IMG/VR virus record: IMGVR_UViG_3300025151_000047
Coordinates: 1 to 53,008 of that record
Source: a virus
Length of the DNA stretch: 53,008 bases
Strand: one strand, 5' to 3'
Below the pieces are notes generated by a model. That model was not told where the DNA came from and ran no database searches. It saw nothing but the letters and a program-made list of their open reading frames with translations. How positions within the stretch are numbered: the first letter of the stretch is position 1; each line of letters begins with the position of its first letter. The position numbers and the translations under genes were made by a program. Shown in pieces: positions 1 through 53,008 of the stretch.

Positions 1-80
1 TCATAGGATGGAAACATCATGTCCTCCATGACTTGTCCTCTGTATTCAATCTTTACGTGGACTCTTCCGTATGCGCACAT
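1..80 (-). CDS. hypothetical protein, 3' end cut by window edge
   Basis: An open frame begins at an ATG at 78-80 and runs off the left edge. It reads MCAYGRVHVKIEYRGQVMED and continues. The start is supported by an AAGGAG ribosome site six bases upstream. Its first 28 bases overlap the end of the upstream gene in another frame, an arrangement common throughout this window. Too little is visible to assign a family. Confidence 0.55.
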   Translation of the reverse strand, partial: MCAYGRVHVKIEYRGQVMEDMMFPSY

Positions 81-256
81 GGCTTCTCCTTCAAATAGTT
101 TTCAAGATTAACTGCCAGCTCTTTGATTTTACTGACATCCCTTAAAATATTGTCAGTGATATCAGGCAATGTATCAGCTTCGTAAGAATAATATTGAAGA
201 GTGATAAACGCCTTGTCTGATATCTGATTCAGTGCATCAGAAATTCTCGTATCCAT
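53..256 (-). CDS. small hypothetical protein (67 aa)
   Basis: The 67-residue product is mostly helical and acidic, without a recognised domain or membrane segment. A GGAGAT ribosome site precedes the ATG, and the start overlaps the stop of the upstream gene, so the two are probably translationally coupled. It belongs to the run of small leftward genes that follows the structural module. Function unknown. Confidence 0.6.
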   Translation of the reverse strand: MDTRISDALNQISDKAFITLQYYSYEADTLPDITDNILRDVSKIKELAVNLENYLKEKPCAHTEEST

Positions 257-447
257 TAAAATCTATCTCCAAAAAGCTTGCCCAAGTTAGGTGACCACGG
301 CTTAGTTACGTGCTTGCCGTCTTCAGCCTCAAGGTGTGCCATGTATCGTTCGGCATCCTCTCGGTTATTGAAACCATCTTCAACCTTATTGGTCTTGATG
401 ACAACCACATTATACCATTCATTGTCCTGTTCAATCTTGTAAATCAT
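256..447 (-). CDS. small hypothetical protein (63 aa)
   Basis: The likely start is the ATG at 445-447, giving a protein that begins MIYKIEQDNEWYNVVVIKTN. A longer frame reaches further upstream but would overlap the preceding gene without a ribosome site, while AAAGG lies at a reasonable distance from this ATG. The sequence suggests a small beta strand pair followed by a helix (REDAERYMAHLEAE). No family recognised. It begins eight bases after the upstream stop. Confidence 0.6.
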   Translation of the reverse strand: MIYKIEQDNEWYNVVVIKTNKVEDGFNNREDAERYMAHLEAEDGKHVTKPWSPNLGKLFGDRF

Positions 448-454
448 TGAGTTT

Positions 455-829
455 CTACCTTTCTTCTTTAGAAAACTCATAACAATACTTAGCAATAATA
501 GTATCGAACTTAGGGGAATCGACATTATCAAGGGGATACGTATGAGGCTTAACGTACTTTTTATTCATGAAGTTCTTCCACTGCTGTGCAATACTAGGGA
601 AGACCTTAAGTACACCTCTCTTGTTTTCCTTTCCTCTAGGGAAATGATACCATACAGGATCATGTACACTGATTTCTTTATTCTTGTGCATCATCTGGGT
701 ATCATTTAGTTTCTTCTGATTTTCAGTTCTGTCCACCATCAGGTACAACTTGTCGTTCACAACTAGTGTTGTAGCTTTTTCCCAACAGCCGCAAACAACA
801 AACCCATCTTTATCAACCAACTTTTGCAT
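455..829 (-). CDS. hypothetical protein (124 aa), possible distant paralogue of the 1056-1328 gene
   Basis: This soluble 124-residue protein has a strong AAGGAG site seven bases before its ATG. Residues in the middle (WYHFPRGKENKRGVLKVFPS) resemble FYLPLGKGNKTWNVKVFSS of the gene at 1056-1328: the pattern is an aromatic pair, P, GK, NK, V, KVF and S. This suggests two divergent copies of one small domain. No enzyme motif is visible. The gene follows a 226-base non-coding stretch that holds a hairpin. Confidence 0.65.
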   Translation of the reverse strand: MQKLVDKDGFVVCGCWEKATTLVVNDKLYLMVDRTENQKKLNDTQMMHKNKEISVHDPVWYHFPRGKENKRGVLKVFPSIAQQWKNFMNKKYVKPHTYPLDNVDSPKFDTIIAKYCYEFSKEER

Positions 830-996
830 TGGTACTCCTTACGTGTGATATGTTATAACGTGGGTTTTTAGGACGCATGGGAATATACGGACAACTATTC
901 GTCGCTCTTTAGTAATCTAAAGCAAAGATAAAGAACCGATGCTAAAAGAAGAAAAGATACGATCAAGTCAAAGGATTCCGTAGGAGGGCCGGAGAT

Positions 997-1024
997 CCCC
1001 TCTGAGCCATTTGACCCAGAGGGG
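997..1024 (-). terminator. hairpin downstream of the 1056-1328 gene
   Basis: CCCCTCTG (997-1004) pairs with CAGAGGGG (1017-1024), an 8-bp perfect stem with a 12-base loop. It lies 30-60 bases after the stop of the upstream gene, in the 830-1055 non-coding stretch. No U-run follows on the minus strand, so it may be a weak terminator or an mRNA-stabilising/processing hairpin. Nothing else was seen in this stretch, and no tRNA. Confidence 0.4.
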
Positions 1025-1055
1025 ACTCCAGACACCTTGATTGAAGAGCAGCCGC

Positions 1056-1328
1056 TCACGAAGCAACCTCTTGCTTCTTAGCCCACTCACGCTGCTGACG
1101 CTTGCGTTGGTTCATAAGACGCATGAAACCATCGGGGCCAGAGAACTTCCACGCCTTACACGTAGCCTTGCCGTGCTTTGATTCATAATTCTTCTTGACT
1201 CGAAGCATCTCATCGACAAGACCACCTTGAGTAGAGGAAAAGACCTTAACATTCCAAGTCTTGTTGCCCTTTCCAAGGGGAAGGTAGAAGGTCACGTTAG
1301 CAAAGTACTTCTTGTTGTCGTTACGCAT
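1056..1328 (-). CDS. small basic hypothetical protein (90 aa)
   Basis: The product beginning MRNDNKKYFANVTFYLPLGK is basic, with a helical C-terminus (MRLMNQRKRQQREWAKKQ). The N-terminal part resembles a segment of the 455-829 product. The start is uncertain: a GTG at 1383-1385 has a better-placed AGAGG site and would add 19 residues (MAGLCLFPCG...). The internal ATG is preferred because similarity to the paralogue begins after it, but either could be right. Function unknown. Confidence 0.6.
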   Translation of the reverse strand: MRNDNKKYFANVTFYLPLGKGNKTWNVKVFSSTQGGLVDEMLRVKKNYESKHGKATCKAWKFSGPDGFMRLMNQRKRQQREWAKKQEVAS

Positions 1329-1399
1329 AGTATATAAACTTTCTCGGTTGTCATAACCGCATGGAAATAAACAGAGGCCCGCCACCTTGGCAGACCTCT

Positions 1400-1669
1400 T
1401 TAAGAAATTTTCTGAGAGATATCAATTAACTCTAAATCATACATAGTCAAAGGACCAATACCAATACGCTTGAAGTATTCTCCGTATTGATAGAACATAT
1501 CAATCCACTTCTTTACGACTTCATTCTGATTACCGTAAGGGGAGACATCTACAGTCCTTTCTTCCCCATCAGGACAGGTCACGAAGTACCAGATCTTTTG
1601 GTTGTCTTCCATTTCTTCTATCTCGACCACCACATGGTGATCACGGTAGTCGTACTCTTCTTCGATCAT
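1400..1669 (-). CDS. hypothetical acidic protein (89 aa)
   Basis: The 89-residue acidic product begins MIEEEYDYRDHHVVVEIEEM, suggesting a small beta-rich N-terminus, followed by helical segments. The ATG overlaps the upstream stop (TAATG), and AAAGGAAG lies just upstream. No domain is recognised. It is the fourth member of a coupled run of four overlapping or abutting genes between 1400 and 2383. Confidence 0.6.
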   Translation of the reverse strand: MIEEEYDYRDHHVVVEIEEMEDNQKIWYFVTCPDGEERTVDVSPYGNQNEVVKKWIDMFYQYGEYFKRIGIGPLTMYDLELIDISQKIS

Positions 1670-1890
1670 TATTCACTTCCTTTGTAATCAGGACCGTATT
1701 CCATTCTCTTGCGGATGGCCTCCAGCTCTTCAGAGATTTCCTTTACGTCAGCCATGAGACCCTCCACTACAGGTACAATAATACTGAGCCTGACACTCAG
1801 TTGCATCATCTTGGAACTGTCTGGGGTGATCTGAGGACGGGTGTAAGAGGTTTGTGCCCTCTTGTACGCATCAATTGCTTTCTGATTCAT
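1669..1890 (-). CDS. hypothetical helical protein (73 aa)
   Basis: Seventy-three residues. The C-terminal half (VVEGLMADVKEISEELEAIRKRM) has heptad-like spacing and probably forms a coiled coil. There is no membrane segment or metal motif. GAAGGAAT precedes the ATG, and the start overlaps the upstream gene by four bases (ATGA). The role is unknown. Confidence 0.6.
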   Translation of the reverse strand: MNQKAIDAYKRAQTSYTRPQITPDSSKMMQLSVRLSIIVPVVEGLMADVKEISEELEAIRKRMEYGPDYKGSE

Positions 1891-2147
1891 TTGTATTCCT
1901 TCATTGAATCAAACAGTGGTTGGCCTGACCTGTACTGTAGGCCGGGACCGTGAAATCGATGGACTCTTACAGAGTACCGAGAGAGATTCTTCATGTAATC
2001 TTTCTCGCCATTCAACCTTTCGCATAGATCCTTGGCTATCTTGAGGGCATTCTTCTCGCTCTCAAATTTCCATACTCGAATAGCCAAAAAACTTTTGGCG
2101 TTCTTACAGAAATCATCGTAGACAAAGACACGAAACTCTTCATTCAT
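1887..2147 (-). CDS. hypothetical protein (86 aa)
   Basis: An 86-residue basic protein (MNEEFRVFVYDDFCKNAKSF...) with a likely beta-alpha-beta arrangement. It overlaps both neighbours by four bases. The upstream ribosome site is GAGGAAG. No family recognised. Confidence 0.6.
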   Translation of the reverse strand: MNEEFRVFVYDDFCKNAKSFLAIRVWKFESEKNALKIAKDLCERLNGEKDYMKNLSRYSVRVHRFHGPGLQYRSGQPLFDSMKEYK

Positions 2148-2383
2148 TCTTCTTCCTCGGGTTCATGGTTTGATACGAATGTTTCAACAGTTTCCCTAGT
2201 CAAGCCGGGGATGCTGTTCCTGAAATAATTCTGAGCAATAGGAATAATATCCGTGTGGATATGATCGTAAAGCTCTTCCAACAAGTCATCGATGTCCCCG
2301 ATACCCTCAAGCTCATCCCCATAGTCTTCACGAAGAAGTTCTGTAAGGGTATCTTCAAGTTCATGTTCAAGACAAATATTCAT
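2144..2383 (-). CDS. strongly acidic hypothetical protein (79 aa)
   Basis: A highly acidic product (MNICLEHELEDTLTELLRED...) ending in EPEEEE. The ATG at 2383 is chosen over a TTG at 2428 because it has an AAGGAAACT leader. That leader closely matches the one before the 2403-2651 gene (AGGAAACT-(G)-AACCAATG in both). Acidic small phage proteins of this kind are sometimes DNA mimics that inhibit host enzymes; nothing here proves that. Confidence 0.6.
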   Translation of the reverse strand: MNICLEHELEDTLTELLREDYGDELEGIGDIDDLLEELYDHIHTDIIPIAQNYFRNSIPGLTRETVETFVSNHEPEEEE

Positions 2384-2402
2384 TGGTTCAGTTTCCTTAC
2401 CA

Positions 2403-2651
2403 TTAAAGAAAGGCAGCAACTCGTTCAAAAGACTCTAGATCACGTACACCGTGTTCTCTCCACAAGTCATCCAGATTCAAGGTGATCATACTACAGGAGA
2501 TCTTGGCCTCATATCTACGGTGCTTCTGTTCAGCCAACCACTTACGCCTCCCGTCGTTTATCTCATTGATCCTCGCCTTGATCGCCTCGGCATCCCTAAT
2601 CTCGATGTTGCTCCGAGGGTTGGGGTTGATTAGCATTCTTCGGTCTTGCAT
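2403..2651 (-). CDS. hypothetical basic protein (82 aa)
   Basis: A basic 82-residue protein beginning MQDRRMLINPNPRSNIEIRD, with a central charged helix (EAIKARINEINDGRRKWLAEQ). The leader AGGAAACTAACCAATG is nearly the same as that of the next gene. It is the first gene after a 300-base non-coding stretch, so that stretch may carry its promoter. Function unknown. Confidence 0.6.
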   Translation of the reverse strand: MQDRRMLINPNPRSNIEIRDAEAIKARINEINDGRRKWLAEQKHRRYEAKISCSMITLNLDDLWREHGVRDLESFERVAAFL

Positions 2652-2951
2652 TGGTTAGTTTCCTAAAGAAAGAGTAGAAAGAAATAAGCAGGGGCCACCT
2701 TACGCAAGGCAGTCCCAAGAATCCCTACAGAGGACCGGAGAGGCCGTCTGAGGGCTTTGAATATAAAAAGGGTATCGAGACCCGTCCTGTAGAGGATCTC
2801 TTAGGGAGGATCTCAGGGCTTCTCAGAGGAAATCCCTCCTGAGGGGGTATCCGAGACCGTGGTCCTCTAGGGGATGATAGTGGAATGGTGGCATCGGTAG
2901 GCTTTCTTGAGGGGGTCTTTGGTCTGGGAGGGGCACTCTTGGGATGACCTC
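2652..2951 (-). other. 300-base non-coding stretch with short repeats and possible RNA structure
   Basis: No convincing gene lies between the 2403-2651 and 2952-3428 genes. The stretch is rich in short repeats: GGGTATC-GAGACC occurs at 2770-2783 and, with one extra C, at 2845-2858. Each copy is itself nearly palindromic. GGATCTC occurs twice within 2793-2814, and GAGGACC-like words recur. Several short self-complementary segments suggest a structured RNA or a protein-binding control region. No promoter is identified with confidence. Confidence 0.4.
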
Positions 2952-3428
2952 TTAGATTACGGGCTTCATCAAGGGCATTGAGACAGACGCATCGGATCCC
3001 ATGGGTGTAAACACCACCTTGGAGCTGCGCTCGAAGTCACGGAAGGCGTGATAGCGCATGACCGCTCCATTCTGTGCGGTAACCTCTGCGACAACACTGC
3101 GTGTGTGCTTGGACAGACGGTGGAGCACCTTACGAGCGTAGAACAGGGCAGGATCTTCAGTGATCCGTGTACCCATGTTTGTGACAACGCCATCGGTACG
3201 CACCCGCTTGAGCGTCAGAGGTCGAGCTTCAGACTTGACAGTCCACATTCTACTCTTCTCCATGCGCTTGATGTTGGCGGCCATTTTGGTCAGACAATCC
3301 CAATACACCACCGCACCGTGAGGAACCCACGATCCTGAGTCCTTCTCAAACACCATCGAGTAGGCATCGAGGTCGCCAACAGAAATCCTCAAGACGCGAT
3401 GATCAGAAATTTTGGTCTGGTAATACAT
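2952..3428 (-). CDS. hypothetical protein (158 aa)
   Basis: A basic, beta-rich soluble protein of 158 residues (MYYQTKISDHRVLRISVGDL...). It lacks cysteine clusters, signal peptide or membrane segments. No family recognised. The start has an AAGGAG site inside a small GCTC/GAGC hairpin shared with two neighbouring genes. The base composition is noticeably more GC-rich than that of the structural genes. Confidence 0.6.
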   Translation of the reverse strand: MYYQTKISDHRVLRISVGDLDAYSMVFEKDSGSWVPHGAVVYWDCLTKMAANIKRMEKSRMWTVKSEARPLTLKRVRTDGVVTNMGTRITEDPALFYARKVLHRLSKHTRSVVAEVTAQNGAVMRYHAFRDFERSSKVVFTPMGSDASVSMPLMKPVI

Positions 3429-3432
3429 AGTT

Positions 3433-3446
3433 GCTCCTTTCAGAGC
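3433..3446 (-). promoter_or_regulatory. ribosome site in a short hairpin
   Basis: On the mRNA strand GCTC-TGAAAG-GAGC can fold with the AAGGAG ribosome site half in the loop and half in the 3' arm. The stop codon (TGA) of the preceding 41-aa gene lies in the loop. The same element occurs before the genes ending at 4021 and 4723. Confidence 0.4.
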
Positions 3447-3565
3447 TTTCCTCTAAAGAATAAAAAGACATGGTACGCAGCCACGCAGCTGCCAGCCTGA
3501 TCCCAATGAACCAGTTCCATGTGCCTATCAAACCAACAGAAAGTGCCATCCTTAGCTGAGATCAT
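3440..3565 (-). CDS. very small hypothetical protein (41 aa)
   Basis: A 41-codon frame starts at the ATG at 3563-3565 (MISAKDGTFCWFDRHMELVH...) and ends at a TGA inside the ribosome-site hairpin of the next gene. It is supported by a GAAAGGAG ribosome site eight bases upstream, like those of its neighbours, and by close coupling to the next gene. The C-terminus is hydrophobic (YHVFLFF). No homologue is recognised. Confidence 0.5.
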   Translation of the reverse strand: MISAKDGTFCWFDRHMELVHWDQAGSCVAAYHVFLFFRGKL

Positions 3566-3682
3566 CCTTGATCTCCTTTCACGATTGAAAGTAACCCCGT
3601 CCCCGTTAAGGGAGCAGAGTTACGCCTGTACCTCCGTTAGAGTAACATTACAAAACACAAGACAGACAGCAAAAACTCGAAC

Positions 3683-4021
3683 TTAGTCATTGAACACCAC
3701 ATCCCACTCAGCCGGAGTCCATCCGGTCTGAATAATTTCCCGGTGGTCCGCAGGCATGTCAGGCCACACCTGCTGGATCAGGGCACCTCCCCTCCACCGC
3801 TTCCATTCCTCAATGGATACATCGAAGCTGAACTCCTCACCCGTGACGCGGCAGGTTCGCTCGATCACGATGACGTTCTCACCAAGACGGGCATGGATCC
3901 TAGCTTTCTGTGGAGGAAGAGGGTCTGCATTCTTAAGGTCTTCCTGAAGCTGACCCTTGTTGATGATGGCCTGAAGGATGTCTTCGAGGTTGTCGTTGTA
4001 GAACTCTTCGTTCTGAATCAT
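3683..4021 (-). CDS. hypothetical protein (112 aa)
   Basis: A soluble acidic protein starting MIQNEEFYNDNLEDILQAII. A longer frame to 4063 adds a cysteine-containing segment but lacks a ribosome site, whereas GAAAGGAGC lies just before this ATG. The middle (RTCRVTGEEFSFDVSIEEWKRW) looks like a compact alpha-beta fold. Nothing recognisable as an enzyme. It shares the short SD hairpin leader with its neighbours. Confidence 0.6.
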   Translation of the reverse strand: MIQNEEFYNDNLEDILQAIINKGQLQEDLKNADPLPPQKARIHARLGENVIVIERTCRVTGEEFSFDVSIEEWKRWRGGALIQQVWPDMPADHREIIQTGWTPAEWDVVFND

Positions 4022-4025
4022 GGTT

Positions 4026-4040
4026 GCTCCTTTCAAGAGC
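4026..4040 (-). promoter_or_regulatory. ribosome site in a short hairpin
   Basis: GCTC-TTGAAAG-GAGC on the mRNA strand, directly before the ATG of the 3683-4021 gene. It is the second copy of the element also found at 3433-3446 and 4729-4743. The GAGC arm contains part of the AAGGAG ribosome site. Confidence 0.4.
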
Positions 4041-4102
4041 GGGTGATAGAAAAGACAAAACAAGCCGACATCCCCGGTAGGGGATGGGCTTGTGAGTGTA
4101 AC

Positions 4103-4723
4103 TTAGCCATTCAACTTAGTGACGGGATAAGTCTTGCCTCCGGCCCACTGTGTCCGAAGATTGGAGTCATCCCAGAACCGACCGAAGTAGACACGGTGAG
4201 CATTACAAAGATCATACACAGCTTCAGTGATAGCCTCACAGGAAGCGGAAACATCATCATAACTGTCGCTATCTTCAGTAAACTTGTCAATCAGATCAGG
4301 ACTACTCCAAATAGCCAGCACACACTGCCACAGGTCATCACTCTTAGAACACCAGTAGCTATCAAGGCTACTAGGCTCAAGCATCATATCGTCCCACTTT
4401 ACAGCGAGGTCAGGATTCTTCCACAGCAGAACAGAACGACAAATGTCCAGCCAATCACCAAAGGTGATCTTCTTAAAGTCATACCGAAACCAATGCTTAC
4501 CAGCAATCTCGTCTCCTCGTCGAGTACTTTCGGACACCATCATACCCAGCGTCTTCTGCTTCAGGTAATGAGCAACACGGCTTTCCTCTGCTTGACGTGC
4601 AACCACGTCGTACACGTTCTCGGTCTCCACGACTGACTGAACGTTCTGAGACGCAGCCTTGCAGAGTGCACAAGCGAAGAAGGCGACAACAGCGAAAACG
4701 ACGATGAGGGTAAGAATAAACAT
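4103..4723 (-). CDS. membrane-anchored hypothetical protein (206 aa)
   Basis: With the start at the ATG at 4721-4723 the protein begins with a strongly hydrophobic stretch (MFILTLIVVFAVVAFFACAL), a single N-terminal membrane anchor. A soluble domain rich in W and D/E follows (for example FRYDFKKITFGDWLDICRSV). The start is set by the GAAAGGAGC leader; a longer frame overlapping the previous gene is not supported. The product probably sits in the inner membrane facing the cell envelope or cytoplasm. A role in superinfection exclusion or lysis is possible but unproven. Confidence 0.6.
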   Translation of the reverse strand: MFILTLIVVFAVVAFFACALCKAASQNVQSVVETENVYDVVARQAEESRVAHYLKQKTLGMMVSESTRRGDEIAGKHWFRYDFKKITFGDWLDICRSVLLWKNPDLAVKWDDMMLEPSSLDSYWCSKSDDLWQCVLAIWSSPDLIDKFTEDSDSYDDVSASCEAITEAVYDLCNAHRVYFGRFWDDSNLRTQWAGGKTYPVTKLNG

Positions 4724-4728
4724 GGGTG

Positions 4729-4743
4729 GCTCCTTTCTAGAGC
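4729..4743 (-). promoter_or_regulatory. ribosome site in a short hairpin
   Basis: Third copy of the GCTC-N7-GAGC element (here GCTC-TAGAAAG-GAGC) with AAGGAG partly in the stem, placed before the membrane-anchored protein at 4103-4723. Confidence 0.4.
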
Positions 4744-4758
4744 AAGGGGGGTAAGGGG

Positions 4759-4776
4759 GGAGCGAAACTCCGCTCC
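4759..4776 (-). terminator. hairpin between the dockerin-like and membrane-protein genes
   Basis: GGAGCG (4759-4764) pairs with CGCTCC (4771-4776), a six-base stem with a six-base loop. It stands in the 86-base gap after the dockerin-like gene. C-rich rather than U-rich sequence follows on the mRNA, so termination is uncertain. Confidence 0.3.
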
Positions 4777-4809
4777 GCATTATCTCCCCCTCTGTAAATT
4801 CCTGACCCC

Positions 4810-5340
4810 CTAATCGATTTTCCACCCTGCCAAAAGAATCGTTAAGTCCTTACCGTCTACAACCGTGTCATCGTTAAGATCCCAAGGAGAGACTAACATG
4901 TAGTCCTGCTGGGGCCACGGAGCGTCAATTAACTTAGGTGGTCCCCAGTCACTTAAGAGTTCACTGAGGTCATCAGCGTTGAACTCTGTTTTAATAATAT
5001 AAAATTTAAAGTGCCGTGGAATCTCTATCGGATAGCTCTGCAAGTCCTCCCCCGTGAAAGGGTGGAGAGGCAACTGAGTGCGGCACCAGACGATCTCCAT
5101 AGTGTCCTCTTTGGTCTGCCACCAGTCGAAGGGCAATAAGCCACTGAGGCGGCCCTCAGGCAGCGTAAAGCAATACTGGAGGCAAGGGAACTTGGAATCT
5201 TCGGTAGCGTATAACCGAGCCGTACCTTCGTATACAGTACGTGGCCCCTGAATGTAGGTGTTATATTCAATAGACCATTCGTCAGTAGCGTCCCCCAAAG
5301 GGGCGGCCACAAGAGCGGCAGCGGTGAGGTAGATTAACAT
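4810..5340 (-). CDS. secreted protein with dockerin-like C-terminal domain (176 aa)
   Basis: The N-terminus (MLIYLTAAALVAAPLGDATD) looks like a signal peptide. The C-terminal 60 residues carry two dockerin-type segments. The first is degenerate (FNADDLSELLSDWG). The second, around residues 154-170, has a full calcium-loop pattern: D, N, D, D and D at loop positions 1, 3, 5, 9 and 12 (DLNDDTVVDGKDL), then TILLAGW. Dockerins bind cohesins or anchor exported proteins; this form is familiar from Planctomycetota exported proteins. The middle (residues 20-130) is not recognised. A GGGAG site precedes the ATG. Inference: the gene may have been taken from a host, and its product exported to the envelope. 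Confidence 0.7.
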   Translation of the reverse strand: MLIYLTAAALVAAPLGDATDEWSIEYNTYIQGPRTVYEGTARLYATEDSKFPCLQYCFTLPEGRLSGLLPFDWWQTKEDTMEIVWCRTQLPLHPFTGEDLQSYPIEIPRHFKFYIIKTEFNADDLSELLSDWGPPKLIDAPWPQQDYMLVSPWDLNDDTVVDGKDLTILLAGWKID

Positions 5341-5375
5341 GTTGGACTCCCGAGAGCGGCATAGCCGCAGTTAAA

Positions 5376-5579
5376 TTATTTAATATTTTTCACAATAGAG
5401 TACTGCTTATCGTCAAGTTTCTGAAGCCGCGCTGAGATCTCACGGATGCGTCTATCGTGGGCTTCAATCTGTTTTTCGTGTAGGGATACTTTGCTAGTGA
5501 GCCGCCAGACGAGTCCAAAGACACCTAGTAGAGCGGGTCCAGCAATGCTAATAATAATAGTAATTAAGTGTTCTTCCAT
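5376..5579 (-). CDS. small membrane protein with charged coiled coil (67 aa)
   Basis: An N-terminal hydrophobic segment (residues 5-27, LITIIISIAGPALLGVFGLVW) is followed by a charged helix with heptads (HEKQIEAHDRRIREISARLQ). This is the layout of small phage XhlA-like, holin-accessory or inner-membrane spanin-like proteins. The 59-residue product at 30170-30349 has the same layout and a similar charged core (RTEDHEARIREIE). A GGGGGGA ribosome site precedes the ATG. A part in lysis is plausible, but only the architecture supports it. Confidence 0.6.
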   Translation of the reverse strand: MEEHLITIIISIAGPALLGVFGLVWRLTSKVSLHEKQIEAHDRRIREISARLQKLDDKQYSIVKNIK

Positions 5580-5647
5580 AGGTTTTCCCCCCAGAAATCT
5601 ATAGGTGTACTTAAATGTTAATAATAAAATCAGATAATATAATGTAA

Positions 5648-5677
5648 GGGGTCTATAGAAAGAAATCTATAGACCCC
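5648..5677. terminator. strong hairpin between the giant ejection-protein gene and the left-hand genes
   Basis: GGGGTCTATAGA (5648-5659) pairs perfectly with TCTATAGACCCC (5666-5677): a 12-bp stem with a 6-base loop. It lies 23 bases beyond the stop of the 14-kb gene. On the minus-strand RNA it is followed by UUACAUUAUAUU, only moderately U-rich. It may end the late transcript or be an RNase III-like processing site. The 12-base word AGAAATCTATAG inside it is repeated at 5593-5604. Confidence 0.55.
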
Positions 5678-5700
5678 CTACACCGTCATCTCTTCTCTTG

Positions 5701-8700
5701 TTATAAGATGGGTTTTTTCATACCCCCTATTAGAGAGTCTCTTAGAAGGGATCCTAAGTTTTCGTATTCAGACATGTCTGGTCTATTTAATTCTTCTTTT
5801 AATGCTGGGATTAAATCAGGATCTCTCATAGAGTCTCTAGGTTGTGACTGTCTTGGTTCGACTGTCCCTTGTCTTGGTCCGGGTGCCTCCCTAACAGGTT
5901 TACTAACTTTAATGTTTTCCATAGGTTTGTATCCAGTCTTAAAGGGATCAAATAAAGGCATTCCAGAGTTTTTCAACATATCGTTTGATACTCTTAATCC
6001 AATAGGAACAATAGCAAAGAACGGAAGGGGGACCATTGAAGCAACATTAGCTGCACCAGTTAAAGCTTCTCCTTGATTGATCTTAGCGAAAGCGTTAGTG
6101 ACTCTAGTGGGTAACTGTAACATACGGTTAACCATAGCAATACCCGCCATGCTGTAGATCTGAGTGTTGGACGGACGCTGACCACGGAGAACCTGTAAGA
6201 GGGTGGCGATGACCATCTGGTTCATACCGAAGAACGGAACGGACATCATGGCATCCTGAATCTCAGACATAGGATCTCTCTTTGCTTTCTCTACCATATC
6301 CTCATAGGAAGTAGACATCTGAAGCTGGATGAGTTTATAATATAAATAACCGGAAAGTGCGTGACCCATAAAAGCTGCCGCAAATGCAGCCATACCGCCC
6401 AGACCAGCTCTATGCATACCGCTGTATACCGTAGAGGAGTAGGTATTAAGGGCCGTAGCTATGGGAGCCAGAGGACCAAGTGCTCTAGCTCCGACAGCAG
6501 GAGCTTCAGATACTGAGGGCTGTTTTGCGTATCTTGTTGCGCCTAACCATAAGATTTCTCTAAGGGCGTTGATTACTTGAATTCTTTGTGCTCTTTCTTT
6601 TGCGTTAGAATTATAATCAAAAGATGTTTCAGAAACCATTTTATCAAACGGCAATCCCTTTTGTTTAATATCATCACCGTAATCATAAAACAGCTTTTGA
6701 ACCACGGGAGCAAGCTCTCTACTGAATAAACCATTCTTAAGCATATCAATAACAACAGTAATTAAATCACTATCCATGTTATAATTACTCTTGAGTTTTA
6801 CTCTAAGTTCTTTCAGAGAAAGCTCATTTACATTCATATCTTGGAATGCTTCAGCCAATTCGTTAAACGTAGGTAAGATTGGTCCTCTAGGAGATCCCGG
6901 TATTAAATTACCTTCATCGTCAATTAAACTAACACCTTTGGACATTCTATAGAATAACCTATTAATATCCTGTGTGGTTTTTCTTGCGCCAATCTGACGG
7001 TTGAGGTTAACCTGAGAATTAAGACCCTTAGACGTAAAGGCGTAAATTCCTTTAGTTAGACCTTCAAATCCCTTATCAAACCTAGATTGATCTAATTTTC
7101 TACCGTCTTCCATACCAATTTTCTGAAGAACAACATTGACTTCTCTTGTCAAATCTTGGGTTATAAGCCCAAGACCTTCTAAGAATGCGTTTTTGTCTTG
7201 CTTACTTTTAAGTAAACCTACACCCTCTTGAATTCTATTATTAGCAGCTTGAAGGTTTGCTTTAAACGAACCAGCTAATGCCATAGGAGTTTCTTCCAAG
7301 AGAGAGGCAAAAGCAAGTCTTGGTCCAATAGCCAAAGCAGACCCTAACTGACCAATATGGTTAAGCATGTTAATGAACGGGATCGAACTAGCATCTTTAT
7401 CGTCCCACTTTAACGTACCCGTACTGTACCTATAAGCACTTTTAATGGCGTTAAAGGCGTGGGTAAACTTGTTCTTCTCTTCGGGCTTAAGACCTCTTTT
7501 TTCACCCATCTGTTTCATAAGCGGATCAAGCATGATATCCTCAAATTGATTGTTTTCAACTAACTGATCAATAGTATCAATCAGATCTGAAATACCAACC
7601 CCACGAATACCAAAAGCGTTTCCGAAGACTTGCCTATCAAATGCTTGAGCTGCCTGCCCCCTCATAAGAGAACCAAATATTTCGGCGGGATCTAAATTAA
7701 GGTGCTTTTTAATAAGAGGGTTCTGAAGCATATCCATGGTATTAAAGAACTTCTCTCCTACAAAGGTATACGTAGAAGAACCGGCTCTCATCATGTAATC
7801 TTCAGCAACAAGATTAGCTAACTTCTCGTCCATTCCTTGCGTGTACGTTCTCTTTTGAGCTTCCTTTGTTTTCTTAAGTCTATCATTTCGTAATTCCATA
7901 ATAGCTTCTTTTTGTTTTTCTGAGAGTGGTCTATCACCTCTAATATGATCGTTGTATACGTCACGTTCAGGTTCCGTAAGCAGATCATCTTTTTTAAGTT
8001 TACCTTTTTTAATATCTCTCATGAAAGAATTAAAGGCAGTGTTAGTATCACCTTTTTTCTGTAAGTACTCATTGTAGATACTAGACGCTGGTCCCATATC
8101 GATGCTAGACGGGGATTTAGTTGCATCGTCTCTCTCAAAGTAATCAGCAAAAATAACCTTAAATAAATCTGCATCAATGAATTCACTGTTAATTAATTCG
8201 TCAGTGATCTGATCACCGATAGCATTTCTCAACTCTTCTCTGGCTTGAATACCGTTTTTGCCATCGTTTCTAAAAACATCGTCTGAGAATTTTACAGGAA
8301 TAACACCTTCAGTAATTAACCTATCTCCCAACGTGGCATCAAATACTCCGCTATCTACCTGAGCGGTAATAATTTGTTTCCAAATACCCCTTTCAGGATG
8401 CGCCCACATTTCAACTAAATCAACAACCTTTTCAATGTTGGTTTCCTGTTCAGCTAAAGTCTTTTCGTCAAGAGTTTGCCCTGCTTTTCTAAAAGCAAGT
8501 TTCATGATTTCTTGTGCTCTATTTTTAGCGGCTTCCCTTCCTTGCCATCCTTTGATTTCGTTAGAGTACTGAGTTTCAGAAACCTTTTCTCTCATAGCCG
8601 TTGAAGCCCAGAACATATCGATGAATAAATCATAGGGAGTATAATCCTCAGTTCCTGTTTTCATTCCCGGCGTAAAGTTACTAAGTTTAATCTCTAAAAG

Positions 8701-11700
8701 ACCATTCATTAATGGTTCAAATATACCCTTTAACTGCAAGCCTAATCCCTGCATGGTAGGCAAGTTGGAACCAAATGCACTGGATGATACTAAGAGTTTA
8801 GTGTCAGTAGCTTGTAATAACATTAAGATTGTAGACGGAAGTCCGTTTTCTTTGTTTGCCATAAACGCGAACTTCTTAAGACCGAAGGGCTGTGCAAGGT
8901 TATGCATCAGTTTTTCTGTCTTTTCTCTACTAATTAAACCACCAGATAAATTACTCATAAGAGTAAAGACAGGGCTATCTACCAGAGTACCTGAAGATGT
9001 TTGCTCTCTCTTAGAGTCTAAGAATCTGTCAATAGCTTTTCGTCTCAAGTCATCGTTTTTAATTTCAAAGGCGTTAAACATACCTTCTTCGTCCGTATGC
9101 TCTCTAATAACATCGTCAAGCCTATGGATATCTGTTTTAAATGCTTCAGGAATATCAGGACGTTTTGGGCCTTCGTTGTTAAAGAATGAATCAGGGCCAT
9201 CAAAGTTATCGAACATTCCACTAACTTCGTCTTGGTCCAACGCATTAACATGAGATTGTTTACGTAAACCCGTCTCAGCCATTAATCCCATACCCTCGGA
9301 ACCAATGAATGTCTTGAAGTTTTTATCGACAAAACTCTTGTATCGGTTATATTTTTCAATATAATGAGAAGCGTTATCAATACCCTCAGCGATGGTTTTA
9401 TTGTCTTTAATTTTCAGCACAAAAGAATTAACATCGTTTCCAAATAGAGCCGAAAGGGCAAACAAGACACCAAACAATTCGTTGTTTACTGAAGGATCAT
9501 ACTCAGGTGAATCAATCCCTAAGTTTTTCTTAAACTCAGATATTCTAGAATCATAAGAGTTTCTTTCATTAGGTTTACCAAAAATCTTTTGCTCTAATTC
9601 GACAAACTTATCGAAGCCCTCTTTATTCTTAAGGAGATCTCTGGCAACAGTCATGTAATCTCTCATGCTTTCTTTGTCGAGTTTGCTGCCAACAATGTGT
9701 CCAATCTCTTCTAAGATAATACCAACAGCACCGAACTCACTGATACCCTCAAAAGATTCTGCAAGATCTTTAGCCACTCTAATTCTTGCTGCAACAACCT
9801 CAGCTCTACCACCCGCTTTTACTTCAGGATCAACAACAACATCTAACGGTTTCGAGTCTCCGAATAGATCCTTTAAAAGAACGTGATTAGCTCTGTCGTT
9901 AAATACGGCCTTTAACAGTAAGTGATCGTTTTTGTTAATAGTTTCCGTAGCAAGAAGTTCGTTTATAACCGTTAAGAAGTTTTGGTGATAAAAACCATTT
10001 TGAGCAAACTTGTCGTTATTAAACACTTCGTCAATAGTATTCGATCCACTGAAGGGTTCATTGCTGTCGGTTCTAGGTTTAATAGAATTAATTTCTAACT
10101 CAGTTTGATTAGCTGCCATTGGAACAGTAGGGTTACTGGTATTTTCGTTCACATCTTTTATTGAGTCAGCAACAGCAAAATCAGCAGTAATCTGCAACGG
10201 ATCTTCCATAATATCGTTTTGATGTCTAATGTTATCAGGGTTATATACAGCTTTATCGTTCTGTTGTTTTAATACGTTTTCTCTAAGCAAAGCAATAACG
10301 GGTAAAATATTATCCCTAAAGTCATCATACATTTCTCGGTAAGTAACGTTTTTCTGACCACGAAGGTTTTTTCTAAGCGTTTCCAGTCGTTTGAAAATAT
10401 TGAATAACCCTTCTTCTTTACCGATAAACGGAACTAAAGACATAGCCCTACTGAATGCTTCCTTATCTACCGAACGAATAGTATCCAAGGCATTAGAGTC
10501 TTCAATACTAAGGTCGCTTAAGATTTCATTAGCATTGATTTCATTTGCAATTGAGTAAGCTTGGCGGATAGACGCATCGTCGTAAACCAAGAATTCAGCA
10601 TCCATAGCTTTCGTACCAATAAACATTGTGTTTCTATTATCAACCTGAGTATTGGCTTTATTTTTAGTCAATCGTTTAATTGCTTGAGTTTGGATCATAG
10701 CATTCTGTCTAACTTCTTGGATAGAAGACCCCTTAGAGCTAAACGGATCGTAACCACCGATAGCATTAGGAAGAGATTTTTCGTAAGGAATATCAATTCC
10801 CATGCTATGAGCAAAAGTAATAGTATCCATTAATTTTTTGTTTACAATAGAGTTAATTGCCATAAGTTTTTCAACAGGTAATAACTTAACTCTAACTCTA
10901 CCTAAGACATAATGAGGAGAGACTGGTTCACCAAACTGGTTAATAAATACATTATCTTTCTTGGAAATAATAGTCTTTTCAGATCTTGTCTTGAGGAGGC
11001 TTTCAATAGTCATTCCTTCCTCAACGCGACCTAACACTCTATCGATATTTGGGAACATCTTCTTCATATCCTGAGCAACAGCTTCTGTCACAGGAATATT
11101 TCTAAGAGATTCGTTCAAGATATGCCGGTTACTATAACCTCTTACAGCTTCATTAGTACCTCTATCAAGTAAGTTTTGGATTGTTTTAGTTTCAGTTTCA
11201 TCTAAAGTTCTAACAAAGTCTTCCATTCCAAAAACATCGGAAGCATCTAACGATTCACCTTGAAGTTTCTTATCGTAGTATTTAGTAAACACCCCAATAT
11301 GCTGACTCGTAATCTCATAGTCCTTACCCATAATTTTACTAATAGCATATCTCTTAGCTGAATTCATGGCGTATAAAGACAGGTAGAGTGCCGGAGAGTC
11401 ACCACCAGAGAAGGCAACCAGAGCATTCATTGCTCTATTGGGATCCTGACCCCTTGCGCTAACAGCAGAGAATCGTCCTTCAGAAGTTAAGATTTCCCCT
11501 AAGAACTCCGCATCACCAGAAAGCCAAGCTAATAAGTTACCTGCTTCAACGTCGTTATTGATAATCATATTTTGAATGGCTTCCTCAATTGTACCAGTCC
11601 CAAACGATACAGGAATTGAAGAAATAGTATCAGCTTCAAGGCTGTACAAATCAGTTACTCTATTTTTAGCATCAAAGCCCCACTGGGTAAGTGCTCTGAC

Positions 11701-14700
11701 AGTCATCTCCTGATCTAAGACAGAGTTATCAACCATGGCATCCAGAGAGTTCTGAGCTAAAATGTAGTTAGTGTTTTCTAATACTAATGTGTTAATCTGG
11801 CTATCAGATAACGATGGTTTTTCTTTCTTAATAGCTGAGAAAATACTATCGTACAAAGACTGGACCTTTTCGGCTTCTAATCGAATCTGTAACTGACTTC
11901 TTTCCGATTCTCGGAGTCCGTTTAAAGAGTAGTAAGCTAAGAGAATCTTATCGTAGTTACCCTTATCTCTGAATTCGTTCAGTTGCTTATTATTAACCGT
12001 TTGTACGAAGTTATCAAGTTCGCTTCGTAAAAGCTCAGATACTTTTTCAATAGTCGGTTGTTTATCTAAGTTAGCAGCAAAAGAATTAAAGATATTAAAC
12101 GGCATTGTTTTCTGTAGTCTCAAGGGCTTAATATCATCTAAGGCTTCAGGAAGTGTATTAGGGTAAGCTAACTCTTCGTCACTAAATGGGCGTTCAGGAT
12201 TTACTCCAGTTAAACCCTTTCTAGTTGTTTGAAGTCTTTCTAATCTAGCTGCTGACGGAGATCTCAATAACTGGGACATCCTAACAATACCCGAAGGGAC
12301 ACCTTCAAAGTTTTCTAAATAAGTTTTAGGCAAGAACCCTAAAGCACTAGGCAGAGAGGTAACTTGAGACGTAGTGTCGTTTCCAGTGATCTCTTCCATG
12401 ATACCAGCTATCTCAGGAGATCTATTTTCTCCCGTAGAATCAATCATCTTAGAAATCATTTTAATTAAGACATCGTACTGTTCTTTATCACCTTCGTTAA
12501 GATTACCTCTATTCTTAGCTCTTTGTAATCTATCTAACTGGGTAATAGCCGCATCTCTAAGTTCAGCAGAATCTCTACTATCCGTTTCCCACTGCTTGAA
12601 GAAATCGTACATGGTAGAAGTCTCAAACTTGTTTCCGCCGATTTCAGGTAAGTCACTTCCGTCAGTAAACTCAGCTGCTTTTATAGCAAGTTCTAAGACC
12701 GTAAGTTTTTCAATTACTTCTCCAATATCTCCAACAATAGGATCATTTCTTTGTTCGACTACGCTATATACCTCACCGTCTCTAAATCTTTTTTCACTGG
12801 TGGGAGTGAAATTAGACGGACTGTACCTTCTACCGTGGTCAGATCCTGCGGCGTTGAAGAAGAAGTCGTTCTCAAATCCTCTTCTAGCGACTGGATTCAA
12901 TCTGTTTAGGACTGTGCTAATAACTTCTTCTCCAACGTTACCGAACATACCTCTCATAGTATCTTCAAATGATGATTCTTTTAATCTGTAAGCTTGTCGC
13001 GCATAGCTGTTTAAGGCATCAACTTTAATATTACGTGCTTCCTCAAAGGTAACAAGAGTGGAATATCTTGAGTAAGCTTCAGTAAAGTCTCCAGTTTCCT
13101 TAGCCTTTTCTAAAAGCTCTTTTAACTGTTCATCTGATTCAATTCTTTCAAGCGTAGTTTCAATGACACCGGAAAGACCCTTAATAGCGTCTTTTTCGTT
13201 TTCGTAGAATTTGTTTTCAACTAAATGCCGTGAAACACCTAAAGTTTTTCTAATAAGCTCACTGAATGAAGAATTTTGTTCTCTGTTGGATGCAGTTGTT
13301 CTACCAATAATTGTATCAAAGTCATCGGTTTCATCAAAGGTACTTCTAACAGCGTTACCAATAGGAATATTACTTTCTTGAGTAAGTTTAAATCTATTGA
13401 ATAAGTCCCTAAGTTTTTCATTGGTAATCTTATTTCCGCCTCTATTTGGGAAAAGAGTTTCTTTCACCCAGCCATTTTCAACGGTAACTCCATTCTCGTT
13501 AAACAGGTTGCCTAACAAATCGGAAGCTGCTATAGCAATTCTTGTATAAGAAGTATCATCAATAATCCCACTGTTAATGATCTTTTCTTTGTTTTCAGGG
13601 ACATTAAAGAACTTATTGTAAATATTATTACCCATAGTTCCTGCACCTGCGTTATACAAGTCAGTCATAGTGGGAGACTTAAATATTTCTTTTAAGGCCA
13701 TATCTAGATCGTCAGCTTGAGTAAAGATTTTTCTAATAGCCTCTAATGCCAAGACATAATCTTCACCCATAGCTTCAACTGCTTTGGTTAAAGTACCGCT
13801 AGGGGTTCTTTCTTCTGCTGTTCTCTTTACACGTTCGTAAATAGTTTCATAGTTTTCAGTAATGAATCTAGATAATCCCTCTTCTCCTTCAGCTTCTCGG
13901 ACTAAATCTCTAAAGAATTGTCTGATTGCTCCGGCACCTTCGATACCTTGGACCATACCAATCATAACATTACCACCAGAAGCATCTGCATCAAGTTCCT
14001 CGACTTGTTTTTTAAAGAGTGTTTTCTGTATACGTTCTCTAACCTCAGGTTGTACTTCGTCAATTCCTCCTCCAAAGAAGAAGGTAACAAAATCATAACC
14101 TGTTTCTTTTTCAAATTTAGAATCGTATAATTTCCTAGCCGCGTCGAAGACACCTCTGTAGCCGTAGGTTATCTCTGCTGCTGCCAACATACCAGATTGA
14201 ATTGTACCACCTCTAGCAAATCCAACAGGGAAACCAAACCCAAGACCATCAAGGGGTCTAATAGTACCACTTTCAGTAGTCACTTCGGGATTAAAGTGAC
14301 CTGCGTCTCCGACTACTAAACTGGAATACATGGGGAACAACGCATCATGAACAGCCGTCATAAAAGCTGGATCAGTAGCAAGGAAATGCTGTTTGTTTAA
14401 GTCAATTGCTCGTTGAATACTGTTAGGCACTTCGCTGGTTAATGACTGGTAGGCTTGAGTGGGGAGAATCAGTAGGCCAGTATCCCTTGATTTATTGGGA
14501 ATAGCATCCTCTTTGATTTTAAACTTAGTTAACCACTCCCTTAATGCTTTAATATCAACACCAGTATTATCTAATTCTGCCTTAAGAATAAAATCAATCT
14601 TACGGTTTAAGTCAAACTCATCGTACATAGAAGCGATAACGGAATCAGACCGCTGTTGGATCTTGCTTTCTCTGCGCTCACCAATATCTACTTTACGCTC

Positions 14701-17700
14701 TAACTTTCCGGTTTTACCCATAACAGCTGTTCTGTTGTTAACTCTGCTTGTGTTTTCTTTCTGGGTAGTTAAAGCGTCGATAACAGCACGGGCTGCTCTT
14801 ACGGGATGTAATAAATCAATCACACCACCTAAGTCCGAAAACTCTTTAATCTTTTTACCAGAGGGTAAAACTGAGTTAAAGTCTTTCAAAAGATTAGTTA
14901 CAATCAAACCGTCAGTAACATTATCGGTTTCAATATTGTTATTTGTTTTCGCTAATCTGGTGATCTTTGTATTGAAGTGGGATTCCCATTCTTCCTTGGT
15001 AATTGGGTTACCATCTTCATCGACATAAGAGTCTTCTCCGTTTGCTTTCCTCCACTCTTCCGCCCTTGTTCTATTAGCTTCGATAATATCTTCAACAAAG
15101 TCAATATTATTTCTAATGCTTCCTTCTCCTTCAAAGAGACCAGTACCATCAATCTTACGATCAAAGATTCTGTTGTAGGTAGCGTCGATACTCTTCATGA
15201 AAGCAGGAGCCTGACCCGGATCAGCCATAGCAAGTTTTTCTCTAATGGAATCTAATACAATATCTCCGTCGTATACTTTTTGTTCTCCTCCTGATTTTGT
15301 ATCAATCAGTCTCATTATCTCAAAACCTGAGTTAGATCCAGCGATTAAACCAAGAAGATCTTCTCTAGAAATTTCATTTGTAAAGTTATAACCTTCTGAA
15401 ATAGACCCAGCCACGTTCTTACCGTTTTGTCGATTAGCTGCAATGTAGTTAGATACATTCATCAGCAGACTCATGAGTGGTTTAACGTGACCAACGGGAG
15501 GTCTTATTTCTACAGAAATTCTTTCAGATTCTAATCTAATCTTGTTGTTTAGAATATCTTTGGTACGTCTTCTAACAGTTTGTTCGATACCATCTCCCAT
15601 TTCCTTCAGGAGGTTAGCAATTTCTTCAAGTTCTTTATTAATCGTAGTCAGTTCTTCTGTTGCAGGTTGTGACTTCTTTCTCCTAGCGATCTCTGCTCGA
15701 AGATCATCGGCTTCTGCGAACAACCTAACGGGTTTAGCTTCTAGTTTTTTATTACCTCCTACCTCAACTTGTGTCACCAGAATTGCAGCACCTTCGTCAT
15801 TGGCTCGACCAGTGCCGTTTTCAATTTCATTCAGCGCATTTTCTAATCGCTCAGTAGGTACGTCTTTCAGATTTGTTTCGGCATTGCCGCCCTTATAACT
15901 TTGTACAGATCCAACAGGCATTTCGTCCTTTGGAGTCATTTTCGCTTCTCTGGTTTCAACTTCACCAAGTTTGCCTGCCGCCTCGTTGAATTCAGCTTCT
16001 AGCTCATCAACATTTTGGCCTCTTTTTTCTGCTTGTTTTCTTGCCTTGTCAGACAATGTAGGTCTTCTCTGGTCTTGGGAACCTTTTCTAAGTGTTTCCC
16101 TCTTAGCTAAAAGCTCTTCTTGTTTAAGCTTAAACTCGTTATACTTATCGTCTTTATCTTTTGCAGTTTTAATTTGTCGTTTTATTAACGCTTCTTCTTG
16201 TGATTCCACTCCCTCTTTAATCAGTTTTTCAATAATCTGCATTTCTTCTGATTTAAAGTAAACACTAGAATCTAAAAGAGACACGGCTTTGTTGTAATTG
16301 TCTGTATCTTGCTGCGTAGGGTCTTTCATTCTTTCGGAAATAGCTGAAGCTAATTCACTCGCGCTCATCTTACTTCGTCCCTTAATTTCTAAGGATGCCG
16401 CAAGATTGTTCAGGACGTTTTTACCGAGTCCTAATTCCTGAACGTCTCCCTTTGCAATTTTATCTCTTACATCTTTGACCTTATGTAAAGCCTCTTCAAA
16501 CTGCTTCTTTTTGTTTTGTCCGTCCTCAAGATTAGAAATAACATCTGCAATATTGAGCTTATCACCATCATCTTTAAGTGCAGTCTTAATATCACCAAGT
16601 TTCATAACTTCAGCGGAATCGAAGGCAGAAAGGAACGCTTCTTCGGGATCTAATCCTTTTTCGATAAGCTGATGGTACATAGTCTCATACAGTTCTGCGT
16701 CTTTAGCTTGGATAACGTTTAAAAAGTTATCATTGACAAAGTTTTTAATTTTTTCCATGTCCTCAAGACTGATACGATCTGTACTGTAATTCTTAATTTT
16801 ACGAAGAAGAGTATCCATGTCTTCGCTGATGTTTGTCATACTGAGTAAACGATTAATGAGATCTTCATCCATACCAAGCACACCCATAATGCTTGCAAAA
16901 CTGGGAGCATCCGCTTCTTTATCAAAGGTCAAATCTTCAACAATTTTATTTCTAAGTCTTTTACGGAAATCAGAAATATCTTCAATTAAAAAGTCATCTT
17001 CAGCCTTTATTCTTCTACCTACAAGAATCGCATGATTATAGACATTATCTTCGTGCGCGGATTTCTGTTCATTTTGGGTTTTAGTCAGCGATTCTAACTT
17101 ACTTTTTTCTTTAGTAATTTGATCTCTTAATTCTTTTTTCTTGTTCTTATCAGTAGTGTTTTTTAATTGCTCTTCTAGATTCTTAACGGTAGATTTAACT
17201 TTACTGATTTGTTCAGTTGTTTTATCTAATGCGTCTTGACTTTCGTTACTTGCTTGGGATGCCTGCTCCTCTTGGGTTCTAAGATTGGTAAAATCTTCTC
17301 GACTACGAATAGTTTCAGAGCTAGAAGGCTCTACTCCGTTCACAGTTGCGTCAGCAATTTGTTGCCTTCTTTCGATGGGGTCTACCTTTTTTATAGCACT
17401 TTCCGCAAGTCTTACGTTTAATTCCTTAGCCTTAAATTCCTTATTTCTTGCAATCAAATCATCCTTAAGGCCATCTGTAAGTCGTTTAAGAAACTCATCT
17501 ACCGAAATAGACTCATCATCTTTAATACTATTAGCAATTCTTTTTGCAGTTTTTCTAATAGTAAGACCTGATTGGTTAGCAGTAGAGGCTATTTCGTGGA
17601 TTTCGGTTTCAAGCCTATCGAGGTTACCTTCAATCTTTGAATTATCGTCACCAACATCTAATTTAGTGAAAACATAGTTTACAGACATCCTAGCATCAGC

Positions 17701-19725
17701 TGTAATACTATTAGAGGTAGCTCTGTTAACGAAAGCTTTAACAGACCTTGTAAATCTAGATTCGTTTTTCCGAATTGAGTTAAGCCTATCTGAGACAACC
17801 TTGTTTAATTGAGTCATCCACCCTCGTTTTCTACCTTCTTCAGGAGAGTCTGGACTATCAGGATCAAGATCCCTCTTCCCTCTACTAGCTAAGTTAAACC
17901 GATCAGAAAGGTTACGTCCAATGTTAGCAGTAACATCAAACGCTCCACCAACTGCGGGAGACAGTAAACCACCGGCTACACCACTCATTGCCATACTAAG
18001 CCAGATAGCACCGCTCTGCTCTCTCTGGTAGGCCATAGCGTCTGCTGCTTCTTTTCCGTACATAGCTTCATTTAAAACATCCTCAACGGAACTAGCATAC
18101 TTGTATTCTAATGCGCCCCAAATAACACCTTCACTTAACCCAGAAATAGATCGGTAAGCTATTTTACCTGTAACACTTTTAGGAAGATAATCGCCCGCTT
18201 CTAAGTATGTTACTAAGTTTTTAAAGTTCTTTCCTTTACCCGCCCTAAGCGTGTACATAGCAGAGGGGGCTAAAAGCTCAGAGACAATCTGCGTGGGCAT
18301 GAATCTCTGGAAGTGAAGTGCTTTATCGGCTATTCCTCCAACGATCTTACCAGCTGATGATAGACCAACATCTGCTGCTTCTCCCATCCAGTGAATACCT
18401 TTTCTCGTTCTTGTCGCTTTATTGAAAACCGACATTGAGTTAGATACTTTAGTAATATTACTAATTGCAGCAGAACCCTTTAAAGTAAACGCTGCTCCCT
18501 TTAATACCGAATATCCACCTACGGTGGCAGCAGTAGCAAGAATATCTAAAGGTAAAGAAGGGTCAGCAGTAAACCCATAACCAAACATATTAGCGTAAGC
18601 TTTAAACGTAAACTCTCCGTTAGATCTTCCTAAATGTTCAGCGACAGAGTATTCGATTTGTTTTTTGTTAACGCCAGCAATAAACGCAACAGGGTTTTTA
18701 GACTCCACTAAATCCTTAATAAACTCAGGATTCTTTCTAAGATAATATAACATATCTTGGTTTTTAGTTGTAGTCAGAGCTTCAGCTAACATATTTCTTG
18801 TACCGGGAAGCTCATCAGTACCTACCCAAGTCTTATCATCGTACCGGTACAACTTATCGACAGCATCTTCCGTCCCAAACATGGATTCGTAAGTTGAGAT
18901 TTTTTCTCCTGTCATGTAATCAGGAAGAAGTTTTGCAATATTATCAATAAACCATCCATTGCCTGTTCCGGCTGTAGCCATAGCAATTTGCTGTTCAATT
19001 TCTTTTTGTCTGAAAATATCATCAAACTCAGAATCACGTAAGGGGTGATCTTCAGGAAGAGAATCAAAAACCTGCCTTAAAGCAAACTCAGTTTCTTCTC
19101 TCATACGCATCTGTAAAGCTTGGTCAGACATAATACCCGCAGTTTTACCAAGTATAGACTGATTTTCAGCGTACTGAGTAGCATTTGTAAGTTTAGATGC
19201 TTGATACGACTCACGTAAATCGTAGAATCTCATGCCCGTTTCACCCGGCATAGTAGCAAAAAGTTGGCTATTAAGCAAGGTAGGAGCTAACGTAGGATCG
19301 TCAATAGAACGGTGGACACCTTCAATAAATTTAGGATCTGAAGATTCAATAACGATTTGTTTCTCACCGTTTTCGTCTACTACTTCTTTTGCGAGTGATG
19401 TAAATAGGTTAACAAAATAATTATTTTCCGCTTCAACTCTTTGAATAGTTTCCTCAGGAGAAAATCGTTCTGGCCTGAATAAATTATCAGCCGCTGCTCT
19501 AAAGTTATCTCTTAAGTTCATAACTTCAGTTTGATCTAACATATAGTCAGCCGAATAAACTGAGTCTGCTAAAAACCCGCTAAGGTTTTGTGAAAGCTCG
19601 TATTCAGCTAGATAATCATTAAGTTTTTTAGGACGAAGTGAGTCCTCAAACTCTTTTTTCTTTAAAGCATTAACGTAATTAGTAGCTTCTCTAGAATAGT
19701 TCTCACTATTGTATTGAATAGGCAT
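5701..19725 (-). CDS. giant internal virion/ejection protein (4674 aa), candidate virion RNA polymerase
   Basis: Last of three ejection-protein genes, in the position of T7 gp16. Visible parts: hydrophobic segments near residues 388 and 588; a coiled coil near 818-893; a segment resembling single-subunit RNA polymerases at about 1912-2030; a zincin-like EEIGH at 3339-3343 with a later NNELFGVLFA (E about 3416); and a glycine/alanine-rich hydrophobic C-terminal region at about 4415-4590 like those of large polyvalent phage proteins. The polymerase-like pieces are DASGGNVMIG (D1914), TIYERV (about 1961) and FKSPTMTDLYNAG (K2016, M2020, T2021, Y2024). D-to-K spacing is 102 residues, against 94 in T7 RNA polymerase. 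No DxxGR motif lies upstream and no certain motif C was found. No lysozyme motif was seen at the N-terminus. AGGAG precedes the ATG. Ejection-protein role likely; polymerase activity inferred. Confidence 0.8.
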   Translation of the reverse strand: MPIQYNSENYSREATNYVNALKKKEFEDSLRPKKLNDYLAEYELSQNLSGFLADSVYSADYMLDQTEVMNLRDNFRAAADNLFRPERFSPEETIQRVEAENNYFVNLFTSLAKEVVDENGEKQIVIESSDPKFIEGVHRSIDDPTLAPTLLNSQLFATMPGETGMRFYDLRESYQASKLTNATQYAENQSILGKTAGIMSDQALQMRMREETEFALRQVFDSLPEDHPLRDSEFDDIFRQKEIEQQIAMATAGTGNGWFIDNIAKLLPDYMTGEKISTYESMFGTEDAVDKLYRYDDKTWVGTDELPGTRNMLAEALTTTKNQDMLYYLRKNPEFIKDLVESKNPVAFIAGVNKKQIEYSVAEHLGRSNGEFTFKAYANMFGYGFTADPSLPLDILATAATVGGYSVLKGAAFTLKGSAAISNITKVSNSMSVFNKATRTRKGIHWMGEAADVGLSSAGKIVGGIADKALHFQRFMPTQIVSELLAPSAMYTLRAGKGKNFKNLVTYLEAGDYLPKSVTGKIAYRSISGLSEGVIWGALEYKYASSVEDVLNEAMYGKEAADAMAYQREQSGAIWLSMAMSGVAGGLLSPAVGGAFDVTANIGRNLSDRFNLASRGKRDLDPDSPDSPEEGRKRGWMTQLNKVVSDRLNSIRKNESRFTRSVKAFVNRATSNSITADARMSVNYVFTKLDVGDDNSKIEGNLDRLETEIHEIASTANQSGLTIRKTAKRIANSIKDDESISVDEFLKRLTDGLKDDLIARNKEFKAKELNVRLAESAIKKVDPIERRQQIADATVNGVEPSSSETIRSREDFTNLRTQEEQASQASNESQDALDKTTEQISKVKSTVKNLEEQLKNTTDKNKKKELRDQITKEKSKLESLTKTQNEQKSAHEDNVYNHAILVGRRIKAEDDFLIEDISDFRKRLRNKIVEDLTFDKEADAPSFASIMGVLGMDEDLINRLLSMTNISEDMDTLLRKIKNYSTDRISLEDMEKIKNFVNDNFLNVIQAKDAELYETMYHQLIEKGLDPEEAFLSAFDSAEVMKLGDIKTALKDDGDKLNIADVISNLEDGQNKKKQFEEALHKVKDVRDKIAKGDVQELGLGKNVLNNLAASLEIKGRSKMSASELASAISERMKDPTQQDTDNYNKAVSLLDSSVYFKSEEMQIIEKLIKEGVESQEEALIKRQIKTAKDKDDKYNEFKLKQEELLAKRETLRKGSQDQRRPTLSDKARKQAEKRGQNVDELEAEFNEAAGKLGEVETREAKMTPKDEMPVGSVQSYKGGNAETNLKDVPTERLENALNEIENGTGRANDEGAAILVTQVEVGGNKKLEAKPVRLFAEADDLRAEIARRKKSQPATEELTTINKELEEIANLLKEMGDGIEQTVRRRTKDILNNKIRLESERISVEIRPPVGHVKPLMSLLMNVSNYIAANRQNGKNVAGSISEGYNFTNEISREDLLGLIAGSNSGFEIMRLIDTKSGGEQKVYDGDIVLDSIREKLAMADPGQAPAFMKSIDATYNRIFDRKIDGTGLFEGEGSIRNNIDFVEDIIEANRTRAEEWRKANGEDSYVDEDGNPITKEEWESHFNTKITRLAKTNNNIETDNVTDGLIVTNLLKDFNSVLPSGKKIKEFSDLGGVIDLLHPVRAARAVIDALTTQKENTSRVNNRTAVMGKTGKLERKVDIGERRESKIQQRSDSVIASMYDEFDLNRKIDFILKAELDNTGVDIKALREWLTKFKIKEDAIPNKSRDTGLLILPTQAYQSLTSEVPNSIQRAIDLNKQHFLATDPAFMTAVHDALFPMYSSLVVGDAGHFNPEVTTESGTIRPLDGLGFGFPVGFARGGTIQSGMLAAAEITYGYRGVFDAARKLYDSKFEKETGYDFVTFFFGGGIDEVQPEVRERIQKTLFKKQVEELDADASGGNVMIGMVQGIEGAGAIRQFFRDLVREAEGEEGLSRFITENYETIYERVKRTAEERTPSGTLTKAVEAMGEDYVLALEAIRKIFTQADDLDMALKEIFKSPTMTDLYNAGAGTMGNNIYNKFFNVPENKEKIINSGIIDDTSYTRIAIAASDLLGNLFNENGVTVENGWVKETLFPNRGGNKITNEKLRDLFNRFKLTQESNIPIGNAVRSTFDETDDFDTIIGRTTASNREQNSSFSELIRKTLGVSRHLVENKFYENEKDAIKGLSGVIETTLERIESDEQLKELLEKAKETGDFTEAYSRYSTLVTFEEARNIKVDALNSYARQAYRLKESSFEDTMRGMFGNVGEEVISTVLNRLNPVARRGFENDFFFNAAGSDHGRRYSPSNFTPTSEKRFRDGEVYSVVEQRNDPIVGDIGEVIEKLTVLELAIKAAEFTDGSDLPEIGGNKFETSTMYDFFKQWETDSRDSAELRDAAITQLDRLQRAKNRGNLNEGDKEQYDVLIKMISKMIDSTGENRSPEIAGIMEEITGNDTTSQVTSLPSALGFLPKTYLENFEGVPSGIVRMSQLLRSPSAARLERLQTTRKGLTGVNPERPFSDEELAYPNTLPEALDDIKPLRLQKTMPFNIFNSFAANLDKQPTIEKVSELLRSELDNFVQTVNNKQLNEFRDKGNYDKILLAYYSLNGLRESERSQLQIRLEAEKVQSLYDSIFSAIKKEKPSLSDSQINTLVLENTNYILAQNSLDAMVDNSVLDQEMTVRALTQWGFDAKNRVTDLYSLEADTISSIPVSFGTGTIEEAIQNMIINNDVEAGNLLAWLSGDAEFLGEILTSEGRFSAVSARGQDPNRAMNALVAFSGGDSPALYLSLYAMNSAKRYAISKIMGKDYEITSQHIGVFTKYYDKKLQGESLDASDVFGMEDFVRTLDETETKTIQNLLDRGTNEAVRGYSNRHILNESLRNIPVTEAVAQDMKKMFPNIDRVLGRVEEGMTIESLLKTRSEKTIISKKDNVFINQFGEPVSPHYVLGRVRVKLLPVEKLMAINSIVNKKLMDTITFAHSMGIDIPYEKSLPNAIGGYDPFSSKGSSIQEVRQNAMIQTQAIKRLTKNKANTQVDNRNTMFIGTKAMDAEFLVYDDASIRQAYSIANEINANEILSDLSIEDSNALDTIRSVDKEAFSRAMSLVPFIGKEEGLFNIFKRLETLRKNLRGQKNVTYREMYDDFRDNILPVIALLRENVLKQQNDKAVYNPDNIRHQNDIMEDPLQITADFAVADSIKDVNENTSNPTVPMAANQTELEINSIKPRTDSNEPFSGSNTIDEVFNNDKFAQNGFYHQNFLTVINELLATETINKNDHLLLKAVFNDRANHVLLKDLFGDSKPLDVVVDPEVKAGGRAEVVAARIRVAKDLAESFEGISEFGAVGIILEEIGHIVGSKLDKESMRDYMTVARDLLKNKEGFDKFVELEQKIFGKPNERNSYDSRISEFKKNLGIDSPEYDPSVNNELFGVLFALSALFGNDVNSFVLKIKDNKTIAEGIDNASHYIEKYNRYKSFVDKNFKTFIGSEGMGLMAETGLRKQSHVNALDQDEVSGMFDNFDGPDSFFNNEGPKRPDIPEAFKTDIHRLDDVIREHTDEEGMFNAFEIKNDDLRRKAIDRFLDSKREQTSSGTLVDSPVFTLMSNLSGGLISREKTEKLMHNLAQPFGLKKFAFMANKENGLPSTILMLLQATDTKLLVSSSAFGSNLPTMQGLGLQLKGIFEPLMNGLLEIKLSNFTPGMKTGTEDYTPYDLFIDMFWASTAMREKVSETQYSNEIKGWQGREAAKNRAQEIMKLAFRKAGQTLDEKTLAEQETNIEKVVDLVEMWAHPERGIWKQIITAQVDSGVFDATLGDRLITEGVIPVKFSDDVFRNDGKNGIQAREELRNAIGDQITDELINSEFIDADLFKVIFADYFERDDATKSPSSIDMGPASSIYNEYLQKKGDTNTAFNSFMRDIKKGKLKKDDLLTEPERDVYNDHIRGDRPLSEKQKEAIMELRNDRLKKTKEAQKRTYTQGMDEKLANLVAEDYMMRAGSSTYTFVGEKFFNTMDMLQNPLIKKHLNLDPAEIFGSLMRGQAAQAFDRQVFGNAFGIRGVGISDLIDTIDQLVENNQFEDIMLDPLMKQMGEKRGLKPEEKNKFTHAFNAIKSAYRYSTGTLKWDDKDASSIPFINMLNHIGQLGSALAIGPRLAFASLLEETPMALAGSFKANLQAANNRIQEGVGLLKSKQDKNAFLEGLGLITQDLTREVNVVLQKIGMEDGRKLDQSRFDKGFEGLTKGIYAFTSKGLNSQVNLNRQIGARKTTQDINRLFYRMSKGVSLIDDEGNLIPGSPRGPILPTFNELAEAFQDMNVNELSLKELRVKLKSNYNMDSDLITVVIDMLKNGLFSRELAPVVQKLFYDYGDDIKQKGLPFDKMVSETSFDYNSNAKERAQRIQVINALREILWLGATRYAKQPSVSEAPAVGARALGPLAPIATALNTYSSTVYSGMHRAGLGGMAAFAAAFMGHALSGYLYYKLIQLQMSTSYEDMVEKAKRDPMSEIQDAMMSVPFFGMNQMVIATLLQVLRGQRPSNTQIYSMAGIAMVNRMLQLPTRVTNAFAKINQGEALTGAANVASMVPLPFFAIVPIGLRVSNDMLKNSGMPLFDPFKTGYKPMENIKVSKPVREAPGPRQGTVEPRQSQPRDSMRDPDLIPALKEELNRPDMSEYENLGSLLRDSLIGGMKKPIL

Positions 19726-19744
19726 GTAATTTTCTCCTGATTAA

Positions 19745-22700
19745 TTAGGTGTCACTAATGAATTTACTCATAGTATAATATGGGTTAAGTTTCATATTGC
19801 GGTTCATTCGGTTGAGTACTTCTTTTATATTTTCTTTTTCTTGAGCACTATATAATAAAGGTATCATATCTAAGTTATACATCCAATTAGCTGGCTCAAA
19901 GACTTTATCGCTAAAGTTTCTATTAGAATTTCTTAAAATATTTTCTTTAATTTGTAAAAAATATTTCTCATCTAACATATACTCTTGTTCTTGACCAAAC
20001 CCCAAACCTTCTCCGAAATTAGTTTCAATAGTTGTATCGAGACCTGTACCTAAGACAGCTGCGAATAACTTTGGAATTCCTTTGGTATCAGTGGCATCGG
20101 TATAATCCAACATGTTTTTAATGAATTTTGATGTTTTCACTTCTGGGTTAGGTAACTGAGACATTTGCTGTAATTGTATATAAAAAGCAATACCTTGGTT
20201 GAGACCTAATTCCGAAATACCGTATTCGTAACTGTCTTGGTCCCCTTTTTTAGCATGTGATAAGCCTCTCTTTAATCCATTATGGTTTACTAGTCTTCTT
20301 AAAACCTCCATCCAATCACCTGAAACTCCTTGAAGCTGTTTAAACTGACTATTTAAAAGTTTAAAAGTATCGTAAGGAACAATGGTTTCACTCTGAGAAA
20401 CAATCTCAGCTTGGGCTAAAGGATCATTAATTTCTAATTCACTTTCAATACGAGATAAAAATTCACCTTGCTCAGTAAAAGGATTAAACTCAAAGGGGCT
20501 ACTAAATCCGTCTGCTACGGGATCTTTAGAAGCAGGCATAACCTTAACGCTATATGTAAAGAATCTACCATCATATAACTCATCTTTTTCTTCCATATAA
20601 GCAGTAAGACCCGGTTTACTATCGTCTTCGTTATCGACTTCTACAATAGATACGACAACTCTTTTACCTGCGGTATTTAAACTCTGTGTTAAAAGAGCAT
20701 CAGCTGAAAATTCTGATGTTCTTTTACCTTCTGCTTCAAGAGTAGCCAACATAGACCTATATAATTCTCCTGTTTCCATGGAAAAGTTGAAAACTTGAGG
20801 GTCATCTAAACCAACTCTAGTCATTTCAGCCATAAGCTCTTCAGTGGCTACCCTACCTTTTTCTCTATTTTTAATAATTTCTTCTTCGTTTGATCTAGGT
20901 AATCCAGTTACACGATCCATGTTTAATACATCGTTAACATCGTTTCCTATATTTGAATTTTCAAATACAATTCTTCTATCAAATATTGCTCTTGATGGTA
21001 TTTGAGTATCTTCAAAAATTAAACCTTGGTAACCTTGAATTACTCTAGCATAGTTATTTATATCTTCTGGTCTATTTCCGAGTAAAGCTACGCTATTTGC
21101 TAATGCAAAATTCCTAATATCGATAACACGATCAGGGGTAGCTTCAAACGCCCCAGCGTTACGTGGCCTAGAAGATTTAAAATTACTAGCTGGTATACCT
21201 AAAATAGATGCCAGTAAATCACTAGATTTTTCAACAGTTTCTTCAGGTAAAAATGAGATACCATTTCCACTGACTAAACCAAAAATAGGAGCAACTTTCG
21301 TTAAGTTACTTTGCATCCAGTTATTAAGCTCCCCTTGTCCTTGTGTTTTAGCTTGTTCAATTTCCTCTATTAAACCGTTCATTCTTTTATTTAATTCTTG
21401 TTGAACTCCTTTAGGGAAATCTAAAGAGTACCCGTGAATTTGTCTTTTTTCTTTATAAGATTCCATAAAAGAAGAAAGGTAGGGGACAACCTTTTCGTTA
21501 TCGTCGCTAAACTTAAATACGCCATCACTGTAGCTAAAAATACCACCACTTTCAAAAGCTACCTTATTACCTAATCTTTGCATAGAGTCTTCAAAAGAAT
21601 TCACAAATCCGACGTACCTCTGGTCTCCTTCAAATATCTCGCTGTTACCTTTTCTTTCAAGTATTTCTGCAATGTTTTTAAATTTCATAAGAGCGTTCAC
21701 ATCTTCGTCTTCTATAATTGCTTCAATACCTTTAAAAGCCATATCATTTAAATACGGTAAATTAGCTCGTCTAAAATCTTCTAAAATAGTACTATTTACG
21801 GATCTTGAAATATTGTTAAAAGCTTCTTCACCTAATGACATGGCAGCATAAGATAAATGATCCATAGCCTCTGAAGAGGATTGATAATCGTTTACTGTAA
21901 CTCCGTTACTTAAAGCAGAAACCGTAGAACTTGTAGCAGTTGCTTGTTCTGTAAATCTCTGAGGAGTAGGAATATCAATACCTTCATTAACCATTTTTCT
22001 AGCTATTTGAGTATAAGCTTCAAAATCGTCATCGAAGAGAGATTCATCAATACTATCTCTGAGAGACATATATTTCTCTGCGTCTGGGAACATAAGTTCC
22101 ATAGGCATAGGAGACTGAGGATATTTCCCCATTCCTACACCAGATGTAGCTTCTTGATACTCGAAATCGTAAGCAGCAATGCGGAAATCCAGCATATTAT
22201 CTATAATAGATTTTTGGTTATCTCCGTACTGGGAGCTGTAAAGATTATCTATAATTGTTCTAGTTGTATATATTCTTTCGTCTTCTCTATTAGCCTCAGG
22301 AGGAGGAGAACTCGGTACAGTCACAGGGTTTACTGGCCCAGTTGTCATTTCGGCTTGCCGTGCCGCTTGTAAAAGCTGTCCGGTTCTTTGGTTACTACCA
22401 AAGAACAACTCAAAGTCTTGTCTGTACAGACCGGAATAAGCCCTCATTGCCATAGCATAAGCAGCTCTATCTCCTTCCGATCCCTCACCCAGAATCGTTG
22501 AAAGATATTCAGGTTCTTCTTGGACTTTCTTAACAAACGGTTGCAGTTCTTCTGGGAATCTCAAAACATTGTATCTACTCAATAATCGAGTATTAGTAAT
22601 AGCTGAGTCTCGATCGATAATTGAAGGAACCTGTTTAACGCCATTATAAAGGTAGGTAAACATGCCTGCTTGACCAGCGGGAGAAAGACTAAGAGCCTCA

Positions 22701-23707
22701 CCCATAGCTTGTAAATCTTCATCTACTGATGAAGTATATTTAGACATTTTATGAATATTTGCTGTTCGATTCAGTTGCCCATTTACTAAAAGTGTAGAAG
22801 CGTTTCGACCTCTGGCTAAACGATTTTGAATTGTAGTCTGAGCAGCATAAAAAGAGCTAACCTTTTGATCGACTGCTTCCATAATACCGGGGTTATCTAA
22901 TACGTTTCTAGGATCAATACCAGCTTCTGAAAGGCTAGTCTCTAAAAAGTTTCTAATAGTATTATTGAACGCTGTTGCACCCAGACCAACCCTACCAGCA
23001 CCTTCGCTATTTAGAATAACATCTAATTGAGTATTAGTAATATCGTATAATCTGTTAAACTGTTCCTTAAGATCGTTTGAGATCTGACCCTGCAACCAAC
23101 GATCACCCGAAGTTTTTAACTGTGGGTTAGCACTAGTAAAATCTTTAGTTGCCGCCTCAAGAAAATCTTGCCTACTGAGACCTTCTCCTTCTGAAACGAT
23201 GGGATAGTTATTCGATTCTCTGAGAGTTTTAGAAGCCCAACTAGTAAACTTAAGATCGTCTGTAATTCCATTTAATTCTTGTAATGCCTGAGTTCGTTGA
23301 TTATGAGCTGCAACCTGAGACGTTTTAGTCAGGGGTTTAAACTCAGCATATGCTTGATCAATCATACGAAGCTTAGACTGGTAATCGATATTGTCTTTCT
23401 GAAGAATATTACCAACTAATAGTTGGACATCTTGCATTCTTTCTCTATCTACTCTATCTCTGATTCTTCTTCCTTCTTCTACTAATCCAGTAATTGGACG
23501 TAAGGTAGCGAGAAGATCAGAAGCGATATTACTCTGTGGGGCAAAGGCAGTTCTTGCGTTCGCTCCGAATTGAATACCACCGAGCTGGGGCATAGAAAGC
23601 ATTTCAGCTTCTTTGTAAACAGTAGGAGTACGCCTTTCTAATCTATCTAACTGACCGGGAATTCTTCCCGACATTTGAACCATATCGTTTTTAGTTACTT
23701 TAGGCAT
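19745..23707 (-). CDS. internal virion/ejection protein, T7 gp15-like by position and size (1320 aa)
   Basis: A large soluble, mostly helical protein without cysteine-rich or beta-helix features. It begins MPKVTKNDMVQMSGRIPGQL. It lies between a short glycine-rich gp14-like gene (8-base overlap) and the giant last gene, the gp14-gp15-gp16 order of T7-like podoviruses; T7 gp15 is about 750 residues, so this is a long version. Such proteins form the inner core above the portal and are ejected to help make a channel for DNA. AGGAGG precedes the start. No peptidase or lysozyme motif was seen. The assignment rests on context more than sequence. Confidence 0.65.
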   Translation of the reverse strand: MPKVTKNDMVQMSGRIPGQLDRLERRTPTVYKEAEMLSMPQLGGIQFGANARTAFAPQSNIASDLLATLRPITGLVEEGRRIRDRVDRERMQDVQLLVGNILQKDNIDYQSKLRMIDQAYAEFKPLTKTSQVAAHNQRTQALQELNGITDDLKFTSWASKTLRESNNYPIVSEGEGLSRQDFLEAATKDFTSANPQLKTSGDRWLQGQISNDLKEQFNRLYDITNTQLDVILNSEGAGRVGLGATAFNNTIRNFLETSLSEAGIDPRNVLDNPGIMEAVDQKVSSFYAAQTTIQNRLARGRNASTLLVNGQLNRTANIHKMSKYTSSVDEDLQAMGEALSLSPAGQAGMFTYLYNGVKQVPSIIDRDSAITNTRLLSRYNVLRFPEELQPFVKKVQEEPEYLSTILGEGSEGDRAAYAMAMRAYSGLYRQDFELFFGSNQRTGQLLQAARQAEMTTGPVNPVTVPSSPPPEANREDERIYTTRTIIDNLYSSQYGDNQKSIIDNMLDFRIAAYDFEYQEATSGVGMGKYPQSPMPMELMFPDAEKYMSLRDSIDESLFDDDFEAYTQIARKMVNEGIDIPTPQRFTEQATATSSTVSALSNGVTVNDYQSSSEAMDHLSYAAMSLGEEAFNNISRSVNSTILEDFRRANLPYLNDMAFKGIEAIIEDEDVNALMKFKNIAEILERKGNSEIFEGDQRYVGFVNSFEDSMQRLGNKVAFESGGIFSYSDGVFKFSDDNEKVVPYLSSFMESYKEKRQIHGYSLDFPKGVQQELNKRMNGLIEEIEQAKTQGQGELNNWMQSNLTKVAPIFGLVSGNGISFLPEETVEKSSDLLASILGIPASNFKSSRPRNAGAFEATPDRVIDIRNFALANSVALLGNRPEDINNYARVIQGYQGLIFEDTQIPSRAIFDRRIVFENSNIGNDVNDVLNMDRVTGLPRSNEEEIIKNREKGRVATEELMAEMTRVGLDDPQVFNFSMETGELYRSMLATLEAEGKRTSEFSADALLTQSLNTAGKRVVVSIVEVDNEDDSKPGLTAYMEEKDELYDGRFFTYSVKVMPASKDPVADGFSSPFEFNPFTEQGEFLSRIESELEINDPLAQAEIVSQSETIVPYDTFKLLNSQFKQLQGVSGDWMEVLRRLVNHNGLKRGLSHAKKGDQDSYEYGISELGLNQGIAFYIQLQQMSQLPNPEVKTSKFIKNMLDYTDATDTKGIPKLFAAVLGTGLDTTIETNFGEGLGFGQEQEYMLDEKYFLQIKENILRNSNRNFSDKVFEPANWMYNLDMIPLLYSAQEKENIKEVLNRMNRNMKLNPYYTMSKFISDT

Positions 23708-24452
23708 ATGATCCTCCTACTGCAAGTGTATCGTCTTGTCCCCCACCCAAGAATGAAGTAGAGTATATAGTGCTTGATGTATTCTGAGACCCGACTACAG
23801 GTGGTGATGAAGGGTTTTGAGTAGGAGTTGAACCGACAAGTCCACCGATTGCTCCCCCAAGACCTACGCCAGACATAACACCGCTGAGTCCGCCCATGAG
23901 ACCAGCCATAAGCATATTAGGTTGGGCAGGAGGCATTCCCGGAAGATAAGCATCCGCTTGTACCATAGTATCATCAATCTGATTCATATTATTTCTATAC
24001 TGATTTTCCATAGATTTCTTTTCATCTAAGGTATTAAAGAATTCGTTTTCCCAATTCTTAGCACCTTTCATTTCCATTTGCTTTTGAATAGCTTCAGCAG
24101 TACCTGAGGATAACCCTATTTTGTTAGACAGCATAGCGTTAGTAGTAGCTTTCTGCAATCTATGGTTCTCTGCCATAGCTTCTCTTCTGCCTTCGACATT
24201 CTTTTGTAAAGCAATTTGCTGTTCTGCGTAGTTTCTAGACAGTTGTTCAGCAATAAGAGAATTTTGAATTCGTTTCATGGCGTTCGCGTTAACAACACCA
24301 AAAAGTTGTTTTCCAGCAGCCCACGATTCTTTGAGTGTTCTATCATTATAAGCGGCTACTTCGGCGTTATATTGAGACTCTGCTTCGCTCATGCCACCGA
24401 AAACACCAAGCGCACCGCCTATAACGGCACCGCCAACTGCAAAATAAGGCAT
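23700..24452 (-). CDS. internal virion protein, T7 gp14-like (250 aa)
   Basis: The N-terminus is a glycine/alanine-rich hydrophobic segment (AVGGAVIGGALGVFGGMSEA). A long charged helix follows (residues 30-150, with MKRIQNSLIAEQLSRNYAEQ), and a second glycine-rich hydrophobic segment lies near residues 180-210 (GLMGGLSGVMSGVGLGGAIG). This layout is typical of gp14-type ejection proteins that insert into the host outer envelope. It is followed at an 8-base overlap by the gp15-like gene. GGAG lies before the ATG. Sequence family assignment is by architecture and order. Confidence 0.65.
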   Translation of the reverse strand: MPYFAVGGAVIGGALGVFGGMSEAESQYNAEVAAYNDRTLKESWAAGKQLFGVVNANAMKRIQNSLIAEQLSRNYAEQQIALQKNVEGRREAMAENHRLQKATTNAMLSNKIGLSSGTAEAIQKQMEMKGAKNWENEFFNTLDEKKSMENQYRNNMNQIDDTMVQADAYLPGMPPAQPNMLMAGLMGGLSGVMSGVGLGGAIGGLVGSTPTQNPSSPPVVGSQNTSSTIYSTSFLGGGQDDTLAVGGSYA

Positions 24453-24453
24453 A

Positions 24454-24945
24454 TTATTTCTCCATAAAAGAAAGTATTTTATCTAAGTTATTATCTATAT
24501 CCTCAGTATAAACGTGCAAGATAGGGTAATTAGCTTCTTGTAATGCTTTAGTAAGACACCACCTAGACCAATCTATGATATCTGTAGGTGGATTAAAAGG
24601 GGATTCAAATTTAACTAATTCCTGTTCTTTTTTAAAAATTCTGTTAACACTCTCTAATTGGCGATTTTTATCTTTTCTCTCCAAGATAACTAGTCTGTCA
24701 ATGTTATAGACTGGGGTTTTTAACAACACGGCAGGCCACACCTTTACACACATACCTTTCCAGATATGATCAGCGCAGCCTTTTTCAACAACAAGAGGGT
24801 CAACTTCCCAAAAACCATCGGGGTTTTCTTCTTTGGGAGTAAAATATAAAAACTTTTTACCAGCAATAGGTAATCCGTTTTTACGTAAAAAATTCATAGT
24901 AAAGGATGAACCAACTCTGGGTCCAATTCCTGTTACAACTTTCAT
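24454..24945 (-). CDS. sulfotransferase-like P-loop protein (163 aa)
   Basis: The N-terminus MKVVTGIGPRVGSSFTMNFL matches the start of sulfotransferase-like folds, where a GxRxGSS loop binds the 5'-phosphosulfate of PAPS. A later segment (RLVILERKDKNRQLESVNRI) looks like the R/S-containing strand that binds the 3'-phosphate. At 163 residues it is shorter than typical sulfotransferases (about 250-300), so it may instead be a P-loop kinase relative. It overlaps terL by four bases (ATGA) and precedes the ejection-protein genes. Its substrate is unknown; modification of a surface or virion component is possible. Confidence 0.5.
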   Translation of the reverse strand: MKVVTGIGPRVGSSFTMNFLRKNGLPIAGKKFLYFTPKEENPDGFWEVDPLVVEKGCADHIWKGMCVKVWPAVLLKTPVYNIDRLVILERKDKNRQLESVNRIFKKEQELVKFESPFNPPTDIIDWSRWCLTKALQEANYPILHVYTEDIDNNLDKILSFMEK

Positions 24946-26636
24946 TGATTAAATTTCCTTAAAAGCCTGTTTTTAAAATAACTAGGTTTGTTCATTTTAA
25001 GGTGTTCTCCGTTAACCTGTACATTACCGATGCATCTATCAAATCCAATACTCTGTATTCTTCTAGCATCGTTTTCCCAGTTTTGAATAATGTTTTCATT
25101 TCTTAACTGCTCTGCTTCTGCTACCTTATCGTCTACGTTAACTCCCAAGGAATCTTCCCAATAAGCTACGCTAGAAGCAAGAACATCTATGCGGTCATCG
25201 TGTTTAAGAGATCCTTTAACTTCTGTAATTCTAGTAATTTGACGTTGTGTCTTTTCCTGTCTGATAACCTTGGGATCAACAACTAGTCTATGGGATGACA
25301 TAGCTGGCTCCAGTGTACCGATAATTCTTTTACTCTTATTACCCGTAACTCTGAACTCCTCAATACCCGCTTCACATCCCATGCGTTTCATTACGGGAAG
25401 AAGAATTTGTCCAAACATAGCATCGCCAAAGTTAGACTCAAACCTAATTAAAGATACTTCTGTTTCCATAGCCATCGTAACGATCTTCTCAAGCGTCTGC
25501 TCAGAGTAGCCACCCTGTAGGCCATCCAACTCAAGAATAAAGACATAGCCATTAAGATACCCGGAGACACATATAGCAGTTTCATCTGCTCCGCGACCAC
25601 TAGGGTCAATGTGCATAACTTTATGTACATAATCCTCATAATTTTGTGAAACCCACATAGGCTCATACAGGACATCTCCACTCAATCCAAAAGAAGGTAA
25701 TTTTTTATTAACGTGTTTAGATGCCCAAACAATCTTTTCAGGGGCTACTGTATAATCACAATCAAGTACAATCAAATCAGCCAACCTAAGGGGATACCTG
25801 TCAGCGTCAGCCAGTGAGGTATCTAGGTGGTAATGCAACGAGAACAGTTTAGGACCAACTTTGGCCTTACGCTCCATGAGAAGATCCAGATCGAATCTCT
25901 CAGGCTGGGTAGACTCTCCGGGCTGGAGATCTAGTTCTAATATATAATCAGCACAGTCAGCAATCTGACCGGGGCTATCAGGATCCGGCATCAGAGCCGG
26001 GAACTTGTGGATCGGATACCCGTCAGCCATCTTACGGTAGATCGACTCAGAGGTCTGAGGCGTACCCAGAATGCGTACACCACCCTCTCCGGGGTTACGG
26101 ATCTGCTCGATCTCCCAGACCTTCGTGAGAAGCCGCTCACGGCTCTCTGCGGTCTCCGAATTCTTTTCGATCTCAACATCGTCCAAGATCACCCAATCGG
26201 CGTGAGACCCCGTTATCTGCCCTGTAACGCCCCGTGCGAAGCAGCTTAAATCCTGCCCGTGAGCAGTCCTGTTTTCGACGTTAAATCCGAAGGCATTATC
26301 CTTGGTATTTGGGCCGGGTTCCATGTGCTGACAGTACGGCACAAGGGACAGAATACGGCGTGTCATGGAGATGAACTCTGTAGACTTATTGGCCGTAGCT
26401 GACATGACCATCACCGTAGTATTAGGATCCTTCAGGAGCAGCCACGATGCGAAGCAAGCCGTTAGGACAGACTTACCGGCACCTCGACCGGCCTGAAGCT
26501 GGAAGCCGTCAGGGCCGTTCTGGAGCTTCTCAGCCATAGCGTATTGTAGTGGAGTAGGCTCCCCCAAGCCTAGATACTTGAAACAGGCCCACAAATGATT
26601 CCTGAAGTCATCAAGCATTTCTTGGGGTATATTCAT
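24942..26636 (-). CDS. terL: terminase large subunit (564 aa)
   Basis: The packaging motor ATPase and nuclease. Residues near 50 contain the Walker A motif (QAGRGAGKS), and about 100 residues later comes Walker B (WVILDDVEIE). A coupling-type motif follows (RILGTPQTSES). The C-terminal nuclease half has HIDPSGRGADETA, with the first catalytic aspartate, and KHDDRIDVLA near the end, with the last. The length matches T7 gp19-type enzymes (about 580). The gene overlaps both neighbours by four bases. The 5' third (about 25.9-26.6 kb) is clearly more GC-rich than the 3' part, which hints at a mosaic origin. It packages DNA at the portal encoded at 49011-50576. Confidence 0.95.
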   Translation of the reverse strand: MNIPQEMLDDFRNHLWACFKYLGLGEPTPLQYAMAEKLQNGPDGFQLQAGRGAGKSVLTACFASWLLLKDPNTTVMVMSATANKSTEFISMTRRILSLVPYCQHMEPGPNTKDNAFGFNVENRTAHGQDLSCFARGVTGQITGSHADWVILDDVEIEKNSETAESRERLLTKVWEIEQIRNPGEGGVRILGTPQTSESIYRKMADGYPIHKFPALMPDPDSPGQIADCADYILELDLQPGESTQPERFDLDLLMERKAKVGPKLFSLHYHLDTSLADADRYPLRLADLIVLDCDYTVAPEKIVWASKHVNKKLPSFGLSGDVLYEPMWVSQNYEDYVHKVMHIDPSGRGADETAICVSGYLNGYVFILELDGLQGGYSEQTLEKIVTMAMETEVSLIRFESNFGDAMFGQILLPVMKRMGCEAGIEEFRVTGNKSKRIIGTLEPAMSSHRLVVDPKVIRQEKTQRQITRITEVKGSLKHDDRIDVLASSVAYWEDSLGVNVDDKVAEAEQLRNENIIQNWENDARRIQSIGFDRCIGNVQVNGEHLKMNKPSYFKNRLLRKFNQ

Positions 26637-26854
26637 TTCTTCTTTTTACCTTTCTTCCATGAGATACGCGCTGGTCCCTTTTTAGTCTTGGCTTTAGAGT
26701 TACACTGAGCTTTGGTAGGACGGCAAGCTGGGTAGGGACGTTTAGACTTACCCTTAGCAGACTTACGCCCACAGGGTTTACCAGTCTTACAATCAATCCA
26801 CCCTTTACCCTTGTTTCTACCGAACCATTTTCTAAGTCCTTCTTTTTTAGCCAT
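26633..26854 (-). CDS. small basic DUF5872-like protein (73 aa)
   Basis: MAKKEGLRKWFGRNKGKGWI is followed by D-KTGKPCGRKSA and YPACRPTKAQC. This is the pattern of the DUF5872 family, known from many marine phages and viruses, with conserved KEGLRKWF, PCGRKSA and YPxC. It ends in a lysine tail (KKGKKKK). The function of the family is not known; the charge suggests DNA or RNA binding in the capsid or during packaging. The start overlaps the stop of the upstream small gene. Confidence 0.75.
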   Translation of the reverse strand: MAKKEGLRKWFGRNKGKGWIDCKTGKPCGRKSAKGKSKRPYPACRPTKAQCNSKAKTKKGPARISWKKGKKKK

Positions 26855-27018
26855 TACTTCTTCTTCCCTTTTTTCTTGCCTCCTGTACCCCAGTTCTTAG
26901 CACCGACCTTTCGGCATTTAACCAGCGCACCAGACGCATAGGCAGAAGGCCACTTAGAGTAGCGGCTCTTCACTTTACTATAACACGCATCACGTTTAGC
27001 TTTCTTTTTCTTAGCCAT
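26854..27018 (-). CDS. small basic protein, DACYxKVKSRY family (54 aa)
   Basis: A 54-codon gene that begins MAKKKKAKRDACYSKVKSRY and continues with KWPSAYASGALVKCRKVGAK. I recognise this pattern (DACYxKVKSRY, WPSAYASGALVKCR) from small proteins common in marine phages; no function is known. Two cysteines, a strongly basic composition and a lysine-rich tail (GKKKGKKK) suggest nucleic-acid binding. Both ends overlap neighbouring genes as TAATG. It is easy to miss because of its length. Confidence 0.75.
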   Translation of the reverse strand: MAKKKKAKRDACYSKVKSRYSKWPSAYASGALVKCRKVGAKNWGTGGKKKGKKK

Positions 27019-27284
27019 TAGCACTTCCACCTTCGCCTTGCTTTTCGTAAACGGCTGTTAGGATCTTTAGCAGCCTTAGGAAACTTTTTCATCTGACCAG
27101 CAGATCGAGCACAGTAGCTCTTTTTACGAGAACCGCCGCCCGGCTGAGGAGCCTTAAGCTTAGAGCCAGTCTTACGGTTAATCATTCGACGGCCCTTTGC
27201 AGTAAGACCACCTTTTTTGCTTTTACACCCGTTGCTGATATTACAGCCGGACATAGCTCCCTTTTTACTTCGTTTTTTTGCCAT
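27018..27284 (-). CDS. small basic DUF6321-like protein (88 aa)
   Basis: The segment GGLTAKGRRMINRKTGSKLK, then PQPGGGSRKKSYCARSAGQM and AKDPNSRLRKARRRWKC, matches the DUF6321-type pattern (LTAKGR, GSxLKxP, KKSFCARM, DPNSRxxxARRRWxC). These are short, cysteine-containing, very basic phage proteins of unknown role. AAGGAG lies before the ATG, inside the end of the overlapping 37-aa gene. Together with its two downstream neighbours it forms a trio of basic proteins directly before terL. Confidence 0.7.
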   Translation of the reverse strand: MAKKRSKKGAMSGCNISNGCKSKKGGLTAKGRRMINRKTGSKLKAPQPGGGSRKKSYCARSAGQMKKFPKAAKDPNSRLRKARRRWKC

Positions 27285-27378
27285 AGGACTTCTCCTTACG
27301 TGGTGCTAATAGTTTCTTAACGTCTTTGCCGGTACTTCGAGTGGTAGTACCACATGCACATTTAAATTTACTTTTCAT
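27265..27378 (-). CDS. very small basic protein with CxC (37 aa)
   Basis: MKSKFKCACGTTTRSTGKDV continues to a lysine-rich end. The CAC pair could be half of a zinc-binding site. The ATG overlaps the stop of the upstream gene (ATGA), and the 3' end overlaps the next gene by 20 bases in another frame while carrying that gene's ribosome site. Length and overlap make it uncertain, but the coupled start and the basic character fit the neighbours. Confidence 0.45.
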   Translation of the reverse strand: MKSKFKCACGTTTRSTGKDVKKLLAPRKEKSYGKKTK

Positions 27379-27629
27379 TTACGACCCCTGTTTCTGGCTC
27401 GATTGCGAGAAGCCTTTTCTTTAACCATCCGCCCCGACTTGGTGTGGGACATATCTTTACCGTCACCGTTGCCGTAAGTACCTGCCTTACGGTTAGCAGC
27501 GTTTAACTTTGATCGATACTTCTTGCGGGCAGGCGTACTATGATAAGCTGTATCGTACTTCTTTTTCTTAGCTTTAGACTGTGGATTTCTATCATAATAA
27601 TATTTAGAATTCTTTTTACCTGCTGGCAT
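27375..27629 (-). CDS. small basic phage protein with GNGDGKDMSHTK motif (84 aa)
   Basis: The central part (STPARKKYRSKLNAANRKAG then TYGNGDGKDMSHTKSGRMVK) resembles a family of small basic proteins that I know from marine phages, with conserved R-KYR-xLN-ANR and DGKDxSHxKxG. The C-terminus is arginine-rich (NRARNRGRK). Function unknown; nucleic-acid binding in the virion is plausible. AAGGAG precedes the start, with a strong hairpin just upstream of it. Confidence 0.7.
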   Translation of the reverse strand: MPAGKKNSKYYYDRNPQSKAKKKKYDTAYHSTPARKKYRSKLNAANRKAGTYGNGDGKDMSHTKSGRMVKEKASRNRARNRGRK

Positions 27630-27644
27630 AGTATCTCCTTAAAT

Positions 27645-27674
27645 GCCCACCTTGGATTTTACCCCAAGGTGGGT
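27645..27674. terminator. 10-bp perfect hairpin upstream of the basic-protein cluster
   Basis: CCCACCTTGG (27646-27655) pairs with CCAAGGTGGG (27664-27673), with an 8-base loop, in the 92-base gap after the 27722-27922 gene. No U-run follows on the minus strand (CAUUUAAGGAG follows instead). It could attenuate transcription, be cleaved, or stabilise the mRNA of the basic proteins and terL. Confidence 0.5.
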
Positions 27675-27721
27675 CTGACTGGCCCTGAAGGTAAGTTCAA
27701 CAGAACCAAGGTAGCGAACAA

Positions 27722-27922
27722 TTAAGTTCCAAACTTAAACGGTGGGTCTAAGTTCATCTTATCAACAGTAGATTCGATACCTTCCATGTCAATTTCGTCT
27801 TTATGATCCACGATAACACGACACACGACCTGATACAGACCGGGGGTACATTTATTAGGATCATCTAAATCAGATAAAAGTTGATATACAAGTTTATCTT
27901 TTAATCGTGAAATATTACTCAT
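27722..27922 (-). CDS. probable terminase small subunit, T7 gp18-like (66 aa)
   Basis: A short helical protein: MSNISRLKDKLVYQLLSDLD then DPNKCTPGLYQVVCRVIVDH. The pattern (LLxDLxDPxxxTPxLYxxxxRxxxDH) resembles DNA maturase A (small terminase) of T7-like marine phages. T7 gp18 is 89 residues, so this is slightly short. The gene lies upstream of terL but is separated from it by five small basic-protein genes. A CTAAGGAG site precedes the ATG. The assignment is moderate because the similarity is judged by eye. Confidence 0.5.
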   Translation of the reverse strand: MSNISRLKDKLVYQLLSDLDDPNKCTPGLYQVVCRVIVDHKDEIDMEGIESTVDKMNLDPPFKFGT

Positions 27923-27930
27923 TTTGCTCC

Positions 27931-28383
27931 TTAGACGGATGCGACAAACACTTCTAAGTCAACATCAGCAGTATCAGCCTGAGCGTTGAACGTATCAATC
28001 TCAGAGAATGCCGAGAAGGCTGCTCCGCTGGTGTTAGCCTCAAGATCGTCGTTATACATACAGAACGTCTGTCCTGCTTCTAACTTGACGTAGGCAGTAT
28101 CACCACTAGTATCTAACATACCAAGGGTAACAAAGTTAGTGTTATCTTTATTTGTAATACGAATATATCGAATATTAGATTTAATAAAAGCTCCGGCTCC
28201 CGCAGTAGTACCCAGAGTTAAAAGGGTTCTAGCAGCGGCGGTATCGATAGTAACAATCCTATGACTAATTTCATTAATCGAAGCAATTGTTAACGTGTTA
28301 GTAACACCTCGGTCAACTCCATTAAGAGTGACAGCTTCGGTGTGAGTCACAGTAAGTGTGGCTGGTGTAATTGTAGATGACAT
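27931..28383 (-). CDS. hypothetical beta-rich virion protein (150 aa)
   Basis: Rich in T, A, V and N with alternating beta strands (TLTVTHTEAVTLNGVDRGVT; IRYIRITNKDNTNFVTLGML) and almost no charge clusters. Such compact beta proteins in phage late regions are often decoration or head/tail accessory proteins, but no family is recognised. GGAGG precedes the ATG, and the start overlaps the upstream stop (TAATG). Confidence 0.6.
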   Translation of the reverse strand: MSSTITPATLTVTHTEAVTLNGVDRGVTNTLTIASINEISHRIVTIDTAAARTLLTLGTTAGAGAFIKSNIRYIRITNKDNTNFVTLGMLDTSGDTAYVKLEAGQTFCMYNDDLEANTSGAAFSAFSEIDTFNAQADTADVDLEVFVASV

Positions 28384-28601
28384 TATCGACCACCTCCGCG
28401 ACCGCCGCCGACACCCTTAGCCACTCTAGTGCGACTAACAGCGTTTCTTCTAGTTTTACCTTTAGTCTTACGACCACCGGGTCCAGCTTTTACATCACTA
28501 GAGGGCATACCCCTTCGTCCACCCCTTTTAGCAGCGCGTTTAACGCCGCCCTTAACTGCTGCCTTAGCAGCTTTCTTTTTCTTTTCATCTTTAGTAGCCA
28601 T
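28383..28601 (-). CDS. histone-like basic protein A (72 aa)
   Basis: A lysine/alanine N-terminus (MATKDEKKKKAAKAAVKGGV) and an arginine/glycine C-terminus. It resembles histone H1-like tails in composition and probably binds DNA. Its end (VSRTRVAKGVGGGRGGGR) is shared with the next upstream gene product (VTRTRVTKSIGGGR), and both have a GPGG(R/K)K segment, so the two are tandem paralogues. TAATG overlaps join it to both neighbours. Confidence 0.65.
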   Translation of the reverse strand: MATKDEKKKKAAKAAVKGGVKRAAKRGGRRGMPSSDVKAGPGGRKTKGKTRRNAVSRTRVAKGVGGGRGGGR

Positions 28602-28756
28602 TATCTACCTCCACCAATGGATTTTGTAACTCTAGTGCGAGTAACGCCTGTCTTGCGCTTTTTCTTTTTATGTTTCTTTCCTCCGGGTCCGGGTTTCTTT
28701 TCACTCGGAGGTGTAACAGATTTCTTTTTCCGTTTGTCATCGTATCTTTTAGCCAT
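28601..28756 (-). CDS. histone-like basic protein B (51 aa)
   Basis: The start is set at ATG 28754-28756 (MAKRYDDKRKKKSVTPPSEK). An earlier in-frame start would put an unlikely leucine-rich segment inside the preceding gene. The product is highly basic with PGPGGKKHKKKKRK, and its C-terminus TRTRVTKSIGGGR matches that of the next gene. It overlaps the stop of the LamG-like gene by eight bases. Probable nucleic-acid binding. Confidence 0.6.
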   Translation of the reverse strand: MAKRYDDKRKKKSVTPPSEKKPGPGGKKHKKKKRKTGVTRTRVTKSIGGGR

Positions 28757-29867
28757 ATCTATTTGGTCCTTGTTTAATAGGTGATCCATGAGGTTTATCG
28801 GATTTATATTCATGATCAGCAGGAAGATCATCTAAAGTGTCGTACTTCCAAGCAATTCCGCCCTCAATTTTTTCAATTTCAGATAAAAACGAGTTGTCAT
28901 TTGTAGATGATTTTAACCAATAAAACTCATACATAGCTCCAGTCCAAGGATTAACATAATTTGAACCAGTTTCTCTACACATTAAACTAACTTGAGTTTT
29001 ATCTGTCGTACCATCAATTTCAATATCTTCTAATGTACCAGTAGAACCGTCGTTTTCTCCGTTTATGCGAACAAAAACATTACCTGAACTATCTTCGGTG
29101 CCTATAATAATAGTATAATAACTATCGTTAGCTAATGTAGTACTAGTAGCGATATTGTTATTAGTACCTCCTGATCTTGTTCTAATTCTTAAACTTCCTG
29201 CACTAGTAACCCAAACCTCAAACTCACCATTTTGACCGGATTCACTAAAACACATTAAATGGTTAGTACTGGAAAAAGATGCCGGGGTTTTAACAAAAAA
29301 TACAACCGCAAAATTTTTTTCAGAAACATCTACATTTAGATTAGTACCGACTGCTGCGTAGTTTGTAATAAGGGAATTACTACCGCTATTTACAGCACTA
29401 CTAAAATACTTTTTTGTACTATCAATAGTTAATGTAGGCTCAGTACCAGACTCAGCCGTAAACTCATAGTTGTTATCAGTCCAGTCTCCCCAGCTTGCTA
29501 CTTTATCAGAACCGTCAGAAGGACGCTGCATAGACTCGGCAATCAAAGCTACCTTACAATCAGCAATCTTACATTGAGTAGGAGAGAAAACACCACCCCT
29601 ATTAAAAAACCATTCTCTATCCCACGGCTGGGGAATAATCCAGTTAACTGTAGAAGCTTCAAGGGTTCCTTCTCTTAAAGAAAGCACGTACTCCTCAGTC
29701 CCCCTACCGAGAATGGTATCTCTGTTCTGACGAATAGAACATTTCTTCTCGTTTTCGTTTTCAATACCTCTGTTCTCAGCGTTTATAGGGCCGTCGATAG
29801 TAAGTGTTTTAATACCGTCTGTTCCATAACTACCGGGAGTATGAGGCTTTCTTCCAGAAGTCGCCAT
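28749..29867 (-). CDS. LamG/concanavalin-like lectin protein, probable virion surface component (372 aa)
   Basis: Residues about 110-370 show the alternating strand pattern of a LamG/concanavalin A-like sandwich. The C-terminal signature is clear: an EFYWLKSSTND helix region, then EKIEGGIAWKYDTLDDLPAD and HEYK. This matches the 'EGYLAWKWGL...LPxxHPY' ending of phage and bacterial LamG domains. The N-terminal 100 residues have cysteines and WIIPQPWDREWFFNRGG. Likely binds a surface glycan, perhaps as a tail or head fibre. The ribosome site GTGAGG overlaps the stop of the preceding 35-aa gene. Confidence 0.7.
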   Translation of the reverse strand: MATSGRKPHTPGSYGTDGIKTLTIDGPINAENRGIENENEKKCSIRQNRDTILGRGTEEYVLSLREGTLEASTVNWIIPQPWDREWFFNRGGVFSPTQCKIADCKVALIAESMQRPSDGSDKVASWGDWTDNNYEFTAESGTEPTLTIDSTKKYFSSAVNSGSNSLITNYAAVGTNLNVDVSEKNFAVVFFVKTPASFSSTNHLMCFSESGQNGEFEVWVTSAGSLRIRTRSGGTNNNIATSTTLANDSYYTIIIGTEDSSGNVFVRINGENDGSTGTLEDIEIDGTTDKTQVSLMCRETGSNYVNPWTGAMYEFYWLKSSTNDNSFLSEIEKIEGGIAWKYDTLDDLPADHEYKSDKPHGSPIKQGPNRYG

Positions 29868-29875
29868 TTAACACC

Positions 29876-29983
29876 TCACTTTTTCTTTTTAGTCTTTTTC
29901 TTTTTCTTCTTACTGTCTTTTTTCATACCAGCAGGCATTGCTTGTTTTGCAACCTTGTATTTTTTACCGTACATTCCGGGCAT
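29876..29983 (-). CDS. very small lysine-rich protein (35 aa)
   Basis: MPGMYGKKYKVAKQAMPAGM is followed by a nearly pure lysine tail. GGAGG lies before the ATG, and the stop codon TGA is part of the ribosome site for the next gene. MPGM...K-rich peptides of this kind occur in late regions of other marine phages. Function unknown; nucleic-acid or membrane binding is possible. Confidence 0.6.
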   Translation of the reverse strand: MPGMYGKKYKVAKQAMPAGMKKDSKKKKKKTKKKK

Positions 29984-29985
29984 AA

Positions 29986-30177
29986 TTAACCTCCAATAGT
30001 TCCATCAGCATTAGTGTTAAGTGCTTCAGTCATTTCCTCGAATTTAGCGGTCTGTCCATCACGGACAGCCTTAACTGCTCCAATTGAGCCAGCACCCATA
30101 ATGGTGCCTAAAATCATATACTCAGCGGTTTGCATACCGCGTTCATCTTTTAAAAAATTCTTAATTTTATTAAGCAT
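29986..30177 (-). CDS. Flp-type (type IVb) prepilin-like protein (63 aa)
   Basis: The N-terminus MLNKIKNFLKDERG ends in glycine at residue 14 and is followed by MQTAEYMILGTIMGAGSIGA. That is the type IVb prepilin cleavage pattern: short positive leader, G at -1, E at +5, Y at +6, then a hydrophobic helix. A charged tail with RDGQTAKFEEMTEALNTN follows. Flp-like short proteins of this form also occur in Planctomycetota. In a phage it might enter the host pilus pathway or act as a small membrane (holin-like) protein. GAGGA precedes the ATG. The function is inferred. Confidence 0.6.
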   Translation of the reverse strand: MLNKIKNFLKDERGMQTAEYMILGTIMGAGSIGAVKAVRDGQTAKFEEMTEALNTNADGTIGG

Positions 30178-30349
30178 CTTTTCCTCTTTCGATTTCTCTA
30201 ATTCTAGCTTCGTGATCTTCCGTTCGACGAAATATAGTCTTTAACTGTTCCGTCAAACTAGCAAGTTGAACATTCATTTTCCATAACATTCCTATAATAC
30301 CAGAACCAATTAACAGTTCTACAATAGGAATAACATCCATGACAGGCAT
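30170..30349 (-). CDS. small membrane protein with charged coiled coil (59 aa)
   Basis: Fifty-nine residues: a hydrophobic N-terminus (VIPIVELLIGSGIIGMLWKM) and a charged helical C-terminus (RRTEDHEARIREIERGKDA). The layout and the charged core resemble the 67-aa product at 5376-5579. It overlaps the Flp-like gene by eight bases and follows the holin-like gene by two. The position suggests a lysis accessory or spanin-like role; sequence alone does not prove it. Confidence 0.6.
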   Translation of the reverse strand: MPVMDVIPIVELLIGSGIIGMLWKMNVQLASLTEQLKTIFRRTEDHEARIREIERGKDA

Positions 30350-30351
30350 AA

Positions 30352-30762
30352 TTATCTCCTTGAACTGACAGCGGACTGCCCAAAATAAAAACCAATAATA
30401 GCAATCAGGGCTGTACGCAACTCAGTAACAAGAAGGAATCCTTTTACTTCATGAAACTGTTCCGTAAATAATCCAAAGATACCACCAAACTCGCCTTCGA
30501 CCCACGTAGGGATACCAAAGAAGGAGAGAATAAAGGGCGCACCAACCATTGCGAATAAAACAGTAATAACAATGAATCGCCGTACCCACGTACCGCCTGC
30601 ACCGCCCCGTGCCTCCGCACGGTCAGCAGAGTCATCAGCAGCAGCTTGGGTCTTAATAGCCAACTCAGCGAGAGCCGACTGTCGTTCTACCATAGAACCG
30701 ATTAATTTAAAGATAAAACCGGAGAGACCTCCGCCGATAAGGGACAGCAATTCAATGGGCAT
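30352..30762 (-). CDS. probable 3-TM holin (136 aa)
   Basis: Three hydrophobic segments: residues 4-22 (ELLSLIGGGLSGFIFKLIGS), 60-83 (RRFIVITVLFAMVGAPFILS) and 115-130 (TALIAIIGFYFGQSA). Between the first two is a charged helix (LAELAIKTQAAADDSADRAE). This fits the phage holin family with three membrane spans (GTA/3TM holin type), seen in late regions of marine phages. It would time lysis by permeabilising the inner membrane. A GGGAGG ribosome site precedes the ATG. No endolysin gene was recognised beside it. Confidence 0.6.
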   Translation of the reverse strand: MPIELLSLIGGGLSGFIFKLIGSMVERQSALAELAIKTQAAADDSADRAEARGGAGGTWVRRFIVITVLFAMVGAPFILSFFGIPTWVEGEFGGIFGLFTEQFHEVKGFLLVTELRTALIAIIGFYFGQSAVSSRR

Positions 30763-30765
30763 GGC

Positions 30766-30855
30766 TTAACCCTCCCAAACGGTCTTAGCAAAGACTTTCA
30801 GTGCTTCCCAAAACCCTTTAAAGAAATTGATAAAGGTTCTGTAAATAGCTTTCAT
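30766..30855 (-). CDS. amphipathic peptide (29 aa)
   Basis: A 29-codon frame (MKAIYRTFINFFKGFWEALK then VFAKTVWEG) begins at an ATG at 30853-30855 with GAGG upstream and ends just before the holin-like gene, whose ribosome site overlaps its end. The pattern is an amphipathic helix of aromatic and basic residues. It could act on membranes near the holin. Very short, so uncertain. Confidence 0.45.
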   Translation of the reverse strand: MKAIYRTFINFFKGFWEALKVFAKTVWEG

Positions 30856-30862
30856 GATAGCC

Positions 30863-31111
30863 TCATTTCTTTTTCTTTAAGTACGCAAAATAAATCGTTG
30901 CGTCTTTTCTAGCCAAAGCCTCAGTAGTTACAGTAGTCGCAAAACTTGCGGGTGAAGCAATGTTATTAAATGACGCAAGAGTCGTAGCGTCTTGACTAAT
31001 GTTTAAAGCTTTCGATAACAAGCTAGGTCCAGATACTGCCGCAGCGAAATTAGCAGCAGTATACGTTTGATAAATCATTCCAAGGGGGTTACCCGTAACA
31101 TTTAATGCCAT
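30863..31111 (-). CDS. hypothetical protein with lysine tail (82 aa)
   Basis: Low-charge, alanine/serine/threonine-rich (MALNVTGNPLGMIYQTYTAA...), ending IYFAYLKKKK. The ending resembles that of the upstream 265-residue protein (AIASYAYKKKKK), and both start MALN. The stop and downstream bases (AAATGAGG) form part of the next ribosome site. Probably a virion component; no family recognised. Confidence 0.6.
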   Translation of the reverse strand: MALNVTGNPLGMIYQTYTAANFAAAVSGPSLLSKALNISQDATTLASFNNIASPASFATTVTTEALARKDATIYFAYLKKKK

Positions 31112-31120
31112 GACAGCACC

Positions 31121-31918
31121 TCATTTCTTTTTCTTTTTGTATGCGTAAGAAGCAATTGCCATAACTCTGGCTTTTGTTTGTTGAGTGGGGCTTGCGGGTG
31201 GAACTGAAGCATCAGGAGTATCCAACTCAGTATCGTTATTAATATTAGTAAGGGCAGATTTAGTCAAACCGGCTGCATTAACTATTCGTCCCAGTTTAAT
31301 TAACTTATCTTCATAAGTATCAAGGGGTCCGTTTAAAGTTCCTGCGGTAAAACCAATTGATCCAAAACCCGATTCGGGACCGCTCAGACCGACAAACGGA
31401 AACATGGATGCTGTAGAAGACGAGGCAGGCCCTAATGCGTTCCAATTATAGTAAAAGATAATAGTATTATCTTCTTGTCTATCTCCTGTTTCAACACTAA
31501 ATATTGTTGACGCAGGTGAAGTAACTCCTTCCCAAGAAATACGACCATTAAAACTAGAAAAAGCTGTATTTAAATTAGTAGTTAAATTTTCCATAGTTTC
31601 TGAAGCACCACTAAAGGTTACAGCAATGCCTTTAACAATGGAATTTCTACTGTCCCCTACAGTTTCTCCAACTTCGACAACATCTCCTGAACTTCCTGTA
31701 TACGGGTTACTTCCGCCCGTCATACAAAAAATATAATTCTCAGTATCGTAAGATTTAGTTTCAAAATTGTATTTTGTTAAACTAAGATAATCACCTCTAT
31801 CGTCAGCAGCAATTGTTCCTGTGTTTAAAACAAAAGCATAACTATTCTCTTGATTGTAACCATAACGAAAGGTACGAGAACTCAACAAACCGGGTCCAAT
31901 ATTAGTATTTAAAGCCAT
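31121..31918 (-). CDS. hypothetical virion-associated protein with lysine tail (265 aa)
   Basis: Beta-rich and serine/threonine/glycine-rich (SYAFVLNTGTIAADDRGDYL; NYIFCMTGGSNPYTG), which suits a surface or tail accessory protein. The C-terminus (KARVMAIASYAYKKKKK) parallels that of the next gene. GAGGA precedes the ATG. It lies directly after the large fibre gene and a small cysteine-rich gene. The function is not known. Confidence 0.6.
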   Translation of the reverse strand: MALNTNIGPGLLSSRTFRYGYNQENSYAFVLNTGTIAADDRGDYLSLTKYNFETKSYDTENYIFCMTGGSNPYTGSSGDVVEVGETVGDSRNSIVKGIAVTFSGASETMENLTTNLNTAFSSFNGRISWEGVTSPASTIFSVETGDRQEDNTIIFYYNWNALGPASSSTASMFPFVGLSGPESGFGSIGFTAGTLNGPLDTYEDKLIKLGRIVNAAGLTKSALTNINNDTELDTPDASVPPASPTQQTKARVMAIASYAYKKKKK

Positions 31919-31919
31919 G

Positions 31920-32168
31920 TTATTCCTCTTTCTTTTTATAGCCCATCATTTTGTTGAGAGCTTCTCTTCGTTTTTGGCAGGCACCGCATGGTTTTACCTT
32001 ACCGCCAGTTGCTTTACTAATAACATTTTTAACCGTATCTCCAAGACCCCTAGAAGGACCACTATAGTCCTTACACTCCATGCAGTTTTCTTCGGTGGGC
32101 TTACCATCAAACTTATTGATCGTACAGATACGCTGGCCTGATAAAATACCTAAATGAACACAAGACAT
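31920..32168 (-). CDS. small cysteine-rich phage protein (82 aa)
   Basis: Two cysteine groups: MSCVHLG...ICTINK...NCMECKDY near the N-terminus and KPCGACQKRREALNKMMGY near the end, with GLGDTVKNVISKATGG between. GLGDTxxxxxKATG and CGxCxKRRExLNxM are familiar from small proteins of many phages that follow tail fibre genes. Zinc binding is likely. It ends in YKKKEE. AAGGAG precedes the start. No proven function. Confidence 0.65.
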   Translation of the reverse strand: MSCVHLGILSGQRICTINKFDGKPTEENCMECKDYSGPSRGLGDTVKNVISKATGGKVKPCGACQKRREALNKMMGYKKKEE

Positions 32169-32178
32169 AATATTCTCC

Positions 32179-35100
32179 TTAAGATGATGACGAAGTACAT
32201 GTTGAATCTAAGTCACAACAAGTACATTCATCTTTAACAGGAATCCACGTCAGGTCAACAGGATAGTTATCAGAGTCCACAAAGTAGTGGTCCCTAATCC
32301 TAAGACACTCATTGGTACATTCCACGTTAGTGTTAGTAACCCATGAGTATGTCCCAGACCCAGAATCATATGAGATAACAGTTAATGATTCTTCTTGGTT
32401 ATTTCTAGAGTCCAAGGGTCCGGACCTATTACACGTAATTCCTGAGTAATCACAAATATCGTGATAATAATTTTTATTGTTTGCAAAACTAAGTTTCATT
32501 CCACCCACATTAGGAATACCGTGATCTAAGAGATTGCCGCTAGACAATGCTTCGATCTCCGTAATAAAGTTACTATGGGCCTCAGAGGGGAATTGGAACG
32601 GATCCGTTTCACCTAAGCAAGTACCATTAGTGGTATCATAACAAGCATCTAAATCATCAGCGGTTTTAAACACGCTTCCTTGAATGTGAGTTTTACAGAT
32701 AGTGGGAAGGTCAGATGTAATCCTACTTGTGGTAGAAGAAACGCCAAATGACAGCTTCTGCTTATCGCTAGGATTATCGACCAGCCACTGGTTATAAGGA
32801 CCGTAGGGGTTAATTCTCACAGCGTTAGCACTTGAGGTTCTACCCACAACCGGAGAGGACCGTTTGTGGACCACAGGACCAAAGCTGCTGCCCCCACCGT
32901 AATTATTGGGAACAAGGGAGGTATTAGAATAATCGTTCTTAACCTGCCTAAGGTTCTCAATCTTAACACCTTGGCTACCTACCCAGAAGTACCTGTATCC
33001 ATCGACAGCAAAGTTACTTCCGGTGAACCCTGTCTTACCGCCACCATAGTCAAGACTGGAGGGGTACTGAGTTTCCAGTAACAGATCAGAAGTACCAAGA
33101 TTGTGGAATACACTATCTTTGATAAACAAGTTCTGGATCTGCTTACGACCGTAGTGTAAGTACTTAGTGTCCAACGACGAGACAGCACCCTCAGTCAAGG
33201 GGAACATGGGTCCAGACGGGACGTTCTTACAGCTAGTGTCGCTACTGTCGGTAGACAAGCAGTATTTAGAGACATTGGACGATACGACAAAGTTCTCAAA
33301 GTAAAGGTGGTTAATCGGGACGTGCCCGAAGATCTGATGAGAATCAGCCTTTTCGTCTAAGTGGAAATTCTTGAATAAGAAGTTTCTATAATTAAAGCAT
33401 CCAAAGTTCTTAGGGTTACCCGCAAAACCATTGACATGTCCACTGTAAGAACTCACAAGATCTCTCACAGTTAAAGAAGGACCGGGCATATTAATAATTC
33501 TAGAATGACAGTTATCAACTTTAATGTTAATCATCATTCTATTTTCAATAAAGGTATTAAAATTATATATACCCCGAGGGTTAGGACTACCAATAGATGT
33601 ATCATAGTCATCGACAGTTTTGATTCCGTACTTGGTCTCAAAGTCATCTAAAGACCACTTAACGATATCTGTATCCTGCTTATTGGGATCACTGTAGTTA
33701 TCGATGTTCTTAACCCAGAGGTCCATAATGAGACTATGCCCTTCGTCGCAGATAAGAGTATCGGTCATGTTATCCACGGTAAAGTGTTTAACCATAACGG
33801 GATTCTTTACGACAGGACCGGGGACACCAGTAGACTTAATAGATTTAGCGTAGATACCCATAGTCCATGAATCATTATCAGCTAATTCCATTAAATCGTG
33901 GTTATAGAGACCGAGGATAACACACTCGCCTTTCTCAGTACCAAGACAATAGGAGTCACTGGTGTGGACCAGATCGCTGTCAAAGATGCCCTTACAGGCA
34001 CTCAAGGCACTGTTCGTACACGGATAATTAACACCGCAATCAATTTCAGCAGTCAGGTTACTACCCGTAGCAGAAAGATCCACAGTGTCAGACGAGAAGA
34101 AGGGCCACCATTGGACCTCACTCATACGACACTTACAGTTAGCTCTACAGTACTGACAAGAAGCTCCAGTACAGTCAGCGCATCCAGATCCATTAGCTAA
34201 GACACCACAGCAGTTGACACCACAGATAGTGGTATCAGAAGAACACTGATAGTTGTCTTCTCCATCTCTGATCTTTCTACATTTATTATACTGAATCTGA
34301 CCACTGACAGTACCTCCATTGTCTCTGGTGAGGGTATCACCGCAGATAATGTCTCCAGAGCCATCCACTAAGGTAGATGCCTTAACGGCGGTCACACAGA
34401 CCGACTCGAAGTCTACGTTCTCCACCAGAAGCCTACAGTTAGATCCGGTAGACTTCAGGCACTGGGTCACAGAGGAGCCAGTCAGAGACGTATAGACGGT
34501 AAGATCCTTAACGTGTAAGGCGAAGTTATCCCATGCCATTTCGACTCTATCAGGGCCGGGCGGGAACCACAGAATAGTCTTACTCTTACTATCTGGGTTT
34601 TTTGATTTAATAACAATACTCTTTTTCTCCAAGGCATTTTGACACCAAGTTGCTCCAGCAGTGAAGGTCAGAGACTCGCTGTCAATAGAGTTGGGCCAGT
34701 GATACTTTCGGGGTGTACCCGTGGTGCCGGGAAGAAGAATAATCTCTGCATCAAGTCGTTGAGAACCAGTTGCAACTGTATCGAGAAGACCAAAAGCAGC
34801 CGCAATAGTTGTGACATCGGCATCTCCTGAGCTAACCTCAGCAGAGCTTCCGACCCTCACCTGATAGGCAGAGGGGTTATAATTAAACCAGAATGACTCG
34901 TAACCATTGAACAAGATATTCTGTTGGCTGGTAGCACCAAAGACGTAACGGTTACTGGATGAGGTAAGTTTATTCAATCCGTTGTCGTAATACGTAAAGC
35001 CGTCGTTGGCTAAGTTCCACTTGTGGGTGGAACCAATCGCCGCAAACTTGTTTCTGTACTTTTTACCGTCAAGGGATTTAATAATCTTAGGACCGTCAGG

Positions 35101-38100
35101 AACATCTTCAGGCCATTTGGCTCTACTCAAAGGCCAGTCTTGACCATCAATCGGTCCCCAGTTCTTGTACTCACCCTCAGTTCTACCTCCTAAGGTTTCT
35201 CCTTTAAGGAGAACCTCAGCATTACCCGTAGGAGGCTCACCGTAAAGCAAGCGACCAATACCAGACTTAGGTACAATCTTAGCTCTCACTTCGTGGACAC
35301 CTGAGGTAAGAGCGTCCGTCTCAATCCTTACAGTATACTCTTCTAATCCGTCAATGAGATTACCATTTTCGTCTCGTTCGACCTTAGCCACGCACTCTTC
35401 TTTTGGGTGTTTATATTCTGATCCTAAAGAAACGTAACCGTCACCAGAGGTAGCACCGTCTAAATACATGTGTACTCGATCAATACCAGACATATGTGCC
35501 GCTGATAAAGTAAGGTAGAAACCTAACTGAGTCTCGTTTAAATCTAAGTATTCGTTAGCGTAGTTCTTAAACGGAAGCTCAGTCCATCGGCCCATAGCTT
35601 GAGGGAATCCTCTAGCAACATGATCAAAATTATGTTTAGGATCAGCGTGATACCAAACGTCTTCATTCCAGTTTTGTGCTGTAACAGCTTTAATAGTTGG
35701 AATATCGTTTGCTTCGGCATTAGTGTCAACATAAGAACTAAACGCTCCGCCTGCTAACGGATATAAGACAAGCATTGTTGTAAAATTATCGTTAAATTCT
35801 ACATTAGGAATTTGTGAGGGAGTTGTTTCAGGTTGGCCTGTTCCGACCCAACTGGAAGGAGAATTAGTAACAATATAAGGTTTTAATACTGTTTCTCTTT
35901 GAGCGTATTGCCAAAAGAAAGAACCACAAGTATCGAAATAAGGATTAAATACTCCTTGATTTAAAATATCATTTGGGTTATTTTTTAGTACTTGGACAGA
36001 ATCTTTGATACTCTTATTGTAAAGATCTTCACAATCAGGACAGCTCTGAACAATACCGGCTAAATGGAATTGAGTAGGATAATCTGCTTCACCACCACAC
36101 GGAGTTCCTGATAAACCAACATACCAAAATTCAATTTGATATGTATGGGGTCTCATGGGAATAAGCATTGCTCCTTCGGTTTCTGCTACAAAACTACCAG
36201 TCTCATCAATATAACTGTAACAACCTTGTGACTCTACGTTAAATTTACTAATCCACGGATTACAGAAAATACACGTACCGTCATCTTCGCAGCTAGTTTC
36301 TGTTCTTTTGTAGGCTACACTTGTATTTAAATAATCAGGAAATTCAGATGTATCAAAATTAGACTTTGTGATACCTCGCTCAGTTTGAGAATCTTTAGAA
36401 TAGACATGATCTAATCTAAAAGTACAACCAGCAGTGACATCATCGTAATCTTGTGTACAACCCACTCCGCCTGCTTGAGGAACTTCTGTAAAATCAAAAC
36501 AGTTTTTATAAACCGATCTAACTTGCGTTGACCAAATTCTAAGATAGCTCGTTCTTTCAAGAGGAATTTGTGTATGCCACCATCCTCCTTCTTCAGCAAA
36601 TGAAAGGAAACGATAAGCATCAGGGTTATCTCTAAAAACAGAGTTGCTACGGACATCTTGTTTGCAATACGTAGCTATATGCCATGCGGAATCTAACTTA
36701 GTGAAGTCTTCTTTGATTTTATCTTTTTCAGTTTCATTAGCCATTGACTGGTAAATTTCTGTTTGAATAAATCCTTCATCTAAACTAGTAGTAACATCCG
36801 TAATTTTTTCAGTAACACCCTCTTCGATATCGTAAATACTATAATCTTCGTTTGTAGTTAAGATAGAAGAACTACTTGAAAGGGTTCCGTTTTCTTTATA
36901 AAAAGCGATAAATCTATTAAAATCATTTCCTCGTTTTAAAGTAAATTTATCGTTAGATAAAGTAAGCTCAACTTGTAAACCTTGCATTAAAACGGGAGGA
37001 GCATATTCAAAATCTGCATTATCGCAAGTTGCACATCTTCCAAAAACACTTTCGTTACGATTATAGTTACAGAACTGTAACATCTTATTTGAAATAACAT
37101 TACTGATATTTGAGTTTCTGATAAGCTCTAAATTTTCATTAAAGTTGTTTTTAGGTAAACATCTTCGACCCGCCGGTTCAAGTGCATCTTGTGCGGTTTG
37201 ATCAAAAATTAATCTCATGTTACCTAGTTCATTTAAACCGTCAATATAATACTGAGGAAGAACAAAACGAGCAAGAGTGTTTTCAATAGCGAGGTTGTTT
37301 ACTTCATACGAACCACAGTAATCGTAAACATTTTGGTCTTTATAAGCAGCGGACATATTTAACGTAATATTATCTTGCCCTTCACCGTTTTTATTTAAAG
37401 GAGCGATACCAAAATCTTTTTGAGTACCTCTAGTACATAATGCATCAGGAATTACCGAAAGACAACCACCGTTGTCACATTTTTCCACGTATTCACTACA
37501 ACTATCATATACAAAACAACCGCAAGTGTCAACTACTCCAGCAGCAGTACATTCTGGACATGGTGAAAATGGATCAACGTCCCAACAAATAGAATTATAT
37601 CCTTCTGCTTTTTTAGCCATACAATCTTTGTAAGTAGTAAGAATAGGGGGTTCATAAAGTGTAGTACAACTACAATCATTAGGACACTGAGTACCCGAAG
37701 GGCCTTCAGGACAACTTCCGCAGTCCCACCAGACACCGCAAGTACTACAATCTCCACATATATAAGGTTCCTCTCCACCTCCTACTCCATTACAGCAAGC
37801 ACAAAAAAGTCTAATATTTGTATTCCAGATATCTTCTCCTAAACACCCCTCAAATAAATCTATACATTCACATAGATCACACATACATAAACTAAGTGAG
37901 CCGCTACCAATAAACGATCCGTTACATAAACCCGCACAACTAGCACCAGAGTTAAGCGAATCTATTGCGTCATCTGTAAGAAAATCACTTAAACTTAATC
38001 CAGTAAGGTCGCACCCGATGCCTTCTCCACCAAATACAACTGAACTAGCTAAAGATCCTGAATTTTCGCAACTATCTCCTGAAGAATAAGTACTAGCGTC

Positions 38101-39072
38101 GATAAGTCCTTCAAATCCCCACCAATATTCAAACCTAACTCCCCAGTAATTTGTTTCTTCGTTTAATCCAGTATAATTAATAGTACGTGTAGATGTGTTA
38201 TAACTAAACTTAAAGTCAGGTAAAGGAGAAGAGCAAGCAGTATCAAGATAGTCTTCTACGCTAAATACAATACCTTGTGAATTAGGGATAGGATAAAAGT
38301 CATCTAATAAACCTAAAAGACTTCCAGTTTCCGCTCCTTGTTCTTTCTTTCTAAAAGGAAAACGATATCGGTATGTTCTACCAACGTAATCTAAAGGATC
38401 GCTAGAAGTTCCGCCTAACGGGCTACCAATAGCAGGTACAGAAGTAGATCCGCCATCTCCTGAATACACTAAGGAATTACCGTTTTGATCTGTTAAATTA
38501 GTTTGATCAATAACCCTGATTCTTAAAGTTAATGCTTGCACTCCTCTGGATTCCATAATTAATAAAGTGTCTCTGTCTTTATCTTTAGAAGACTGGTCTG
38601 CGTATTCAATACCTAAGCCTGTTATCCCTTGAAAGTTATTCCAATATAATCCACTTTGTTGAAGACTTGGGAATTCTGATAATCGAAGTCCTACCATATA
38701 ACCACCACCGTCATCAGAAGAACCACTAGTAGAATTGCAAAGTCCGTTTTCTACAGTAGCAAAAGTATTCCAATGATCTGAGTTACCACTTTCGTTATAA
38801 AAATGTTCACTTTCAGAACAATCTAACTTTAAATGGAACGGAAAAACATACTGAATAAAACTAGATGCGAATCCCGAATCCGGTAAATGAGACGTAGGCC
38901 AGTTATAAAAATTCAAAAGTCCAGAACTTTCCGTGGGACAATTGTTCTGTCCGTTATCAGAGTCTGGGTTATAATTACCAAAACAGCATTTACCTACAGG
39001 ATTACAGCTTTGATCAAAAAGGCCGGACGTACATCCGCAATCGCCTGAATTAAAGGTGGGTGGTATACTCAT
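32179..39072 (-). CDS. giant cysteine-rich tail fibre/spike protein (2297 aa)
   Basis: The N-terminal 900 residues are unusually rich in cysteine (for example CGDCSTCGVWWDCGSCPEGP near 445) and in S, G, N and Y. From about residue 1440 to 2000 the sequence has short strands and turns in parallel-beta-helix style (IILLPGTTGTPRKYHWPNSI; SLIMDLWVKNIDNYS), typical of receptor-binding spikes with glycan-depolymerising activity, though no catalytic residues can be named. The C-terminus is again cysteine-containing. It lies between the collagen-containing fibre and small virion genes, the usual place for adhesins. The DNA for the C-terminal half is more GC-rich than that for the N-terminal half. Confidence 0.75.
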   Translation of the reverse strand: MSIPPTFNSGDCGCTSGLFDQSCNPVGKCCFGNYNPDSDNGQNNCPTESSGLLNFYNWPTSHLPDSGFASSFIQYVFPFHLKLDCSESEHFYNESGNSDHWNTFATVENGLCNSTSGSSDDGGGYMVGLRLSEFPSLQQSGLYWNNFQGITGLGIEYADQSSKDKDRDTLLIMESRGVQALTLRIRVIDQTNLTDQNGNSLVYSGDGGSTSVPAIGSPLGGTSSDPLDYVGRTYRYRFPFRKKEQGAETGSLLGLLDDFYPIPNSQGIVFSVEDYLDTACSSPLPDFKFSYNTSTRTINYTGLNEETNYWGVRFEYWWGFEGLIDASTYSSGDSCENSGSLASSVVFGGEGIGCDLTGLSLSDFLTDDAIDSLNSGASCAGLCNGSFIGSGSLSLCMCDLCECIDLFEGCLGEDIWNTNIRLFCACCNGVGGGEEPYICGDCSTCGVWWDCGSCPEGPSGTQCPNDCSCTTLYEPPILTTYKDCMAKKAEGYNSICWDVDPFSPCPECTAAGVVDTCGCFVYDSCSEYVEKCDNGGCLSVIPDALCTRGTQKDFGIAPLNKNGEGQDNITLNMSAAYKDQNVYDYCGSYEVNNLAIENTLARFVLPQYYIDGLNELGNMRLIFDQTAQDALEPAGRRCLPKNNFNENLELIRNSNISNVISNKMLQFCNYNRNESVFGRCATCDNADFEYAPPVLMQGLQVELTLSNDKFTLKRGNDFNRFIAFYKENGTLSSSSSILTTNEDYSIYDIEEGVTEKITDVTTSLDEGFIQTEIYQSMANETEKDKIKEDFTKLDSAWHIATYCKQDVRSNSVFRDNPDAYRFLSFAEEGGWWHTQIPLERTSYLRIWSTQVRSVYKNCFDFTEVPQAGGVGCTQDYDDVTAGCTFRLDHVYSKDSQTERGITKSNFDTSEFPDYLNTSVAYKRTETSCEDDGTCIFCNPWISKFNVESQGCYSYIDETGSFVAETEGAMLIPMRPHTYQIEFWYVGLSGTPCGGEADYPTQFHLAGIVQSCPDCEDLYNKSIKDSVQVLKNNPNDILNQGVFNPYFDTCGSFFWQYAQRETVLKPYIVTNSPSSWVGTGQPETTPSQIPNVEFNDNFTTMLVLYPLAGGAFSSYVDTNAEANDIPTIKAVTAQNWNEDVWYHADPKHNFDHVARGFPQAMGRWTELPFKNYANEYLDLNETQLGFYLTLSAAHMSGIDRVHMYLDGATSGDGYVSLGSEYKHPKEECVAKVERDENGNLIDGLEEYTVRIETDALTSGVHEVRAKIVPKSGIGRLLYGEPPTGNAEVLLKGETLGGRTEGEYKNWGPIDGQDWPLSRAKWPEDVPDGPKIIKSLDGKKYRNKFAAIGSTHKWNLANDGFTYYDNGLNKLTSSSNRYVFGATSQQNILFNGYESFWFNYNPSAYQVRVGSSAEVSSGDADVTTIAAAFGLLDTVATGSQRLDAEIILLPGTTGTPRKYHWPNSIDSESLTFTAGATWCQNALEKKSIVIKSKNPDSKSKTILWFPPGPDRVEMAWDNFALHVKDLTVYTSLTGSSVTQCLKSTGSNCRLLVENVDFESVCVTAVKASTLVDGSGDIICGDTLTRDNGGTVSGQIQYNKCRKIRDGEDNYQCSSDTTICGVNCCGVLANGSGCADCTGASCQYCRANCKCRMSEVQWWPFFSSDTVDLSATGSNLTAEIDCGVNYPCTNSALSACKGIFDSDLVHTSDSYCLGTEKGECVILGLYNHDLMELADNDSWTMGIYAKSIKSTGVPGPVVKNPVMVKHFTVDNMTDTLICDEGHSLIMDLWVKNIDNYSDPNKQDTDIVKWSLDDFETKYGIKTVDDYDTSIGSPNPRGIYNFNTFIENRMMINIKVDNCHSRIINMPGPSLTVRDLVSSYSGHVNGFAGNPKNFGCFNYRNFLFKNFHLDEKADSHQIFGHVPINHLYFENFVVSSNVSKYCLSTDSSDTSCKNVPSGPMFPLTEGAVSSLDTKYLHYGRKQIQNLFIKDSVFHNLGTSDLLLETQYPSSLDYGGGKTGFTGSNFAVDGYRYFWVGSQGVKIENLRQVKNDYSNTSLVPNNYGGGSSFGPVVHKRSSPVVGRTSSANAVRINPYGPYNQWLVDNPSDKQKLSFGVSSTTSRITSDLPTICKTHIQGSVFKTADDLDACYDTTNGTCLGETDPFQFPSEAHSNFITEIEALSSGNLLDHGIPNVGGMKLSFANNKNYYHDICDYSGITCNRSGPLDSRNNQEESLTVISYDSGSGTYSWVTNTNVECTNECLRIRDHYFVDSDNYPVDLTWIPVKDECTCCDLDSTCTSSSS

Positions 39073-39081
39073 TTGTTCTCC

Positions 39082-41214
39082 TTAAGTAGCACACTCGACA
39101 AGTTTAATAACATTCTGAAGACAGAAGGAATTTGTATCTGTTTTTACTAATACTCTTGTATCGACGGGAATAGGCATTAATTTAATTAAATCGTTATTAA
39201 CCTGATTGACACCGTATACTCTCTGGTCTTCAAGAACAGGGAGGCTAAATGCCGATGGATCGTTATATTCAATACCTTGAAATGTACGGGGGCTAGTTGA
39301 CAAAGCACCACTATTAGGCGTTTCAGCGGTATTAATCGCTCCAGAGATAGATGTACCTCCCCCTCCTAGTTGTGTATCTAAGTCGTAGCTATATTCTCCA
39401 TACCCGTTTACATTATGTCCAGTAACATAGTACCACGCTGTATCGACAAAACTAGCCCAACCCTCAAGAATGGCTTCAATATCACTTAAACCAGACTCGG
39501 TAGGATATTCAAACGTAAATGTTATATCTTCATTACTATTACTAAGTTCTACAGAAACTTCATTAATAGAATACCCCGGTGGGCCTTGTGCTCCTTCTGC
39601 ACCTTGTCCACCGGCTTGACCATCATCCCCGTCTAATCCCTTAAGACCTGAAGGAATATGAGACAAGTAAATAGAATCAGCGTCAGTAAAGGTTCCACTA
39701 GAAGTAAGGACGCTTACAGTTAAGGTAATAAACGATCCGTTATCTCCAATATTAGTAACCTCACATAACACAAAAATTTCTGGGTTACCGTTTTTAAAAA
39801 TCTTTAATAAATCGTTAGTTGCAACGCCATCTGCGTTTGTTGCATTAAAGGATTCAAACCACGGAGACATATCTATAGCATCTGAGTTTTCATCGTCAAC
39901 GTAGATCTCAGTAATACTCGCACCCGTGCTGTTAAACCTCACTTCGGCAGTTCCAATACCACTACTAGTCGTAGTAGAATCGTACTCAAACCTAAACGTA
40001 TCTCCACCAGCAGAGCCAGCAACAGCTAACGTACTTGGATCAACATTTTTATATTCTCCGTCACCGGCGTGCCACTGTAAGATATCATTGTTACTTGCTG
40101 CGGCATCTTCAACATCCGATAAAGTATTTAAAGGAACTTTAGTTAATCCACTTTCAGTCATTACAAGAGTACTTCTAAGGGGATTAAAAGCAGTAGTACT
40201 AGACGTAAAGATATCCGTTAAATTAGTATCGGTATTATCACCCTCACAGAAGTTAAGAGTAGCTGCTAAGACAGCACTGCAAGAGGCTGCTGCTTCGCTA
40301 ACCGCTTTAGGAACCCAGTTAGATCCATCCCAAGTTAAAACATGGTTCGTGGTAGGAGCCGAGCTATAGTCTACGTCTTTAACATCCTTTAAGTTTAATA
40401 AATCGCTAACGGACTGCGCTACGTAATTATCACTGGAGGTATTCTTATAGATAACAGTTCTAGACCCACTAGGAGGATCAACATCGTTAAGCTCAAAGAT
40501 ACTTAAGTTAATTAATTCTACCGGAATCTTACCGTCAGACCCAGTAGTTACAATACTACCTAAACCAGAGAGGTCAGAGAAGGTAACCATATCCATTTCA
40601 ATGGTCCACAGAAGCTCTTGGATTAAAAACATTTCCTGACCTTTTTGGAAGTTAAGGAGATTAGAAGTTAACTGGGCACCGGGCTGGTACACAACAAAGT
40701 CAGAAAAGGAATGAGTTAATCTTTTAATAGTGTATTCTGAGGTCTCTTCAGGAGTAGGGAAGATAATACTAGCGGCATTCCCATCGTAATCTAAAAGAGG
40801 GCTACCGTCTGGTTTAGTAGTTTTGGTAAGACCGTTGATCTTGGTTTTAGATAAATAAGCATACTGCGTTGAGTTATTATCAGATCTTTCGGCAATGTAA
40901 ACTTTAGATCCATCAGAAAGCTCTTGAGGGAGTCTGAACAATCCCTGCCGTTCTCTTACGGGGAATGTACCTAAAATATCATTACCGTTTGCATCTTGTT
41001 CGGCCTGAAAGAACACTTCAATTTGTTGAGTAATACTCACATCTTCATTAAATTGAGTTTGAAGTTTAGTTAAATCAATCTTGATGCAGTCCTCTGCTCC
41101 TCCGGTATTTCCGATGTCCTTACTTTCTGTAGTAATAAAAGATGAATCACCTGTATTATTAGGATTGTTATAGTTATAAGAACATTGCCTAAATCTTGTA
41201 TTCTCAAATGCCAT
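39082..41214 (-). CDS. tail fibre protein with collagen-like segment (710 aa)
   Basis: The start is placed at ATG 41212-41214 (MAFENTRFRQCSYNYNNPNN), which has AAGGAG six bases upstream; a longer frame would run through a terminator into the previous gene. A collagen-like stretch near residues 525-545 (GLKGLDGDDGQAGGQGAEGA then QGPPG) probably forms a triple helix, as in many trimeric phage fibres. The remainder is beta-rich with serine/threonine repeats (EAAASCSAVLAATLNF...). The N-terminus may attach to the tail tube. It precedes the giant cysteine-rich fibre by 9 bases. Confidence 0.75.
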   Translation of the reverse strand: MAFENTRFRQCSYNYNNPNNTGDSSFITTESKDIGNTGGAEDCIKIDLTKLQTQFNEDVSITQQIEVFFQAEQDANGNDILGTFPVRERQGLFRLPQELSDGSKVYIAERSDNNSTQYAYLSKTKINGLTKTTKPDGSPLLDYDGNAASIIFPTPEETSEYTIKRLTHSFSDFVVYQPGAQLTSNLLNFQKGQEMFLIQELLWTIEMDMVTFSDLSGLGSIVTTGSDGKIPVELINLSIFELNDVDPPSGSRTVIYKNTSSDNYVAQSVSDLLNLKDVKDVDYSSAPTTNHVLTWDGSNWVPKAVSEAAASCSAVLAATLNFCEGDNTDTNLTDIFTSSTTAFNPLRSTLVMTESGLTKVPLNTLSDVEDAAASNNDILQWHAGDGEYKNVDPSTLAVAGSAGGDTFRFEYDSTTTSSGIGTAEVRFNSTGASITEIYVDDENSDAIDMSPWFESFNATNADGVATNDLLKIFKNGNPEIFVLCEVTNIGDNGSFITLTVSVLTSSGTFTDADSIYLSHIPSGLKGLDGDDGQAGGQGAEGAQGPPGYSINEVSVELSNSNEDITFTFEYPTESGLSDIEAILEGWASFVDTAWYYVTGHNVNGYGEYSYDLDTQLGGGGTSISGAINTAETPNSGALSTSPRTFQGIEYNDPSAFSLPVLEDQRVYGVNQVNNDLIKLMPIPVDTRVLVKTDTNSFCLQNVIKLVECAT

Positions 41215-41227
41215 GTTAATCTCCTTT

Positions 41228-41261
41228 AAAAAAGACCGATGCAGCCCCGAGGCCACACCGG
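41228..41261 (-). terminator. intrinsic terminator between tail tube B and fibre genes
   Basis: On the minus strand CCGGTGTGGCC pairs with GGCTGCATCGG (three G-U pairs) around a UCGG loop, followed by UCUUUUUU. The arms are at 41251-41261 and 41236-41246, with the U-run at 41228-41233. This is a textbook Rho-independent terminator. The ribosome site of the fibre gene follows at once, so some read-through or a promoter nearby is implied. Confidence 0.8.
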
Positions 41262-41273
41262 CCCGGAGAACAG

Positions 41274-44200
41274 TTAACGTACCCAAGAGCTATAGGTAGC
41301 GTTAAACCGTCCTTTTAATTCAATATTTGTAATATTCATCGGAGAAATATAATCCGATAGAATACTAATTTTAACTTCATCACCAAAACCAAAAACTTTC
41401 GATACCGTCTCCCCATCTACTGCAAAGTTTTCTAAAGGAGTTAAATCATTTCTAGTAGAAATTTCTTTAGACGAAAACTTAATAGGAGTAGTAATTCTAT
41501 TTCTATTGTTAATTTCAATATCATAATTACCAGTATTGTGATGTCTGATATGCATAGTTCGTAAAGAAAGAACTCCGTCTACTACGTTTTGGTTGTCATC
41601 CCTATAATAAATAGGTGATAACTGAATTACAGTAGAGTACGAAGTGCCTACATACACTTGTGCTGGGTTGCTGTATTTACCCTGTACAGAAACAGTAGTA
41701 TTTTTTGATCCTGCTTTAAACGACAGGATATTTAAGGACTCTCCGTCTACAACGATATCAGTAATATTATCATTAAAATAACCAGCAAAAACAAAAACAG
41801 TTTCATCGCTTTGCTCGTCATAAGTAGCGGAAGTAAACTCATCAAACCGATTATCTAACAAAGGAATTGAGTAGTTTCTTTCTTGGAATTTTTGTTTCTG
41901 TATATGATGTACAACTCTAGATCCGTTAAATGTTTCAGTAAGATAATAAATATCAGAATCGTATACATTAACGCTAAGGATGTCTCTGTCGAAAGAGTAT
42001 TTAAAGAAAGCGTTTTGAATAACTCTTTCTCCTGAGTATCTATTTGTATAACAGAACATATCTTTTTTATCGTTTTTATCAACGAATAAAAGTGTATCAT
42101 AAGGAGGTACAACAGTAGTTGCCCCGTATTCTACAGGCAAGTAATTAGGTACGTGGTAACTTACCTCAACAGCGTTATTAATAGAAACTGTCTTATCGTT
42201 AAAGTAGATATATAATCTTTCTTTATCGAAGAAATATACTTGCGATCCTAATAGAATGGGTTTAATCAAAGGTGCCGTAGAGTAAAAAGAAGTAGGCGAT
42301 ACTTCAGCTGTAAACGGTGAGATAAGATTATCTGACCCAGAAACAGTAAATTGAACATCTGATCCAGTATTAACAAATAAATTATTTTCAAAAGGAGTCA
42401 GATTTACCACTTCAGTATACTTGTTATAAGAACAAGTTATATCAATAGGATCTTCATCTGTAATTGATGCGGGATCTTCTAAGAAAAAGTTAGTAATGTT
42501 ATTTAAAGAAGAACTAAATACTTTATCTTCTCCTGCCAACCACATTCTATTTCTAAAGTAACCCATTGCTTTAATTTCTACCTGTTTCCCGTTTTCAAAC
42601 AACTTAGGACCGGGATTAGTTTCATCAGTACCCGATGTTCTCATGTTCCAATCTACAGTAGAAAATTCCCATCCGCCGGTTGGGTTATCATCATCAGGAG
42701 CACTGAAGTTTAGAACATGGGGCATACGCTCTTCGTCAAACCTACTAAACGCATAAGGTGTTCTAACCTTTTCTAAAAACGGTTTATCTTCAGTAGACTG
42801 CATTCTGTAAAAACCGGGTAAACTATCTGCATATGCGTTTTCTACGAAAATAATCTTACCTAAACCATCTTCGTGGGTTCTAAGATTAGGGTCGCTGTTA
42901 TCAATAACCTCCTCATAATCGCTAATATTTTTATTTTCATAAAGAAGTCCCATAGCAATAGCCGCTTCGCCTACAAGGTTACCATCACCGTCTTGATAGT
43001 TAGGAATACCATCGGGAATGGCAGCTTCAGTAGCAAGGTCAATAATATCTGTTGGGTCAGAAGGATGAGGAGGCAACTTAACGTTAGAGAAATCACTATA
43101 AGCTTGACCTAAGTATTGTTTAGTTCTATCAACGTAACGGTTATCTTCAGCAGGAATCTGTGCAACTGGTCTTACATATTGCCAAAGAGAAATATAGTAA
43201 TCTTCACCGTCAGAATAACAATCACTGTCATTTACACTTGAATCACAAGTTCGTCTAGAATGAGCAATATTGTATACAATATCTCCTTCTTCTTCAATAA
43301 TTCCATTAGAAGAATTAACTGTTTCTTTCCAGTAGTATTTACCATCTTCTAAAACCGAAGGCGTAGGAAGATATTCACCATCTACTACTCCTTCAGGATC
43401 ACTAACTTCCCATTGCTTTCTAAAAGGCCCATCAGGATCAGCGACGGTATCATCAGGGGTGCTTCCTCCGTTTTTACCATAAGGATACCATCTCTCAGTA
43501 TTTTCGCTTACGAATAAATAATTCGGCGGGCCGGGGTCTGCTGCATTACTGACTTCATTTTCATTAGAAGCATATTGAGCGGTAGTTTCAGATCGAATAT
43601 CAGTAAGAGCCTTCCAAACACCGTAAGCGTTGTAGACCTCAGTACCTGAAACATATGCCTTATTAGGTACATACAACAATGCTTTACCTTCAGGATCAAC
43701 TACTGATGATGTATAATAAGTTAACTCTTTTCCTTTGTAGTCAATTTCTTGAGTTGCAATACCACTTAAATCAAATTTATACCCTTCTTTATTAGAGCTA
43801 AATCCAGCTTTAACAAATTTGTTTACAAAGAAAATGTTAGTACCAATTGTAATTGCATCTAATGCTTCTTCTGCGTCATAGATGTTATTGCCATATGTAA
43901 TATAGTCGTAAATTTTTTGATCAGTGTTTTGGTTTTCAGGAGTCTGATCTTCTACTACACCAGTGTCTGTATTTACTCTATAAATATAAAAGAGATTTTC
44001 AGCAGGACCAGAAGCACTGTAGTCAATAACTACTAAGTACCTGAGGTCATCGCTGATAGAGAACCAATAAAAGAAATACTTTCTACCTAAAAGGCCTGAC
44101 CTGAACTGAGTAGCACTAAATAAAGTAGTATCGTTTGTTTTAATCAGCTTACCATTACCACCAGCATCAGTCATAGTCAGCCGTAACTCGCTAGTAGTAG

Positions 44201-45779
44201 AATCATAGGTTGCTTTAATACCGACAATACTATTCGTAATGACCGAAGCTAATTCAGTAATAATATCATCTTTAGAGCTTAAATCTTTTGTACCTACAAC
44301 AGTATTTTTACTTTGAGATTTTTCGATATTACTAAAGAATTCAAAAATCTGAGTAGAACCATTAGCGTCTTCTAACGTAAGCGACTTGTCATTAAATACC
44401 GCGTTAATATCCGCCCCTCCAGAAAAACTGGGGACAGAGTTTTTGGTAATAGAATTATTAAAATTGGTATTAGTTACAACTGAAGTATTTCCTTCCGTTC
44501 CGGTTGTAACCTGAGTAATAGTAAGCTCACCTGAGGCGTTTGCAACAGTAAGTTTAGAGGACGTATGGCCGTTTACACCGTCGATAGCAAGTAATAATGC
44601 ATTTGCATTTTCAGTGGCCGTACCTTCTGGTTTGAAAAACACTACATCGGATGACCTACTAAAATCGCTAGGGGCATTTAAAAGGTATCGATTAAATCCT
44701 TTACCCGTAGCTACAGCAGTATCTCCAGTAGCTCCTCCGGTACACTGCTCGAAGGTAATTAAACCTCCAGTACCCACAGTAACATGAAGCTTACCAAAAC
44801 GGTTTTTGGGATAAATTTCTAAAGACGAAATAAAATCATTAGAAAGAATTAATCTTGAAGTAGACCCCACACCATCTTCGTCTTGAACCATATTAATATT
44901 ACCACCACCTGCGTCAGAGGCGGTTATTTTACCTGAGTGACCGTTAGCTGAGTTAATAGCTGCTGCTAGATTTTGAGCCTGAGTTCTTGAATTTGTGTTA
45001 GTCAAGAAAACTACGTCAGTACCGCTAAGATCTCCGTTTGCTCCTGTATTTTTACAAATATAAGTACGTTCAGTACCGTCCGTAGAAGTGAGAATAATAG
45101 TCTCATCCAGTCCGACACCGCCAGAAAATTTCATAGTATTACTAGCACTAGCGTTATGGCCGTTAGAACTATAGATAGCTTCTTGCAAGTTTAAGGCACT
45201 ATCGTTAATAAAAGTACCATAGTTAAACCCGACAGAAGAACCTACTAAATCTCCGGTTGTACCTGACGTAGAAATATAAGTTTTAGAAGTACTATCTGCT
45301 GATACTAAAGTAATAAAACTAGGTAAAACAGGCACACTAGTAAATGTAATAGATGTACTAGCTTCAGATAAAGACCCTGTATTTTTGTAGTTATCGGCAA
45401 TATATGTTATTTCCGTTTCATCGGTACTAGTTAAAGAAATAGTACTAGCAGAAATAACTTTATCATTAAAAGTAAAGTTGGTTGTTCCGGCAGTAAGTGG
45501 TGCGCTACCAATCGTAATAGTAGCACTTGCTCCCAAAGGGCCGGGTAACCCCAGTCCTCCCTCACTCTTAAGAATACCGTTTTTCTTACAAACAAGTTGT
45601 TTAGACCCTGCTCGTTTTTCAATTGACTTTTCTAAAGTAGGCAAAGCGTTGGTAATTTCCTGTGCCTCAGAAAGCAAACGTTTGGATGGAGCTTGTCTGC
45701 CTACTCCACCGCTTAAAGTGGGGATAGCAATTCGGGTATTAAAACCACGTTGCCTAGCTCTTCGATCATATGGTGGCAT
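41274..45779 (-). CDS. tail tubular protein B, T7 gp12-like, with inserted repeats (1501 aa)
   Basis: Residues 1-70 (EAQEITNALPTLEKSIEKRA) match the start of gp12-type nozzle proteins. Later features fit: RYLVVIDY, AITIGTNIFFVNK, GYFRNRMWLAGEDKVFSS and VQFTVSGSDNLISPFTAEVS. Between about residues 85 and 555 is an insert of repeated units (TISLTSTDETEITYIA; ITLVSADSTSKTYIS; IILTSTDGTERTYICK, with AINSANGH-type elements), a pattern found in tail proteins of marine phages. T7 gp12 is 794 residues, so the insert explains most of the extra length. It forms the tail tip with tubular protein A. AAGGAG precedes the start. Confidence 0.85.
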   Translation of the reverse strand: MPPYDRRARQRGFNTRIAIPTLSGGVGRQAPSKRLLSEAQEITNALPTLEKSIEKRAGSKQLVCKKNGILKSEGGLGLPGPLGASATITIGSAPLTAGTTNFTFNDKVISASTISLTSTDETEITYIADNYKNTGSLSEASTSITFTSVPVLPSFITLVSADSTSKTYISTSGTTGDLVGSSVGFNYGTFINDSALNLQEAIYSSNGHNASASNTMKFSGGVGLDETIILTSTDGTERTYICKNTGANGDLSGTDVVFLTNTNSRTQAQNLAAAINSANGHSGKITASDAGGGNINMVQDEDGVGSTSRLILSNDFISSLEIYPKNRFGKLHVTVGTGGLITFEQCTGGATGDTAVATGKGFNRYLLNAPSDFSRSSDVVFFKPEGTATENANALLLAIDGVNGHTSSKLTVANASGELTITQVTTGTEGNTSVVTNTNFNNSITKNSVPSFSGGADINAVFNDKSLTLEDANGSTQIFEFFSNIEKSQSKNTVVGTKDLSSKDDIITELASVITNSIVGIKATYDSTTSELRLTMTDAGGNGKLIKTNDTTLFSATQFRSGLLGRKYFFYWFSISDDLRYLVVIDYSASGPAENLFYIYRVNTDTGVVEDQTPENQNTDQKIYDYITYGNNIYDAEEALDAITIGTNIFFVNKFVKAGFSSNKEGYKFDLSGIATQEIDYKGKELTYYTSSVVDPEGKALLYVPNKAYVSGTEVYNAYGVWKALTDIRSETTAQYASNENEVSNAADPGPPNYLFVSENTERWYPYGKNGGSTPDDTVADPDGPFRKQWEVSDPEGVVDGEYLPTPSVLEDGKYYWKETVNSSNGIIEEEGDIVYNIAHSRRTCDSSVNDSDCYSDGEDYYISLWQYVRPVAQIPAEDNRYVDRTKQYLGQAYSDFSNVKLPPHPSDPTDIIDLATEAAIPDGIPNYQDGDGNLVGEAAIAMGLLYENKNISDYEEVIDNSDPNLRTHEDGLGKIIFVENAYADSLPGFYRMQSTEDKPFLEKVRTPYAFSRFDEERMPHVLNFSAPDDDNPTGGWEFSTVDWNMRTSGTDETNPGPKLFENGKQVEIKAMGYFRNRMWLAGEDKVFSSSLNNITNFFLEDPASITDEDPIDITCSYNKYTEVVNLTPFENNLFVNTGSDVQFTVSGSDNLISPFTAEVSPTSFYSTAPLIKPILLGSQVYFFDKERLYIYFNDKTVSINNAVEVSYHVPNYLPVEYGATTVVPPYDTLLFVDKNDKKDMFCYTNRYSGERVIQNAFFKYSFDRDILSVNVYDSDIYYLTETFNGSRVVHHIQKQKFQERNYSIPLLDNRFDEFTSATYDEQSDETVFVFAGYFNDNITDIVVDGESLNILSFKAGSKNTTVSVQGKYSNPAQVYVGTSYSTVIQLSPIYYRDDNQNVVDGVLSLRTMHIRHHNTGNYDIEINNRNRITTPIKFSSKEISTRNDLTPLENFAVDGETVSKVFGFGDEVKISILSDYISPMNITNIELKGRFNATYSSWVR

Positions 45780-45790
45780 AGTCTATCTCC

Positions 45791-46426
45791 TTAAGTACGA
45801 GGAAATCGAATACTTCGAGTATTGATTTGTCGGTTAACAGCATTGGAAATAGAATTTTCTGGCCCGTTAAAAATATTATATCGTTTTTGTGAGTTATCAG
45901 ACCCCTTAGCTTGAGACTCATAGTACAGAGACAGCTGGGCTAAGTAAGAATCTACATCTCCATCTCCCTGAGACATCATCTGATATTCTCTTGCTGCCTG
46001 CATAACAATAGCTTTTTGTACCGAAGTATCCATGTCTTCCCACTCTAATTTTAAAACGAGATAAACATTATACTCTGTATCAGCATCCCACAATGTAGTA
46101 TCATCAGTAAAGTTATAAAGGTAAGGAGGATTACCCTTAATAACTCCTCTAATTTGTTTATTATCTTTATTTTTATGGGTAGAAGTTAACCAACCAGAAA
46201 GAGTGTTTTGTGGTAATTCAATTTCACCTTTAGATTCAATAGAATAAGTTCTATTAATCTGGTTATTAGCTAAACCACGCATCTGATAATCAATAATCTT
46301 TTGATCTAACATAAATTCAGCAATGCTTGTATCTACACCGCTTTGATTTTCTAAATCACTTACAATATTTTCTCCTGATGCAATTAACATTTGGTTAACA
46401 GCATCTAATCTAGTCATATAACCCAT
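45791..46426 (-). CDS. tail tubular protein A, T7 gp11-like (211 aa)
   Basis: MGYMTRLDAVNQMLIASGEN followed by SIAEFMLDQKIIDYQMRGLA, and WEDMDTSVQKAIVMQAAREY later, are the usual signatures of gp11-type tail tube gatekeeper proteins (AVNxML...GE, L...S...Q..G, P..vq.ai...aa..Y). The length fits T7 gp11 (196). It joins the portal to tubular protein B. The strong AAGGAGG site follows the terminator after the capsid gene. Confidence 0.9.
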   Translation of the reverse strand: MGYMTRLDAVNQMLIASGENIVSDLENQSGVDTSIAEFMLDQKIIDYQMRGLANNQINRTYSIESKGEIELPQNTLSGWLTSTHKNKDNKQIRGVIKGNPPYLYNFTDDTTLWDADTEYNVYLVLKLEWEDMDTSVQKAIVMQAAREYQMMSQGDGDVDSYLAQLSLYYESQAKGSDNSQKRYNIFNGPENSISNAVNRQINTRSIRFPRT

Positions 46427-46440
46427 AGTTTTTCCTCCTT

Positions 46441-46478
46441 AGAAAAAAACACCGCAGCCCCCTTCCGGGGGCCACGGC
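46441..46478 (-). terminator. intrinsic terminator after the major capsid gene
   Basis: On the minus strand CCGTGGCCCCC pairs with GGGGGCTGCGG (two G-U pairs) around a GGAA tetraloop (arms 46467-46477 and 46452-46462), then UGUUUUUUU (U-run at 46443-46449). This is a strong Rho-independent terminator. Its position after the capsid gene matches the usual way T7-like phages raise capsid levels over tail proteins. Confidence 0.85.
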
Positions 46479-46581
46479 GATAATTTGCAGGTAACGGCAA
46501 CTTCCTGCTGCCGAGATAGGATCACCTCTTTCAAAAGAGTTTGTAAGACATAAAAATATCCTCCAAAAGATCCTACCAATT

Positions 46582-47970
46582 TTAGGCACTGTAGTAGCCA
46601 GAGCCACTCGCAGTGTTAGCGTACTCACTAGTCATACCAAAGGCAATAAGAGTCTTAGCGCGAGTAATCTCATCATCTGCCGAACCGCTACCGTCGTTAT
46701 CAAAACCACCAAGAACAACAGCAGCACACTCCGGACGCAGAACGCCCGTACCGGCCATCATCGAGGCAACGGTAAAGTTGGTGTTACGTCGGATATCTTC
46801 AACGGTATCAACCTTCATACCCTGAAGCGACAGCGAAGCCACGGACTTGGACTGCCACATAACAGCCTTAACGCCAGTAGTTCCGTTGGTTGCATCATCA
46901 AGTTTCATAACCTGATTTACAGTACCCTGCTGACCAGTAAAGTCAAGGTTGTACCGAGATTCACCAATAACGTTAGCGTTATAAGCGTCAGGATCACCAG
47001 TGTTAGTAGCGTCGAAGTTAGGAAGATGGTTAGTCTTAAGAATACGGCAACTCATGTATTCAAGACTATCCTGAATACCAAACATACCGTCACGAAGACC
47101 AGTACCAAGACCACCAGCGTCAGCAACACCACCGAAGAACGGACGGCCAGCACCGCCACCAAGGTCACTAGTATCCCGAGCAACACCAAGCGCACGAATA
47201 TCGTGGAAGGTCTGCGGGGTCACAGCGCAGTACACTCCGTCAGTCGGAGCGTTGATTTCCTGCAAGTGAACCATAAAGTCTTCGATAGCAGCAAGCAGCG
47301 CAAGAGCACCATCAGCGCGTTCCGAGTCAGAAGCGGCAGCTGAATCAAGGTATTCCAGATTAACGCTAAACGGCGAACCGTAAAGCGTTGAATCTTTAAG
47401 ACTCTTGTTCCAACCAGTTCCCGAACGAGGATCATCAGTAAGAACTGACTCAAGACCAGCGCGAACAAGGTAAGCACCAATCTGAAGGTCACGGGCGTTA
47501 GCAAGCGTCTGACCAGCCTGACGGGCCAGTTCCTGACGATACTGCCACTGAGTGATCATGAGGTCAACGTTGTCAAGCTCGAAGTAAGAAGCAATCGGAC
47601 GGTTATCAAGAGTAACCGAGAAAGTCTTACTAACGTGATCACCAGTGTTACCGAGAAGTTCTTCACCAGCAAACCACGCGGGCTTCATGTTCACAGTACC
47701 CATGATCGGGAACTCCATAGCGCGACCCGAAGCAATAGTTCGAGACTCGACGAGGGGTTCAAAAACACGGTACTGATCGTAAGCGTACATCACTTCGCCC
47801 GACCAAATAGGAAGCCAAAGTTTATTAGTACCATTGGCACCACCAGAGGTAGCAGCTTCCATAGTTGAACGATAAGGTGCTCCTTCAAAAAGGGGCGGTC
47901 CAGTGTTATCACCGGAAGTACCGAGACTACCGATACCACCGTAAGCATTAGTTCCAGCAATATAAGTCAT
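46582..47970 (-). CDS. major capsid protein, T7 gp10-like (462 aa)
   Basis: An HK97-fold capsid protein of the T7 type. It shows the phrases NKLWLPIWSGEVMYAYDQYR, RAMEFPIMGTVNMKPAWFAG, GEELLG and the tubular-core region DLQIGAYLVRAGLESVL, with gene order scaffold-capsid-gp11-gp12. The length is near that of T7 gp10 (345-398) with extra C-terminal residues. The gene is more GC-rich with regular codon use, consistent with high expression. It is followed by a strong terminator and preceded by a 150-base gap with a small hairpin. The ribosome site is AAGGAGAATT. Confidence 0.9.
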   Translation of the reverse strand: MTYIAGTNAYGGIGSLGTSGDNTGPPLFEGAPYRSTMEAATSGGANGTNKLWLPIWSGEVMYAYDQYRVFEPLVESRTIASGRAMEFPIMGTVNMKPAWFAGEELLGNTGDHVSKTFSVTLDNRPIASYFELDNVDLMITQWQYRQELARQAGQTLANARDLQIGAYLVRAGLESVLTDDPRSGTGWNKSLKDSTLYGSPFSVNLEYLDSAAASDSERADGALALLAAIEDFMVHLQEINAPTDGVYCAVTPQTFHDIRALGVARDTSDLGGGAGRPFFGGVADAGGLGTGLRDGMFGIQDSLEYMSCRILKTNHLPNFDATNTGDPDAYNANVIGESRYNLDFTGQQGTVNQVMKLDDATNGTTGVKAVMWQSKSVASLSLQGMKVDTVEDIRRNTNFTVASMMAGTGVLRPECAAVVLGGFDNDGSGSADDEITRAKTLIAFGMTSEYANTASGSGYYSA

Positions 47971-48040
47971 AATAATTCTCCTTGAGAATTGTGTAATTGT
48001 TTAATAATAATAAAGTAAATAAATTACAGCAATAGTCACG

Positions 48041-48065
48041 GTTGAATTATCCTTTCGGGTTCAAC
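48041..48065. promoter_or_regulatory. small hairpin in the gap before the capsid gene
   Basis: GTTGAA (48041-48046) pairs with TTCAAC (48060-48065), with a possible inner CC/GG pair. It lies in the 152-base AT-rich gap between scaffold and capsid genes, one of the few gaps in the late cassette. It may be part of a 5' leader or a weak terminator for the scaffold transcript. No promoter consensus is recognised. Confidence 0.3.
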
Positions 48066-48122
48066 GTTAGCTTGTCAATCCCACAAATATCATAAACATC
48101 TCTGTTTAATCTATTTGTTTTC

Positions 48123-49001
48123 TTAACGTGGAAGACTCTGCCAATTAGTCTTCACCATTCGTTCCTCTACAGCACTCCGATACTTTGCATCCTGCATGTA
48201 TCGAGGGTCTGATCGTGCTTGGGTAAACTCACCGTAGGAAGCAAAGCCTTCTACGATAGGTCTACCCGCTGGATTTGGAACTTGATTTGGCTGAGGAACC
48301 GGCTCCTGAGCGCGAGGCGCATTAGCCATAGCCTTATCATACATCGCGGCAATGCCTTGTAGGGTAATATCATAATCAGGTCCAGCAAGCCTTTCATTGA
48401 GAACCATCTGCTTCTCTTTGGGAAGGTTATTTGCTGCCCACTCCAGCATTCCTGATAATCGTTCCGGACCACCAACCGACTGAGCCGCCACGCCGAAAGC
48501 TTCTTTCTGTTTAGCTTTCTGAGCAAAGACGAAATCATTGATCATCTGGTCATTGAATCCAGTTTTCTGTTTAATAGTTTCTCTAGTTTCTGGGGTAAGA
48601 TCACCTGCGCGAACAAGCTCCTTACTCCATGAACTATAATCTTCTTCCGTAACCCCAGTAGGTTCAGCTTGTTTCTGAATTGTTTCTTCTGGAGTTGGGA
48701 TTCTAAATTCCTGCTGTTCGTTAGGTGTAACAGGAGGAGGGGTTTCTGGCTGTGCTTCCTTATTGTGAAACTGTTTTTCAAGTTCAACATAAGATTTAGC
48801 CATAGCAGCAATATCAACCGATCCATCTTCTTGACGAAACTTCTCAGGAACGTTATTGTTTAGGACATCTTGATTTGCTTGTCCAAGAGCAGCCATCTCT
48901 TGGTTATACTCCGGTGACCCCTGTGCAGGAGGTGCTGGAGTTTCTGCGGGAGTACCCTCAACAGGGGTAGCTTCAACATTATTCGTAATTTCTTCAGACA
49001 T
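48123..49001 (-). CDS. capsid scaffolding protein, T7 gp9-like (292 aa)
   Basis: Acidic, proline/glutamine/glutamate-rich N-terminus (NNVEATPVEGTPAETPAPPA) and a helical C-terminal half (DFVFAQKAKQKEAFGVAAQS; EWAANNLPKEKQMVLNERLA), as in gp9-type assembly proteins. It lies between portal and capsid genes. T7 gp9 is 307 residues. It guides capsid assembly and leaves before DNA packaging. AAGGAG precedes the ATG, ten bases after the portal stop. Confidence 0.85.
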   Translation of the reverse strand: MSEEITNNVEATPVEGTPAETPAPPAQGSPEYNQEMAALGQANQDVLNNNVPEKFRQEDGSVDIAAMAKSYVELEKQFHNKEAQPETPPPVTPNEQQEFRIPTPEETIQKQAEPTGVTEEDYSSWSKELVRAGDLTPETRETIKQKTGFNDQMINDFVFAQKAKQKEAFGVAAQSVGGPERLSGMLEWAANNLPKEKQMVLNERLAGPDYDITLQGIAAMYDKAMANAPRAQEPVPQPNQVPNPAGRPIVEGFASYGEFTQARSDPRYMQDAKYRSAVEERMVKTNWQSLPR

Positions 49002-49010
49002 GTGTTCTCC

Positions 49011-50576
49011 TTAAGCTTGGCCCGGAGCTAACCTTTGACCAATTGCTTGTTGTGCAATACCCGATGCAGCAGCCATTGCCTGTTGCGCCCCTTGCGCTTC
49101 AGTTTGCATAGCCATCTGTTCTTGCATTGCAGCTCTTTGTTCAAGTTGTACTTCTTCTTCAGATTTAACCCAACTAGCGGGATCAAAACCAAGAGAAGAT
49201 ATTAATGCCGTAGTATAGGCATCCCATTTAAACGTAGCCAGAGACTGAGGCGGAAGATTTCTTACCATCTCACCTAACTGGATAAGTTTTGTTAAATCAG
49301 TATCCCTAGAAAGAGCTTGAAGTCCAGTAATAATTTCAACTGATAATTTACCGTCTTCGGCAAACTCTTCAGCTAATCTAGGATCAATAAGTTGTTCGTC
49401 AATCATAACAAATACAGCACGTTTAACAACAGGAACCATCATCTCTCTAGCAATAGAGGAGAAAGCTCCGCCGAGAATAGTTTCTAATTCAGAACCAATC
49501 ATACGGACTGCCGTAGCGGTAACCCGATCACCCGAAGGGATAGCACCTGCTGACATTAAGAAAGCCACAGAGACTTCTCGTCTCATGGAATCAACGGCAG
49601 CCGAAATTGATTGAATTTGTGGGGTCAAGGTATCTGACGGCGACAAGGTAAACACATCTTCTCGACGCGCTGAGATGTACGATCCGTTATCTCTACCGGC
49701 TACATCTTCAATGTTAGTTACACCGGCTGGGTTAATACCGATCCAGAATGCACTAGCTGCCGCCATACCCTCAAGCATAGCCTGAGTATACGCTTCTAAT
49801 GTCTGGATATCGCCAAACATTTCTTCACAGTGAGATCGACCATAATTCTCACCGGGAATTCCTACCCATCTAAGGCAGGCGTAAGGAAGCACTTTATATT
49901 TACCCGACGAAATAAAGTTTCCTTCCTCGTCTTCTCTAAGCACATCCCACTCTTTAGTCTCTTCATTAAGAGTTAATCTTACATACACAGTAGTATAACC
50001 ACGGCGGTTTGTGGAATCCGACATACCGTAATTTTCTAAAGCGGGTTCGTCAGAATCATTAGCAATAAATTCTAAATGAATAATTTCAACAGGATTTCCA
50101 ACAATATCTCTTCGTAAAACATAGTGGTCTTGTCGAATGAGACGGTAATTAAAATCATCTTCCATGACAATAATACAATCACCCGTAATAATTAAATGCT
50201 GAAGAGCAGCAAAAATTGTTTCTCTAAAATTTTTAGAAAGGATTTTTGTATATACCTGCATGGATAAAGTCTGGAGATAGGCTTTAAGTTTAGGCTCTAG
50301 CTCAATACCTGACTCGGCTTCAAACTGAAAGAAAGGTAAATCATTAAGAGGAATTAACGCACTTAACATTCTACTTGCAAGGTTAGTCACTCCTCGACTA
50401 GGCATCGAAGAGGACGGCTGGATAAGCTCGTCTTTTTCAGTCCACGTTTCAGGAGGCAAAATGGACGGGATAGTTAAAGCAGAACAAGCTCTCGCTCTAT
50501 CTAACTTGCTTGTTCTTTCCGTATCTAAAGTCCTAAACCGTTCATAAATACTACCTTCTGGTGGAATTGGTGACAT
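49011..50576 (-). CDS. portal protein, T7 gp8-like (521 aa)
   Basis: Contains SIYERFRTLDTERTSKLDRA, LTIPSILPP near the start and SSMPSRGVTNLASRMLSALI, all typical of T7-type head-tail connectors, and the C-terminal region with helical, glutamine-rich tail (EQMAMQTEAQGAQQAMAAAS). The length is near that of T7 gp8 (536). It forms the dodecameric gate for DNA entry and the base on which the ejection proteins sit. It overlaps the upstream gene by one base (TGATG) with a GGGGAGG ribosome site. Confidence 0.9.
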   Translation of the reverse strand: MSPIPPEGSIYERFRTLDTERTSKLDRARACSALTIPSILPPETWTEKDELIQPSSSMPSRGVTNLASRMLSALIPLNDLPFFQFEAESGIELEPKLKAYLQTLSMQVYTKILSKNFRETIFAALQHLIITGDCIIVMEDDFNYRLIRQDHYVLRRDIVGNPVEIIHLEFIANDSDEPALENYGMSDSTNRRGYTTVYVRLTLNEETKEWDVLREDEEGNFISSGKYKVLPYACLRWVGIPGENYGRSHCEEMFGDIQTLEAYTQAMLEGMAAASAFWIGINPAGVTNIEDVAGRDNGSYISARREDVFTLSPSDTLTPQIQSISAAVDSMRREVSVAFLMSAGAIPSGDRVTATAVRMIGSELETILGGAFSSIAREMMVPVVKRAVFVMIDEQLIDPRLAEEFAEDGKLSVEIITGLQALSRDTDLTKLIQLGEMVRNLPPQSLATFKWDAYTTALISSLGFDPASWVKSEEEVQLEQRAAMQEQMAMQTEAQGAQQAMAAASGIAQQAIGQRLAPGQA

Positions 50577-51055
50577 CAGACTGGCCTCCCCATAGGTGCT
50601 CCTCCTCCGCCCATCGTGGGACTAGGAGTAGTGGGTGTACCGGGAGCTAAACCACCGCCTGTACCGGGCATAGGAACTCCTGCTCCAGCGTAATTCTGCA
50701 TAGCGTCTAAAAGAGATGCGGTAAAATCAAGATTTAATTTTCCGCCTTCTGCTTCTTCTTCTTGTGCTTCAATCTCTCCGGATAAAATTCCCTCCATTGC
50801 TTCTTGGATACTTTCTTCCATCATCGCAATTTGAGTCTGACTTTCTCGTTGAGATAAGGAAAAAGCTTCTCTTTCTCTTTGCATTTCACGTTGAAATTCA
50901 TTTTGTTCTCTCATCATAGAAGCCTGCATCTCAGCAGCATAACGAGTCTGTTCATTTATTTCTTCAGTACTCATTGGAGTATAACTTGGACCCCCTCCAT
51001 AATAGGGACCGTATAGAGACCCGTTTAACTTACCGGGTGGAATAAAATTAATCAT
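50576..51055 (-). CDS. coiled-coil hypothetical protein before the portal (159 aa)
   Basis: A glycine/proline/tyrosine-rich start (KLNGSLYGPYYGGGPSYTPM), then a long charged helix (residues 35-105, with QASMMREQNEFQREMQRERE), then a glycine/proline-rich tail. T7-like phages often have a small protein at this position (such as gp7.3, tail assembly). The resemblance is only in layout and place, so the role is open. It overlaps the 407-aa gene by four bases. Confidence 0.55.
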   Translation of the reverse strand: MINFIPPGKLNGSLYGPYYGGGPSYTPMSTEEINEQTRYAAEMQASMMREQNEFQREMQREREAFSLSQRESQTQIAMMEESIQEAMEGILSGEIEAQEEEAEGGKLNLDFTASLLDAMQNYAGAGVPMPGTGGGLAPGTPTTPSPTMGGGGAPMGRPV

Positions 51056-52275
51056 TGTGGTCTACCTCCTTGAAATCCTGTAAACCTTGCAAGCGGTTCT
51101 TTTTCTTTAGGTAAAAGACGTTGTTTTCCTCTACTAAAAGATTCTCCTAATTTTCTGATAGATTGTCTTAATGCTTTTTGCTGTTCTTGTGCTACAAATT
51201 TTTGTTCTTCTGTTGCTACTTGTGCATCTAAAGCAGACCCAAAACCGATATTAACAGTAGAAAGAACATTTCCCATAGCTTCGTAGGCACTTCTGTAAAG
51301 ATTGCCATATGTAGTAGAAGCCATAGAAGCAAGTTCTGAATATAAAAGATCTTCTTCTGCTGTTCCTACCAAAGATACGTCAGACCCTATAAATTGTCTT
51401 AAAGCTTGATTTTTTCCAAACGCTGCATAACTAAAATCGCCCTCCCGCAATCTTTCGTATTGATCTAACAAATTCCTATAAGTTCTTGGACCGAGAGTGG
51501 ATAGACCTTCATATCCATAGTCTTCAAGGCTAATAGTTTCATAAGGATTATAACCTTCTAGTCCTATAGTATCCAATACGTTTTCCATAGCTGATGTAAA
51601 CTGCTCTGTTTCAAAATTTGTAATCCAATCAGCATCTTGCTGAACTCTTCTTTTAAAAAAATCCCTCATAGCATTAAAAGAATCTGTGTTCATCGTATCC
51701 ATATAATCATCAGGGCTTTCAGAACGGTATTGATTTCTAGTAACCATTTCACCTGTTAAAGGATCTTTGTAGCTGACGGTTGCCCCTTGACCTATTGAAG
51801 CTACTTCTAAGTCTGAGGCAGCGCGTTGCCTTGCTCTTTTAATTTTTTGAAATTTATTAGTTAAATCCGCCATTGTACGGATTTTACCTTTGTAGGGAGA
51901 CTCTAGTAATTTAGCGGCACCTTCTACAGATTTTGTAATTGCATCTAACTCTTTGTGAGAAGCTTGAAGATAATCGTCTTTTACTTCTATTTTTCCTATT
52001 GCCCCGACAAAATCTTCGTTAATTCCTCGTATTGCGCCAGCAAAACCAGAACCAAATTGACTGATGGCATCGTACCTATTTTGTGTATACTCATCGTCTC
52101 GTCTCATATCATACTCTCTGAACTTATGAAAGTTCTCTGCGCCGATATGCCCCCTATGCAAGGCTTGATACAATCTTTCACCCACATCTTCTAGACGGTA
52201 AGCAATTCTTCCTTCTTCTGTTTGGCTAGGCGTATCGAAATAATCAAGCTCTTCATATGTTCCTAATGCTCCCAT
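51052..52275 (-). CDS. hypothetical helical protein (407 aa), probable virion or assembly protein
   Basis: Mostly helical and soluble, with several basic helices (KIKRARQRAASDLE; RQSIRKLGESFSRGKQRLLP). No membrane span, metal site or enzyme motif is visible. It is the first gene of the structural block, directly before the portal-adjacent gene, which favours a head or assembly role. AAGGAT precedes the ATG. No family recognised. Confidence 0.55.
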   Translation of the reverse strand: MGALGTYEELDYFDTPSQTEEGRIAYRLEDVGERLYQALHRGHIGAENFHKFREYDMRRDDEYTQNRYDAISQFGSGFAGAIRGINEDFVGAIGKIEVKDDYLQASHKELDAITKSVEGAAKLLESPYKGKIRTMADLTNKFQKIKRARQRAASDLEVASIGQGATVSYKDPLTGEMVTRNQYRSESPDDYMDTMNTDSFNAMRDFFKRRVQQDADWITNFETEQFTSAMENVLDTIGLEGYNPYETISLEDYGYEGLSTLGPRTYRNLLDQYERLREGDFSYAAFGKNQALRQFIGSDVSLVGTAEEDLLYSELASMASTTYGNLYRSAYEAMGNVLSTVNIGFGSALDAQVATEEQKFVAQEQQKALRQSIRKLGESFSRGKQRLLPKEKEPLARFTGFQGGRPQ

Positions 52276-52284
52276 GGTGAATCC

Positions 52285-52470
52285 TTATCGTTTATTTTGT
52301 TCAACAGAAATAGATTTAAGTTTAATTATCAATTCCCTCTGACCCGCTCTGTGAGCTAGGTTCAGACTCAGGTGTGGATTTTTTACGTCCTCTAAGCTTG
52401 GGTTTAAGGGAGGATACATCATCTCCAGAGCATCCACAATCTTTGGATCTACATAAGGAAACTTCTTCAT
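52285..52470 (-). CDS. small conserved-type phage protein overlapping the 88-aa gene (61 aa)
   Basis: Begins MKKFPYVDPKIVDALEMMYP and continues PPLNPSLED...AHRAGQRELIIKL. The pattern (F-x-P...L...FPP-x-PSL-D...AGQR-LI..L) is like short proteins in many marine podoviruses. The start has a perfect GGAGG six bases upstream. It overlaps the preceding 88-aa gene by 149 bases in a different frame, so both frames appear to be used. It ends 9 bases before the 407-aa gene. Function unknown. Confidence 0.6.
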   Translation of the reverse strand: MKKFPYVDPKIVDALEMMYPPLNPSLEDVKNPHLSLNLAHRAGQRELIIKLKSISVEQNKR

Positions 52471-52588
52471 TTAAATCCTCCACCTTTTTAATTAAATAAA
52501 TAAACAACATTCTAATTTCGCCGGAAGATAAGGACATCCCACTTCCGCTTAACCTAAGTCTTCTAATAATTTGCTCGATATTATGCAT
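52322..52588 (-). CDS. hypothetical protein with CxC and low-complexity tail (88 aa)
   Basis: MHNIEQIIRRLRLSGSGMSL, a helix, then a DCGCSGDD segment and a serine/proline/glutamate-rich end (TPESEPSSQSGSEG). The AGGAGA ribosome site is good. The low-complexity end lies in the stretch that also codes the 61-aa gene, as expected if the overlap limits its sequence. Nine bases separate it from the nrdJ stop. No family recognised. Confidence 0.6.
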   Translation of the reverse strand: MHNIEQIIRRLRLSGSGMSLSSGEIRMLFIYLIKKVEDLNEEVSLCRSKDCGCSGDDVSSLKPKLRGRKKSTPESEPSSQSGSEGIDN

Positions 52589-52597
52589 AATGTTCTC

Positions 52598-53008
52598 CTA
52601 ATCCTCTACAGTATCCACGATTTCACATTGACCGCCGACACAAGCAAAGGTTTGACTAGATTTTGTATTGTCTTCTTTTTCGTATTCGGAAAGCTTATCC
52701 CATTTAATAATAGGCATTTGATCGCAAGCGACCTTGTAGGTCACCTCATCTACAGGCTCGAATGGAGCTTGCTTGTAGACATGCTCGGATCGAGGCAGGA
52801 ACGAGATTCCCTGAATATCATTGAAGTTCTTGTATACCCAATCACCGATCTCCATGAACTCGTCATCAGAATACTCGATGGTGACAGAGGGATTGTGATC
52901 CGTCCAGTGTTTCTTGTATACCATCCAGAGTTCCAAGTGACGCATTGCCGAGACATCCTCTCGGGTTGTGGCCTTTTCAGGTGCGCCGATAGGGAACTCG
53001 AAGATGAT
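52598..53008 (-). CDS. nrdJ: adenosylcobalamin-dependent ribonucleotide reductase, C-terminal part (class II, partial)
   Basis: The frame is open to the right edge; about 136 residues are visible. The start of the gene lies outside. Diagnostic segments: HLELWMVYKKHWTDHNPSVT, EIGDWVYKNFNDIQGISFLP, KLSEYEKEDNT and the redox tail ACVGGQC near the end, where two cysteines pass electrons to the active site. Class II enzymes turn ribonucleoside triphosphates or diphosphates into deoxy forms with vitamin B12 coenzyme and need no oxygen. Phages use them to supply DNA precursors. It marks the boundary between metabolism and structural genes. Confidence 0.9.
   Translation of the reverse strand: MIFEFPIGAPEKATTREDVSAMRHLELWMVYKKHWTDHNPSVTIEYSDDEFMEIGDWVYKNFNDIQGISFLPRSEHVYKQAPFEPVDEVTYKVACDQMPIIKWDKLSEYEKEDNTKSSQTFACVGGQCEIVDTVED

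Follow-up and report, generated by a model that had tools for sequence, protein, structure and literature searches.

What a dockerin-like tail might be doing at the end of a phage protein is the question raised by this locus. Dockerins are the calcium-binding plugs with which bacteria clip proteins onto surface scaffolds, and cohesin-dockerin plugs have been described in cellulosomes and in a small number of non-cellulosomal systems. The window, by which we mean the whole stretch of 53,008 nucleotides analyzed here, is a 53-kb virus record encoding T7-like terminase, portal, capsid, scaffold, and tail-tube proteins. On its minus strand lies the gene of a 176-aa protein that begins with a hydrophobic stretch, continues into a predicted beta-sandwich, and closes with two further segments; the part flagged earlier, at 4810-5020, is its C-terminus. 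The features used below are:

4810-5340, minus strand: dockerin-tailed gene, an ORF of 176 aa
5347-5351, minus strand: Shine-Dalgarno-like GGGAG, read from the sequence, 6 bases 5' of the ATG of this gene
5287-5340, minus strand: hydrophobic N-terminus, probable signal peptide (residues 1-18; hydrophobicity in 10 homologs)
4993-5277, minus strand: predicted beta-sandwich domain (residues 22-116, with C53, C57, and C86; AlphaFold2, mostly pLDDT 60-82)
4942-5004, minus strand: unit 1, degenerate dockerin-type (residues 113-133, ...KTEFNADDLSELLSDWG; helix kept, calcium loop lost)
4891-4941, minus strand: linker with a conserved PWP (residues 134-150; from alignments, nearly missing in L006)
4813-4890, minus strand: unit 2, complete dockerin-type (residues 151-176, SPWDLNDDTVVDGKDLTILLAGWKID; profile matches to solved dockerins)
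4846-4881, minus strand: calcium-loop candidate DLNDDTVVDGKD (residues 154-165; from its pattern)
5376-5579, minus strand: gene of a 67-aa membrane and coiled-coil protein, a recurrent partner of the 176-aa gene
5701-19725, minus strand: gene of a giant 4674-aa protein, next upstream and occupying the position of a T7-like internal virion protein

Identification of a Dockerin-Like Tail

Unit 2 consists of a full dockerin-type loop and helix (DLNDDTVVDGKDLTILLAGW), in which D154-x-N156-x-D158-...-V161-D162-..-D165-L fits positions 1, 3, 5, 8, 9, and 12 of the dockerin F-hand loop; D154, D158, and D165 are invariant across 11 homologs. Classical dockerins use two calcium loops, and in unit 1 the ligand positions 1, 3, and 5 are lost in all 11. 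Within the six frames of the window, the loop-plus-helix pattern occurs once (0.0 expected from 100 Markov copies) and the DL..LL..W pattern twice, both times in the 176-aa gene (0.01 expected). Among 200,000 shuffles of the 176-aa protein, the loop pattern appeared at a frequency of 4e-5, and none contained two DL..LL..W motifs.

Searched against 177,635 PDB sequences, a tail profile built from the phage relatives gave seven matches, all of them dockerins, with a best E-value of 0.0016, reached by adding up two weaker domain matches. The profile of unit 2 alone matched dockerins in six of eight cases (best E-value 3.2e-4), and that of unit 1 alone had no PDB match. Because unit 1 aligns to unit 2 at the profile level (P 3.9e-4), "degenerate copy" is a fair description of it. 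The single 176-aa sequence reached PDB dockerins at E-values of about 1-3 only, and no Pfam or NCBIfam family was found for it at E-values up to 10. In particular, the protein does not reach the Pfam Dockerin_1 cut-off, the window DNA contains no Dockerin_1 match either, and among nine relatives the best Dockerin_1 E-value was 0.08, in one of them. As the Pfam cut-off is missed and one unit is devoid of a calcium loop, we use the term "dockerin-like" rather than dockerin in the strict sense; on sequence grounds, the accurate description is a dockerin-like tail with one intact and one degenerate unit, and with putative calcium binding. The preliminary description had proposed that a degenerate and a complete dockerin-type segment end the protein: both are present, and their profile matches dockerins only. 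This result also answers its concern that the best matches might be unrelated EF-hand proteins, a possibility that we rejected.

Predicted Export and Fold of the N-Terminal Part

In all ten full-length homologs, the N-terminal 11-residue segment has a Kyte-Doolittle value of 1.9-3.2, versus at most 1.4 elsewhere. The N-terminus of the window copy, MLIYLTAAALVAAPLGDA, is without the usual N-terminal positive charge. Export of the family is likely from these hydrophobicity profiles, and the exported protein with a signal peptide proposed earlier is thus probable. Every homolog contains cysteines, which form two sets, C53/C57/C86 or C53/C107, tracking the N-domain types; disulfides, as in an exported protein, would fit these sets, which probably reflect one evolutionary change.

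The low-confidence AlphaFold2 model of the 176-aa protein has helices at residues 122-130 and 163-170, the places expected for the two dockerin-type units. Modeled alone, the tail gave a weak prediction (pLDDT 64, pTM 0.35), and a fold search with this low-confidence model returned no match. With the N-terminal domain, Foldseek pointed at best to cellulose-binding modules (E-value 0.075) and VIA-align to generic beta-sandwiches (Z 7.6 or less), and consequently we assign this domain to no family. The fold search also gave a BFVD match, A0A516MFS6, with an E-value of 9.6e-4 and a TM score of 0.28.

A Phage Gene Family Present in Three Lineages

By scanning viral contigs, we identified at least 11 homologs in three lineages of uncultured, mostly T7-like phages (L002, L003, L004, L005 [a fragment], L006, L013, L016, L017, L018, L020, and L021/L076; the L019 protein is the same as that of L016). 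The full-length homologs share the same architecture, a short hydrophobic N-terminus, a sandwich, and two units, and the gene is present in single copy. At the sensitivity used, no homolog of the 176-aa protein or of its tail was found in 50,697 deposited phage records, and literature searches found no phage-encoded dockerin, in agreement with the earlier remark that dockerins are unusual in phages. The dockerin-tailed protein is a standing phage gene family and not one stray host gene.

Lineage i (the window, G001, G002, G003, G005, G006, G008, and G011) is made of T7-like phages with a giant protein of about 4.7k aa and a GC content of about 37-42%. The deposited phages closest to the window, mostly marine Autographiviridae, show ~30-43% identity in terminase and portal and ~25% in capsid. 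The 176-aa gene lies downstream of the genes of the 4674-aa and 67-aa proteins, in the orientation of the late genes, and the order giant protein/176-aa gene is also found in L003, L004, L005, L006, and L020. The 4674-aa protein far exceeds the usual size of a T7-like internal virion protein, and its counterparts in G002 and G006 are giant too.

Other genes of the window deserve mention in their own right. A 63-aa protein of the late region (MLNKIKNFLKDERGMQTAEYMILGTIMGAG...; 29986-30177, minus strand) resembles Flp/Fap-type prepilins, with a weak DUF4244 match (E-value 0.0039); it has no convincing homolog in deposited phages, and the relative G006 has no room for the gene. A cysteine-rich protein of 2297 aa (32179-39072, minus strand) is without Pfam match, and G006 encodes a similar-looking cysteine-rich protein of 2221 aa in the same place. 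A cluster of small Lys/Arg-rich proteins precedes the terminase (26633-27629, minus strand) and is conserved in G006.

Lineage ii (L016 and L018) consists of Pelagivirus/CRP-like T7-like phages whose GC content is 53% and whose terminase shares about 60% identity with those of Roseobacter/Pelagivirus relatives; here, the dockerin-tailed gene directly follows the large terminase gene. Upstream of the terminase, L018 (1-501, plus strand), which also has the dockerin-like protein, encodes a Gly/Asn/Asp-rich protein with the classical EF-hand-like DTDGDGYISQEEW. Lineage iii (L021/L071/L076) is a phage unrelated to the others, with Sak4-like and exonuclease genes.

A Recurrent Neighbor and Its Positional Context

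In most lineage i genomes, the 67-aa gene adjoins the dockerin-tailed gene, and a 69-aa counterpart (48% identity over 66 aa) lies near the latter in L076. These two, the 67-69-aa membrane gene and the dockerin-tailed gene, are the only genes that L076/L071 detectably have in common with lineage i. The small gene is absent from G006, G008, and lineage ii, and is thus not an obligatory partner. Its protein matches phage families weakly, the best being phrog_1193 "hemolysin" (E-value 0.004). A 59-aa membrane and coiled-coil protein elsewhere in the window (30170-30349, minus strand) may be a weak paralog of it (E-value 0.008).

In L076, the dockerin-tailed gene closes a series of small membrane-protein genes, formed by an 87-aa gene, the 69-aa gene, a 124-aa lipoprotein-like gene, and a short membrane ORF. 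In HTVC201P and MedDCM S45-C18, relatives of lineage ii, the slot following the terminase is held by a lysozyme or an amidase; in CRP-125 and CRP-114, two Roseobacter phages, it holds small hypothetical proteins and no lysins, which makes the positional argument for lysis a soft one. The 176-aa protein itself matches no PHROG family, any more than a Pfam or NCBIfam one, and shows no lysin signature.

Conservation of the Tail and Probable Exchange between Phages

No part of the protein is better conserved than the tail. Genes of different N-domain types are about 35-60% identical at the DNA level in their N-terminal part and 58-79% in their tail. For most pairs, the pN/pS of the tail falls at 0.07-0.22, the exceptions being L003-L006 and L016-L018 (about 0.4). 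That purifying selection keeps the tail while the N-terminal domain diverges is well supported by these comparisons.

G002 and G003 are 99.97% identical over 32.9 kb, and their tail regions differ by 44 substitutions within 235 bp (positions 22416-22650 of G002). Two more dense patches of substitutions relative to G003, in the terminase and giant-protein genes (68-1035 and 13195-13353 of L041, the G002 contig), probably reflect recombination. Given these additional patches, the tail difference, genuinely present in the contigs, seems to stem from ordinary homologous exchange rather than from a special hotspot, the alternative being an assembly chimera. Identity tables hint at tail swapping between N-domain types; since an AU test of the tail data against the N-domain tree gave no rejection (P 0.096), we do not claim general mosaicism.

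Origin of the Gene and Clues to the Host

The preliminary description also suggested that the gene may be host-derived and that its tail, of a kind said to be common in Planctomycetota, is a clue to the host. Cohesin/dockerin systems have indeed been reported in Planctomycetes (PMC6461901), which makes the Planctomycetota idea reasonable, no more. Two scans of 84,980 GTDB genomes yielded pattern matches and no tblastn-confirmed cellular locus, a weak negative result because the patterns were narrow (7-8 residues), and plasmid searches gave nothing meaningful, only matches at E-values of 8-10 in Deinococcus and Pseudoalteromonas. A different clue comes from a 136-aa membrane protein of the window (30352-30762, minus strand), 45% identical in pairwise alignment over 129 residues to a protein of Verrucomicrobia phage P8625; its only matches among 50,697 phage records were P8625 (two records) and Phage C75C1. 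This gene may be a weak hint toward a host of the PVC group.

The published planctomycete systems and the reputed frequency of such tails would also suit a host gene that is carried passively or was captured recently, has no phage function, and has a tail that simply marks a planctomycete host. The low pN/pS, the occurrence of at least 11 homologs in three lineages with a recurrent neighbor, and the failure of the two pattern-limited scans to find a cellular homolog all speak against this explanation, which we consider very improbable, purifying selection and the wide distribution having largely refuted it. We accordingly rejected recent capture, and in this sense the earlier suggestion of a host-derived gene is not supported. 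An ancient host origin is possible.

A Docking Model and Its Alternatives

The reading that we prefer is that the late-region gene of these T7-like phages gives rise to an exported, two-part protein. Following Sec export, its N-terminal sandwich would be held at the host envelope because its tail would bind, in a calcium-dependent manner, a cohesin-type receptor provided by the host, the phages having no recognizable cohesin (the Cohesin family had no match in seven phage records). There, at a late stage of infection, the protein and its 67-aa membrane partner would act together, most likely to lyse the cell or release virions, and otherwise to shut out further phages. We infer both the docking on a host surface receptor and the function in lysis, release, or superinfection exclusion, and regard this reading as plausible, if somewhat short of probable. 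Late-infection docking is weighed down by the failure to find a cellular homolog or a receptor, by the loss of the unit 1 loop, by the weakness of the tail model, and by the uncharged start of the window copy.

Part of the same evidence would fit a tail that acts on its own protein, either as a self-contained calcium-stabilized or folding element or by clasping the protein's own sandwich, intramolecularly or through self-association, the secreted protein acting alone. Just one of the two calcium loops is intact, no cohesin was found in the phages and no host partner is known, and unit 1 is predicted to continue directly from the last strand of the sandwich. Yet the helices of both units (DDL..LL..WG and DL...L.GW) are strongly conserved while the N-domains differ widely (35-60% DNA identity), so that they look like a shared interface and not like packing on a diverging domain; we consider this alternative rather unlikely. 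Less likely still is a moron for superinfection exclusion or surface masking, whose product would be secreted in the course of infection and, held on the surface by its tail, would hide receptors. A single-copy accessory gene spread over three phage lineages, with a variable N-domain and a conserved tail, is what such a moron might look like, but the gene sits among late and membrane genes and not in an early region. A further alternative is a virion-associated decoration or adsorption protein, with the dockerin tail tethering particles to the surface of the host. The location of the gene would agree with this, as it follows the internal virion protein genes in lineage i and the terminase gene in lineage ii; the export-like N-terminus of all full-length homologs and the different genome positions in the lineages make this alternative improbable.

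The docking model can be extended into a more far-reaching proposal, which we regard as speculative and on the doubtful side: phages would hijack the cohesin-dockerin surface of their hosts by exporting a variable beta-sandwich on a common viral dockerin tail, along with a small membrane coiled-coil partner, and anchoring it to the scaffold of the host surface, for lysis or exclusion, and the pair would move between unrelated phages infecting the same kind of host. If this were true, cohesin-dockerin plugs would also be a phage-host interface, and the tail would report the surface receptor, and perhaps the phylum, used by these uncultured phages. The membrane coiled-coil protein and the dockerin protein form a testable two-gene unit common to otherwise unrelated phages.

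Comparison with Known Systems

Examples of type I dockerins (Pfam PF00404) include the CelL-type 6kg9/6kgc/6kge, endoglucanase A 2vn5/2vn6, and the Ruminococcus flavefaciens group 2 9gvb. As in these, unit 2 of the phage tail has a D-x-N-x-D-x-x-V-D-x-x-D calcium loop followed by a helix, and two tandem units stand at the C-terminus of an exported-looking protein. Unlike them, the phage tail has one intact calcium loop and not two, unit 1 being a helix only; its helix follows the pattern DL..LL..W, and the linker has 17 residues in most members and is short in L006. The tail also differs in scoring below the Pfam cut-off, in being phage-carried, and in having no known cohesin. The "planctosome," a planctomycete cohesin/dockerin assembly (PMC6461901), offers a similar succession of signal peptide (a probable one in the phage protein), domain, and dockerin outside cellulose degradation, but it is host-encoded with a hypothetical peptidase scaffold, and the likeness is one of architecture. 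Phage lysis cassettes (holin, spanin, lipoprotein, and endolysin) differ from this locus in that the 176-aa protein is without a lysin signature, a role in lysis being suggested by context; the locus resembles them in the proximity of small membrane/coiled-coil and lipoprotein genes, and in the use of a post-terminase slot that is held by lysins in some relatives.

Follow-up and report, generated by a model that had tools for sequence, protein, structure and literature searches.

What is encoded by a 14-kb gene that occupies the gp16 position in an uncultured T7-like podovirus? The window analyzed here is the whole linear IMG/VR record IMGVR_UViG_3300025151_000047 (53,008 bases), which appears to be partial. 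An earlier note on this DNA, made from the sequence alone, had read positions 5701 to 19725 as one gene for one 4,674-residue protein that takes over a quarter of the window, and both points hold: a single open frame of 4,674 codons on the minus strand, translated from an ATG with an AGGAG ribosome-binding site 8 bases upstream (19734 to 19738, minus strand), fills 26.5% of this partial-looking record. Relatives extend to 72,875 bases, so the share of the whole genome would be closer to one fifth. Base shuffling of the gene's 14,025 nt, repeated 50 times, never gave more than 163 codons without a stop, and the other five frames carry 147 to 693 stops over the same stretch.

To collect relatives, we scanned viral contigs for the terminase, which yielded 34 loci, and searched 33 records with both halves of the giant. 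Six records match, each in one frame of 4,610 to 4,746 codons without an internal stop (4,609 to 4,735 aa from the first start codon). The five orthologues that were aligned share 26 to 46% identity with the window giant; the sixth is a near-duplicate (99.7% identity) of one of these. Because a full-length unbroken frame is present in six IMG/VR records, a frameshift or an assembly error joining separate genes, raised by the earlier note as what would refute it, is excluded; the giant is a real, conserved single gene. The remaining records are either fragments or members of a more distant group (terminase identity, 56 to 60%) with frames of 5,182 to 5,565 aa in the giant's place. Further scans widened the lineage to complete giant frames of 3,580 to 5,694 aa in the same place, so that members longer than the window giant exist. 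GTDB genome contigs contained nothing related to the terminase profile.

The neighborhood of the gene is that of a T7-type ejection cluster. A minus-strand head/tail module (head-tail connector, head assembly protein, capsid, and tail protein, all PHROG matches) is followed on the same strand by the T7-type terminase large subunit gene terL (24942 to 26636; family match), a small ORF, a gp14-family internal virion protein (23700 to 24452; PF24072, E = 6e-8), a 1,320-aa protein (19745 to 23707) without a family match that is assigned to gp15 by place and size only, and the giant. This is the T7 ejection order gp14-gp15-gp16, and the ORF and gene order support a single, very long chain at the gp16 position. 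The giant is thus like T7 gp16 in its position after the gp14-family and gp15-place genes but unlike it in being about 3.5 times longer (T7 gp16 has 1318 residues) and in having no significant Pfam match. T7 gp16 carries a lytic transglycosylase at its N terminus; no Pfam match to one was found in the giant.

Several other observations were made on the genome. The small ORF between the terminase and gp14 genes (24454 to 24945) encodes 163 aa with no Pfam or PHROG match, and its start is one that we take to be P-loop-like. A cysteine-rich protein of 2,297 aa is encoded in the tail region (32179 to 39072). The terminase of the window is 94% identical to those of two relatives (G001 and G002), yet the giants share only 46% and 35% identity, a contrast that can be read as ejection genes that either evolve very fast or recombine. 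Terminase sequence is found at both ends of the 72,875-base contig (loci L008 and L010), which indicates a circular or terminally redundant genome near 72 kb. The window probably covers only part of the genome and lacks the early region. A canonical RNA polymerase (RNAP) gene is located elsewhere in 7/11, 9/14, and 7/13 of the records searched, several of which are fragments. Distant relatives have a further ORF of 590 to 700 aa soon after the giant (L064, 17493 to 19457; L065, 16729 to 18576; L084, 16736 to 18694; L163, 79 to 2181; and others), and none was seen in the window. Against the canonical RNAP profile, these ORFs gave E values of 9e-94 (L163), 9e-10 (L064), and 0.001 (L065), and either DxxxSG or an HD motif toward the end was seen in 10 of 12; they are possibly a third single-subunit RNAP.

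Whole-protein scans of the window giant gave no significant Pfam, PHROG, or PDB-sequence match. Its layout is as follows (all positions on the minus strand). An N-terminal region, residues 1 to 780 (17386 to 19725), has conserved columns near 384 to 389, 477, 532 to 537, and 590, and is followed by a charged, poorly conserved, linker-like region, residues 801 to 1300 (15826 to 17325). The most conserved C-terminal region spans residues 4380 to 4600 (5926 to 6588). Some distant giants contain an RNase H/PolB-exonuclease-like domain (L158, residues ∼3586 to 3720, PF13482, E = 8e-8; L067, residues ∼3300 to 3400). The chain had also been described as combining hydrophobic ends, coiled coil, and polymerase-like and zincin-like parts. 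The coiled coil is recognizable as a charged, coiled-coil-like stretch at about 801 to 900 and 1201 to 1300, while the hydrophobic ends are weak, with one segment (4555 to 4573) exceeding a 19-residue Kyte-Doolittle cut of 1.6. The zincin-like part is partly borne out: HExxH occurs at the matching distance in 15/25 giants, whereas the window and five near relatives have a degenerate EExGH, the window site reading LEExGHxxG with the first His replaced by Glu (residues 3334 to 3350; 9676 to 9726). Four of the 25 giants, two of them incomplete, are without the site, and a SprT-like Pfam match was obtained once, weakly.

The polymerase-like part fared better, with profile shuffles and invariant residues pointing to a T7 RNAP-like region of rearranged motif order. 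It covers residues about 1560 to 2330 (12736 to 15048, minus strand). An HMM of the region, built from nine giants and run on giants outside the build set, matched further giants with E values of 1.1e-7 to 3e-32 (L064 was weaker in the first pass, at 1.9e-6). With seven more giants in which the region was found later, the set comes to 25 after removal of two near-copies, which were dropped before any counts: L058, 99.7% identical to L057, and L082, whose length and scores equal those of L066 and which was therefore treated as its copy. The Pfam T7-type RNAP model matches two giants (G005 and G007) at motif B, with E values of 2e-5 and 3e-5, under the curated cutoff. No significant HMM match was found in the complete giants L162/L163, L164, L245, L246, and L252 (at least five distinct); the partly covered giants L161, L167, L168, L242 to L244, L247, L251, and L256 were not counted as being without the region. 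Two final viral scans using alignments of the polymerase region added hardly anything new, and INPHARED phages gave no match to either part of the giant, to the gp15-place protein, or to two distant polymerase regions.

The alignment of the 25 giants has a median pairwise identity of 18%, and in it D1794, D1912, K2016, Y2024, and G1633 are invariant, with Y1963 kept in 24/25; a second alignment gives the same invariant residues. The core motifs lie within residues about 1790 to 2316 in the order C-A-B-thumb/TxxGR (all on the minus strand). Motif A, D1912xxxSG (residues 1910 to 1919; 13969 to 13998), has its Asp in 25/25, S or N at the Ser position in 24/25, and G in 21/25. Motif B, [RK]xxxKxPxMxxxY (residues 2012 to 2025; 13651 to 13692), has K2016 and Y2024 in 25/25 and a median PSSM rank of 1. 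The motif C-like VHD (residues 1789 to 1796; 14338 to 14361) has D1794 in 25/25 but the preceding His in 13/25 only; an HD-like site is located 85 to 141 residues before motif A in all 25 giants. D1794 and D1912 are the only invariant Asp residues in window residues 1400 to 2500, any other being kept in at most 18/25. The T7 RNAP counterparts are D537xxxSG, R627xxxK631xxxM...Y639, and H811D812.

Such a region could in principle be a noncatalytic relic that now has a structural or DNA-binding role in the ejection machine. The five complete giants without the region would fit this, as would the canonical RNAP gene elsewhere in the genome and, in distant members, the small RNAP-like ORF adjoining the giant. 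A relic, however, would be expected to lose its catalytic residues, and both Asp residues and the motif B Lys and Tyr are kept in 25/25 giants at a median identity of 18%; we consider this explanation unlikely.

The order of the motifs was examined with a canonical RNAP profile composed of T7 RNAP and 25 RNAP genes from the lineage, 23 of them full length and two shorter (∼700 aa). The best match of the profile of the giants' region places window residues 1910 to 2038, motif A through B, on T7 535 to 653, the window row scoring 33.7 and L057 scoring 45.3; column shuffles averaged 14 to 15 with maxima of 24.2 and 17.8, and none of 80 equaled the match for either of the two queries. A slice taken after B to serve as a negative control matched the thumb instead: it falls on T7 308 to 442 in all five row choices with scores of 28.7 to 32.3 (29 to 32 in round figures, versus 11 to 23 for the other three control slices), and none of 60 shuffles reached it for either of two rows (maxima, 18.2 and 20.8). 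In this thumb/TxxGR-like segment (residues 2226 to 2316; 12778 to 13050, minus strand), the alignment of the window row sets N2239 on T7 N321 and R2299 on T7 R425 in the GRxY motif, and R2299 is Arg in 23/23 sequences that reach the column. When T7 308 to 444 alone served as the template, it was placed downstream of B in 24/25 row choices, with L257 ending early there. The TxxGR PSSM by itself does not single out R2299 (median rank, 83; equaled by 65/200 shuffles).

For motif C, the canonical PSSM gives D1794 a median rank of 9 among about 323 Asp residues per giant, with 2/200 shuffled PSSMs doing as well; the same PSSM places the true N4 motif C 13th of 184. Adding the lineage's second RNAPs moves the median to 8 (1/200 shuffles). 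A 31-column motif C template has its best place at D1794 in 25/25 row choices, which share one alignment and are therefore not independent, and 0/50 shuffles equaled it in each of two runs. On the other hand, the whole stretch that precedes A scores no better than shuffles (19 and 11 of 100), and with a template rotated to place C before A, the alignment does not reach into C, leaving no continuous path. Weighing the profile and shuffle results against these two nulls, we regard the order A-B-thumb as well supported by sequence comparison and the placement of motif C first, at D1794, as probable.

The order TxxGR-A-B-C that defines T7-type RNAPs is therefore not what was found, and C-A-B-thumb cannot be derived from it by simple circular permutation. 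A simple permutation had been considered from pieces matching T7 662 to 726 and 424 to 447 around motif C; the idea was dropped because these matches were weak and the thumb/TxxGR block was found after B. It may be restated as an order A-B-C-thumb, in which A-B and the thumb derive from an RNAP, a degenerate motif C lies between residues 2024 and 2226, and D1794 is something else. Consistent with this, the alignment of some queries continues past B into T7 654 to 689, and the rotated template finds no path through D1794. But every Asp between 2024 and 2226 is kept in fewer than 14/25 giants, whereas D1794 is invariant and the best motif C match, which makes the restated permutation about as improbable as the relic. 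That the giant is an ordinary long T7 gp16-type ejection protein without a polymerase, its motif matches arising by chance in helical, charged sequence, would suit the lack of Pfam, PHROG, and PDB matches in the window protein itself and the helical predicted models but is very unlikely given the shuffle tests for three segments and the invariant residues.

Structure prediction was of low confidence: AlphaFold models with 25 rows reached a pLDDT of 64.7 for window residues 1400 to 2500 and 57.6 for a distant member (L158), and both drew the motif C segment as a helix at low confidence. Foldseek and VIA-align searches with these two weak models retrieved no RNA polymerase, and profile searches of PDB sequences found no polymerase. 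A KlenTaq DNA polymerase row in the fold search (Z = 3.0) was within noise.

Known systems that come close to the proposed rearranged polymerase are of several kinds. The RNA-dependent RNA polymerases of birnaviruses and permutotetraviruses have a permuted palm with the order C-A-B. They resemble the giant in placing motif C before A and B but belong to an unrelated polymerase family, and in the giant the thumb/TxxGR segment has moved too. We found no permuted single-subunit RNAP in a literature search at the title and abstract level. The virion RNAP (vRNAP) of N4 (gp50; 3,500 aa; Schitoviridae) is, like the giant, encoded by the last gene of a three-gene ejection cluster (gp50 to gp52), and N4 also has a later phage RNAP. 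Its motif A, DxxxNG, and motif B, KNP...Y, resemble those of the giants, and its sequence matches the giant profile marginally (E = 0.009 in full and 0.05 to 0.2 by domain). Unlike the giant, N4 vRNAP keeps the order TxxGR-A-B-C, as does T7 RNAP, and unlike N4, the window phage has a T7-type head, tail, and terminase. According to PMC12633501, N4 gp50 is packaged, follows gp52 and gp51 in ejection, and transcribes the first genes. An N-terminal domain and a low-complexity linker precede its RNAP domain (residues 1007 to 2101). The giants share this layout, and both chains have a single-subunit RNAP core in midchain and a large C-terminal part. The Thermus phage P23-45 has, according to PMC10770324, a tape measure protein of 5,002 aa with a fused RNAP and a second RNAP in the genome; it is thus like the giant as a giant virion chain, but the RNAP is of the cellular type and the phage is long tailed.

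In the best explanation, an uncultured lineage of T7-like podoviruses has the giant as its largest ejection protein, a multidomain chain of the N4 vRNAP type. We put at roughly 0.7 the probability that it holds a packaged, ejected RNA polymerase of the N4 vRNAP kind in rearranged form, where packaging, ejection, and activity are what we infer. That it is a natural, block-exchanged single-subunit RNAP, active and virion borne within a giant ejection protein, in a widespread uncultured lineage that also encodes a canonical RNAP, we give slightly better than even odds. The gp16 place, together with shuffled T7-type RNAP parts inside the chain, suggests that this phage injects its own transcription enzyme at infection. 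The proposed chain would consist of the N-terminal region, the charged linker, a single-subunit RNAP core, the zincin-like part, and the conserved C-terminal region, and its core would run from motif C to A and B (palm and fingers) and then to the thumb/TxxGR segment. It would be packaged in the virion, ejected after the gp14- and gp15-like proteins, and refolded in the cell, where it would transcribe the first genes, including that of the phage's separate T7-type RNA polymerase; this transcription may perhaps help to pull in the genome. Transcribing the first genes would be the simplest role for an injected RNAP. Since the defining motif order is different, the region should not be classed as an ordinary T7-type RNAP, though it probably acts in the same way.

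Giant ejected RNA polymerases are already known in N4-like phages and P23-45. What is probably new, as judged from sequence, is an ejection protein that contains RNAP core motifs in the order C-A-B-thumb/TxxGR. If this is true, the strategy of a giant ejected RNAP would extend to T7-type podoviruses, and the T7 polymerase core would tolerate block exchange. It would also raise the question of why one phage would have one RNAP in the virion and another in the genome. Finally, because rearranging the core also changes the order in which its segments have to go through the portal, the giant may offer a natural test case of how a chain of this size regains its enzyme fold after threading.

Follow-up and report, generated by a model that had tools for sequence, protein, structure and literature searches.

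The closest described systems are the ejection machineries of phages N4 and T7. N4 has a virion RNA polymerase (vRNAP) as its third ejection protein; it is ejected with the DNA and transcribes the early genes, including that of a second phage RNA polymerase (PMC12633501, PMC4496689), while in T7 the same slot is occupied by gp16, and the host RNA polymerase is recruited as a motor (PMC12633501). Giant single-subunit RNA polymerases (ssRNAPs) carried in the virion have been described as unique to the Schitoviridae (PMC12633501). The motifs with conserved catalytic function in the N4 vRNAP are A, B, C and TxxGR (PMC4496689), and an HExxH motif follows its RNA polymerase region (PMC12633501). Rearranged motif orders are known from the permuted RNA-dependent RNA polymerases of Permutotetraviridae and Birnaviridae, in which motif C lies upstream of A (C-A-B) and the geometry of the active site is kept (PMC8310298).

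Here we analyse a 53,008-base virus record from an uncultured T7-type phage (the window, meaning this whole stretch of DNA), for which a first-pass annotation had proposed ssRNAP-like motifs within a giant protein in the ejection slot. With a probability of about 0.8, we read this protein as a virion component that is ejected and contains, in its middle (residues ~1390-2570), a diverged ssRNAP working like the N4 vRNAP. New here are the register of motif A, candidates for motif C and for the DxxGR arginine, a probable permutation of the motifs, 20 relatives, and a second phage polymerase.

Gene context of the giant protein

The giant gene is the third of an ejection operon (gp14-type, gp15-slot, giant), as is that of N4-type vRNAPs, and farther upstream lies a T7-type structural module comprising terminase, nozzle, tail tube, capsid and portal (Table 1). 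Given the gp14-type and gp15-slot genes that precede it and the T7-type module upstream, the giant fills the slot of T7 gp16 in a gp14-gp15-gp16-like operon, as the first-pass annotation had placed it.

Several further features of the window were recorded. Directly 3' of the giant gene is a very stable terminator-like hairpin of 19 pairs (5641-5684, minus strand), which is kept in L046 and L077. The nozzle protein (41274-45779, minus strand) has an increased length of 1501 aa, of which Pfam Phage_nozzle matches the C-terminal third only, and positions 52598-53008 (minus strand), read by eye, apparently encode the C-terminal end of a class II ribonucleotide reductase.

Table 1 Features of the window bearing on the giant protein (residue numbers refer to the giant; coordinates to the window)
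Feature	Residues	Coordinates	Strand	Evidence or remark
Giant ejection-slot protein, 4674 aa, T7 gp16 position		5701..19725	-	Single ORF; downstream of gp14-/gp15-slot genes
gp15-slot ejection protein, 1320 aa		19745..23707	-	Position; homologues at same place in L001, L002, L030
gp14-type internal virion protein, 250 aa		23700..24452	-	Pfam T7_gp14 E 6e-8, over curated cut-off
Terminase large subunit, T7 type		24942..26636	-	Pfam Terminase-T7_RNaseH-like E 1e-32; PHROG 38 E 2e-91
ssRNAP-like region	1390-2570	12016..15558	-	Shared by 21 giants; nearly all invariant columns are polymerase active-site residues
Conserved helical domain ahead of motifs	1530-1655	14761..15138	-	AlphaFold2 pLDDT ~90; includes invariant G1633
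Motif C-like DPAFMTAVHDA	~1785-1797; Asp 1794	14335..14367	-	D1794 21/21; upstream of motif A
Motif A-like LDADASGGN	1909-1921; Asp 1912	13963..14001	-	D1912 21/21, G1917 18/21; hhalign of A-Y-B to N4
DIY-like TIYERV	1958-1968; Tyr 1963	13822..13854	-	Y1963 20/21
Motif B, O-helix-like KEIFKSPTMTDLYNAG	2012-2027; K2012, K2016, M2020, Y2024	13645..13692	-	K2016, Y2024 21/21
DxxGR/TxxGR-like SDHGRRYSPSNFTPTSEKRFR region	R2299, K2312, R2315	12781..12846	-	R2299 20/20; downstream of motif B
EEIGH motif	3339-3343 (stretch 3330-3348)	9682..9738	-	Group 1: EE[IL]GH throughout; group 2: HExxH in several

Relatives of the giant protein

Searched directly, the window protein has no match in Pfam, PHROGs or the PDB, and tblastn against 50,697 phage records likewise returned none. 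Its assignment consequently rests on homology, as there is no direct library match. Single-protein pattern searches of viral contigs found nothing, and genome contigs likewise yielded none. With the terminase as an anchor, 34 relatives were recovered in IMG/VR, and downstream of the relatives' terminases lie giant ORFs of 4600-5400 residues. Including ten giants added by a scan with the N-terminus of group 2 (see below), 20 further homologous giants were obtained from metagenomic phage contigs, making 21 with the window protein.

The giants form two groups. Those of group 1, to which the window protein belongs (L046, L047, L048, L049 = L050, L051), align with it over their full length at 22-48% identity, their intact ORFs being 4610-4746 aa long, while members of group 2 share 11-14% identity with it, and BLAST detects almost no similarity between the two groups. 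The relatives' cores had no tblastn match above threshold among phage records; a match to a Gordonia tape-measure protein (E 0.08) was sub-threshold and was judged to be chance.

Polymerase-like motifs and their conservation

The minus strand of positions 13600-14000 translates to ...ELDADASGGNVMIGMV...NYETIYERVKRT...LKEIFKSPTMTDLYNAG..., and on re-reading the DNA we find the motif strings where the first-pass annotation had placed them, including K2016, M2020, T2021 and Y2024 of motif B and the string TIYERV, whose tyrosine is Y1963. The register of motif A requires correction, however, as the catalytic aspartate is not D1914 but D1912, the first D of DADASG, through which this string aligns with DGSCSG of T7 (D537) and DGVTNG of N4 (D559). 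Because the motif A aspartate is D1912, the spacing between it and the motif B lysine becomes 104, rather than the 102 originally given.

When the residues of the window protein were shuffled 20,000 times, a pattern of D(2-3)SG, 80-120 residues and KxxxMTxxY arose in 8 cases, and conservation in homologues is far stronger evidence than this rarity. We aligned the giants with MAFFT over residues 1390-2570 (1,181 residues), with no motif information supplied. Ten columns are invariant among the first 11 giants, and five remain so in all 21, namely G1633, D1794, D1912, K2016 and Y2024; P1755, P1824, Y1963 and R2299 are near-invariant, the last being present in all 20 sequences that reach its column (the remaining one ends before it). 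Among the acidic columns of this region, D1794 and D1912 alone are invariant, and only columns 1709, 2012, 2016 and 2299 have K/R in at least 18 of the 21 giants, with position 2012 (T7 R627) being K or R throughout. Methionine occupies position 2020 in 17/21, with leucine in the remainder, and column 1961 is aspartate in 15/21, as in the DIY of T7 and the DLY of N4. The giants moreover show the motif A pattern D-x3-S/N-G and the motif B pattern R/K-x3-K-x3-M-x3-Y-G.

As far as can be judged from sequence, these conserved columns match the active-site set of ssRNAPs, that is, the aspartates of motifs C and A, the lysine and tyrosine of motif B, the tyrosine of DIY and the arginine of DxxGR. 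The putative T7 equivalents are D537 for D1912, K631 for K2016, Y639 for Y2024, R627 for K2012, Y571 for Y1963, D812 for D1794 and R425 for R2299.

Outside the catalytic residues, the sequences have drifted to 11-14% identity between groups. Such divergence, together with a DxxGR context that is degenerate in part of the family, would suit a former polymerase that is now catalytically dead and retained as a structural core or channel domain. Under that explanation, however, it would be surprising that the catalytic residues are the most conserved positions in a region that has otherwise diverged so far, and we regard it as improbable; the polymerase region is very probably catalytically active.

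Profile similarity to RNA polymerases

PF00940 (RNA_pol), which was searched independently of the proposed motifs, has matches in the giants of G004/G005 (E 2e-5 in a single-genome search; ~0.007 for an all-Pfam scan) and the giant of G022 (E 1e-4), covering the part from the DIY-like motif (Y) to motif B. PHROG 414, annotated as 'RNA polymerase', matches 5/21 giants (best E 9.3e-5), while every other family matches at most two members. Aligned by hhalign to nine N4-type vRNAPs, the A-Y-B region gives P 3.6e-6 and pairs A on A, DLY on TIYER and B on B, with a score of 51.1 against a maximum of 19.2 for 200 column shuffles and 12.1 for the reversed profile. A T7-type RNAP profile scores lower than N4 (30.2), yet higher than all 200 shuffles (maximum 18.7). 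The similarity to N4 is one of profile to profile only, the giants having no tblastn match to gp50 in the phage collection. No comparable polymerase signal was obtained for gp16 of T7 or of HTVC019P.

Profile matches to ssRNAPs are therefore found, via the relatives for PF00940 and PHROG 414 and at P 3.6e-6 for N4, and in combination with the conservation described above they support the original proposal of ssRNAP-like motifs in an ejection-slot protein. A chance resemblance of motifs in a helical ejection protein might be argued from the shuffles in which the pattern recurs and from the window protein's lack of a direct library match, but the invariance in 21 relatives, the library matches in two groups, the 0/200 shuffles and the fact that neither T7 gp16 nor HTVC019P gp16 has such matches leave this explanation with a negligible probability.

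A further alternative is that the region belongs to the wider A-family superfamily as a DNA polymerase or primase, and not as an RNA polymerase. It resembles DNA polymerase A in the O-helix, where that family likewise has R-x3-K-x7-Y-G, and in motif C, which takes the form HD-x in both. Nevertheless, the profile matches are to PF00940 and PHROG 414, with no DNA_pol_A among the matches listed, and the best profile partner is the N4 vRNAP. Additionally, position K+4 holds Met or Leu and the next one mostly Thr or Arg, and S/N-G is present in motif A as it is in ssRNAPs. We see little likelihood of a DNA polymerase or primase, and the region is in all likelihood an ssRNAP homologue.

AlphaFold2 on an 11-row alignment gave a model with a mean pLDDT of 60, in which residues 1530-1655 form confident helices (pLDDT ~90) and the palm region reaches 30-40; with this model, at that palm confidence, a Foldseek/PDB fold search returned no match.

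Order of the motifs

In canonical ssRNAPs, the motifs follow the order DxxGR - A - DIY - B - C. In all 21 giants, the apparent order runs from C (1794) through A (1912), Y (1963) and B (2016) to DxxGR (2299). No HD-type motif C was found C-terminal to motif B in the giants, and the invariant HD-type aspartate lies upstream of A, in a signature that reads PAxMxT[VI]HD[AS] in group 1 and [IVL][HYQ]D in group 2. Similarly, no DxxGR/TxxGR motif (T) was found N-terminal to motif A; for this motif, which the first-pass annotation had not seen, a good candidate, and the sole one, exists downstream of B as R2299 in SDHGRRY. With motif C placed ahead of A and DxxGR behind B, the core appears to be permuted, and because C and T have swapped ends, this is not a simple circular permutation.

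When the profile of the whole 4674-residue giant was scanned with N4 motif segments, the A-B, B, C and TxxGR segments each ranked the predicted place first. The motif B profile finds its best match at motif B (P 4e-5), the C segment at 1779-1808, with D951 on D1794, and the TxxGR segment at 2283-2319, with R424 on R2299, although the motif C and DxxGR alignments are insignificant when taken singly (P 0.08-0.3). K2312 and R2315, at +13 and +16 from R2299, are spaced like K437 and R440 of N4, the residues by which the initiating nucleotide is held (PMC4496689). In the same whole-giant scan, T7-derived C and T segments did not pick the predicted places, and group-2 profiles recovered A-B only, and neither C nor T. 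A re-ordered T-AB-C construct showed no gain over controls against N4 and T7 profiles; with N4, 22 of 150 random constructs scored as high.

These results bear on another possibility, namely an ssRNAP domain without permutation, with D1794 and R2299 serving a structural purpose and the real motif C at some other site. In its favour, it would be unusual for C and T both to change places, the re-order test does not discriminate, and D2429 is invariant within group 1. As an alternative motif C, however, D2429 was rejected, as it is not conserved in group 2, and besides D1794 and D1912 the 21 giants have no invariant acidic column. Moreover, D1794 stands within [IV]HD[AS], the motif C signature of N4 and T7, and when the whole giant is scanned, the best places for the N4 C and T profiles are at D1794 and R2299, respectively. 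We therefore consider an unpermuted domain unlikely and a permuted order, C-A-Y-B-T, likely. No permuted DNA-dependent ssRNAP with this order was found in the literature.

Beyond the polymerase region, the EEIGH motif is possibly a degenerate relative of the HExxH of the N4 vRNAP (HELVH, C1 domain), and as such a zincin remnant. An extra HExxH occurs ahead of the polymerase region, at residues ~910-1160, in the N-terminal parts of L093, L095 and L052.

Early region and second polymerase

Of 24 relative contigs searched, 13 encode a canonical T7-type RNAP of 814-859 residues, and the others are mostly fragments. Between the giant and this RNAP, relatives apparently encode ThyX. In G022 (the contig of L111), a third RNA_pol-like ORF is present besides the canonical RNAP and the giant (23162-24085; 595 aa; PF00940 positions 80-361, E 5e-29).

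A hairpin-promoter search of the early region revealed conserved terminators or hairpins and a structured block, with no convincing hairpin promoter identified there, and sigma-70-like sites were at chance level. The block itself (window ~2650-2840, minus strand) is conserved, non-coding, apparently structured and common to five contigs, and has no Rfam match.

Proposed role and implications

We infer injection from the position in the T7 gp16 slot and from the parallel with N4; in this way, the phage may deliver a transcription enzyme of its own to the cell, and the giant is probably ejected and used early. It would be packaged as part of the internal core, pass through the tail with the gp14/gp15-type proteins, refold in the cell and stay near the channel. 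There, it would transcribe, from presumed target promoters, the leading end as it comes in; this end is the early region that follows the giant gene and, in relatives, holds the T7-type RNAP gene. The giant would so take over from the host RNA polymerase the part of first transcriber, and perhaps that of DNA-entry motor. The T7-type RNAP, switched on by the giant's polymerase, would then take over. In the putative active site, D1912 of motif A and D1794 of motif C would bind the two catalytic metals, K2012, K2016 and Y2024 of the O-helix would contact the NTP, and R2299, K2312 and R2315 of the DxxGR region the hybrid or the initiating NTP. Taken as a whole, the proposal of a new class of DNA-dependent ssRNAP, with a permuted core built into a T7-type ejection protein that enters first, pulls in and transcribes the genome and activates a canonical T7-type polymerase, seems to us to have somewhat better than even prospects.

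A second, far-diverged lineage of virion ssRNAPs in T7-type phages would link two ejection systems: that of T7, in which the DNA is pulled in by host RNA polymerase recruited by gp16, and that of N4, in which gp50 is itself the polymerase. If confirmed, the permutation would be comparable to that of birnavirus polymerases and, to our knowledge, would be the first in an active site of the T7/mitochondrial RNA polymerase superfamily. Furthermore, our reading predicts that early transcription in this uncultured group of phages does not depend on the host RNA polymerase, and it provides a collection of new candidate transcription enzymes.

Comparison with known systems

The virion RNA polymerases of crAss-like phages also lie within a giant virion protein, but they have a double-psi beta-barrel fold of multisubunit type with a DxDxD motif, and not that of an ssRNAP. 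Permuted RNA-dependent RNA polymerases share the proposed position of motif C before A, and are unrelated enzymes. With the T7 RNAP family (PF00940), the giants have in common the motif A aspartate, the DIY tyrosine, K-x3-M-T-x2-Y-G in motif B and a candidate HD-x motif C; they differ in that the domain is embedded in a virion protein, C and DxxGR appear to be transposed, and relatives also possess a normal copy. T7 gp16 is similar in the position of its gene after gp14-/gp15-type genes and in its presumed ejection and inner-membrane role. Unlike the giant, gp16 is 1318 aa long, has no polymerase motifs and carries a transglycosylase (endolysin) domain; no Pfam match to an N-terminal lytic transglycosylase domain was found in the giant.

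The N4 gp50 and Schitoviridae vRNAPs differ from the giants in motif order (T-A-Y-B-C as opposed to the probable C-A-Y-B-T), in size (3,500 as opposed to ~4,600-5,400 residues) and in gene surroundings, the giants lying among T7-type head and ejection genes, and there is no BLAST similarity. Both nevertheless appear to be giant virion ssRNAPs placed as third ejection protein, and the giants share with the N4 vRNAP the motif B form K-[NS]-P-x-[LM]-T-x2-Y-G-x-G, the GR-x12-K-x2-R spacing, possibly an HExxH-type motif after the polymerase, and a second phage RNAP that would act later.
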